Origin: a virus
IMG/VR virus record: IMGVR_UViG_3300027833_000142
Coordinates: 1 to 33,065 of that record
DNA length: 33,065 nucleotides
Reading direction: 5' to 3' (one strand)
Shown: positions 1-33,065 of the stretch, one piece after another
Layout of the letters: each line of letters starts with the position of its first letter
How positions within the stretch are numbered: position 1 is the stretch's first letter
Translations under genes and position numbers: made by a program
Notes under the pieces: generated by a model
The model's database searches: none
What the model was told of the DNA's origin: nothing
What the model saw: the letters and a program-made list of their open reading frames with translations, nothing else

Positions 1-95
1 CGATTGGGATACGCATAAAGCTAATGTAAGTTATTACACAGTACAAGCTAATGATGACCAAGATGAAGCTATAAGTCAATTATATAAAATTAACA
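1..95. repeat. Terminal overlap, left copy (circular closure)
   Basis: These 95 bases recur at 32971-33065. Three positions differ (50, 51 and 55): one codon is AAT here and TTT there (Asn/Phe), and the next is GAT here and GAC there (silent). The reading frame of the tail gene that leaves the right end at 33065 continues correctly here, so the two ends join into a circle of about 32,970 bp. The mismatches suggest strain variation in the sampled population rather than a true terminal repeat. Confidence 0.85.
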
Positions 96-574
96 TCATT
101 GGTAATAGTTGTAAAGGTTTTGAAAGTATTAGATTAACTTGGTTAAACCAATGGGGTACTTGGGATTACTATACTTTTAAAAAGAAATCAATTAAATCAT
201 TACAAACTAACAGAACATCATACACACAATTAGGTGGAACTTGGAATGAAAAAACTTTTAAAATAAACGGATATAAAGGAGGGAAGAAAAATTTTAGAGT
301 AAATTCTAAACAACTAATAACAATCAATACAGATTTTATTAATGAAGCAGAAGCAGTATGGTTTGAAAACTTGATAAATAGTACTGAAGTTTATTTATTA
401 AACCCTTATGATACCGATGTTTCAGACACTAGATACGGAATAGTAAATAAATATGTTGAACCAATTACTTTAATAACAAGTGATTACACAAGAAAAACTA
501 AAGCTAATGATAAGTTAATACAATATACTTTTCAATTAGAAAAATCTCATAACAAAAGAACACATTCAGTATAA
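1..574 (+). CDS. Tail/baseplate structural protein, 3' part of gene split by the window ends
   Basis: This is the C-terminal 190 residues or so of a 486-residue protein whose start lies at 32084. The frame is open from base 2 to the TAA at 572-574, and the repeat shared with the right end places the join unambiguously. A TTG inside it at 371 could be mistaken for the start of a 67-residue gene, but the upstream frame is open and continues the protein. The segment is rich in beta-strand-forming sequence, with Trp, Tyr and Asn abundant and Lys/Asn-rich stretches. Its TAA overlaps the ATG of the next gene (TAATG), so the two are probably translationally coupled. Position between a tail-completion protein and the large baseplate protein suggests a tail-tip component. 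The exact role is not recognised. Confidence 0.8.
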   Translation, partial: DWDTHKANVSYYTVQANDDQDEAISQLYKINIIGNSCKGFESIRLTWLNQWGTWDYYTFKKKSIKSLQTNRTSYTQLGGTWNEKTFKINGYKGGKKNFRVNSKQLITINTDFINEAEAVWFENLINSTEVYLLNPYDTDVSDTRYGIVNKYVEPITLITSDYTRKTKANDKLIQYTFQLEKSHNKRTHSV

Positions 575-3342
575 TGTCAGTACAATTAGTTTTATATCCA
601 CAAAATTATCAAGGAATTTATTTAAACCCTAATTTAAATGAATATGTTTCTGATGGTTTAATATTTTCTTTATTAAACAATTATACAGGTTATGATGTGC
701 CTACATCTTCTGTCAACCCTTCTTATGATTCTGTTGTAAATTCATTACCTATTTCAGCTTGGAAAAGATTTAGAAGCACTAACACTACAGGTGCTTATGG
801 TTTAGTTGATATGCCAAACAAAATAGGTGGCGAATTATATTTGTATTCAAGCAACACAACAACATATAGCTCTAGTAGTGGGGTGTATCAATATGTTAAT
901 AATTTAAGTATTGGTTCACAATATGAAATAAGTATAAATATTACACAAGCATCTACAAATAGCGGACATTTATCTATAGGGAACCCATTACTACCAACTT
1001 TAGCAAATATTAACACATTAGGTAATTTAAACCATACTTTTTCTACTGCAGGTGCAGGTGTTGTAAGTCTAACATTTACAGCATCAAACACTCAAGAATT
1101 ATTATTATTAGAATATAGAAATTATAATGGAGATACTATAAAAATTGGAAATATAAATGTTAAAGATAAAGTAAATTCACCATCTAATATTTATGCAGAT
1201 ATTTCAGACGGACAAGTGATATGTGATATATACGAAGAAGAAGATATACCTTTAAGTCTTTCAGTAGATGATTTTAAAAATGTAGCTGAAAAAGTGCAGA
1301 GTTATTCTAAGGACTTTAATTTACCTGCAACAAAAAGAAATAATAAAATATTTACACATTTGTTTGATGTTACAAGAATTCAAGATGCTTTTAGTTTTAA
1401 CCCTTATGTAAAAACTCAATGTGTCTTAAAACAAGATGGTTACAATATATTTGAAGGTTATTTGAAATTATTAGATATAGTTAATAAAGAAGGCGAGATT
1501 AGTTATAGTGTTAATTTATATTCAGAAAATGTTGCATTAAAAGAAGTTTTAGAAAATAAAAAATTTAGAGATTTAAATTTTACAGAACTAACGCACGATT
1601 ATAACAAAACAAATATTAAAGCAAGTTGGTATGATAGCACAGGGATAACGTTAACTAACCCATTAAGTACAAATTCTAATGCTTATGAAGCTGCTTTAGG
1701 TGTTAATAACACAACAGTATTAAAATACCCTTTTGTAGATTGGACAGGTAGTTTGACTGTAGATAACAATACAAATTTTCCTGTATTGAATACATTAGAA
1801 GATGCTTTTAGACCTTTTATAAATTGTAAATATATTTTAAAACAAATTTTTGATGATACTAATTTTACTTATACATCTAATTTTTTTGATGGTGCATTAT
1901 TTAGTAAAATTTTTATGGACTTTAATTGGGGTGCAGATAATTCCCCTAATGACATTGAACACACAGGCGACGGAACATCAGGTTCTACATCATTTATACC
2001 TGTAACACATTCAAATGTGCCAATTAATTCTGTAACCCTTTCAGGAGATTTTGGATATGATGCTTCTAATTATAAATTTACTGCATTATATGATAATATT
2101 ACTTATCAATTTAATTATGCCGTAAATTATGAATTTGTATCTGCAGGAGGAATTGCATCTATTGAAACAAGATGGGTACATAAAGATAGTGTAGGGAATT
2201 TAGCAGGTAATGGTATTATAAATGTAGATTCAGGCACAGGTGGTGGTAATTTTCAAAGATTAGTACAAGGAACAATTACTGAAACTTTAAACATAGGAGA
2301 TACATTAGAATTACAATCTAAAGCAAGTTCAGCTAATGAGGTAAGGTATAAAATTATTAACCAATTCAAAAGTGCTTTTATAAATGGTTCTATTTCAATT
2401 AATTCTATGACAAATTCAGTAATCTTAAATACTTTAAGGGGAGATTTAGGTCAATGGGAATTTTTAAAATCTTTGATTAATATGTTTAATTTAATCATAT
2501 ACCAAGATAAAGAAAACGCTAATAATTTAGTTATAGAACCTTATAGTGAAGTGTTTATAAAAAACACATCAGGTACTTCTTTAGCTTCAAGAGGGGTGTT
2601 ATATGATTGGACTGATAAAATAGATGTAACAGAAATAAAATTATCTCCTTTAGATTTAGTAAAAACTACATTGTTTAAATATGCAGATGATGATAGTTAC
2701 CCTAATAATTATTATAGAAACGTTACACAAATAGATTATGGTAGTTATAAATTTACTAACCCTGATTTAACATTATTAACAGGAGAAGATGAAGTTTCAG
2801 CAGAACCTTTTGCAGCATCTGTTATGAAACCACTTTTTGATTATTTAAGTGATTTTATAGTTCCTGTAATATATTCATCTAATGATGACAATACTGAATT
2901 TGAAAGTTTTGAGAATAACCCAAGAATATTATTTAATGTATCTCCTAGTCCTTACACTTTGTCAGGTGGTGCAAAATATATAATACCAACACAAAATGGT
3001 GTAACAGGAGAACAAGCTACAGAATATTTAAGGTTTAGTCATACTTCAGAAGTTATATCATCACCTACAGGAACAGATTTAAATTTTGGGCAAATACAAT
3101 TAATTAATATGGGGGTAGCACCTGTAGATAATTTATACAATACTTATTGGTCGCCATATTATAATGAACTTTATAATCCAGACACTAAATATATGACATT
3201 AAAAGTAAATTTAAACGCATCAGACATAAACCAATTTAATTTTTTTGACCAAGTAATGATTAAAAATAAAAATTACAGGGTAAATAAAATAGAATACAAG
3301 CCAAATGAATTATCAACTGTTGAATTTATATTAATAGGATAA
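574..3342 (+). CDS. Large baseplate / tail-tip protein with inserted jelly-roll domain
   Basis: A 922-residue protein. Residues about 1-30 and 205-920 look like the large tail-tip/baseplate proteins of Bacteroidota siphophages: an N-terminal MSVQLVLYPQNY stretch, an acidic CDIYEEEDIPLSLS segment near 215-230, and mixed alpha/beta sequence after it. Residues about 50-200 are different: a Ser/Thr/Gly-rich beta segment with the pattern '...YEISINITQAS...SIGN...IKIGNINVKDK', like the carbohydrate-binding jelly-roll modules repeated in the giant fibre at 9755-15085. The start ATG overlaps the stop of the preceding gene and the stop overlaps the start of the next, so it sits in a tightly coupled tail operon. 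It probably forms the hub or distal tail, with the insert binding a host surface glycan. The family role is inferred from position and general likeness. Confidence 0.65.
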   Translation: MSVQLVLYPQNYQGIYLNPNLNEYVSDGLIFSLLNNYTGYDVPTSSVNPSYDSVVNSLPISAWKRFRSTNTTGAYGLVDMPNKIGGELYLYSSNTTTYSSSSGVYQYVNNLSIGSQYEISINITQASTNSGHLSIGNPLLPTLANINTLGNLNHTFSTAGAGVVSLTFTASNTQELLLLEYRNYNGDTIKIGNINVKDKVNSPSNIYADISDGQVICDIYEEEDIPLSLSVDDFKNVAEKVQSYSKDFNLPATKRNNKIFTHLFDVTRIQDAFSFNPYVKTQCVLKQDGYNIFEGYLKLLDIVNKEGEISYSVNLYSENVALKEVLENKKFRDLNFTELTHDYNKTNIKASWYDSTGITLTNPLSTNSNAYEAALGVNNTTVLKYPFVDWTGSLTVDNNTNFPVLNTLEDAFRPFINCKYILKQIFDDTNFTYTSNFFDGALFSKIFMDFNWGADNSPNDIEHTGDGTSGSTSFIPVTHSNVPINSVTLSGDFGYDASNYKFTALYDNITYQFNYAVNYEFVSAGGIASIETRWVHKDSVGNLAGNGIINVDSGTGGGNFQRLVQGTITETLNIGDTLELQSKASSANEVRYKIINQFKSAFINGSISINSMTNSVILNTLRGDLGQWEFLKSLINMFNLIIYQDKENANNLVIEPYSEVFIKNTSGTSLASRGVLYDWTDKIDVTEIKLSPLDLVKTTLFKYADDDSYPNNYYRNVTQIDYGSYKFTNPDLTLLTGEDEVSAEPFAASVMKPLFDYLSDFIVPVIYSSNDDNTEFESFENNPRILFNVSPSPYTLSGGAKYIIPTQNGVTGEQATEYLRFSHTSEVISSPTGTDLNFGQIQLINMGVAPVDNLYNTYWSPYYNELYNPDTKYMTLKVNLNASDINQFNFFDQVMIKNKNYRVNKIEYKPNELSTVEFILIG

Positions 3343-4184
3343 TGGAATTTAGAAAAGGATATACAATAAAACCTGCAGAAGTTTTAGGAACAGGAGAAAT
3401 TAGGTTTACTGATGGAACAAATGATGTTATACCAAATCAAAATGCTTGTGAAGCATACGGATATACTTATAATACTGCTACGGCTACCTGTAATGCTTTT
3501 AATTATAATTCAAGCTTGAATAGAAAGTTTAACAACATAACAAATAATACAAGTGGTGGTTCAACTGAAAGTGGAACTAGAAATACTTTAATTAATGGTC
3601 AAGAAAGTGTTACAAAAGGAAATAATTTTAATAATATTATTAATGGAGAAAAACATCAAATAGAAAATGGTATAAATAATTCTATAATTCTTGGAGGTTC
3701 ATACGGACAAGCAGAAAATCAAGGAGAAGTAGTTATAGGTGGAGGTGGTTTTAACGAAGCATTAGGTTTAGGATTAAGTCAACAATCTTTTGTGCAACAA
3801 TCTAATAAGACTACAGATGCTACAGAAACTGCTTTACTTACTCAATACCTACCAATTACATATATACAGAAAGTAAAAAATTCAGTAATAGGTTTTGAAG
3901 CTAATGTAATAGGTATTAATTATGGAGGAGAGGGAGAAGTTGGAGAATATGGATATGTTCAAATTACAGGTGCAGTAAAATTTACTAATGGTCTAGCATC
4001 AACATACTATCAAACATTAACACATATAGTAACGTCAGGACATAGTGGAATGAATATATCAGCTACAATGAAAGATGTAACGGCTACTTCTTTTGGTGTT
4101 CATGTTACAGGTATAGCAGGAACTAGAATACAATGGACTGCTAGTGTTAAATTATGGCAAAATCAATTACAAACAACATTTTAA
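3342..4184 (+). CDS. Short tail fibre / spike-like protein with beta-roll repeats
   Basis: A 280-residue protein. Residues about 65-145 carry short repeats rich in Asn, Gly and Ile ('NNIINGE', 'NSIILGGSYG', 'VVIGGGGFNEA'), the pattern of trimeric left-handed beta-roll stalks such as the YadA head and some phage fibre shafts. The C-terminal third is a beta-rich globular segment ending in 'WTASVKLWQNQLQTTF', a plausible receptor-binding head. The start overlaps the stop of the baseplate gene (TAATG) and the tape-measure gene follows 3 bases later. It is most likely a small receptor-binding or tail-tip fibre. No enzymatic motif is visible. Confidence 0.55.
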   Translation: MEFRKGYTIKPAEVLGTGEIRFTDGTNDVIPNQNACEAYGYTYNTATATCNAFNYNSSLNRKFNNITNNTSGGSTESGTRNTLINGQESVTKGNNFNNIINGEKHQIENGINNSIILGGSYGQAENQGEVVIGGGGFNEALGLGLSQQSFVQQSNKTTDATETALLTQYLPITYIQKVKNSVIGFEANVIGINYGGEGEVGEYGYVQITGAVKFTNGLASTYYQTLTHIVTSGHSGMNISATMKDVTATSFGVHVTGIAGTRIQWTASVKLWQNQLQTTF

Positions 4185-4187
4185 GAT

Positions 4188-5855
4188 ATGGCTAACGAAG
4201 AAATAGTAATGACAGTTAAAGCAGAGGTAAAACCTGCTACAAAACAAGTTGATGATTTAACAAAATCAATAGATAATGCAAAAGATGCTCAAAAAGAATT
4301 AAACGAGCAAATAAGTATTCAAAACAAAGTTCTAAATGATATGGAAAAAGAACTTGTTGAGTTAAAAGCTACACAAGATAAAATACCCAAAGGTGCTTTT
4401 TATGCAGGTATGGACGACTTGAATAAAAAGATAAAAGAAACAGAAAAAAATATAAAACTAGAAAAACTCGGTCTAAAAGATTTAGAAAATCAACAAAAAG
4501 ATAACAATAAAGTATTAAAAGAACAGGCACAAGTATCAAAAGAAGTTAACAAACAGGCTAAAGATTCTGTAGGTAATTTTAAACTGATGGGAGTTTCATT
4601 AAATGGTATAAAAGCATCATTTAAAAAAATAATACCATTAGCTAAAACAATGTTTGGAACTATAAAAGCAGGTTTATTGAGCACAGGTATAGGTGCTTTA
4701 CTAATTGCTTTTGGTTCATTAGCTACTTATTTTACTAGCACAAAAAGAGGTGCAGACCAATTAGCTACGGCTTTTGCAGGAATAAAAGCAGCAGTAAATG
4801 TTGTAAGAGATAGAATTGCAAGTTTAGGAGAAACATTTAGTAATTTATTTAATCAAAGTTTCTTTCAAACCTTAAAAGATGTAAGAAATGCCTTTAGAGG
4901 AATCACTACAGAAATAAAAGAAGAAGTTACTGTAATGGTAGAATTAGAAAAAAGAGTAAAAACTTTGAGAGATGAAGAAAACCAATTTGTAATACAGAGA
5001 GCAAAAACAAGAATGTCTATTGAAAGTGCTAGGTTGATGGCAGAAGATGAATCTAAATCAACACAACAAAGAATATTATTACTTAAAGAAGCTCTTAGAC
5101 TTGAAAAGAAAACAGTTACAGAAGAAATTAGGTTAGCACAAGAAAAAAAAGATATTCAAGAAGAACAAATGGCTACTGCTGAAAATATGGTAGAAGCAGA
5201 AAAAAAACTTGCTGATTTAGAAGCTGATTTAATAAATAAACAGACCAAATCATTTAGGTTACAAAAAAGAGTACAAACTGAAATAAATGAATTAAGAAGG
5301 GAAGAAGAAACAGAAGAAAAGAGATTACATGATTTAAAAGTTAAAAATGCTGATGATTGGTTTAAACAAACTATGAACCAAATAGAAGCAATAAAACAAG
5401 CAAGGTTAGCATATTTAAGTGCAATAGGAAATGCAGTTGGGCAATTAGGTAATTTAATGGAAGAAGGTTCTGCTTCTGCGAAAGCTTTGGCTCTAACAGA
5501 AATTGCAATTAATACTGCGGTTGGTTTTATGCAAGGTTTAAATATTGCACAAAAATCTGCTCAAGCTGCAGGACCTGCTGCTGCATTAGCTTTTCCTATT
5601 TTTTATGCTAGTCAAATAGCAGCAGTTTTAGGTGCAGTCAATTCTGCTAAAGGAATTCTAGGTGCAGGAGGAGGGAGTGTTTCAACAACCACACCAAATT
5701 TAAGTGGTTCAACACCTGCACCTGAAATGTTGAGTGGTGCTTTTACTTTAAATAACCCTACAGAACAACAACCTGTACAAGCTTATGTAGTTACAGACAA
5801 CTTAACAGATAATCAAAATAAATTAGCGTATATCCGTAGGAGAGCAACAATTTAA
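4188..5855 (+). CDS. Tape measure protein
   Basis: A 555-residue protein with the composition of a tape measure. Residues about 15-125 and 240-390 are Lys/Glu-rich coiled coil. A hydrophobic segment lies around 150-185 and a second Ala/Gly-rich hydrophobic stretch around 420-490. The C-terminus is a Ser/Thr/Pro-rich linker followed by a conserved-looking tail ending in 'NKLAYIRRRATI', typical of Bacteroidota phage tape measures. It would set tail length and help eject DNA. The length predicts a fairly short siphovirus tail (roughly 80 nm by the usual 0.15 nm per residue rule). Its place downstream of the baseplate and fibre genes, and directly before the head genes, reverses the common siphophage order. 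Confidence 0.85.
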   Translation: MANEEIVMTVKAEVKPATKQVDDLTKSIDNAKDAQKELNEQISIQNKVLNDMEKELVELKATQDKIPKGAFYAGMDDLNKKIKETEKNIKLEKLGLKDLENQQKDNNKVLKEQAQVSKEVNKQAKDSVGNFKLMGVSLNGIKASFKKIIPLAKTMFGTIKAGLLSTGIGALLIAFGSLATYFTSTKRGADQLATAFAGIKAAVNVVRDRIASLGETFSNLFNQSFFQTLKDVRNAFRGITTEIKEEVTVMVELEKRVKTLRDEENQFVIQRAKTRMSIESARLMAEDESKSTQQRILLLKEALRLEKKTVTEEIRLAQEKKDIQEEQMATAENMVEAEKKLADLEADLINKQTKSFRLQKRVQTEINELRREEETEEKRLHDLKVKNADDWFKQTMNQIEAIKQARLAYLSAIGNAVGQLGNLMEEGSASAKALALTEIAINTAVGFMQGLNIAQKSAQAAGPAAALAFPIFYASQIAAVLGAVNSAKGILGAGGGSVSTTTPNLSGSTPAPEMLSGAFTLNNPTEQQPVQAYVVTDNLTDNQNKLAYIRRRATI

Positions 5856-5879
5856 AAATCAAATATTAATTAATTAAAT

Positions 5880-5889
5880 CTATTATATA
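5880..5889 (+). promoter_or_regulatory. CTATTATATA motif, copy 1 (putative phage promoter core)
   Basis: This is one of five exact copies of CTATTATATA in the genome. It ends two bases before the ATG at 5892 of the prohead protease and lies in a 36-base AT-rich gap after the tape measure gene. The sequence between motif and ATG is TT. A leaderless promoter is the favoured interpretation and is an inference. Confidence 0.55.
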
Positions 5890-5891
5890 TT

Positions 5892-6626
5892 ATGCCTTGC
5901 AAAAAATGTGAAAACGAAAAATGGAAATGGGGAGAAAACGGAGAATGTAAATACGATTCTAAAGCTGCTTGTAAAAAAGCTAACCCAAAACATTACGAAA
6001 GTTTAGATAATACTAAAATAGTTGAATTAGTAATTAGTGATGAAAGTGAAGAACTAACTATTGATGCTATAAGCTTAGTAACTTCTCCTGCTATTGAGCA
6101 AGATTTTGTTTACTTTGGAAAAGAAAAAAACAATCTAACTTTTGCTAAGATAGATGAAGAAAAAAGAATGTTAGTTAGTCCTGCTTTAATTCCAAATAAA
6201 CAAATATTTAGATACGACCCTAACACAGATAGTGATTACTATGTTTATTTCTCTAAAGATACTGTTAGACAAGCAAGTGAATTATATTTAAAACATAACA
6301 ATCATCATAAAGCTACATACCAACACGAAGATAGAGTTTCAGGGGTTTTAACTGTTGAAAGTTGGGTAAAAGAAGGCGATATGGATAAATCAAAACTTTA
6401 CGGATATGATTTGCCTAATGGCACTTGGTTTGTTAAGATGAAAATTGAGAATGATGAGATGTGGGAAAAGATTAAAGGTGGCGAATTAAAAGGTTTAAGC
6501 ATTGAAGGTTACTTTATAGATAAGATGGAGAAAATGTCTGAAACAGTCAAACCAACTAATGAAGAAATTCTTTCTGCTTTAAATGAAATAATACAGGATA
6601 TTAAAAATCAAACAAATAATAATTAA
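5892..6626 (+). CDS. Prohead serine protease, XkdF-like (S78_2)
   Basis: A 244-residue protein. Residues 1-30 form a Cys-rich head (C3, C6, C19, C27) with a 'KWKWGENGECKYDS' segment, common on head proteins of Bacteroidota phages and probably metal-binding. Residues about 42-210 match the XkdF-like prohead protease family: 'TYQHEDR' with H145, 'ESWVKEG', and 'GGELKGLSIEGYF' with S203 as the likely nucleophile. The enzyme would cleave the scaffold and capsid N-termini during prohead maturation. The gene lies directly upstream of the scaffold and the capsid, as expected. A copy of the CTATTATATA motif abuts its start, so it may head a transcript of its own. Confidence 0.85.
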   Translation: MPCKKCENEKWKWGENGECKYDSKAACKKANPKHYESLDNTKIVELVISDESEELTIDAISLVTSPAIEQDFVYFGKEKNNLTFAKIDEEKRMLVSPALIPNKQIFRYDPNTDSDYYVYFSKDTVRQASELYLKHNNHHKATYQHEDRVSGVLTVESWVKEGDMDKSKLYGYDLPNGTWFVKMKIENDEMWEKIKGGELKGLSIEGYFIDKMEKMSETVKPTNEEILSALNEIIQDIKNQTNNN

Positions 6627-6628
6627 TT

Positions 6629-6638
6629 CTATTATATA
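6629..6638 (+). promoter_or_regulatory. CTATTATATA motif, copy 2 (putative phage promoter core)
   Basis: An exact copy of the motif three bases after the protease stop. Unlike the other four copies it lies 16 bases before the next ATG (6655). This copy argues against the motif being part of the translation start itself and fits a promoter better. Confidence 0.5.
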
Positions 6639-6654
6639 TAAAAAAGAACTTACT

Positions 6655-7341
6655 ATGGATTTAAAAAAACAAATTATCGTAGCACTTGGTCTAGATAACA
6701 AAGATGAGGTTGCTCTTGAATATCAAGCAAAACTTGAAGATGGTACTTTAATAGTATCTACATCAACAAATTTAGAGGCAGGGGCAGACATATCTGTTTT
6801 AACTGAAGATGGTACTACAATGCTTTTACCTGTTGGAGAGTATGTGACTGAAGAAGGCACAAAATTCTCTGTGGAAAAAGAAGGTGTTGTTGCTGAACTT
6901 TACGAAGATGAAGTAGAAAAAGAAACAGAAGGAGAGCCTGTTGAAGAAGAAATGGAAGATAAAAAAGATGAAGATTACGAAGATGATGAAGCAGATGTTG
7001 CTGATTGGAAAGGAATGGAAAAAAGAATTAAAAACCTAGAAGATGCAATAGCTGATTTAAAAAAAGATAAAGTAGGTAATGATGAAGTAGAAGAATCAGA
7101 TGTTGAAATGGATTCAAATACTGAAGCAACACCTAAAAAAATAAAAACTACAGAAGAAGTTGAATTTGAATATCAAGCTAAGATTGAAGAATTAAAATCT
7201 CAAGTTGTTGAATTATCAAACCAACCTGCTGATACACCTGTAGATACTAATAAATTTAGCACAGACAAAAAACATTCTACTCCTGATTTAAGTAAAATGA
7301 CAAAAAGAGATAGAATACTATACAATTACACTAATAAATAA
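6655..7341 (+). CDS. Capsid scaffold protein
   Basis: A 228-residue, strongly acidic protein. Residues about 80-120 are almost continuous Glu/Asp/Lys, and residues 120-200 look like helical coiled coil with a second acidic stretch. The C-terminus is basic ('MTKRDRILYNYTNK'), as in scaffolds whose C-terminal helix docks to the coat protein. The N-terminal 80 residues form a small beta domain ('YQAKLEDGTLIVST', 'LPVGEYVTEEG') seen in Bacteroidota phage scaffold-type proteins. Position between the prohead protease and the major capsid gene supports the role: internal core for procapsid assembly, probably removed by the protease. Confidence 0.75.
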   Translation: MDLKKQIIVALGLDNKDEVALEYQAKLEDGTLIVSTSTNLEAGADISVLTEDGTTMLLPVGEYVTEEGTKFSVEKEGVVAELYEDEVEKETEGEPVEEEMEDKKDEDYEDDEADVADWKGMEKRIKNLEDAIADLKKDKVGNDEVEESDVEMDSNTEATPKKIKTTEEVEFEYQAKIEELKSQVVELSNQPADTPVDTNKFSTDKKHSTPDLSKMTKRDRILYNYTNK

Positions 7342-7358
7342 TTAAAAAATAATAAAAT

Positions 7359-8273
7359 ATGGCTTTTTCAGTAACAAGTAACTATGCAGGTAAGGCAGCA
7401 GGGTTTTATATCTCGGCAGCACTTAAAGAAGCAACTTCTTTAGAACACTTAACTGTTTTACAAAATATAAAATTTAAAGAAAATTTGCAAAAAGTAGCAG
7501 GTTCTGCTTTTGTAAGAAACGCAGATTGTAACTTTACAAATCACGGAACACTTGCTTTAACAGAAAGTATCTTAACTCCAAAGAATTTACAAATTAATAT
7601 GGAAACTTGTAAAGATACTCTTTTAAGTTCTTGGGAAGCAGAAACTATGAAGGCAGGTGCTATGAATAACAACTCTCCAAAATTTGAGGACTACGTTATT
7701 TCATACTTTACACAACACATTTCTGATGCAGTTGAAGGTTCTGTATGGAGTGGTGCTGCTGCAACTAACGGACAATTTGAAGGTTTTTTAACTGCTACTA
7801 CAGGTGCTTTTGCAGTAAATGGTAATGTTGTTCAAACTAACAACGTAGGTGGTGCAGGTACTGCTTATACTGCTGCAAACATTATAGAAAATTTACAAAC
7901 TATAGCTGCTGCAATCCCTTCTACTGTTTATGGTAGAGAAGATTTAGTAATATATATGAATTGGAAAACTTACAGACTATATGTTTCAGCAATTTCTGCT
8001 TTAGGATATGTAAATATGTATTCAATGAATAACGACTATGAAGCAACTTTTGAAGGAATTAAGTTAGCAGTTGTTTACGGAATGCCAGATGATAAATTAG
8101 TAGCTGCTCAAAAATCTAATCTATTTTTTGGTACTGACCTTTTAAGTGATACAACACAAGTTAAAATGCTTGATATGTCGCCACTAGATGGTTCTGAAAA
8201 CCTTAGATTTGTTGCTAAGTATTCTGGTGGGGTACAAGTTGGTATCGGTGCTGAAGTAGTACAACAAGACTAA
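7359..8273 (+). CDS. Major capsid protein
   Basis: A 304-residue protein directly after protease and scaffold genes and followed by a strong hairpin, the usual setting of the most highly expressed virion gene. The sequence has the alternating alpha/beta pattern and C-terminal signature ('LRFVAKYSGGVQVGIGAEVV') of HK97-fold coat proteins from Bacteroidota phages. The middle includes 'EDLVIYMNWKTYRLYVSAI', resembling the spine helix/peripheral domain region of such proteins. Codon choice is more uniform than in neighbouring genes, as expected for high expression. The start is the ATG at 7359, 17 bases after the scaffold stop, with an A-rich leader. Confidence 0.8.
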   Translation: MAFSVTSNYAGKAAGFYISAALKEATSLEHLTVLQNIKFKENLQKVAGSAFVRNADCNFTNHGTLALTESILTPKNLQINMETCKDTLLSSWEAETMKAGAMNNNSPKFEDYVISYFTQHISDAVEGSVWSGAAATNGQFEGFLTATTGAFAVNGNVVQTNNVGGAGTAYTAANIIENLQTIAAAIPSTVYGREDLVIYMNWKTYRLYVSAISALGYVNMYSMNNDYEATFEGIKLAVVYGMPDDKLVAAQKSNLFFGTDLLSDTTQVKMLDMSPLDGSENLRFVAKYSGGVQVGIGAEVVQQD

Positions 8274-8286
8274 TAACTAATTATAT

Positions 8287-8311
8287 GGAGAGAGGGTTTT
8301 TCCCTCTTTCC
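8287..8311 (+). terminator. Hairpin after the major capsid gene (terminator or mRNA stabiliser)
   Basis: A 10-bp stem (GGAGAGAGGG pairing with CCCTCTTTCC, one G-U) with a five-T loop lies 13 bases after the capsid stop. The run after the stem is TTAACTTTTAAAA, a poor T-tract, so it may reduce rather than stop transcription, or protect the capsid mRNA 3' end. Confidence 0.65.
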
Positions 8312-8333
8312 TTAACTTTTAAAACAAAAATAA

Positions 8334-8906
8334 ATGGCTTGTGATTTAACTAGAGGGAGAGGAATCCCGTGTAGAAACCTTATAGGAGGTGTAAAGTATA
8401 TTTATTTTGCTCAATTTGACCAAGTTGGTGCTACTGTTAGTGCTGCATCTGAATTAACTGATGTAGATATGGGTGCAAACTCATTATATAGATATTCAAT
8501 TAGAAGGGGTAATGCTTCAATTACAGAGACTATTACAGGTTCTACGGAGAATGGTACTGTAGTTTACGCACCTTCTTTAAATTTAAAGCTAACAGGGTTA
8601 AGCAAAGAAGACCAAAATGAATTAAAATTAATTGCACAAAGTAGAGTTGTTGCTTTTGTTCAATTAAATCAAATATTAGATGGAAGTGCAACAGAAAATA
8701 ATGTAATTATGTGTTTAGGTTTAACTAATGGATTAGACTTAAATGCAGGTACTAATGCTTCAGGTGCTGCTTTTGCTGATATGAACGGCTACGATTGGAC
8801 ATTTGAAGGACAAGAATTTGCACCAATGTTAAGAGTAAAAGATTATACTGCAACTCCATTTGACAATTTAGATGCAGGTGCGCAAATACCTGTTGTAACT
8901 TCATAA
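8334..8906 (+). CDS. Probable major tail tube protein
   Basis: A 190-residue, mostly beta protein. It begins 'MACDLTRGRGIPCRNLIGG', a Cys-containing N-terminus shared by a structural protein found in many Bacteroidota siphophages, and contains 'ITETITGSTENGT', consistent with a tube-protein beta-sandwich. It lies right after the major capsid gene and is followed by a strong terminator, so it should be abundant in the virion. Tail tube is the best fit. A capsid decoration protein is the main alternative. No other gene in the genome looks like a tube protein, which supports the assignment indirectly. Confidence 0.55.
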   Translation: MACDLTRGRGIPCRNLIGGVKYIYFAQFDQVGATVSAASELTDVDMGANSLYRYSIRRGNASITETITGSTENGTVVYAPSLNLKLTGLSKEDQNELKLIAQSRVVAFVQLNQILDGSATENNVIMCLGLTNGLDLNAGTNASGAAFADMNGYDWTFEGQEFAPMLRVKDYTATPFDNLDAGAQIPVVTS

Positions 8907-8931
8907 TAAGGTTTTACATATAAATTTAAAG

Positions 8932-8959
8932 AGAACTACTTCGGTAGTTCTTTTTTTTT
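8932..8959 (+). terminator. Rho-independent terminator with UUCG loop
   Basis: A perfect 8-bp stem (AGAACTAC/GTAGTTCT) closes a UUCG tetraloop with a C-G closing pair and is followed by nine T. This is the clearest intrinsic terminator in the genome. It separates the head/tube transcript from the fibre-portal-lysis block. Confidence 0.92.
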
Positions 8960-8980
8960 CCAAACAAAATCAATGTTTTT

Positions 8981-8990
8981 CTATTATATA
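8981..8990 (+). promoter_or_regulatory. CTATTATATA motif, copy 3 (putative phage promoter core)
   Basis: An exact copy of the motif 21 bases after the UUCG terminator and ending two bases (GT) before the ATG at 8993. A gene placed just after a strong terminator needs its own promoter, and this is the most promoter-like sequence in the gap. Confidence 0.6.
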
Positions 8991-8992
8991 GT

Positions 8993-9475
8993 ATGATACA
9001 CGGACAATACGGACAACCTTACACTTTTTACACAACGACAGAGGAGAAACGTATTAACAAAACAGTACCAAGTTCTCAAATAAGATTTCTGTATAAGTTT
9101 ACAAATGGTATGGATAGAAACATAGTTTATGCTTATGGGCAGAATCAATTAGTAAACAACAGGTACACAAAAGTAAGTATGACACCAAACACTACAGAAA
9201 ACGTATTTACAGGTGCTATAAACTTTTTGCCTAATGGGTATTGGGAATATGAAATATATGAGGTAAGTTGGGCAGGTTCTAGTGTTGTTTTAGGAACAGG
9301 TACTGCACCAATTACAGAAACAGATGTATTAAGTCCTCCAAGCAATTCTAAGGGCATAGTACAGGGAAGGGTAGAGATAGGTAAGCTATACATCACAGAG
9401 CCAACAGGTGGCGAAGAAGTACAGTATGAAGAATACGTTAGACCAACACAAGAAAATTATATATACGTTAGTTAA
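8993..9475 (+). CDS. Virion structural protein, beta-rich, unknown role
   Basis: A 160-residue protein rich in Tyr, Thr and beta-strand pattern ('FYTTTEEKRINKT', 'GYWEYEIYEVS'). It ends with 'GKLYITEPTGGEEVQYEEYVRPTQENYIYVS', a C-terminal form seen in structural proteins of flavobacterial phages. It is first in the transcript after the UUCG terminator and precedes an 87-residue structural gene and the giant lectin fibre. It may be an adaptor for that fibre or a capsid/tail accessory protein. No enzymatic motif is seen. Confidence 0.5.
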   Translation: MIHGQYGQPYTFYTTTEEKRINKTVPSSQIRFLYKFTNGMDRNIVYAYGQNQLVNNRYTKVSMTPNTTENVFTGAINFLPNGYWEYEIYEVSWAGSSVVLGTGTAPITETDVLSPPSNSKGIVQGRVEIGKLYITEPTGGEEVQYEEYVRPTQENYIYVS

Positions 9476-9487
9476 TAAAATAAAAAA

Positions 9488-9751
9488 ATGGGAATAAAAA
9501 ACACACAAGCATTATTAAATGAGCAATTAGGTGGATTAGGTGGGGTAGAGGTTTTTACAACTACTGCACAAACAGGTAAAGATTATTATGCAATATACTT
9601 TGTTCAAGAAAGTGTAATATCTGCAATTACTATGGCTAATTCTACAGGTGCATCAGCACTTGTAACGACAATTCCAGCAGGAATGACTTTATTTGGTAAT
9701 ACTACTGCTATAACTCTGACTTCAGGTTTAGCAATCGCTTATAAAAACTAA
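9488..9751 (+). CDS. Small structural protein, unknown role
   Basis: An 87-residue protein with a beta pattern in the C-terminal half ('TTIPAGMTLFGNTTAITLTSG'). This Gly-turn-strand form is frequent in small phage trimers that decorate heads or cap fibres. It lies between the 160-residue structural gene and the fibre, 12 bases after the first and 3 before the second. The function is not recognised. Confidence 0.45.
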   Translation: MGIKNTQALLNEQLGGLGGVEVFTTTAQTGKDYYAIYFVQESVISAITMANSTGASALVTTIPAGMTLFGNTTAITLTSGLAIAYKN

Positions 9752-9754
9752 TAT

Positions 9755-12700
9755 ATGTTAGCATTAGCAAACAAGCTAACCAATTCTACACAACCTATCT
9801 ATAGGTTTGTAAATAAGTATTCTATTGACTTTGATGGAGTAGATGATGTTATAGTTACTGATGGTGCAGATACTGTAGCACAACCTACTACTTATTCTTT
9901 TTGGTGTAAGTCAACTAAAACTACTGAAAACACAGTGTTTGGACACGGAGGAAATAGCATAGGTCGTTTTGGATTAAATAGTGGTAATAAACCAATTTTA
10001 CATTTAGGAGCTGGTGTTTATCAGTATTGGGTAAATATACCTCAACAAGATGATGGAGAGTGGCATCATTGGGTATTATATGCAGATACAAATACTATAA
10101 CAAATAGTCAATTATATTGTGATGGGGTTTTACAAAATAAATCAATAAGTAATGCAGGAACTGCTACTGCTTACACAGAATCATTAACTATAGGTGGAGA
10201 TAAAGCAACAAGTGGTAATTACTTTGAAGGACAAATAGATGAGTTTGCAGTATTTGATAGAGAACTTACTCAAGATGAGATTACTCGTATGTACAATACT
10301 TACTACTCTCCAAACAGAGTAGCTAATGGTAACTTTAGTCAGATAGGAAACGAAGAAGTAACTAATGGAGATTTTAGTCAGATAGGTGCAGAAGAAGTTA
10401 GAGATGGTAATTTTCCTACACCTAATACAGAATGGGGTACAGGTGCAGGTTGGAGTATTGCAGATAATAAAGCAACAAGTGCAGGTGCAAATGAAGATGC
10501 TTATTTAACTCAATCAAATATGGTTCTTGGTAAAACTTATAAAGTTACATTTGATGTTGATGACTATACAAGTGGTGCGTTATCTGTTAGAGTATTTGGA
10601 CAATCACAAGTATTAGCAGTAACATCTACAGGTTCTTATATAGTTTATTTAACACCTGTTTCAACAACTGTATTAGGATTTAGAAGTGCAGGAGGTGCAG
10701 GAGGTTATGTTGGTTCAATAGAGAACGTATCAGTAAAAGAGGTTGGGCAAGATTGGACATTAGGTGGAACAGATTGGAGTATAGGCGATAGTAAGCTAAT
10801 AGGTGTAAATGCAATAACAGAAACATCACAACAGATTTTACCTACTACAATTGCAAGAAATTTAAAAATATCATTTGATGTTGTTGTAGATTCAGGTTCA
10901 ATAGCAGTTTATATGACTGATGAAGATAAAACTTGGATTACAAGTAGCACTTCTATAATAAAGTATGTTACTTCTAGTTCTAGAACTTTAGAAATAGATG
11001 GTAGAAATTCAGACCCTTTTAATGGTTCAATTACAAACATATCAGTCAAAGAAATCGGACAGGGGTGGACATTTGGTACAGGGTGGTCTATGGGAGATGG
11101 TGTTGCAACAAGTGATGGTACAACTGAAAACTTAGACCAAGATGCACTAATAACAGGAAAAACTTATAAAGCAAAAGTTACTGTAAGTAATATGACAACA
11201 GGTACATTATCTTATAGGTTAGGTGGTTCTTCTTCAAATGAAATTATTAATATATCTTCTAATGGAGAATATACTGCTAATGGTATTTCAGGTGGTGTTA
11301 CTTTACGTTTGCGTTCACAAAGTGGTTTTGATGGTAGTGTAGACAACATAGTAGTACAAGAACTAAAGCACGATGCTACAAATCTTATGCTTAATGCAGG
11401 TGCTTATCAGTCAGCTAATCCACTAATCACTTCTACTAATAGTATGGAGTTTGATGGTAGTGATGATTACTTACAACTAAGCGAACCTTTTAGTCATACT
11501 AATCATACAATCACAGGTTGGTTTAAAACTGATGTAGACAATGTAACTCAATTAATTTTTGATGCTGCAGATACTAATATTGATGGAATTAGAGTTTGGT
11601 TTGATAGTTCTAGTGTTTTAACATATAGAGTGGGTGATAGTTCTGCATCTACTTTAAGTTCAGGCACTTTAGTTGCTGATAAATGGTATAACTTTGCTTG
11701 TACTTATGATGGGGCTACACAAACAATGTATATTGATGGTGTTAGTGTAATTAGTCAAGGTGCATCAAGAATTATATCTACAACAACAAATGCAACTATA
11801 GGTAAAGGTTCATATACAGATAGCTTTTACTTTAATGGAAACATAACAGAAGTGGGTGCTTATAACAGAACACTTACATCATTAGAAGTAGCATCACTAT
11901 ACAATCAAGGTATGCCTACTAATCTACTTGTAAATAGAAACGACTATCAGTCAGGTAACCCTACAGTGTTTAATACTAAGCAAGTTGATTTTGATGGTAC
12001 TGATGATTATATGATAGCCAATAGTACATTAGGTAGTATGACAGGCTCTGTTTCTATGTGGGTTAAAAGAGGTTCTAATACAACTATAGATTTTTTAATT
12101 GAATTTAGAGGTCTTGGTGGTACAGGTACAGGTTTTGTTTTTTTAATTAATAATTCAAGTACTATATCAGTTTCAAGTGGTACTGTTTATGTTGATGGTG
12201 TTGCAGGAACAACAATTAGTGTAGGTCAGTGGCATCACATTGTTGTAACAGGTATGACTTTAGACATAACAGAATCAATTTTATTTGGTAGACAATATCC
12301 ATCTGCACATTATTTAGATGGAGATATGAGCCAAGTAGGTTTATGGAACTCTACACTAACTGCTGATGAAGTATCTTCTTTATACAATCACGGATTACCT
12401 ATTGACTTAAAGACTAATCAAGCAGCTTATACATCTTCATCTAACTTAGTAGGTTATTGGAGAATGGGTAGTGGTACATTAGATTCTTATCCATTGATTG
12501 CAGACCAAACAAATGCTACTTTAGGTAATAGTATTTGGGATGGTGCAAGTGGAAGCACAACAGGTTGGGTAAATTTTGGTAATAACACACATCAAACAGT
12601 TGGAGATGCTTTATTGATAACATATGTTGATAATTCAGCAGGTGTTTATATTTATTTAAGAGATTCAAGTCAGCTAAGTACAGACCTTACTGTTGGTAAA

Positions 12701-15085
12701 GCATATGTAATAAATTTTGACACAAAGGTTACAAGTGGTTCAGTAGTGTGGACAACACAAGATTTAGGTGGTATAAATTATTATGCACCTGAAACAAGTT
12801 CTACAAGTTATATAAATCAAACAATTACAATAGTAGCAAATTCTACTAATAGTTGTTTCTTATTTCCTAGACAATATAATAGTGCAGCTTCAGTTTTTAT
12901 AAAAAATATAAAAGTACAAGAGGTACAAGGCAACCCTGCAATAATGACAAACCAAACATCAAGTGATATTGAGAATGGTAGTCCTTATGCTAATATAGTA
13001 CAGAATGGTACTTTTGATACTGATTCAGATTGGACAAAACAAGGTACTTGGGTAATATCTAGTGGAAAAGCATCTTCTACATCCGTAAATAATGGTGCTA
13101 GTTTATATCAAGATAAAACTCTTATTGTTGGAAACAGATATAAAATAGAATATACTATTACAGATTATACAAGTGGTGAATTAAAATGTAGATTAGGAAA
13201 TAATTATGGTGCTGGAAGGACAAGCACAGGAACATTTATAGAATTTATACAATACACATCAGCTGCATCACAAAGAGTAGGTGTTCAGACAATTGGTGAT
13301 TTTGTAGGTTCAATAGACAACGTAACAGTAGAAGAAGTAAACACAGGACTACAAGGATATTGGAAGATGGGAGATGGTACTAATGATGAGTACCCTGTTA
13401 TCTATGACCAAACTAATCCTACACTAGGTTCTGAAATAGTTGTTAATGGAGATGGTAGTTCTACAACAGGTTGGGGTTTAGCATATACTAATACAACACT
13501 TTCTATTAATAATAATCATTTACGAGCAACTGCAAATGCATCAGGTGCTTATGGTTTATCACAAAGTTTAAGTTTAGACACAACTAAACAATATATAATA
13601 AAAGCAACTATTAATGTAGATAATGCTAGTGGTAGTACTGCGAATTTTAGAATTGCTACTTCTTCTAATCTTGGTAATAATACTGTAACACTATCTACTG
13701 CAACAGGAACATCAACAACTATTTTAAGTCCATCAGCAGCTACTATGTATATAGGTATTGTAGATACTGCTAATGATTCTAGTAATTATGTAGAAATTGA
13801 TAATATATCAGTAAAAGAAATTAGTGGCAATCCTGCAACTATGACCAATATGGTAGAGGGTAATATCACTAACCAATATCCACTAACAAAGATTAGAAAC
13901 TACTATAGAATGGGAGATGGTATATTAGATGGTTATCCTATCATACAAGACCAAACAAGTCCTAATCTTGCACATATACCTACTACTAATGAAATAACGT
14001 ATTCAGAAGATTTTAGTCAATCTTTTTGGACAAAAGCTGGTGCAACAGTTATTAGTGGACAATCAAGTCCAAGTTTAAATTCTCCATTAGGAGCTTATAA
14101 ATTTGTTGAAAATGATGCAAACACACTTCACGCAATTTATCAAAATGCTAATATTAATTTAGCAACAGGTAAACACACTATATCAATATTTGTAAAAGCA
14201 AATGGTAGAGATTATTTTCAAATAAGAACAGGAAGTGCAGGAGGAATTACAAATGCACCTTTATATGCTAATTTTAATTTATTAAATAATACAATTACTG
14301 CACAATCTTCAGGAGCATTTAATGCTGAAATAAAAAACATTTCTGATGGTTGGAAAAGAGTTAGTGTTAGTTTTACTGTTACATCAACAAGTAGTGTGGC
14401 ATTAGTGTATCAGCCAATAACAACACCAACTGCAATTATTGCAGAACAATATTTAGGAGATGGAACTTCAGGAATATATATATTTGGCTCTCAAGTAGAA
14501 GAACAATCACAAGCTACTGCATACCTAAAGTCAGATGGTATAGCATCAGTAAGAAAAGCAACAACTACTAACTTAATTACTTATAGTGAAGATTTTACTC
14601 AAAGCAGTTGGACAAAATCAGGTGTTACTCAAGTAACTTCTAATCAGGCAACATCTCCTGATGGAACAAAAAATGCTGATTTAATAGTTTCAGATGGCAC
14701 AACAGGTGTTTTCAAACCAAATATAAGTGTAACAGGTGTAGTTACTAGGTCTGTATATTTAAAAAGTGTTACAGGAACTGTAAATGTTATTTTAAAAGAC
14801 CCCAATTTAACAATAACATCAAAGTCTTTATCAGTAACTACAGAATGGCAAAGGTTTGAATTAACTGAAAATAATGGCACTTCTTTACAAGGGTTATGGG
14901 TTGATGACATTCCTTCAAGTGGTATTTATGCTTGGGGCGCTCAAGTAGAACAACAAACACAAGCAGAAACTTATGCACCAACTTTTGGACTACCTGTAAC
15001 AATAGATTTATTTACAGAAAACAATTACGGAACAATGACTAATATGGTAGCAGGAGATATAGTTCCTGATACACCAAACAATTAA
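9755..15085 (+). CDS. Giant multi-domain lectin-like fibre (LamG and carbohydrate-binding modules)
   Basis: A 1776-residue protein, the largest in the genome. Three concanavalin/LamG-like domains lie at about 22-185, 560-720 and 745-885. Each opens with a [SM][IM][DE]FDG-type strand ('SIDFDGVDD', 'SMEFDGSDD', 'QVDFDGTDD') and closes with '..G.I.E...Y.R.LT..E...LYN'. Jelly-roll modules of the CBM4/9-like type lie at about 190-330, 331-433, 434-536, 920-1056, 1082-1195 and 1226-1355, each ending in 'GSI.N[IV].V.E'. Two 'ITYSEDF.QS.WTK' modules at 1413-1590 and 1606-1742 resemble phage head-spike/fibre sugar-binding domains. No catalytic motif is visible. The protein probably binds host or algal surface glycans. 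Its place between tube and portal genes leaves open whether it decorates tail or head. Confidence 0.75.
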   Translation: MLALANKLTNSTQPIYRFVNKYSIDFDGVDDVIVTDGADTVAQPTTYSFWCKSTKTTENTVFGHGGNSIGRFGLNSGNKPILHLGAGVYQYWVNIPQQDDGEWHHWVLYADTNTITNSQLYCDGVLQNKSISNAGTATAYTESLTIGGDKATSGNYFEGQIDEFAVFDRELTQDEITRMYNTYYSPNRVANGNFSQIGNEEVTNGDFSQIGAEEVRDGNFPTPNTEWGTGAGWSIADNKATSAGANEDAYLTQSNMVLGKTYKVTFDVDDYTSGALSVRVFGQSQVLAVTSTGSYIVYLTPVSTTVLGFRSAGGAGGYVGSIENVSVKEVGQDWTLGGTDWSIGDSKLIGVNAITETSQQILPTTIARNLKISFDVVVDSGSIAVYMTDEDKTWITSSTSIIKYVTSSSRTLEIDGRNSDPFNGSITNISVKEIGQGWTFGTGWSMGDGVATSDGTTENLDQDALITGKTYKAKVTVSNMTTGTLSYRLGGSSSNEIINISSNGEYTANGISGGVTLRLRSQSGFDGSVDNIVVQELKHDATNLMLNAGAYQSANPLITSTNSMEFDGSDDYLQLSEPFSHTNHTITGWFKTDVDNVTQLIFDAADTNIDGIRVWFDSSSVLTYRVGDSSASTLSSGTLVADKWYNFACTYDGATQTMYIDGVSVISQGASRIISTTTNATIGKGSYTDSFYFNGNITEVGAYNRTLTSLEVASLYNQGMPTNLLVNRNDYQSGNPTVFNTKQVDFDGTDDYMIANSTLGSMTGSVSMWVKRGSNTTIDFLIEFRGLGGTGTGFVFLINNSSTISVSSGTVYVDGVAGTTISVGQWHHIVVTGMTLDITESILFGRQYPSAHYLDGDMSQVGLWNSTLTADEVSSLYNHGLPIDLKTNQAAYTSSSNLVGYWRMGSGTLDSYPLIADQTNATLGNSIWDGASGSTTGWVNFGNNTHQTVGDALLITYVDNSAGVYIYLRDSSQLSTDLTVGKAYVINFDTKVTSGSVVWTTQDLGGINYYAPETSSTSYINQTITIVANSTNSCFLFPRQYNSAASVFIKNIKVQEVQGNPAIMTNQTSSDIENGSPYANIVQNGTFDTDSDWTKQGTWVISSGKASSTSVNNGASLYQDKTLIVGNRYKIEYTITDYTSGELKCRLGNNYGAGRTSTGTFIEFIQYTSAASQRVGVQTIGDFVGSIDNVTVEEVNTGLQGYWKMGDGTNDEYPVIYDQTNPTLGSEIVVNGDGSSTTGWGLAYTNTTLSINNNHLRATANASGAYGLSQSLSLDTTKQYIIKATINVDNASGSTANFRIATSSNLGNNTVTLSTATGTSTTILSPSAATMYIGIVDTANDSSNYVEIDNISVKEISGNPATMTNMVEGNITNQYPLTKIRNYYRMGDGILDGYPIIQDQTSPNLAHIPTTNEITYSEDFSQSFWTKAGATVISGQSSPSLNSPLGAYKFVENDANTLHAIYQNANINLATGKHTISIFVKANGRDYFQIRTGSAGGITNAPLYANFNLLNNTITAQSSGAFNAEIKNISDGWKRVSVSFTVTSTSSVALVYQPITTPTAIIAEQYLGDGTSGIYIFGSQVEEQSQATAYLKSDGIASVRKATTTNLITYSEDFTQSSWTKSGVTQVTSNQATSPDGTKNADLIVSDGTTGVFKPNISVTGVVTRSVYLKSVTGTVNVILKDPNLTITSKSLSVTTEWQRFELTENNGTSLQGLWVDDIPSSGIYAWGAQVEQQTQAETYAPTFGLPVTIDLFTENNYGTMTNMVAGDIVPDTPNN
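10319..10414 (+). repeat. 39-bp in-frame tandem repeat within the fibre gene
   Basis: Two full 39-base units (10319-10357 and 10358-10396) and a partial third (10397-10414) encode VANGNFSQIGNEE, VTNGDFSQIGAEE and VRDGNF. They lie at the junction of the first LamG domain and the first jelly-roll. The N-terminal 'NGNF' strand of the jelly-roll has been duplicated, so slippage can change linker length. Confidence 0.8.
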
Positions 15086-15095
15086 AAATTAAATT

Positions 15096-15341
15096 ATGAT
15101 TTATACAACACCATTAACAACATTATTAGCTGAAGTAGACGCAGAGGGAAATCCTGTATGCGACTTCTCACAAATTGTAGAGGATTCTGCTGAAACTGTT
15201 AGAAAGTCAGTAGATGGTACATTATTTATTGCTAAATTTGAGGGCGATACTCCAACTTTTTTAGATGGATTAGATCAATATACTCACGAAGAAATCTTAG
15301 CAATAGTTAATACTGCTGCTTGGACTCCTGAACAAGAATAA
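15096..15341 (+). CDS. Small acidic protein, unknown
   Basis: An 81-residue acidic protein (start MIYTTPLTTLLAEV, end NTAAWTPEQE) without recognisable motifs. It lies 10 bases after the fibre stop and 8 bases before the portal start, inside the structural operon. A fibre-assembly chaperone or a minor virion protein would fit the position. This is only inference. Confidence 0.45.
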   Translation: MIYTTPLTTLLAEVDAEGNPVCDFSQIVEDSAETVRKSVDGTLFIAKFEGDTPTFLDGLDQYTHEEILAIVNTAAWTPEQE

Positions 15342-15349
15342 AAATAAAT

Positions 15350-17368
15350 ATGAAGAATATACTAAGTGTAGATTTATCAAGTGCAACTAGCCCAATTATT
15401 GAAGAAGTAAGAGGGAGAGATTATATAGAATACGGAACAGAGGAATGGAAAAATTTATATCCTCAATTTCTTATAGACCTTTACTATAATTCTTCAACTC
15501 ACGCTGCAATTATTAATGCTACTTCTGAAATGATAGCAGGAGATAATATAATTATAGATGATGAAGAAGAAGCACAAAGAGATGATTTAGACAGGTTAGT
15601 AAAACTTAAAAACTTATTTTTCCACGCTAACGGAAAAGAAACGTTACACGAAGTAATAAAAAAAATATCTTTTGACTTTAAACTACAGGGGGCATTCGCT
15701 TTGCATTTAATATGGAATAAAGCTAAAACAGAAATTGTAGAAATTTACCACGTTCCTGTAGAAAGAGTAAGAGCAGGAAAACCAAACAATATGGGTGTTG
15801 TAGATACCTATTATGTTTCAGCAGATTGGAGTAACACAAGACAAAACAAACCAACGCCTATAACTGCCTTTAACACTAATGACAGGACAAGTGCTAGTCA
15901 GTTGCTTTATAGTGGCTTATATAGTCCTAATATGGACATATACCACACACCTGATTACATTGCTGCTAATAATTGGGCTTTAGTAGACCAAAGAGTTGCA
16001 GAGTTCCATTTAAACAACATCAGTAATGGTTTTAGTGGTTCGTATATGATAAATTTTTCTAACGGAGTACCAACACAAGAAGAAAGGTTAGCTATTGAAA
16101 GAAGTCTAACAGACAAGTTCACATCAGCAAGTAATAGTGGAAAGTTTGTTTTGACGTTTTCTGATGATAAAACTAGAACACCTGAAATATTTCCTATATC
16201 TGTAAGTAATGCTGATAAACAATACATAGCTTTACAAGAACTATTGGTTCAGAATATCTTAACAGGACACAGAGTAACAAGCCCTATGCTAATGGGTATC
16301 AAGACTGATACAGGTTTAGGTAACAATGCAGAAGAATTAATAAATGCTGCTGACTTTTATTTAAACACAGTAGTAAAACCTTTTCAATCTCATATTATAA
16401 AAGTATTAGCAAAAATATTTAAGATTAATAATATTGACTTGCCTGTTTCATTCGTTCAGCTTAAACCAATTACTTCTAAGTTTACTATAGAAGATATGAG
16501 GGCAGTTATGACACAAGATGAAATAAGAGAAGAACTTGGATTACCGGAATTAGAAAAAGAAGAAGTGGTTGAAGAAGATTTAAGCAAAGTAGGAATGATA
16601 GATGGAAAACCTGTTTTTAACACTATAGAAGAAGCACAAGCACATGCAGAAAAGATTGGGTGTAGTGGTTATCACGAACACAAATACGAGGGTAAGAAAG
16701 TTTATATGGCTTGTGAATCTCACGATGATATGCTTAACCTAGAAAAAACAGAGTTAGACGCATTCTTAGAAACTATGGAAGATATACCTGAAGATTGGGA
16801 ATTAATATCTGAAGAAATAGTTGATGGGGAACACCAAGATTTTAATTACGAAGCTGAATTAAATAACATAAGCAATACAGAATTAACCTCAACAGGTAGG
16901 GCTAACCCTAATGCACGTAGTAATCAAGATGGTTTAAATAAATCAAAGACTGCTTTTTATAAAGTTAGATATTTATACACACACGATAATTTTTTAATAA
17001 ACGAAACAGGAACTCAAAGAGAGTTTTGTAAGAAAATGGAAAAAGCTAAAAAGATTTATCGTAAAGAAGATATAATGAGAATGAGTAAAATACCTGTTAA
17101 TCCAGGTTTTGGTAAAAAAGGTGCAGCAACATACTCAATTTGGCTTTACAAAGGAGGACCTCAATGCGAACACTTTTGGTTAAGACAAGTTTACAAAGCA
17201 CCAAAGACAGATGATAACTATGTGTATTACCCTGATAAAATACAAGATGATAAAAACATAGGTTACACAAAAGCTAAGTCAGAAGGGTTTACTGCAAAAA
17301 AAAATGACAACTTAGTTGCTAAACCACCAAAAAGAATGAAAAATCACGGATATATAAAACCTAGATAA
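15350..17368 (+). CDS. Portal protein with C-terminal extension
   Basis: A 672-residue protein. Residues about 1-400 have portal character: 'YPQFLIDLYYNSSTHAAIINATSEMIAGD', the wing/stem region and 'GHRVTSPMLMGIKTDTGLGNNAEEL' near 305-330, as in portals of Bacteroidota siphophages. Residues 425-462 form a Cys/His-rich segment (C438, H442, H444, C455, H458) that may bind a metal. Residues about 515-620 form a separate domain ('FYKVRYLY', 'REFCKKM', 'YRKEDIMRMS', 'VNPGFGKKGAATYSIWLYKGG', split here by function) found elsewhere attached to phage head proteins. The protein would form the DNA entry ring. The gene lies about 6 kb downstream of the capsid and far from the terminase, an unusual arrangement. 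Confidence 0.75.
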   Translation: MKNILSVDLSSATSPIIEEVRGRDYIEYGTEEWKNLYPQFLIDLYYNSSTHAAIINATSEMIAGDNIIIDDEEEAQRDDLDRLVKLKNLFFHANGKETLHEVIKKISFDFKLQGAFALHLIWNKAKTEIVEIYHVPVERVRAGKPNNMGVVDTYYVSADWSNTRQNKPTPITAFNTNDRTSASQLLYSGLYSPNMDIYHTPDYIAANNWALVDQRVAEFHLNNISNGFSGSYMINFSNGVPTQEERLAIERSLTDKFTSASNSGKFVLTFSDDKTRTPEIFPISVSNADKQYIALQELLVQNILTGHRVTSPMLMGIKTDTGLGNNAEELINAADFYLNTVVKPFQSHIIKVLAKIFKINNIDLPVSFVQLKPITSKFTIEDMRAVMTQDEIREELGLPELEKEEVVEEDLSKVGMIDGKPVFNTIEEAQAHAEKIGCSGYHEHKYEGKKVYMACESHDDMLNLEKTELDAFLETMEDIPEDWELISEEIVDGEHQDFNYEAELNNISNTELTSTGRANPNARSNQDGLNKSKTAFYKVRYLYTHDNFLINETGTQREFCKKMEKAKKIYRKEDIMRMSKIPVNPGFGKKGAATYSIWLYKGGPQCEHFWLRQVYKAPKTDDNYVYYPDKIQDDKNIGYTKAKSEGFTAKKNDNLVAKPPKRMKNHGYIKPR

Positions 17369-17369
17369 T

Positions 17370-17948
17370 ATGGCAGGATATGTACTATTCATAAGTGAAG
17401 ATAAACTAAAAGATTCAACTGCAATCAATATGAATGTAGATGTAAACTTTTTACTTCCTTATGTGAAAATCGCACAGAAAAAATATGTAGAAACTAAACT
17501 TGGAACTAACTTGTTTGTTGCTATACAGGGAATGATAAGTGGGGGAACTATAGGAATACCTGCAAATGCTAACTACAAAACATTATTAGATGATTACGTA
17601 GCTGATATGTTAGTTCACTACGCTTTTTATGAAGTGTTACCTTTTTTAAGGTATAAAGTACAAAACAACAATGTAGTTTCTAAGACTGCAGAAAACTCAA
17701 CTCCTTTGTCTAGAACTGAAGCACAAGATTTACGTTCAGAAATTAGCAATACTGCACAATTTTATACTGAAAGATTAGTAGATTACCTTTGTAATAATAG
17801 CAGTTTATTTCCTGAATACTCTACAAATAGTGGTGCAGATGTATCACCAAATTCAAATGCTTATTATCAGGGAATGAACCTAGAAAAAAATTATGGTCAA
17901 GATAATAGAATAACAATTAGAGATTTTTTAGATACTACATATAATTAA
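17370..17948 (+). CDS. Head-tail connector (DUF6712-like)
   Basis: A 192-residue mostly helical protein following the portal gene with one base between. The pattern 'LLPYVKIAQKKYVETKLGTNLF' followed by 'YKTLLDDYVADMLVHYAFYEVLPFLRYKVQNNNVVSK' matches the small helical adaptor proteins that bind the portal in Bacteroidota phages. It probably forms the ring between portal and tail. The stop overlaps the next ATG (TAATG). Confidence 0.65.
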   Translation: MAGYVLFISEDKLKDSTAINMNVDVNFLLPYVKIAQKKYVETKLGTNLFVAIQGMISGGTIGIPANANYKTLLDDYVADMLVHYAFYEVLPFLRYKVQNNNVVSKTAENSTPLSRTEAQDLRSEISNTAQFYTERLVDYLCNNSSLFPEYSTNSGADVSPNSNAYYQGMNLEKNYGQDNRITIRDFLDTTYN

Positions 17949-18091
17949 TGAAAAAACATTATAAAGTAAAAGAAGTAAATAAAACAAAATTAAAATCATA
18001 TTTGACAAATGCCAATACAAAAAACAGTACAGGACACACTAGAGGTCGCAACAGTCAACGGAACAGTACTAGGGCTAACAACATTCAGTAA
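17948..18091 (+). CDS. Small basic ORF overlapping the holin gene
   Basis: A 47-residue reading frame (MKKHYKVKEVNKTKLKSYL..., ending ...TRANNIQ) starts on the TAATG overlap of the connector stop. It is very basic, with an Asn/Arg/Thr-rich second half. From 18009 it overlaps the holin-like frame. The start overlap matches the coupling seen across this genome, but the low-complexity second half is what an unused frame over another gene would give. It may be a real short gene or a coupling leader. Confidence 0.35.
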   Translation: MKKHYKVKEVNKTKLKSYLTNANTKNSTGHTRGRNSQRNSTRANNIQ

Positions 18092-18188
18092 CATAGAATT
18101 AGCTTTAAAAATTATCTTGTTAGTTATATCTATAGCTTACACGATTGACAAATGGTATAGTCAAAAAAAAAGAAATTCAAAAAAATAA
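18009..18188 (+). CDS. Holin-like small membrane protein
   Basis: A 59-residue protein (MPIQKTVQDTLEVATVNGT...) with one transmembrane helix at about 30-46 ('IELALKIILLVISIAYT') followed by a basic tail ('KWYSQKKRNSKK'). The layout, one helix and a charged C-terminus directly upstream of an M15 endolysin, is that of a small holin or holin-associated protein. A stop just upstream in the same frame (18003-18005) fixes the start at 18009. It would permeabilise the inner membrane to release the endolysin. A second small membrane protein follows the lysin gene, so either could be the holin proper. Confidence 0.6.
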   Translation: MPIQKTVQDTLEVATVNGTVLGLTTFSNIELALKIILLVISIAYTIDKWYSQKKRNSKK

Positions 18189-18190
18189 TT

Positions 18191-18553
18191 TTGAAACACT
18201 TTAAAATATCTGAATTTGATAGTCCTGATATAGAAGGGAGTGGTCAAAAAATGGATATGGTTTTCCTTAATTTATTAGATAAAGCTAGAGAAATAGCAGG
18301 GGTAACATTTAAAATTACATCAGGTTACAGAACAATAGAACATAATATGTTGGTAGGAGGTAGAGTTGGCTCAAGTCATTTATTTGGTTTAGCAGCAGAC
18401 ATATACTTACCTCAAAGTTCTAGAGATAGATTTTTAATAATAAATGCTTTATTAAAAGTTGGATTAAACAGGTTAGGCATAAACTTTAAAGGAAAATTTG
18501 TACACGTAGATATGGATAGGAGTAAGGATAAAAATGTCATTTGGACATATTAA
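18191..18553 (+). CDS. Endolysin, M15 family peptidase (D-Ala-D-Ala carboxypeptidase type)
   Basis: A 120-residue protein with the M15 zinc-peptidase signature: 'SGYRT..HN', then 'SSHLFGLAADI' giving H63 and D70, and 'FVHVDMD' giving H105 as the third zinc ligand. The enzyme would cut peptide bonds in peptidoglycan at lysis. It is short and has no signal peptide, so it depends on a holin. The start is TTG at 18191, since there is no earlier ATG in the frame before the upstream stop and the next ATG (M21) would cut off the N-terminal 20 residues of the fold. It lies 2 bases after the holin-like gene. Confidence 0.88.
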   Translation: MKHFKISEFDSPDIEGSGQKMDMVFLNLLDKAREIAGVTFKITSGYRTIEHNMLVGGRVGSSHLFGLAADIYLPQSSRDRFLIINALLKVGLNRLGINFKGKFVHVDMDRSKDKNVIWTY

Positions 18554-18572
18554 TTAATTAAAAATAATAATA

Positions 18573-18755
18573 ATGAAACAATATTTAATCTTAACAATTT
18601 TAAAATCAAAAAAGGTATGGTACACAATATCAGCTATTGTAGTTCCTTTTATTGCTAGAAGTTTAGGTGTAGATGAAATTCACGTTACTGAAATATTTTG
18701 GGCGTTAGTAGGTTTGACAGGTGCTCAAGGATTAGCTGATAGTGGAAAGAAGTAA
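18573..18755 (+). CDS. Small membrane protein, holin-like
   Basis: A 60-residue protein with a hydrophobic helix at about 16-32 ('WYTISAIVVPFIARSLG'), a second amphipathic/hydrophobic segment at 42-53 ('IFWALVGLTGAQ') and the end 'GLADSGKK'. The '...GQGLADxGK' ending occurs in small holin-type proteins of several phages. It follows the endolysin gene by 19 bases. It may be the class II holin, with the 18009 product an accessory, or the reverse. Confidence 0.55.
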   Translation: MKQYLILTILKSKKVWYTISAIVVPFIARSLGVDEIHVTEIFWALVGLTGAQGLADSGKK

Positions 18756-19464
18756 TAGATACAGATTAAAACCACACGAGATACAAGTCATTCAAAAACT
18801 GCGAGAGCAAGAAATAAGTAATGTATTAGTAATAGGAGATTTGCACGAACCTTTTTGTTTGAACTCGTATCTTGATTGGTGTATTAAACAATATAACACC
18901 TATAATTGCACGGAGATAGTGTTTATAGGCGATGTAATAGACAATCACTACACAAGCTACCACGAAACCTCGGCAGATGGAATGGGTGGCTTAGATGAGC
19001 TAGAATTAGCTATTAAGCGTATATCACGTTGGTACGAAGCTTTTCCAAAAGCAACAGTCATAATTGGAAATCACGACAGACTTATAATGAGAAAGGCACA
19101 AACTAGTGCAATCCCTAGTAAGTGGATTAAATCTTATAAAGAAGTATTAGAGGTTCCTAATTGGAACTTTGTAGAAAGGTACGAATTAAATGGTGTTCAG
19201 TATATACACGGAGAAGGAGGTACTGCAAGAACAAAATGTAGGGCAGATATGATGAATACTGTACAGGGGCATTTACACACACAAGCATATACAGAACATT
19301 ATGTAGGAAAGAAGTTTAGAATCTTTGGTATGCAAGTTGGTTGTGGAATTAATCACAAATCTTATGCTATGGCTTACGCAAAATATGGTAAAAGACCTGC
19401 CGTTGGTTGTGCAGTTGTACTTAATAACGGCGAAACTCCATTGAATTTGTTGATGCCTTTGTAA
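18742..19464 (+). CDS. Calcineurin-like metallophosphoesterase
   Basis: A 240-residue protein with the full metallophosphoesterase motif set: 'GDLHEP' (D33, H35), 'GDVIDNH' (D64), 'GNHD' (N110, H111), 'YIHGE' (H156) and 'GHLH' (H177, H179). These bind a two-metal centre that hydrolyses phosphomono- or diesters. The substrate in phages of this type is not established. Candidates are DNA ends, nucleotides or RNA. The start is GTG at 18742, overlapping the end of the membrane-protein gene by 14 bases. It ends the fibre-lysis transcript ahead of the terminator and the early promoter region. Confidence 0.85.
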   Translation: MERSNRYRLKPHEIQVIQKLREQEISNVLVIGDLHEPFCLNSYLDWCIKQYNTYNCTEIVFIGDVIDNHYTSYHETSADGMGGLDELELAIKRISRWYEAFPKATVIIGNHDRLIMRKAQTSAIPSKWIKSYKEVLEVPNWNFVERYELNGVQYIHGEGGTARTKCRADMMNTVQGHLHTQAYTEHYVGKKFRIFGMQVGCGINHKSYAMAYAKYGKRPAVGCAVVLNNGETPLNLLMPL

Positions 19465-19465
19465 T

Positions 19466-19492
19466 AAATTAGCTTAATTTTCTTTTTTTTTT
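19466..19492 (+). terminator. Probable intrinsic terminator, AT-only stem
   Basis: A 6-bp stem (AAATTA/TAATTT, loop GCT) is followed after T-T-C by ten T. The stem is weak but the T-tract is strong, and the site lies between the last late gene and the early promoter. Confidence 0.45.
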
Positions 19493-19555
19493 AATAAATT
19501 ATAATTTTATTTTAGTAGAATTTACTAGAGTAGAATTATTTTTTTTATATATATC

Positions 19556-19579
19556 AGTTAAAAACTTAGTTAAAAACTT
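19556..19579. repeat. Tandem 12-bp palindromic repeat, putative operator
   Basis: AGTTAAAAACTT occurs twice in immediate tandem (19556-19567 and 19568-19579). Each unit contains the inverted repeat AGTT-AAA-AACT. The second unit runs into the TTG (19578-19580) of the predicted promoter, as a repressor operator would. It lies inside a 170-base AT-rich non-coding stretch that also has AGTAGAATT twice (around 19514 and 19530) and no gene. An origin iteron is the alternative. Confidence 0.5.
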
Positions 19580-19608
19580 GGTTAGTAATTAAAAAAGTTT
19601 TAAATTTG
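19578..19608 (+). promoter_or_regulatory. Bacteroidota-type promoter for the early operon
   Basis: TTG at 19578-19580, a 20-base spacer, then TAAATTTG at 19601-19608. This matches the Bacteroidota primary sigma consensus TTG-N17-23-TAnnTTTG. Transcription would begin near 19615, about 20 bases before the first early gene. The tandem repeat overlapping its upstream element suggests repression. Confidence 0.65.
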
Positions 19609-19634
19609 AATCATAATCAATAAATAATAATATT

Positions 19635-19853
19635 TTGAAAACACAATACAGAGTAATAAATAGGGAAAACAGAAAAGAATACACTTTAAATGCTGAAGAA
19701 CTATCTAATTTTTTTAAGCATCAATTAATGTCGGATTATGCAATATCAAAGCTACCATCTAAAAAAGAATCATTCCTTTTAAATTTGGCTTTAGGTTGTT
19801 TCTCATTAGCTTTTATAGTAACTGCAACTAAAATTGTAATGCGATGGTTATAG
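19635..19853 (+). CDS. Small single-pass membrane protein, unknown
   Basis: A 72-residue protein that is the first gene after the early promoter. Residues 1-45 are polar; residues about 48-65 are a transmembrane helix ('LLNLALGCFSLAFIVTATK'), and the end 'VMRWL' is basic. The proposed start is TTG at 19635; an internal ATG at 19728 would give 41 residues with the helix. It may act on the host envelope early in infection, but nothing in the sequence identifies a role. Confidence 0.45.
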   Translation: MKTQYRVINRENRKEYTLNAEELSNFFKHQLMSDYAISKLPSKKESFLLNLALGCFSLAFIVTATKIVMRWL

Positions 19854-20221
19854 ACAGATTACCTACACCGACAAGACCAACTCCTCAAAGGTTAATAGAG
19901 ATTCAAAAAGAGCATCAAGAAGCATTACAAAAGATATATGATAAATGTGATGACAGGATAGTTCACGCTACTTTACATTATTTTAAAGGAACAAGAGCAG
20001 TAGCAAGACAAGAACATTATTTAAGTGGTGCTAATGGTAAAGCACTCTATTCATCAGATGATGAAAAGTGTTATAACTCTTGTATAATGGTAGGAACAGA
20101 AAGACAGATGGCTATGGATAAAAGCATATATAACATTACAGGTTCTTATTCTTACAATTTAACAGAAGATATGTTAAAACAATATGAAGCTAATAACAAA
20201 AATTTAATAATAATTATATGA
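19844..20221 (+). CDS. Early protein of unknown function
   Basis: A 125-residue protein whose start overlaps the preceding gene by ten bases. The N-terminus is Pro-rich ('LPTPTRPTPQRLIEIQKEHQEAL') and leads into a helix. It has four Cys or nearby Cys/His residues (C35, H41, C76, C80) without a clear zinc pattern. I do not recognise the family. It is part of the early block of small genes in front of the replication genes, the usual site of host-takeover factors. Confidence 0.5.
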   Translation: MVIDRLPTPTRPTPQRLIEIQKEHQEALQKIYDKCDDRIVHATLHYFKGTRAVARQEHYLSGANGKALYSSDDEKCYNSCIMVGTERQMAMDKSIYNITGSYSYNLTEDMLKQYEANNKNLIIII

Positions 20222-20517
20222 AAACAACTTTAGAATTTTACCAATTTAGAGATTGGTTTGAAAAAAATAGACCTAATAATTTTAGTAGAGCAGGAATTGT
20301 TGCTTTATGGGAATATTTAGAAGGTTATGAAGAAGATACAGGAGAAGAAATAGAATTTGACCCTATCGCTTTATGTTGTGAATACACAGAATATGAAAAT
20401 ATACACGAGTTTCATTTAGAATATGAAGCTGAATTATACCCTGATACTGATGCATTAATGGATTATACACAAGTATATTGTTTTGGTACAGAATCATTTA
20501 TAATACAAAATTTTTAA
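20218..20517 (+). CDS. Acidic small early protein, unknown
   Basis: A 99-residue, very acidic protein that starts on the ATGA overlap with the preceding stop. Its sequence ('FRDWFEKNRPNNFSRAGIVALWEYLEGYEEDTGEEIEFDPIALCCEYTEYENI', described here rather than matched) has the pattern of a small phage protein found across many unrelated phages, with the segment W..F....R...FS..G...L..YLE....D.GE.IEFDPIA.CCE. No biochemical function is known to me. High negative charge fits a DNA mimic or a protein inhibitor, but that is speculation. Confidence 0.55.
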   Translation: MKTTLEFYQFRDWFEKNRPNNFSRAGIVALWEYLEGYEEDTGEEIEFDPIALCCEYTEYENIHEFHLEYEAELYPDTDALMDYTQVYCFGTESFIIQNF

Positions 20518-20519
20518 TT

Positions 20520-20702
20520 ATGATATATAAAAACTTACACGATATTAATACTATTGCTAGTCTTGATAATGAAACACTAGTATGTGGTACTGATGAAAAT
20601 GGGAAAGACTTTACCCTTACTCTATCAACATTTGAAATTTTAGAATGGTTTGATACAGAATATTTGAAAGAAAGTCTAATTAAATATATTAAACAAAAAT
20701 GA
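20520..20702 (+). CDS. Small early protein, unknown
   Basis: A 60-residue protein (MIYKNLHDINTIASL...) starting two bases after the previous stop. I chose the ATG at 20520 over an upstream start at 20478, which would overlap the neighbouring gene by 40 bases. It has a beta-hairpin-like middle ('LVCGTDENGKDFTLTLS') and a helical C-terminus. The stop shares ATGA with the next gene. Family not recognised. Confidence 0.5.
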   Translation: MIYKNLHDINTIASLDNETLVCGTDENGKDFTLTLSTFEILEWFDTEYLKESLIKYIKQK

Positions 20703-20902
20703 AAGCAGATGCATTAATGGAATTTTTAAAAAATTTAGAAAATCGTTGTAAAGAAAACAATAGAACATTAAAAGATGTTAATGTTTATTACAGAAAATCA
20801 GATGATGATGATATAGAAAAAACTGATTTTGTAGGTATAGATTTATTTGATAAAAAAACTAACACAAAAGTAGAAAGTATTCTAATTATGGGGGTAAATT
20901 AA
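20699..20902 (+). CDS. Small early protein, unknown
   Basis: A 67-residue protein starting on the ATGA overlap. It has an N-terminal helix ('LMEFLKNLENRCKEN') and two predicted strands ('DVNVYYRK', 'DFVGIDLFDKK'). It is charged throughout. No family is recognised. It is the last of the small genes before the recombination/replication set. Confidence 0.5.
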   Translation: MKADALMEFLKNLENRCKENNRTLKDVNVYYRKSDDDDIEKTDFVGIDLFDKKTNTKVESILIMGVN

Positions 20903-20929
20903 ATTATTAATAAAAAAAATTAAACAAAA

Positions 20930-21310
20930 ATGAAAACAGAAGCAATTAAGGAAAAGTACAAAAAGTACAACCTAGAACCTAGTGATGTATTTAAACATCA
21001 ACACTACTTAATAATCACTAGAAGTGGTATTGAAAAAATACAAGCACAAGAAGATATTACTATGGACTTTCAAGTCATAAAATGTGAAAAAGATTTTGCA
21101 GTTGTTAAGGCAGTTGCAAATAAAAAAGACACATTAATTGAAACCTTTGGTAGTGCTTTAAAAGGGGATTATAAAAATGGTAATTGTAACACTTGGTACG
21201 TTATGGAGATGGCTGAAAAAAGGGCTATGTCTAGGGCAGTATTAAAACTTACAGGGTTTTATGAACTTGGAGTTTTTGGAGAAGATGAATCAGAAGCATT
21301 TAAACAATAA
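20930..21310 (+). CDS. Candidate ssDNA-annealing/recombination protein
   Basis: A 126-residue protein. The C-terminal half 'WYVMEMAEKRAMSRAVLKLTGFYELGVFGEDE' contains the A-x-KRA-x-x-RA helix and the downstream '.GEDE' seen in phage single-strand-annealing proteins of the Rad52/Mgm101/Erf type. The N-terminal half is mixed alpha/beta ('HYLIITRSGIEKIQAQ', 'FQVIKCEKDFAVVKAVA'). The gene lies 23 bases upstream of the SSB gene, the standard partner of annealing proteins. It is shorter than most such recombinases, so the assignment is tentative. Confidence 0.5.
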   Translation: MKTEAIKEKYKKYNLEPSDVFKHQHYLIITRSGIEKIQAQEDITMDFQVIKCEKDFAVVKAVANKKDTLIETFGSALKGDYKNGNCNTWYVMEMAEKRAMSRAVLKLTGFYELGVFGEDESEAFKQ

Positions 21311-21333
21311 TAATAATTAATAAATAAATAAAT

Positions 21334-21675
21334 ATGAGAGTTGAAGGAAAATTAGTAAAAATACTAACACAAGAAACAGGAGTTTCTAAAACAAATAAGG
21401 AATGGAAAAAACAATCTATTGTAATAGAACAAGAAAAAGATTACAATAAAGAAGTTGTAGTTACATTTTTTGGAGATAACATAAGCAACTTACAATCTAA
21501 AAAAATAGGAGATAGAATATCATGTGATATTAATTTATCATCTAGAGAATATAATGGAAAATATTATCATAACATTGATGGTTGGAAATGTTCTTTATAT
21601 AGTAGTAGTGATGATTATATTACTGCTATTGAAGAAGGCACAGACCATAAAGGTAGTGATGACTTACCATTTTAA
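21334..21675 (+). CDS. Single-strand DNA-binding protein (DUF3127-like, OB fold)
   Basis: A 113-residue protein. Residues 1-90 have the OB-fold pattern of the Bacteroidota DUF3127 family ('GKLVKILTQETGVSKTNKEWKKQSIVIE', 'VVVTFFGD', 'ISCDINLSSREYNGKYYHNI'). The acidic C-terminus ends 'DDLPF', the tail that SSBs use to recruit partner proteins. It would coat single-stranded DNA in replication and recombination. This family is characteristic of Bacteroidota and their phages and supports the host call. Confidence 0.8.
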   Translation: MRVEGKLVKILTQETGVSKTNKEWKKQSIVIEQEKDYNKEVVVTFFGDNISNLQSKKIGDRISCDINLSSREYNGKYYHNIDGWKCSLYSSSDDYITAIEEGTDHKGSDDLPF

Positions 21676-21676
21676 G

Positions 21677-22192
21677 ATGACTGATAGAGAAAAATTTATA
21701 AACATATGCGACCTTACTACAAAGTTAGTAGGGTTGCATCAAGGTGCATTATCTGAAAAAACTAGAAAACAAGAATATCAAACACCTAGAATGGTAGCAT
21801 CTTTAATTGCTATACTAGAAAAAGAAATACACTATAAAATTATAGCTAAAGTTTTAAATAGAGATAGGAGTTTAATTTATCATTACGAAAAAAAACATAA
21901 ACACAATTATTCATCTATACCAAAGTATAGAGATATGTTTAATCTAGTATACAATTCTTTTAAAAAAATTGATACATCTAAAAAAGTTTTTAAGACTAGG
22001 GAAGATTTAATGAGTTGTTTAAAGTTAGCAGGTATTAAGTCTGTAGTTAAACCACAGGTAAAAGTAAAGATTAAAAGTGGAAATGCACTATTTACATTAA
22101 ATACAAACTATTTTGATTTTTCAAACAATATTAATATTATTAACAAATCATTAAAAGATTATGATTACAAAACTAATATAATAACATTATGA
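21677..22192 (+). CDS. DnaA domain IV-like DNA-binding protein
   Basis: A 171-residue protein; I start it at the ATG at 21677, right after the SSB stop, because the longer frame from 21524 lies inside the SSB gene. Residues about 37-75 ('TPRMVASLIAILEKEIHYKIIAKVLNRDRSLIYHYEKKH') resemble the C-terminal DNA-binding domain of DnaA, including the RDRS-x-I-x-H basic loop matching the DnaA GRDHTT-V signature. The rest has no AAA+ ATPase motif. It may bind an origin as part of the replication start complex with the next gene, or act as a regulator. Confidence 0.6.
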   Translation: MTDREKFINICDLTTKLVGLHQGALSEKTRKQEYQTPRMVASLIAILEKEIHYKIIAKVLNRDRSLIYHYEKKHKHNYSSIPKYRDMFNLVYNSFKKIDTSKKVFKTREDLMSCLKLAGIKSVVKPQVKVKIKSGNALFTLNTNYFDFSNNINIINKSLKDYDYKTNIITL

Positions 22193-22821
22193 AAGCATTA
22201 CTTAGTAGTACTGCTTTTTTAGTGGTTAATAAAAATTTAGCTAAAAACATAGGTTTGAAAGAAACTATATTACTTGCTGATTTAATAAGTAAAGAAGAAT
22301 ACTTTATTAATAATGGAATGACTGATGGTTGGTTTTTTAATACTGAAGCGAATATACAGAAAGACACTACGCTTACACCATATCAACAACGAAATGCTCT
22401 TAAAACGCTTAAAAAGTATGAAATAATAGAAACTAGGCGTAAGGGTGTTCCTGCTAAACAATACTTTAAAATAAATGAAGAACAAGTTGTTCAGTTTCTT
22501 AACAACAAGTCCTTAACAAACTTAACTACTATTAATAAGAATAAAGAAATAACATTAAATAATAAGTTATCTATAAAGGAAAAATTTATTAATCAGGTTA
22601 TGTTTTTTGATTACCCAAAAGAAATGAAGCAAGATTTTATTAATTATTGGACAGAGGGAAAAAATAAGATGAGGTATCAAAAGCAGGTAACATTTGAAAT
22701 TAAACTTAGATTAGAAAGGTGGTCAAAAAATTCTGCTAAGTGGGATAAACCAAAATTCAAAGGAACATCTAAGTTAGATGCACAAATTAATGAATGGCAA
22801 AAAGCGAAAGAGTTATTATGA
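22189..22821 (+). CDS. Replisome organizer / replication initiation protein
   Basis: A 210-residue protein. Residues 1-100 form a winged-helix domain of the phage replisome-organizer type: 'STAFLVVNKNLAKNIGLKETILLADLISKE', 'GWFFNTEANIQKDTTLTPYQQRNALKTLKKYEIIETRRKGVP', 'KQYFKI'. A linker rich in Asn/Thr/Lys and a C-terminal helical domain (around 130-205) follow, as in DnaD-like initiators. It would bind the origin and load the host helicase. It starts on ATGA overlap with the DnaA-like gene. No helicase or polymerase is encoded, so it should recruit the host replisome. Confidence 0.75.
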   Translation: MKALLSSTAFLVVNKNLAKNIGLKETILLADLISKEEYFINNGMTDGWFFNTEANIQKDTTLTPYQQRNALKTLKKYEIIETRRKGVPAKQYFKINEEQVVQFLNNKSLTNLTTINKNKEITLNNKLSIKEKFINQVMFFDYPKEMKQDFINYWTEGKNKMRYQKQVTFEIKLRLERWSKNSAKWDKPKFKGTSKLDAQINEWQKAKELL

Positions 22822-22976
22822 ATATAGTTGAAGAATTAAGGCAGAAGATTTATTTTGAAAAGTTATACAAAAGAAACACCATTGAATTAAATAACTATTT
22901 TAAATATAGTGGAAAGGTTGAAAAGAGTATTAATCTAAAAAAAATTACACCTAATTACAGGTTGAAAAAATTATGA
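22818..22976 (+). CDS. Small basic protein, unknown
   Basis: A 52-residue basic protein (MNIVEELRQKIYFEKLYKR...). The ATG at 22818 sits on the ATGA overlap with the previous stop and is preferred to an in-frame ATG at 22794 inside the neighbour. It consists of one long helix and a Lys-rich end. It could be a small replication accessory protein. Family not recognised. Confidence 0.45.
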   Translation: MNIVEELRQKIYFEKLYKRNTIELNNYFKYSGKVEKSINLKKITPNYRLKKL

Positions 22977-23341
22977 AAACATTACAAGAAGAAAACAATA
23001 AAGAACTAACAGAAAAGGTTTTAGACTTGATAGCTAAGACATCAGTAGAGTTAGGACATAGGTCAGATGCAAAGACTATGGCATCTTTAGCTAAGATATT
23101 TGCAGAAGATTTACAAAAAGAAAATAGATTTAAACGTATGACAATAAATCAAATACAAGATGCCTTTCATATAGGTGTAAGGTATTGTGAGTTTGAACCA
23201 TTTTTAAATATTAAAACATTTTTTAGATTTATTATATCACACAAAAAAACAATTAACGATGCTTATTATCAAGTACATACACTAAACCAAAACCCTAACC
23301 AAGTTCTTTATTATCAGGAACCATTAAAATTATTAAAATGA
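22973..23341 (+). CDS. Replication-region helical protein, possible helicase loader
   Basis: A 122-residue helical protein with a recognisable Bacteroidota-phage pattern: 'MASLAKIFAEDLQKENRFKRMTINQIQDAFHIGVRY' followed by 'FLNIKTFFRFIISHKKTINDA'. Its place after the replisome organizer is where lambda P or DnaC-like loaders are found, but there is no Walker motif. Helicase-loading or initiation-accessory function is inference from position. Starts ATGA-overlapped. Confidence 0.45.
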   Translation: MKTLQEENNKELTEKVLDLIAKTSVELGHRSDAKTMASLAKIFAEDLQKENRFKRMTINQIQDAFHIGVRYCEFEPFLNIKTFFRFIISHKKTINDAYYQVHTLNQNPNQVLYYQEPLKLLK

Positions 23342-23616
23342 AAACAATTAAAATAACTAAAGAAGAAATAAAAACAGGAAAAGATGCAATTAAATGGCAT
23401 TTGAAAAACTATGGAAGTATAACAAGTTTAGAAGCCATTAAAGAATATGGTGTTACAAGACTTGCGAGTATCATATTTTATTTAAAAGAAGATGGTTACC
23501 CTATTCATAGCACAGATTTACAACGTAAAACTAGATTCGGTAGAACAACTACAATATCTAAATATCTTTATTTTAAACCTGCACCTGTTTTTGAACAAAA
23601 ATTAATATGGGGTTAA
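23338..23616 (+). CDS. Helix-turn-helix DNA-binding protein (HTH_39-like)
   Basis: A 92-residue protein with a winged-helix pattern: 'AIKWHLKNYGSITSLEAIKEYGVTRLASIIFYLKEDGYPI', the 'G.ITSLEA...YG.TRLA..I..L...G..I' form of small phage HTH proteins. The tail contains 'RFGRTTTISKYLYF', the wing. It starts on ATGA overlap. It may be a regulator or a replication/recombination accessory. These proteins are common next to NinG-like genes, as here. Confidence 0.7.
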   Translation: MKTIKITKEEIKTGKDAIKWHLKNYGSITSLEAIKEYGVTRLASIIFYLKEDGYPIHSTDLQRKTRFGRTTTISKYLYFKPAPVFEQKLIWG

Positions 23617-24017
23617 AGACTATCAGTAAGTTAAAAAAAGATTTAGACAAGTGGTTTAGCTTATACATTAGGTTGCGTAATGCAAATAACTTAGGTGTTA
23701 CACAATGTTTTACTTGTCATAAAACTGATAGTTATAAAAGTTTACAAAACGGACATTTTCAAAGCAGAAGGCATCACACAACAAGATGGAATGAAGTTAA
23801 TTGTCAAGTACAATGTGTTAAATGTAACATGTTTAATCAGGGTGAACAATTTAAATTCGGTATATATTTAGATGCAAAATATGGGGTAGGAACTGCTGAA
23901 TCATTAGAATTTAAAGCAAGACAAACAATTAAGTTTACTAGAGTAGATTATATGGAAAAATTGAGTTATTACAAAGAGGTTGTTAAAAACTTAAAAAAAG
24001 AAAAAAATCTAGAATAA
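23607..24017 (+). CDS. NinG/Rap-like recombination endonuclease
   Basis: A 136-residue protein with the NinG pattern: a helical N-terminus, C34-x2-C37, 'LQNGHFQSRR' (H50), 'TTRWNEVNCQVQCVKCN' (N65, C70, C73), then 'YLDAKYGVG'. The paired CxxC motifs around an HNH-like core are those of lambda NinG (Rap), a structure-directed nuclease acting on recombination intermediates. Together with the annealing candidate and the SSB it makes a small recombination set. It starts at ATG 23607, overlapping the previous gene by ten bases. Confidence 0.8.
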   Translation: MGLKTISKLKKDLDKWFSLYIRLRNANNLGVTQCFTCHKTDSYKSLQNGHFQSRRHHTTRWNEVNCQVQCVKCNMFNQGEQFKFGIYLDAKYGVGTAESLEFKARQTIKFTRVDYMEKLSYYKEVVKNLKKEKNLE

Positions 24018-24038
24018 AATTTTTTATATATTTGGTTT

Positions 24039-24395
24039 ATGCTTAAACCAATTTATGCAAGTGCTGAACACGAAGTTATCGTAAGTGAGTATATGAACTT
24101 AATGATTTCTTTTGTGCAGGAAACTTCATCAAATAATAAGTATCAAAATTTTTTAGAAGTAGTAAATGAAATAATAGATTATCATAATCGTTATGGGGAA
24201 GATATGTTTGCTGAAAATTGGAACGATTGGTTATTAGTTTTACCTATAAATTTATCAGTTTGTTGTAATGGTTATTTTGCAGCATTAGAAACAAAAAGAA
24301 ATGCAGAATCTTTAAGAACGTATAAGGTATTGCTAGACAGGTACTTAGAAGAATTAGTTGAAAGCTTGTCTAAATTAAAATTTAAAAATGACTGA
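24039..24395 (+). CDS. Unknown helical protein
   Basis: A 118-residue, largely helical, acidic protein ('VIVSEYMNLMISFVQETSS', 'LRTYKVLLDRYLEELVESLSKLKF'). It has no motif I recognise. A TATATTTG at 24027-24034, matching the TAnnTTTG element, lies just before the start, but I see no upstream TTG partner. It overlaps the sigma-like gene by a few bases and may be its partner, for example an anti-sigma or co-factor. This is only a positional guess. Confidence 0.4.
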   Translation: MLKPIYASAEHEVIVSEYMNLMISFVQETSSNNKYQNFLEVVNEIIDYHNRYGEDMFAENWNDWLLVLPINLSVCCNGYFAALETKRNAESLRTYKVLLDRYLEELVESLSKLKFKND

Positions 24396-24942
24396 AGTAT
24401 ATCAAGCAGTAGCAGATTGTAGAAAAACATTTGTAAAAATGTCCTACTCTTTTACTCAAGATATAAACGAGATTGAAGAAGTGGTTCAGGAATGCCTTAT
24501 GTATTTTTTACAAATGAACCCTGAAACTCTAAAGAAGATATGGGTTAAAGATGGAAAGAAAGGACTAATCAGTTATGGGGCAGTAGTTTTACGTAGAAGT
24601 TTTACATCAGTGCGAAGCCCATATTATTATAAGTATAAAAAATATTACAAACATATAGATGAACAGACTAGCAATATTACTTATGAAATAACAGGGGGTA
24701 ATAGTAAATCACATCTATACAATATACCTAACCCTGAAGTTAATCCTCAATGGACTAAATTAGAAACAATAGATAAAGCATTAGATAATTTTTATTGGTA
24801 CGATAGAGATGTTTTTAAGTTATATTATTATGAAGGCAATACACTTACAGGATTAGCAAAAAAAACAGGTATAAGCAGGAATAGTTTATTTACAACTATA
24901 GATAAGGTCAGGGAAGAACTTAAAAAAATATTAGATGAATAA
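24388..24942 (+). CDS. Sigma-70-like factor (phage-encoded)
   Basis: A 184-residue protein. Residues about 10-75 resemble sigma region 2 ('IEEVVQECLMYFLQ', 'KGLISYGAVVLRRSFTSVR'). Residues about 125-182 form a region-4-like helix-turn-helix ('VFKLYYYEGNTLTGLAKKTGISRNSLFTTIDKVREELKK'). The domain order is that of a small ECF-type sigma. Such proteins are seen in several flavobacterial phages. It is a natural candidate to direct host RNA polymerase to the CTATTATATA sites found at five gene starts, all of them ahead of morphogenesis or modification genes. No experimental support is available here, and region 2 is divergent. Confidence 0.65.
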   Translation: MTEVYQAVADCRKTFVKMSYSFTQDINEIEEVVQECLMYFLQMNPETLKKIWVKDGKKGLISYGAVVLRRSFTSVRSPYYYKYKKYYKHIDEQTSNITYEITGGNSKSHLYNIPNPEVNPQWTKLETIDKALDNFYWYDRDVFKLYYYEGNTLTGLAKKTGISRNSLFTTIDKVREELKKILDE

Positions 24943-25333
24943 GTTTTTTGTAAGTGATGAAGTTTATAATGATAGAATATCTATATGTAAAAGTTGTGAT
25001 TATTATTTTAGACCGACAGGAAGTTGCAAAGTTTGTTTATGTTTTATGTCAATAAAAGCTAGGATTAGTTTAATGGAATGCCCACAGAAATATTGGTTAA
25101 AAACAAAAGAACTAGACCAACCTGATGGAATACCTGAAGAATTAATTGAAGAAGTTTTAGTAATATGGAAAGATATTGACAAAGGTGTGGCTAAGAATCT
25201 AGCAGTAAAAAAAAGAATGATAACATTATTTAACACAATATACGGAACTAACTATGACACAGGAACAAGTTGTAGTTCTTGTTTAAGTGATTGTTTTAAA
25301 GGAATTAAAAGAATATATGAAAAATACAAATAA
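24935..25333 (+). CDS. Zinc-binding protein, unknown
   Basis: A 132-residue protein. The N-terminal 50 residues hold C18-x2-C21, C31-x2-C34-x-C36 and C49 ('CKSCDYYFRPTGSCKVCLCFMSIKAR'), a zinc-ribbon-like site. The C-terminal end has another cluster, C113-x2-C116-x3-C120. The middle is a helical segment. The start shares bases with the sigma-like gene. Similar small Cys-rich proteins occur in many phages without known function. It could bind DNA, RNA or polymerase. Confidence 0.55.
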   Translation: MNKFFVSDEVYNDRISICKSCDYYFRPTGSCKVCLCFMSIKARISLMECPQKYWLKTKELDQPDGIPEELIEEVLVIWKDIDKGVAKNLAVKKRMITLFNTIYGTNYDTGTSCSSCLSDCFKGIKRIYEKYK

Positions 25334-25553
25334 GATACCAAATTATTATATAGGTAAACACTATAAGTACGAAGCTAGAAAAGTTATATCTGATTGGGAG
25401 TTAAGTTGGAATATTGGTAATGCAGTTACATATTTGTTAAGGGCGAATTTTAAGCATAAAAACCCTGAAGAATGTATAACAAAAGCTATAAATCATTTAC
25501 AATTTGAATTAGATGAATTAAAATTAAACAAAAGAAATGTCAAAAAAAAATAA
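25317..25553 (+). CDS. DUF3310-like protein
   Basis: A 78-residue protein with 'NYYIGKHYKYEARKVISDWELSWNIGNAVTYLLRANFKHKNPEECITKAINHLQFELDEL', described by its pattern: HY.YE....I....LS.N.GNA..YL.RA..K....E...KA..HL..EL. This is the DUF3310 form found in many phages, sometimes linked to nucleotide kinases. I start it at the ATG at 25317; an upstream start at 25287 would add ten residues in the preceding gene. Function is unknown. Confidence 0.65.
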   Translation: MKNTNKIPNYYIGKHYKYEARKVISDWELSWNIGNAVTYLLRANFKHKNPEECITKAINHLQFELDELKLNKRNVKKK

Positions 25554-25704
25554 ATTATACTGCTCTAAAATTTATAACATTTTTGAAATGCAGTTTGGTT
25601 TTTCCTATCCTGTTGCAGCTTGGACTACAATGGGAAGGAAAGACACAAGAACAAAAGCTAACGGAAAACAGAGGTTAGAACTAAATAAGAAAGCTATATG
25701 TTAA
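25537..25704 (+). CDS. Small basic protein, unknown
   Basis: A 55-residue reading frame (MSKKNKLYCSKIYNIF...KKAIC) that overlaps the DUF3310-like gene by 17 bases and the zinc-ribbon gene by 7 bases. It is basic and aromatic-rich ('FEMQFGFSYPVAAWTTMGRKDTR' in its middle). The stepwise overlaps with both neighbours and the absence of another use for the interval support a real gene. No family recognised. Confidence 0.5.
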   Translation: MSKKNKLYCSKIYNIFEMQFGFSYPVAAWTTMGRKDTRTKANGKQRLELNKKAIC

Positions 25705-25928
25705 AATATCAATGTAATAAATGTGAGATACAGAAAGAATTAAGCAGGGTGGTAATGAAAGTAATAGAAGGTAAGGTGGTTAATATTGGAACTGAATGCC
25801 CTGAGTGTGGAGAATATATGCAAGAGATTTATAAGTTCGGTGGGTTTCCATCATTAAAAAGAACAGAGCCTACCTTATCAAATAAGAATGATAAACTATG
25901 GAGTAGAGCAAAAGACAGATTAAAATAA
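25698..25928 (+). CDS. Zinc-ribbon protein
   Basis: A 76-residue protein with C6-x2-C9 and C34-x2-C37 ('YQCNKCE', 'TECPECGEY'), a classic zinc ribbon, followed by a basic helical tail ('NKDKLWSRAKDRLK'-like). It is the last gene of the early/replication block. Small zinc ribbons in phages often bind host RNA polymerase or DNA, but the target here cannot be told. Confidence 0.6.
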   Translation: MLKYQCNKCEIQKELSRVVMKVIEGKVVNIGTECPECGEYMQEIYKFGGFPSLKRTEPTLSNKNDKLWSRAKDRLK

Positions 25929-25941
25929 ATAACAAACAATT

Positions 25942-25951
25942 CTATTATATA
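25942..25951 (+). promoter_or_regulatory. CTATTATATA motif, copy 4 (putative phage promoter core)
   Basis: An exact copy, ending two bases (CT) before the ATG at 25954. It heads the base-modification and terminase block and marks the switch from early to late genes. The upstream sequence is AAACAATT. Confidence 0.55.
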
Positions 25952-25953
25952 CT

Positions 25954-26514
25954 ATGAAACTAAAAATCAATGAGTTAAAACCAAACGTAAGCAATCCGAG
26001 GATAATTAAAGAATCTAAATTTAAAAAACTTGTTAAGTCTATTAAAGATTTTCCTGAAATGTTAGAACTGCGACCAATAATCGTAGATGAAGATATGACA
26101 ATTCTAGGAGGAAATATGAGGTACAAAGCAAGTGTTGAGGCAGGGCTGAAAGAAGTACACGTAAAAGTAGCCAAAGGACTAACAGAAGAACAGAAACAAG
26201 AATTTATAGTAAAAGACAACGTCGGTTTTGGAGAGTGGGATTGGAGTATATTGGCTAATGAATGGGATAATATTAAGCTAGGAGATTGGGGAATGGATGT
26301 TTGGCAACCTGAAAAAGAAGTTGATTACTCTATATTAGATGACATAGACTTAGGCTCAACTTTAGATGATAAAACTTCAGCAGTCAAGAGAGGTATAGTT
26401 ATAGAGTTTGAAGCTAATGAATATGATGAAGCTAACGAACTAATTACACAAGCAAGGAAAGGCGGAAAGAATGTCGGTGTAATTGTATTAAACGCTTTTA
26501 GGAATGAAGCATAA
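25954..26514 (+). CDS. ParB-like nuclease-domain protein
   Basis: A 186-residue protein. Residues 1-80 form a ParB/Srx-type domain: 'NPR' (14-16), 'RPIIVDEDMTILGGNMRYKASVEAGL' with G52-G53-N54-x-R56. Residues about 85-125 ('KDNVGFGEWDWSILANEWDNIKLGDWGMD') match the module after ParB domains of phage methyltransferase fusions. Here no methyltransferase follows; instead a 50-residue beta/alpha domain ends the protein. In phage base-modification gene clusters, ParB-like proteins are common neighbours of TET/JBP enzymes and glycosyltransferases, as here. It may recognise DNA or assist the modification enzymes. It is probably not a chromosome-partitioning protein, as no ParA is present. Confidence 0.75.
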   Translation: MKLKINELKPNVSNPRIIKESKFKKLVKSIKDFPEMLELRPIIVDEDMTILGGNMRYKASVEAGLKEVHVKVAKGLTEEQKQEFIVKDNVGFGEWDWSILANEWDNIKLGDWGMDVWQPEKEVDYSILDDIDLGSTLDDKTSAVKRGIVIEFEANEYDEANELITQARKGGKNVGVIVLNAFRNEA

Positions 26515-27184
26515 TGTTTATGTAATATCAGCAGGTAGATATGACAAACTTCCTTTTACTTTAGAACAAAAAAAGAAATACATATTTTGTGTAAAGAACG
26601 GAGAGAGTAAATTGTATAAAGCAAATGATTGTAAAAATGTATTTGAAACAGGTAACTTAATGAGAAGTAGAAATTTTGCATTACAACACGCTTTTGATAA
26701 TAACAAAATATGCGTTCAATTAAGTGATGATATAAAAAAAGTTGTAGTAAATAAAAACTTTGGAGAACCTAAAAGAGTTGAACTTGATTATGCGATAGAA
26801 GATATTGTTTCAAAATTTAATAAAGTTAAAGGAATAAAGTTGTTAGGCATACCACCAACAGATAATTATTTTTTTGCTAACAAAATAGTAAGTACTAATA
26901 CTTTTTGTATAGGCGACATGTTGTTTGTAAAACCAAATGAATTAAGATTTGATGAACAATTAACATTGAAAGAAGATTACGATTACACATTACAACATAA
27001 AGAAAGAGGAGATGTTATCAGGTATCAAAAATATCTATTCTCTTTTGAACATTACTCTAATAAAGGTGGTGCCGTTGATGTGAGAGATGACAAAGAAGAA
27101 CAAAAGAATATACAAATACTAAAATCTAAATGGGGGGATAAGATTAAACTAAACCCTAAAAGAAAAAATGAAATATTAATATGA
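26504..27184 (+). CDS. Putative DNA-base glycosyltransferase (TET/JBP-associated type)
   Basis: A 226-residue protein with GT-A features: 'VYVISAGRYDKLP' as the first strand, 'LMRSRNFALQHAF' (nucleotide-sugar side helix), 'ICVQLSDDIKKV' with a DxD-like D75-D76 after the strand, and 'LTLKEDYDYTLQH' (E157-D158, D160) as the probable catalytic segment. It overlaps the ParB gene by 11 bases and the dioxygenase by 4. This fits the TET/JBP-associated glycosyltransferases described in comparative surveys of phage DNA modification (Iyer and colleagues). The likely reaction is transfer of a sugar to a hydroxymethyl base made by the downstream dioxygenase. Glycosylation of a virion protein is the alternative. 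Confidence 0.7.
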   Translation: MKHNVYVISAGRYDKLPFTLEQKKKYIFCVKNGESKLYKANDCKNVFETGNLMRSRNFALQHAFDNNKICVQLSDDIKKVVVNKNFGEPKRVELDYAIEDIVSKFNKVKGIKLLGIPPTDNYFFANKIVSTNTFCIGDMLFVKPNELRFDEQLTLKEDYDYTLQHKERGDVIRYQKYLFSFEHYSNKGGAVDVRDDKEEQKNIQILKSKWGDKIKLNPKRKNEILI

Positions 27185-27990
27185 ATATAATTAAACTTGA
27201 AAAAGTAGAACACAACCGAAAGGTGGGTAAGAGATGCGAATACATTGAACCTAACGTAAAAGAAGATTGTTTATTAGAATCTGATGGGGAGGTAATAGGT
27301 TTTTATATCAAAGATGTAAACAAGTATAGTAAAAAGCTAGGGGCATTGATAGATATAGCCAATAAAGAGTTTAGAAGCAAGAACGTGCCTAAGTCATTAT
27401 TAGAAAGAAGTGATGTGTTCAGTAAAGTTTACAAAGAAGGTATGTCAAGGAAAGATGCTATGGCAACAGGAACTGTGCAGATGAGTGCAATACTTGGCTC
27501 AATACCACCTAAACCACATATGAGAAGACCTTACCCTACAATATCTTCAGTACACAGAGAACCAAAAGCAAAGACATTTATAAAAGCTATGTGGGGTGCT
27601 TGTGTTGAAGCTGAAAAGATAGTAAAAGAATTAACACCTAAATTATATGACAGGCAAATAGAACTCTTTAAAGAAATAAAAAAAGATTGGAAGTTTGGTA
27701 ATATGTTTACAAGCAGTATATCAAATTTTAATATTTCGGCACCTTTTCACAGAGATACAGGAAACTTAGAAGGCACAGTAAACATTATCCTTACGAAAAG
27801 AAACAATGCTAATGGTGGTTGTTTAAACGTACCTGACTATAACGCAACATTTGAACAAGCTGATAACTCTATGCTTGTGTATCCTGCTTGGAGAAACGTA
27901 CACGGAGTAACACCAATTAAACAAATAGCTGATGATGGTTATAGAAACTCATTAATATTCTATCCATTAAAAGCATTTAAAGGAATATAA
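27181..27990 (+). CDS. TET/JBP-like 2-oxoglutarate/Fe(II) dioxygenase (DNA base oxidation)
   Basis: A 269-residue protein. The C-terminal half shows the double-stranded beta-helix residues of the TET/JBP family: 'SAPFHRDTGN' (H190-x-D192, Fe ligands), 'GGCLNVPDYNATFEQADNSMLVYPAWRNVHGVTP' in segments with H241 as the third ligand, and 'GYRNSLIFYPL' with R255 to hold 2-oxoglutarate. The N-terminal half is helical with a variable DNA-binding role. The family oxidises the methyl group of thymine (JBP) or 5-methylcytosine (TET). The gene shares bases with the glycosyltransferase upstream and precedes the small terminase. No C5-methyltransferase is encoded, so thymine is the more likely substrate. 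Confidence 0.82.
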   Translation: MNIIKLEKVEHNRKVGKRCEYIEPNVKEDCLLESDGEVIGFYIKDVNKYSKKLGALIDIANKEFRSKNVPKSLLERSDVFSKVYKEGMSRKDAMATGTVQMSAILGSIPPKPHMRRPYPTISSVHREPKAKTFIKAMWGACVEAEKIVKELTPKLYDRQIELFKEIKKDWKFGNMFTSSISNFNISAPFHRDTGNLEGTVNIILTKRNNANGGCLNVPDYNATFEQADNSMLVYPAWRNVHGVTPIKQIADDGYRNSLIFYPLKAFKGI

Positions 27991-27991
27991 T

Positions 27992-28345
27992 ATGGACGAA
28001 AGTAGACACATAAAAAAGGAAACTATACTAAAGGCGTTAGAAAAATCATTAGGTGTTGTAACAGTTGCCTGTAAATCAGCAGATGTTCCACGTAGCACAT
28101 ATTACAAATGGTTAAAAGAAGATGAATCATTTTCTAAAGAAGTTAAAGATATTGAAAACATAGCATTAGACTTTGGAGAAAGCCAATTACATAAACAGAT
28201 AGGAGATGGAAACACTTCGGCTACTATATTTTTTTTAAAGACAAAGGGAAAGAAAAGAGGTTACATTGAACGAAGCGAGTTAGATTTAACATCAGGAGAT
28301 GAACCAATTAAAATTAATGTAAATATCAAAGGAATTGAATATTGA
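27992..28345 (+). CDS. Terminase small subunit
   Basis: A 117-residue protein with an N-terminal helix-turn-helix ('VTVACKSADVPRSTYYKWLKED') of the phage small-terminase type, then a helical oligomerisation segment and 'GDGNTSATIFFLKTKGKKRGYIER', common in this family. It lies one base after the dioxygenase stop and overlaps the large terminase gene by 11 bases. It would recognise the packaging site in concatemeric DNA. If DNA is hypermodified, this protein must recognise the modified form. Confidence 0.85.
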   Translation: MDESRHIKKETILKALEKSLGVVTVACKSADVPRSTYYKWLKEDESFSKEVKDIENIALDFGESQLHKQIGDGNTSATIFFLKTKGKKRGYIERSELDLTSGDEPIKINVNIKGIEY

Positions 28346-29645
28346 TACTGAATTTACCCATACTCAAGGACAAGCGATTGAATACTTGTTTGATGATAAG
28401 ACTACAGAAGTTTTGTTCGGTGGTGCAGCAGGTGGTGGTAAATCTTGGGTTGGTTGTAGTTGGTTAATTCTTTTATGTCTTAAATATCCTAAGACAAGAT
28501 ACTTAATGGGCAGGTCTAAATTAGATGCTCTTAAAAAGACTACACTAAACACTTTCTTTGAAGTATGTCAAGAGTGGGGTATAATTGCAAACAAGCATTA
28601 CAATTTTAATGCAGGTTCTAACATTATTAAGTTTTATAATGGTAGTGAGATAATACTTAAAGACTTGTTCTTATATCCATCAGACAGAAACTTTGATAGT
28701 TTGGGTTCATTAGAAATAACTGCTGCTTTTATAGATGAGGCAAATCAAATAACAGAGAAGGCAAAGAACATAGTAGCATCTAGAATGAGATATAAGTTAG
28801 ACCAATATAATATTATACCTAAACTACTAATGACTTGTAACCCTGCTAAGAATTGGGTATATACACAATACTACAAACCTGCAAAGGAAGGAACACAAAA
28901 ACCATATAGACAATTTATTCAAAGCTTAGTTGATGACAATGAGTTTATTTCTAAGCATTATAAGAAACAACTTTTAACATTAGATGAATTAAGTAAGCAA
29001 AGATTATTATTCGGTAATTGGGAATATGATGCAACTAATGATAATTTAATAGATTATGATGCTATACTTAATTTATTTAATCAAAATGGTGTTGAGGGAG
29101 ATAAATACATAAGTTGTGATGTGGCTCGTTTTGGAAGCGATAAGACAGTTATAATGTATTGGGAAGGGCTTCATATTAAAAAGATAAGAAGTATCCTTAA
29201 ATCAGCAGTAAACGAAGTTGTAGATGAGATTAGGGTAATGCAACAACAAAACAATGTAAGATTAACAAATATTATAGTTGATGAAGATGGTGTTGGTGGT
29301 GGTGTTAAAGATTATATGCGTTGCAGAGGTTTTGTCAATAATTCTAGGGCAATGAAAGGGGAGAACTATCAAAACCTTAAAACTCAATGTTATTATAAGT
29401 TAGCTGATTTAATTAACGAAGGACAGATTGGTATTGATTGCCCTGATATTAATACTAAAAACCATATCATTGAAGAACTAGAACAAGTAAGGACTAAAGA
29501 TGCTGACAAAGATAACAAGCTACAAATCATACCTAAGGACAATGTAAAAGATATTATAGGCAGGTCGCCTGATTACGCTGATGCTCTAGCTATGAGAATG
29601 TATTTTGAAATAGATGGTAACTTTGGTAAGTATTTTGTGCAATAA
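28335..29645 (+). CDS. Terminase large subunit
   Basis: A 436-residue protein with ATPase Walker A 'GGAAGGGKSW' (K36), Walker B 'AAFIDEA' (D134-E135), motif III around 'LLMTCNPAKNW', and nuclease acidic residues D262 ('CDVARFGSDK'), D316 ('IIVDEDGVGGG') and D416 ('SPDYADALAM'). It pumps DNA into the prohead and cuts it. The start appears to be TTG at 28335, because no ATG exists before residue 54 and the N-terminal segment up to Walker A is needed for the adenine pocket. Followed by a hairpin terminator. The circular, apparently permuted genome with no fixed ends suggests headful packaging. Confidence 0.93.
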   Translation: MNIDTEFTHTQGQAIEYLFDDKTTEVLFGGAAGGGKSWVGCSWLILLCLKYPKTRYLMGRSKLDALKKTTLNTFFEVCQEWGIIANKHYNFNAGSNIIKFYNGSEIILKDLFLYPSDRNFDSLGSLEITAAFIDEANQITEKAKNIVASRMRYKLDQYNIIPKLLMTCNPAKNWVYTQYYKPAKEGTQKPYRQFIQSLVDDNEFISKHYKKQLLTLDELSKQRLLFGNWEYDATNDNLIDYDAILNLFNQNGVEGDKYISCDVARFGSDKTVIMYWEGLHIKKIRSILKSAVNEVVDEIRVMQQQNNVRLTNIIVDEDGVGGGVKDYMRCRGFVNNSRAMKGENYQNLKTQCYYKLADLINEGQIGIDCPDINTKNHIIEELEQVRTKDADKDNKLQIIPKDNVKDIIGRSPDYADALAMRMYFEIDGNFGKYFVQ

Positions 29646-29647
29646 AA

Positions 29648-29676
29648 AAAGGTGTAACTCTAAGAATTACACCTTT
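29648..29676. terminator. Intergenic hairpin after the large terminase, possibly bidirectional
   Basis: A 10-bp stem (AAAGGTGTAA/TTACACCTTT) with a 9-base loop starts three bases after the terminase stop. A-rich sequence lies before it and TTT after it, so it has T-tracts on both strands, short on the + strand. It would end the modification/terminase transcript. Confidence 0.7.
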
Positions 29677-29740
29677 AACTAAACAAAAACTTTAAGAAAA
29701 CAGGGCAAATATACAATTTTAAACTAAATAACAATTAATT

Positions 29741-29750
29741 CTATTATATA
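29741..29750 (+). promoter_or_regulatory. CTATTATATA motif, copy 5 (putative phage promoter core)
   Basis: An exact copy, ending two bases (TT) before the ATG at 29753 of the tail chaperone gene and 64 bases after the terminase hairpin. It is the only promoter-like feature in the 107-base gap. Confidence 0.6.
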
Positions 29751-29752
29751 TT

Positions 29753-30397
29753 ATGAGATTGAAAATTAACAAAGATGACAAGCAAGAGGTTTACACGCTT
29801 ATAAATAGTTGGGAAGATGTAACTCTTGACAAGTGGGTAAAGTTAATTAGCAAAAAAAAACAAAGTAAAAGCACAGAAGCATTAGAAACTATAAGTTTAC
29901 TATCAGATATACCTAAAGATTTGATTAAAGAATTAGCTATTGAAGATGTAGCATTAATAATGAAAAAAATATCTTCTTTACAAGAAAAAGAAGGAACTGA
30001 ATTAAAAAAAATTATTAAAGTAAATGATGTTGAGTATGGCTTCCACCCAAACCTAGAAGAAATAACATTAGGAGAGTATGCTGATATTGAAAACTATTTA
30101 AAAAATGGAGTAGAAAAAAACCTACCTAAATTAATGTCAGTACTTTACAGACCTGTAACAGAAAAAGATGGTAAGAATTATTCTATTGAAGCATACGGAA
30201 TAAGTGATTCAAGAATGAGAGCAGAGAAGTTTAAAAAGATGAAAGCATCAGAAGTTAATAGTGCGTTGGTTTTTTTTTGGATTTTCGCGAAAGAGTTATT
30301 AATGACTTTGCCATCATTTTTAATGGTACAGAGCAAGAAAATACTAGACAAAGCACAGATGAACAATTTGCAGACAAGTGGGGTTGGTTCGGAGTAA
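29753..30397 (+). CDS. Tail assembly chaperone G-type protein (0 frame)
   Basis: A 214-residue helical protein directly in front of the tail gene set. The pattern 'SWEDVTLDKWVKLI', 'LLSDIPKDLIKEL', 'FHPNLEEITLGEYADIENYLKNG' and 'LPKLMSVLYRPV' is that of the G-type tail chaperones of Bacteroidota siphophages. At residues 173-175 (V-F-F) lies a T9 slippery site where a fraction of ribosomes should slip back one base into the frame of the 81-residue C-terminal segment. The plain product ends 'NLQTSGVGSE'. The role is to keep the tape measure soluble for tube assembly. Confidence 0.7.
   Translation: MRLKINKDDKQEVYTLINSWEDVTLDKWVKLISKKKQSKSTEALETISLLSDIPKDLIKELAIEDVALIMKKISSLQEKEGTELKKIIKVNDVEYGFHPNLEEITLGEYADIENYLKNGVEKNLPKLMSVLYRPVTEKDGKNYSIEAYGISDSRMRAEKFKKMKASEVNSALVFFWIFAKELLMTLPSFLMVQSKKILDKAQMNNLQTSGVGSE
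30271..30277 (+). promoter_or_regulatory. Slippery heptamer for -1 frameshift (T TTT TTT)
   Basis: Nine T run from 30270 to 30278. In the 0 frame the codons are GTT TTT TTT TGG, so the heptamer T-TTT-TTT is in the correct phase for simultaneous slippage to -1. The -1 frame is open from 30262 to 30519 after a TAG at 30259-30261, and the 0 frame stops at 30395. A small palindrome TTTCGCGAAA follows at about 30283-30292 but is too weak to be called a stimulatory structure. Confidence 0.7.
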
Positions 30398-30522
30398 TGT
30401 ACAGATTAACAAATGGAGAGATAATTAATTTAGAAAGGATAACTAATTTAAGTTTGTATGAATGTTTAACTTGGCTTACTTATGAAACAGATTTAAACGA
30501 AACTAAAGCAGTACAGAAATGA
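30277..30522 (+). CDS. Tail assembly chaperone T-type extension (-1 frame of G)
   Basis: An 81-residue segment (LDFRERVINDFAIIF... from the slippage point) carries the 'KWGWFGVMYRLTNGEI' pattern typical of the T part of Bacteroidota phage tail chaperones. It is most likely made only as a fusion of about 256 residues with the first 175 residues of G. The first codon is TTG and there is no ATG until 30397, where ATG overlaps the G stop (TAATG) and could give a 41-residue separate product, but this would remove the WGWF region. Its stop overlaps the next ATG (ATGA). Confidence 0.7.
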   Translation: MDFRERVINDFAIIFNGTEQENTRQSTDEQFADKWGWFGVMYRLTNGEIINLERITNLSLYECLTWLTYETDLNETKAVQK

Positions 30523-31013
30523 CATATTTTAAAGATTATAATAACACGATAGATACATTGAAACAATTAGGTGATAACCATTACCAAATTAAAACAGTAT
30601 CATCAGGCGATATATATGAGATAGATTTAGAAAAGAACACAATGTACCCATTGATGCATATAAACCCTGTAAACGCAATAGCAGGTACTCACGAAATGAC
30701 ATTAAACTTTCAAATCTTTATTATGGACTTAGTGTTTCCTGACCAATCAAATGAGCAAGAAGTGTTATCAGATAACCTGCAAATATGTAATGACTTGATA
30801 GGAACTTTTAAAAATGGGGAAAGCTTGTTATTATCTAATCAAGGTATAAATGCTATACCTAAATACTTTACAGAAGGCGACATAACTTTAGAACCATTTA
30901 CAGAACGTTTTGACAATTCAGTAACAGGTTGGGTGTTTACTTTACCAATAGTTATAGAAAATGAATACAACACTTGTATAGCACCACAAGCAACAACTGA
31001 TGCAATACATTAA
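30519..31013 (+). CDS. Tail completion/terminator-like protein
   Basis: A 164-residue mixed alpha/beta protein ('TIDTLKQLGDNHYQIKTVSSGDIYEIDLEK', 'LICNDLIGTF'-like helix, 'WVFTLPIVIENEYNTC'). Position after the chaperone gene and the alpha/beta pattern resemble tail terminator or tail-completion proteins of flavobacterial phages. It starts on ATGA overlap and ends on TAATG. The role is inferred mainly from context. Confidence 0.5.
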   Translation: MTYFKDYNNTIDTLKQLGDNHYQIKTVSSGDIYEIDLEKNTMYPLMHINPVNAIAGTHEMTLNFQIFIMDLVFPDQSNEQEVLSDNLQICNDLIGTFKNGESLLLSNQGINAIPKYFTEGDITLEPFTERFDNSVTGWVFTLPIVIENEYNTCIAPQATTDAIH

Positions 31014-31081
31014 TGTTTAAACTTAAAATAGGAAAATTAACAATACAATTAATACCACCAAAAATAACTTATAAATTATAA
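31013..31081 (+). CDS. Tiny ORF (22 aa) between tail genes
   Basis: MFKLKIGKLTIQL... runs 22 codons from the TAATG overlap to the stop just before the next gene. It fills the gap exactly and is basic and amphipathic. Other phages of this kind have very small genes here, but the size makes proof impossible from the sequence alone. It could be a coupling leader keeping ribosomes on the message. Confidence 0.35.
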   Translation: MFKLKIGKLTIQLIPPKITYKL

Positions 31082-31083
31082 TT

Positions 31084-31533
31084 ATGGCAGATTTAACAAC
31101 AACACTATCTGAATCAGTAACACTTAATGGTGCAGTCAGAGGTACAACAAACACAGTAACAACTACAGGAATCAACAATGTATATGAAAGAATTGTTACT
31201 TGTACACATTCACAAGAAACTACTTTAGTAGCTTTTAACACTAATTCTTATGGTGCAGTAGTACAATTAGACAAAGAAGATGTAAGGTATATTCGGATTA
31301 CAAATTTAAATGCAACTATATCTGTAGAAATTGCAGTAGTAGGTGCAGCAACATTATATCAAGTAACTTTGAAAGCAGGTCAATCACATATATTAGGTGC
31401 AGCAGATAATATTATGTTAGCAGAAGCAGACACCACACCAAGTTTTGGAACTATGGCTGCCTTACAAAATATTATGGTAAAACCTGTTGGAACAACTAAT
31501 GTTGATTTAGAAGTATTTGTAGCTAGTGTATAG
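31084..31533 (+). CDS. Structural protein, beta-sandwich, unknown role
   Basis: A 149-residue, Thr/Val/Ala-rich beta protein ('TTTLSESVTLNGAVRGTTNTVTTTGIN', 'VRYIRITNLNATISVEIAVVG', 'VTLKAGQSHILG'). It resembles small virion proteins in tail regions of flavobacterial and other marine phages, possibly a tail or capsid accessory. No enzyme motif. Its TAG overlaps the GTG start of the next gene. Confidence 0.5.
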   Translation: MADLTTTLSESVTLNGAVRGTTNTVTTTGINNVYERIVTCTHSQETTLVAFNTNSYGAVVQLDKEDVRYIRITNLNATISVEIAVVGAATLYQVTLKAGQSHILGAADNIMLAEADTTPSFGTMAALQNIMVKPVGTTNVDLEVFVASV

Positions 31534-32087
31534 TGATAGCGTTAGAAAGATATTTAAATAGCTTTGGTAAAAGTGTTGTAAACAAATCAAAGGGAATACT
31601 AGACAGGAAAAAGAAAGTAGTAACAGGTGCTTTAAAAGATAGTATTAAATTTAAATTAGTTAAAACATCACAGGGTATTAATGTAGAATTTAGTATGCTT
31701 GATTATGGTAAATTTATGGATAAGGGAGTTTCAGGTGTTGGTGGTACAATTAAATCAGGAAAAAATAAAGGTAACTATACAGGTATAAAAGATTTTGTTA
31801 ATTACAAAGGAGAAAGAATGAAAAGTCCTTATAGTTATAAAAGTAAAATGCCACCAACTAAAGCATTAGACAAATGGACAGTAATGCGAGGTATAGCACC
31901 AAGAGATGCAAAAGGTAGGTTTATGGTAAGAAGTGGTTTAAAGTTCGCAATAGCTAGAACTATTTTTATAAAAGGTATTGAAGGGGTTAGCTTCTTTCAA
32001 AAACCTTTAGGATTAGAATTAAGAGGTTTTGCAACACAAGTAGGAAAAGCAATTAAAGAAGATATATTAAATAATATTAGAAAATGA
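31533..32087 (+). CDS. HK97 gp10-like neck / tail-component protein
   Basis: A 184-residue basic protein. 'TGALKDSIKFKLVKTSQGINVEFSMLDYGKFMDKGVSGVGG' has the HK97 gp10/minor tail pattern (a helix, a strand, then '..YG.F.D.G..G'). The family sits at the head-tail interface or in the tail completion complex. The start is GTG at 31533 on the overlap with the preceding TAG. The end overlaps the next gene (ATGA). Confidence 0.6.
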   Translation: MIALERYLNSFGKSVVNKSKGILDRKKKVVTGALKDSIKFKLVKTSQGINVEFSMLDYGKFMDKGVSGVGGTIKSGKNKGNYTGIKDFVNYKGERMKSPYSYKSKMPPTKALDKWTVMRGIAPRDAKGRFMVRSGLKFAIARTIFIKGIEGVSFFQKPLGLELRGFATQVGKAIKEDILNNIRK

Positions 32088-33065
32088 TAATAGAACAACA
32101 ACCATTATACAACACAATGCCTGTAGGTCAGGATATTATATTTGCAGTTTCTGATAATACAATATTAGCTAATAATTTTAAAGTAAAATTTACTGCACAA
32201 GTTTTTATTTCTGATGATGTAAGTAATGTTTATCAAACAACATCACTAGCAGCAACATTAAAAGTAACACCAAACAATAAAGGAGTAGGTATATTTTCTT
32301 TAACTTCTATTTTGGAAAGCTATGTAAGTCCACAAGAAGAAGGTGTAAACTTTGACAATGTTATATTTAGCACGTTTAAAGGAACATCATTTACTCAAAA
32401 CACACCACACCCAATTCATTTAATAGATAAATATGCTTGTAATAAAAACAATACAAAATACTTTGGGGTTTCATTTAATATAGAGTATTATAATTCAGCA
32501 GTATCAACAAGTGTTATAAGTTTTGCTAAACCAATTCTAACTGACCAATATTTAATATTTAATGGGGTTTTAGATTATGATGCGGTGTTAAAATTAAGTA
32601 ACAACAATTATGGTTACAATCTTAATCAAGAAAAACTTGTATTTAATAATTTTTATGGAGAGTTAGGAAAATTTATCAGCAATGCACCTATAGAACAATA
32701 TGCTAAATTAACTGATTATGGAACACTATCATTTTTTAATTTTCTAAACGTATCTACAAATAGTTTTCAAGTAGGTACTGATGATGCTATTATTAATATG
32801 GTTAAATACATTTTAATAAGATTGTATAATAGTGCAGGTGCATTATTAGGAAGTGCAATACAAGTTGATTCTACTGTAGCTAATGGTGGTTTCAATAATA
32901 ATAATGATAATTCACAAACTAGGTTAATGTTTTTTGGTGCTTTTCCTGCTAATTTAGATGGTTGGAGTAGCGATTGGGATACGCATAAAGCTAATGTAAG
33001 TTATTACACAGTACAAGCTTTTGACGACCAAGATGAAGCTATAAGTCAATTATATAAAATTAACA
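32084..33065 (+). CDS. Tail/baseplate structural protein, 5' part of gene split by the window ends
   Basis: The N-terminal 327 residues or so of the protein whose end is at 1-574; the full length over the join is 486 residues. The start ATG at 32084 lies on the ATGA overlap with the HK97 gp10-like gene. The sequence (MIIEQQPLYNTMPVGQDIIFAV...) is beta-rich, with Asn and Phe abundant, as is usual in Bacteroidota phage tail-tip proteins. No enzyme motif is seen. It is followed, across the join, by the large baseplate protein, so a distal-tail role is likely. Confidence 0.8.
   Translation, partial: MIIEQQPLYNTMPVGQDIIFAVSDNTILANNFKVKFTAQVFISDDVSNVYQTTSLAATLKVTPNNKGVGIFSLTSILESYVSPQEEGVNFDNVIFSTFKGTSFTQNTPHPIHLIDKYACNKNNTKYFGVSFNIEYYNSAVSTSVISFAKPILTDQYLIFNGVLDYDAVLKLSNNNYGYNLNQEKLVFNNFYGELGKFISNAPIEQYAKLTDYGTLSFFNFLNVSTNSFQVGTDDAIINMVKYILIRLYNSAGALLGSAIQVDSTVANGGFNNNNDNSQTRLMFFGAFPANLDGWSSDWDTHKANVSYYTVQAFDDQDEAISQLYKIN
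32971..33065. repeat. Terminal overlap, right copy (circular closure)
   Basis: This copy repeats bases 1-95 with three mismatches in two adjacent codons. It keeps the same reading frame, so the genome closes at 32970/1. Confidence 0.85.

Follow-up and report, generated by a model that had tools for sequence, protein, structure and literature searches.

A ParB-TET/JBP gene unit with an exchangeable middle gene, a probable thymine-modification cassette in a phage genome

Base J of kinetoplastids is made in two steps: JBP1 and JBP2 make 5-hydroxymethyluracil (5hmU) from thymine in DNA, and JGT then adds a sugar. Phage modification systems that pair TET/JBP dioxygenases with TAGT glycosyltransferases, a family named for its association with TET, were reportedly predicted in a comparative-genomic study (Iyer et al. 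2013, NAR 41:7635; cited in PMC8670742), and according to Burke et al. 2021 (PNAS) phage TET is said to act together with a C5-cytosine methyltransferase (C5-MTase) and glycosyltransferases on cytosine. Phages M6, ViI and phiW-14 hypermodify thymidine by means of 5hmdU, a DNA kinase and amino-acid or amine transfer, and in M6 the modification is thought to proceed via 5hmdU and a 5hmdU DNA kinase (PMC6449724). The marine phage DNA analysed here, referred to as the window, is the 33,065-nucleotide virus record IMGVR_UViG_3300027833_000142 of IMG/VR. It carries a unit of the same enzyme families, in the same kind of neighbourhood, as the systems of Iyer 2013. Like base J synthesis, the pathway proposed for it would take thymine to 5hmU in DNA with a TET/JBP enzyme and then add a sugar; it differs in using phage enzymes, with a TAGT in place of JGT, in its linkage to packaging genes and in its interchangeable tailoring. 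The TET family and sugar transferases are common to the window and the systems of Burke 2021, whereas the C5-MTase is absent from the window. With the glucosyl-hydroxymethylcytosine of T-even phages it would share a glycosylated hydroxymethylpyrimidine as protection, and the window's glycosyltransferase (GT) bears the label PHROG 842, but the window has no thymidylate-synthase-family dCMP hydroxymethylase. M6 makes 5hmdU at the nucleotide level and possesses a thymidylate-synthase-type gene, while the TET of the window would make 5hmU in DNA. The kinase and amino acid:DNA transferase (ADDT) of the M6, ViI and phiW-14 pathways have counterparts beside TET in relatives of the window (L200, L246 and actinophages); the window itself has no ADDT, and its slot is occupied by a GT. 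TET/TAGT neighbourhoods are already known, and it is the exchange slot that looks new. To our knowledge, Iyer 2013 does not describe a one-gene exchange slot that separates ParB from TET, nor where its junctions lie or how wide its range of occupants is, and a literature search, with Iyer 2013 and Burke 2021 outside its reach, returned no report of such an exchange.

The unit consists of ordinary parts in a known kind of neighbourhood, but its organisation is unusual. The open reading frames and their Pfam and PHROG matches (Table 1) bear out the description in an earlier note of three overlapping genes directly 5' of the terminase genes, and the linkage of the cassette to the terminase is conserved in relatives. 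In the window the frames overlap by 11 nt (ParB/GT) and 4 nt (GT/TET), and most loci, across slot types, retain 4-nt overlaps of the sort seen in coupled translation. The evidence supports the view that the unit is a DNA-modification cassette. We consider it likely that this operon serves the hypermodification of thymine after replication and that its tailoring slot is swappable. The TET/JBP enzyme would hydroxylate thymine of phage DNA at its methyl group to give 5hmU, and the enzyme encoded in the middle slot would then decorate the hydroxyl group. In the window, the TAGT-type GT-A glycosyltransferase would add a sugar and, since it is the only tailoring gene, the expected product is glycosylated 5hmU, a base-J-like glycosyl-oxymethyluracil. 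In relatives the slot chemistry would be that of another GT, a GT with a sulfotransferase, an FkbM methyltransferase, a kinase, or a kinase with an ADDT. As the GT is one of many interchangeable slot enzymes, the term base-J-like fits the variant of this genome and not the whole family. The ParB-domain protein would assist in targeting or loading the enzymes. Recombination within the flanks that are conserved, with ParB to the left and TET-terS to the right, would swap the slot gene while the oxidation step is kept, and the change of decoration would presumably protect the DNA from restriction enzymes and modification-dependent nucleases.

Table 1. Features of the modification unit and its surroundings in the window
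Feature	Position	Strand	Remarks
Leaderless-promoter-like element TTCTATTATATAnTATG	25940..25956	+	ends in the ParB start codon
ParB_N-domain protein, 186 aa	25954..26514	+	first gene of the unit; PF02195, 3.1e-6, above cut-off
TAGT-type GT-A glycosyltransferase, 226 aa	26504..27184	+	slot occupant here; PF20691, 6.2e-8, above cut-off
Exchange interval, exactly the middle gene	26506..27177		DNA homology with sister locus L003 lost, then regained
TET/JBP-family Fe(II)/2-oxoglutarate DNA dioxygenase, 269 aa	27181..27990	+	PF12851, 1.5e-10; proposed thymine 5-hydroxylase
Terminase small subunit-like protein	27992..28345	+	PHROG terminase small, 1.8e-8; adjoins the unit in relatives too (syntenic)
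Terminase large subunit	28335..29645	+	Terminase_3, PF04466, 1.3e-16

The two ends of the record share a 95-nt overlap with 96.8% identity, which indicates that the record is probably near-complete; the "apparently complete" circle of the earlier note holds to that extent, the overlap being inexact and so no proof of completeness. The nearest cultured relative of the terminase large subunit is that of Flavobacterium phage 11b (56%), from which a host among the Flavobacteriia can only be guessed. Two scans of host genome contigs found no prophage relatives.

The dioxygenase scores 41.0 bits against the Pfam Tet_JBP family, above the curated cut-off of 34.9. H190, D192, H241 and R255, which the first reading of the sequence had picked out as being in TET/JBP order, were found at exactly those positions; they complete the Fe/2-oxoglutarate motif and are invariant across 170 distinct relatives. 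The structure model (pLDDT 93) has only CcTet, TET2, NgTet1 and CMD1 among its best 26 PDB matches, with AlkB ranking after them. The fold search thus places the enzyme in the TET branch and rules out the prolyl-hydroxylase branch, the placement that the earlier note had named as refuting its reading. When the profiles of the TET, the GT and the kinase were searched against PDB sequences, a weak TET2 match was all that came back. The depositors of phage Prince labelled its TET-type protein a "thymidine hydroxylase". We infer that the window's dioxygenase likely oxidises thymine in phage DNA.

The slot was surveyed in 214 ParB+TET loci from three IMG/VR scans and isolates, near-copies included (149 after dereplication). 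In these 214 loci the ParB gene lies 5' of the slot and TET, with one gene between them in 194, several in 12 and none in 8. TAGT-type GTs occupy 108 slots and fall into 11 divergent subfamilies at the 45% level; FkbM methyltransferases (PF05050) occupy 83, nearly all with MED4-184-type TETs; and the kinases comprise 8 small P-loop kinases and 5 of a second type. Four loci (L210, L213, L215 and L231, e.g. L231:5435-5998) have a sulfotransferase (PF03567, 4e-15) between the slot GT and TET, which would possibly place a sulfated sugar on DNA. We know of no established role on DNA bases for FkbM methyltransferases, or for a sulfotransferase on a glycosylated base. The slot of L200 contains a glutamine amidotransferase, a GNAT protein, an ADDT (PF18724, 1e-10) and a kinase together, that of L246 an amidotransferase, an ADDT-like protein and a kinase, and four further slots were found with a kinase and a 338-aa protein that has PHROG 3271 in common with ADDTs. 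Two occupants gave no Pfam or PHROG match, one of 301 aa (S6, in L206, L237 and L243) and one of 84 aa (S10, L131:5059-5313). The classifiable occupants are nearly all base- or sugar-tailoring enzymes, i.e. GT, methyltransferase, kinase, ADDT, sulfotransferase, glutamine amidotransferase and GNAT. The slot kinases distantly match PHROG 800 (E about 1e-4), a family that includes gp54 of Pseudomonas phage M6, which is reportedly the 5hmdU DNA kinase (Lee et al. 2018), and it is this profile alone that connects them to it; a direct link between the slot kinases and M6 gp54 by our own HMM and hhalign was not significant (hhalign probability 9%). At L038:8599-10004 two different slot GTs stand in tandem, perhaps an exchange intermediate or a two-sugar decoration.

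Close sister phages differ completely in slot content. The window and its sister locus L003 have TETs that are 96% and ParBs that are 93% identical, and in their flanking DNA the identity is 88-89%, on the left as far as 26506 and on the right from 27177 onwards; between these two positions no DNA homology was detected. For 22 of the 23 listed pairs, homology ends near the ParB stop and resumes near the TET start, within a few tens of nt, and the exceptional pair differs by an extra small gene only; in close sister pairs most breakpoints are no further than about 15 nt from a gene end. The recurrence of identical junctions in separately assembled contigs argues against chimeric assemblies. On the TET tree slot content changes at least 57 times, against a possible minimum of 19 and 99 with shuffled labels, so that a given slot content is passed on for some time before it is exchanged. 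Ordinary phage mosaicism, with the functional theme of the slot incidental, could account for such replacements, and the rates are in line with it: the slot lacks a homologue in 33% of pairs, and positions -1, -3 to -7 and +4 in 22-36%, in a comparison where the conservation of ParB and TET stems partly from pair selection. The slot was therefore dropped as a replacement hot spot by rate, which resembles that of other mosaic positions. Nevertheless, random replacement would not yield near-uniform tailoring enzymes, and only 2% of pairs show a replacement of the adjoining terS, so that we regard an incidental theme as unlikely. The slot stands out by its functional theme and its boundaries, not by its rate, and mosaicism rivals only the selective meaning of the exchange, not the chemistry. 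On balance we favour a fixed ParB-TET platform that writes 5hmU and has one exchangeable slot, so that sister phages would have chemically different genomes, their final bases diversified into sugars, a sulfated sugar, O-methyl, phosphate and amino-acid adducts. If this is true, phage DNA chemistry would switch like an antigen, one gene swap replacing the outer decoration, and the slot would offer an ordered series of candidate enzymes that share a single intermediate, 5hmU-DNA, as their substrate.

Isolated phages contain related neighbourhoods. The order in MED4-184 is ParB, FkbM methyltransferase, TET, a gene in the terS position and terL; Nigel has ParB-TET-terS-terL, and Margaery has ParB-TET, one gene without assignment and the terminase. 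In the Arthrobacter phage Prairie, ParB is followed, further along, by TET-TAGT-PIG-L deacetylase. Gordonia phage CloverMinnie has ParB-TET-ADDT-kinase, one gene without assignment and the terminase; Tonitrus has ParB, a gene without assignment and TET, followed further along by ADDT-kinase; and the order in the Mycobacterium smegmatis phage Prince is ParB, the "thymidine hydroxylase", ADDT, "adenylate kinase" and the terminase, the kinase being assigned by its annotation only. Nonlabens phage P12024L has TET and TAGT adjacent, with no ParB gene beside them.

As to the substrate, no match to PF00145 (C5-MTase) was found in the window record, with a working positive control, and neither the window nor those relatives that were tested gave a match to PF00303 (thymidylate-synthase type), for which M6 was the positive control. 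The record thus holds neither a C5-MTase nor a hydroxymethyl-nucleotide synthase, as had been claimed from the first reading. Two routes were rejected for the window on these grounds, i.e. T4-like or M6-like synthesis at the nucleotide level and a route through a phage-encoded C5-MTase. PF00145 was likewise not found in eight complete isolate genomes with related TETs (MED4-184, Nigel, Prairie, Margaery, P12024L, Tonitrus, CloverMinnie and Prince), and two sets of related contigs, many of them fragments, were without it in 33 of 34 and in 45 of 50 cases. ADDT (PF18724) is a slot gene in L200 and L246, and it adjoins ParB-TET in the phages CloverMinnie, Tonitrus and Prince. L246 and the latter three phages possess TET, a kinase-like gene and ADDT and lack C5-MTase and thymidylate-synthase-type genes; in such phages the 5hmU that ADDT/kinase pathways start from (PMC6449724) would arise most simply from oxidised thymine. 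The absence of C5-MTase and thymidylate-synthase-type genes, together with the co-occurrence of ParB-TET with 5hmdU-kinase-like and ADDT genes, makes thymine the likeliest substrate. To that extent the earlier proposal of thymine oxidation is supported, and the sugar transfer proposed with it would follow.

The rival reading is a cytosine route, in which 5mC, supplied by a methyltransferase of the host or by one that escaped recognition, would be oxidised to 5hmC by TET and then decorated by the slot enzyme, in the manner of phages whose own C5-MTase gene adjoins that of the TET. Host-made 5mC is compatible with a phage that lacks a C5-MTase, the solved fold neighbours of the TET are mostly 5mC oxidases, and PF00145 does match in 6 of the 84 IMG/VR records with a related TET, including that of L200. 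In Melnitz, which served as a positive control, an HhaI-like C5-MTase was detected directly before TET, and the pair is followed by a kinase distantly like the slot kinase; a kinase alone is consequently no proof of thymine. N195 of the HRDxxN motif, presumably at the site of the 5mC-contacting Asn of TET2, does not discriminate between the two bases. We nevertheless judge the cytosine route to be quite improbable, as neither the window nor the eight complete isolate genomes encode a C5-MTase, the ADDT and kinase partners belong to thymidine-hypermodification families, and sparse host 5mC would give few modified sites. Between the C5-MTase-TET pair and the kinase of Melnitz (L087) lies a 427-aa protein without a family match (3713-4996), a candidate tailoring enzyme of a cytosine pathway.

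The thymine reading gives the GT the second step. Its Pfam TAGT score is 33.3 bits against a curated cut-off of 27.5, and its AlphaFold model, of moderate confidence (pLDDT 78), matches the GT-A enzymes K4CP (K4 chondroitin polymerase) and WrtF in Foldseek (E about 1e-4, TM about 0.55). These fold matches, and an acidic metal motif, D75-D76, that is invariant in the aligned TAGT subfamilies, agree with the GT-A motifs noted earlier in the partner enzyme. It is highly improbable that the GT has a protein of the virion or the host as its target while TET acts on DNA independently, even though GT-A folds are general and the nearest PDB matches are polysaccharide enzymes, since TAGT is a TET-associated family, TET and TAGT are adjacent in P12024L without ParB and in the TET-TAGT-PIG-L deacetylase order of Prairie, and the translational overlap with TET is retained across slot types.

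The ParB protein matches PHROGs of ParB-bearing DNA methyltransferases and ParB-like nucleases, and its motif GGNMRYKA is conserved in close relatives; we propose that it is a targeting or accessory factor. The label "DNA methylase" of CPAG_00033 in NC_020847 (L001:15790-16431) is misleading, as this is a bare ParB-domain protein. The 17-nt element TTCTATTATATAnTATG has copies at 5878, 8979, 25940 and 29739 of the window and a partial copy at 6629, i.e. five matches against 0.25 expected. Four of them lie at start codons, the ATG of the element being the start codon; the genes concerned are ParB, the one that follows terL and two others. Several relatives likewise have the element 5' of ParB and behind terL, and it may be a leaderless late promoter. 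It looks like a shared promoter that links the modification/terminase operon with genes elsewhere in the genome. That the DNA is modified late, before encapsidation, as suggested earlier, would be consistent with a start-codon element common to ParB and three other genes, which lends it circumstantial support.

The Nonlabens phages P12024S (L251) and P12024L (L252) infect the same cultured host strain, and for the greater part of their length their identity is 96-99%. Their largest difference, at about 16.2-18.7 kb, sets TET-TAGT-N4/N6 methyltransferase in P12024L against an ATPase/GNAT protein in P12024S, and no TET was found when P12024S was examined as a TET carrier. The pair is a natural experiment in which the question of thymine versus cytosine for a phage TET is directly testable. 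Two database labels can also be corrected: PHROG 6059, misleadingly labelled "queuine tRNA-ribosyltransferase", is the family of the window's TET, and PHROG 800, misleadingly labelled "terminase small subunit", includes M6 gp54.

Follow-up and report, generated by a model that had tools for sequence, protein, structure and literature searches.

The T9 run and the two reading frames

The window (the whole 33,065-nucleotide stretch of viral DNA analyzed here) carries, with the gene for the large terminase subunit on one side and a series of tail genes in the same orientation on the other, a G-like open reading frame that contains a run of nine T residues and is overlapped in the -1 frame by a second, T-like reading frame (Table 1). 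The run was located exactly where the initial annotation had placed it, and it spans codons 173-176 of the G-like frame, GTT TTT TTT TGG, which encode Val-Phe-Phe-Trp. That annotation had also pointed to the heptamer T_TTT_TTT being in the right phase, which is true but is not additional evidence, since any T9 holds the heptamer in each of the three phases. As it had described, the -1 frame opens just ahead of the site, at 30262, directly 3' of a TAG at 30259-30261; the frame ends in a stop codon at 30520-30522, which overlaps the ATG of the next gene at 30519 as ATGA. There is no ATG in the -1 frame upstream of 30397, and the TTG at 30277, inside T9, is the sole start-like codon of this frame ahead of the ATG at 30397. 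The WGWF motif is present in the -1 frame and is lost if translation starts at that ATG, again as proposed. It is conserved, in the form W-x-W/Y, in 142 of 144 filtered relatives (see below), but we could not confirm that it was previously known from tail proteins of Bacteroidota phages. Joining the two frames at the run gives a product of 256 aa, in agreement with the size first estimated.

Table 1. Features of the recoded locus and its neighborhood in the window
Feature	Position	Strand	Remarks
Large terminase subunit, upstream neighbor	28335..29645	+	Terminase_3, E = 1.3e-16; phrog_2, E = 1.3e-32
G-like ORF, 0 frame	29753..30397	+	214 aa; residues 1-175 common to the fusion, then a 0-frame tail of clade-dependent length
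T9 run	30270-30278	+	Inside ORF 29753-30397; in-phase heptamer T_TTT_TTT at 30271-30277
T-like part, -1 frame	30262..30522	+	81 codons from TTG 30277; conserved FR, KWGWF, LTWLxYExDL
Predicted G-T fusion	29753..30522	+	256 aa; junction ALVFF|LDFRERV
Next gene (hypothetical protein), homologue of P12024L_42	30519..31013	+	phrog_30964, E = 0.0012; ATGA overlap
Tail-completion/neck-like protein, homologue of P12024L_43	31533..32087	+	phrog_29822, E = 4.5e-19
Probable tape-measure protein	4188..5855	+	phrog_32985, E = 2.3e-4; phrog_167 (tape measure), E = 0.003

The same G gene holds a run of nine A residues (29852-29860, Lys-Lys-Lys) that is not kept by relatives in the alignment. This looks like a chance run, and it stands in contrast to the invariant T9.

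The two ends of the window (1-95 and 32971-33065) overlap by 95 bases with 96.8% identity, and the contig probably holds the whole circular map, about 32.97 kb long, put together from strains that differ slightly; what appears as a gene split across the window ends (32084..574) is one gene. On a circular map, which the overlap of the ends makes probable, the tape-measure gene lies about 6.6 kb 3' of the fusion, in the same orientation and separated from it by other tail genes. The initial annotation had put the pair at the head of the tail operon. Tail genes do follow on the same strand, but the pair adjoins the terminase gene and lies at this distance from the tape measure. Homologues in the cultured Nonlabens phage P12024L inform two of the neighboring assignments: P12024L_43 has a further match to phrog_5 (tail completion or Neck1, E = 4e-4), and P12024L_50, the homologue of 4188-5855, matches the tape-measure family phrog_9483 (E = 5.6e-12). 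The tape-measure call for 4188-5855 is probable and rests mainly on P12024L_50, being weak in the window itself.

Conservation of the run and of both frames

Relatives were gathered with the G part, the T part and distant members as queries, and both domains were required. This gave 343 loci, of which 263 have distinct cores and 144 remained after redundancy filtering; they reach down to about 25% protein identity and include the cultured Nonlabens phages P12024L and P12024S. The T run is 9, 10 or 12 residues long in all 343 loci and never shorter. Each of the 343 also has an in-phase T_TTT_TTT and a second domain that lies in the -1 frame with respect to G, and in none does the 0 frame close until well after the run. 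Conservation of the run in relatives had been proposed at the outset as a check, and a broken run with both frames kept as the case that would speak against recoding; the run was kept in all 343 loci, and no locus of the latter kind was found among them. Nor was the second contrary outcome named there, a read-level indel giving a run of 8 or 10 T, encountered. The distance from the slip to the G stop, by contrast, ranges from 55 to 208 nt and differs by clade, a pattern to be expected where constraint falls mostly on the shared part and on the -1 part. One apparent same-frame case, L140, was dismissed and left out, its G frame being broken near codon 110, upstream of the run. The longest run of the family, a T12 (L301, Ile-Phe-Phe-Phe-Tyr), shows the same frame relation as other members.

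Among members with an annotated genome, Nonlabens phage P12024L (JQ823123.1) is the most distant, at 26% identity in G. It has T9 at the same place, a -1 product that reads FFLSFRERL...KWGWYHTF, both domains and the same neighbors, and we place it in the same family. In its record, however, gp40 and gp41 appear as separate hypothetical proteins, with gp41 (9519-9686) annotated from a late ATG, so that the shift was missed; the P12024S record has the same arrangement. PHROGs files the two proteins as separate families without assigned function, phrog_32199 and phrog_38404, which are matched by the fusion (E = 1.7e-9) and by the -1 part (E = 0.0059), respectively. P12024L_41 is, by this comparison, the C-terminal piece of a predicted recoded fusion with gp40, and the annotated genomes of P12024L and P12024S would then carry a T part cut at the wrong start.

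We also compared substitution rates by codon position in 69 sequences of identical layout (977 pairs). In the 0-frame region 5' of the run, the rates at the three G codon positions were 0.150, 0.094 and 0.328, and in the T-only region past the G stop, those at the three T codon positions were 0.073, 0.080 and 0.262. The corresponding rates in the overlap, again for the three positions of the T codon, were 0.167, 0.118 and 0.229; the most variable base there is the third of the T codon, which is the second of the G codon. Overlap substitutions thus follow the codon pattern of the -1 frame, the more constrained of the two coding frames. Over the same 977 pairs, the 9 nt around the heptamer showed zero substitutions. 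The evidence at the sequence level shows that both frames are under protein-level constraint, that the run is invariant and that there is no other conserved route into the -1 frame. Outside the G genes, the non-redundant coding sequence of these phages contains 1 T run of at least nine, against 10.6 expected. Retention of the run and of both frames at every related locus, together with the rarity elsewhere of T runs of at least nine, makes the arrangement more than chance.

Proposed slippage at the run and the probable role of the pair

The reading that we favor, and consider likely, is that of a recoded pair working like lambda G/GT, with a ribosomal -1 slip at T9 and with G and GT as tail-assembly chaperones. 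Most translation of the G-like frame would give the 214-aa protein, while at T9 a minority of events would shift to the -1 frame, the two tRNA-Phe of the ribosome slipping back one base on T_TTT_TTT. The product would be the 256-aa fusion, with an 81-aa, probably helical T-like domain; we infer both the shift in vivo and its minor rate. G would then coat the tape measure and T would recruit the tube protein. The predicted outcome in these phages is one gene with a short and an extended protein, as for the lambda tail-assembly chaperones.

The slippery site of lambda is GGGAAAG, whereas here it is a run of T9 to T12; the 0 frame here extends 55-208 nt beyond the slip, and the pair adjoins the terminase gene, some 6.6 kb from the tape-measure gene. 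Both systems have a small protein of the late genes that is extended in the -1 frame at a slippery site, so that the fusion gains an extra T domain (PMC5009743 for lambda), and in both the pair lies 5' of the tape-measure gene, a probable one in the window, in the same orientation. No sequence similarity was found between the window pair and lambda G/GT. The HK97 pair gp13/gp14 (Pfam Phage_TAC_1; structure 2ob9) also uses a -1 frameshift, annotated in NC_002167, and 2ob9 is tied as the best fold match for G residues 1-83 (Z = 3.9). It differs in that gp13 matches PF06222 at E = 1.2e-60 while the window protein has no significant Pfam match, and in that gp13/gp14 lie between the major tail gene and the tape-measure gene; hhalign gave no match to HK97 gp13.

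The same fusion could also arise by transcriptional slippage, in which one U is gained (or two are lost) when RNA polymerase transcribes T9, and translation then proceeds normally; with one extra U, the protein would be identical to the product of a ribosomal slip. Slippage of this kind is described at A9/T9 runs in IS elements and in Thermus dnaX (PMC1088944), and the likeness to those cases is a homopolymer of at least nine where polymerase can change frame, for which the present run is a candidate. A phage tail pair using transcriptional slippage was not found in the literature searched. We regard this reading as possible, though unlikely.

Several observations favor it. All 144 filtered loci have nine or more T's in the run, although seven would be enough for a ribosomal slip, and each of the three phases is represented (139 loci in phase 1, 4 in phase 0 and 1 in phase 2). 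Loss of a flanking T on one side is made good on the other, as in TTT TTT TTT GCT (L151) and GGT TTT TTT TTG (L256). Conserved residues can, however, explain the flanking T's, with V, I, L or F before FF and a Leu after it in the -1 frame. Nine is also the length at which many bacteria show selection against slippage (PMC1088944). Avoidance of T runs was scored as observed/expected (O/E) in 599 other non-redundant genes of these phages. T8 is scarce whether it lies in phase (O/E 0.18) or out of phase (0.32), and runs of at least nine stand at 0.09. Loss of T8 regardless of phase implies a phase-independent cost, as polymerase slippage would cause; replication instability of long runs, however, could also produce such a cost. 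T7, on the other hand, is mildly avoided, and in phase only (0.75, compared with 0.99 out of phase), which points to ribosomal slippage on the same motif. Three of the other T runs of at least eight in the window (8951-8959, 19483-19492 and 19539-19546) fall between ORFs of annotated size, in line with the avoidance of T runs of at least eight inside genes. Also against a transcriptional slip, loss of one base by the polymerase would give a +1-frame waste product as well.

Three-prime RNA structure is a common stimulator of -1 frameshifting, though not one required at all sites. No downstream stem-loop or pseudoknot was predicted here: single-sequence folds of the window and four relatives gave z values between -0.9 and 1.1, and RNAalifold on 26 sequences gave 0 pairs, with programs that do not model pseudoknots. 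U_UUU_UUU is less shifty than A_AAA_AAG in Escherichia coli (PMC5009743). Conditional on the fusion being made, we judge a ribosomal slip likely and keep it as the default, with transcriptional slippage a lesser but real prospect; if polymerase slips on T runs of at least nine, the chaperone ratio would be set at transcription. Because the run is invariably nine T's or longer and no RNA stimulator was found, the locus offers a clean natural setting in which to ask which of the two, ribosome or polymerase, sets a tail-chaperone ratio by slipping.

With regard to the role of the pair, the initial annotation had named it a G-GT tail chaperone pair. Strong support for the recoded fusion comes from the conserved run, the two conserved frames and the conserved -1 codon pattern, but the chaperone identity draws on context and weak similarity. 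G/GT pairs are usually recognized by a -1 extension on a small late protein in a phage that has a tape-measure gene (PMC5009743). AlphaFold2 gave a G model with a mean pLDDT of 74 and a weak, all-helical T model with a pLDDT of 65. When G residues 1-83 were compared with 118 PDB chains by VIA-align, only 3 reached Z = 2; the HK97 tail assembly chaperone 2ob9 (74 residues, rmsd 4.0) tied for the top with an uncharacterized Bacillus protein, 3fgx, at the Z given above, which is weak on the tool's own scale. Foldseek found no match below E = 1 in the PDB, so that HK97 shows up only in VIA-align; in BFVD, it found an entry named "tail assembly chaperone" (probability 0.99, E = 0.024). Among 40 family members, 3 weakly matched Phage_TAC_7 and 9 weakly matched phrog_166 ("tail protein"), with a best E of 0.004. 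Searches of Pfam and NCBIfam returned no significant chaperone match (NCBIfam none at all), and a sequence search of solved structures returned no match.

The fusion might be real and the pair serve otherwise, for example as a minor structural, scaffold or packaging-linked protein after the terminase. Adjacency to the terminase gene and the lack of a significant chaperone-family match would suit such a role, but tail genes follow directly on the same strand and the weak fold and family hints all lead toward tail chaperones, and we consider this reading rather improbable. By analogy and context, a chaperone role is probable, and the pair is best filed as a new, unannotated family working like lambda G/GT. 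This would give a recoded fusion and a likely function to two PHROG families without an assigned function, both of them common in marine flavobacterial phages.

Separate start, sequencing error and in-frame fusions

We also considered whether T might be a separate protein with its own start, at TTG 30277, at ATG 30397 or at a non-standard codon. Both named codons are present in the window, and the P12024L annotation begins gp41 at a late ATG. In many relatives, however, TTG 30277 is replaced by TTA, CTA or CTG, and Met 30397 is not conserved, being Leu or absent in other relatives. Ahead of the W-x-W motif, the -1 frame lacks an ATG in 128 of the 144 filtered loci, and in 48 it lacks ATG, GTG and TTG alike, which makes independent initiation unlikely. 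A separate start would also leave unexplained both the invariant T run and the existence of an in-frame fused relative (described below), and we hold it to be very improbable. Homopolymers are prone to sequencing error, but the chance that the two frames are a single ORF whose true run is 8 or 10 is practically negligible, given that the same frame relation recurs throughout the 343 loci, which come from many samples, and in the records of two cultured phages, that runs of 9, 10 and 12 are each in the phase needed and that the 0 frame stays open well beyond the run in all loci. In terms of sequence, a recoded fusion is close to certain.

A natural in-frame fusion occurs in a Flavobacteriaceae genome (L257, at L348:8442-9332), where a protein of 297 aa aligns across the junction in one frame. 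Its G part was matched by hhalign at E = 1.1e-6, and the T half rests on a four-sequence alignment and on position; in hhalign, the T profile against this protein alone matched the WGWF region only, and not significantly. In BFVD, several predicted viral structures 226-267 residues in length are matched by the G model and by the T model alike. Known from predicted structures rather than from DNA, these entries suggest further in-frame fusions.

In Flavobacterium phage 6H (BFVD R9VW65), at about 10050-10927 on the minus strand, AGN89393.1 and an unannotated stretch after it look like a G part and a related T part in different frames. The junction has no clear site and a single -1 step would not bridge it; the record may contain an indel, or the shift may be of another kind, and this phage was left out of the family evidence. 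Three contigs of these phages (L166, L167 and L168) sit in metagenome-assembled genomes labeled Pseudooceanicola and Euryarchaeota; they are probably misbinned viral contigs, and the labels do not indicate true hosts.
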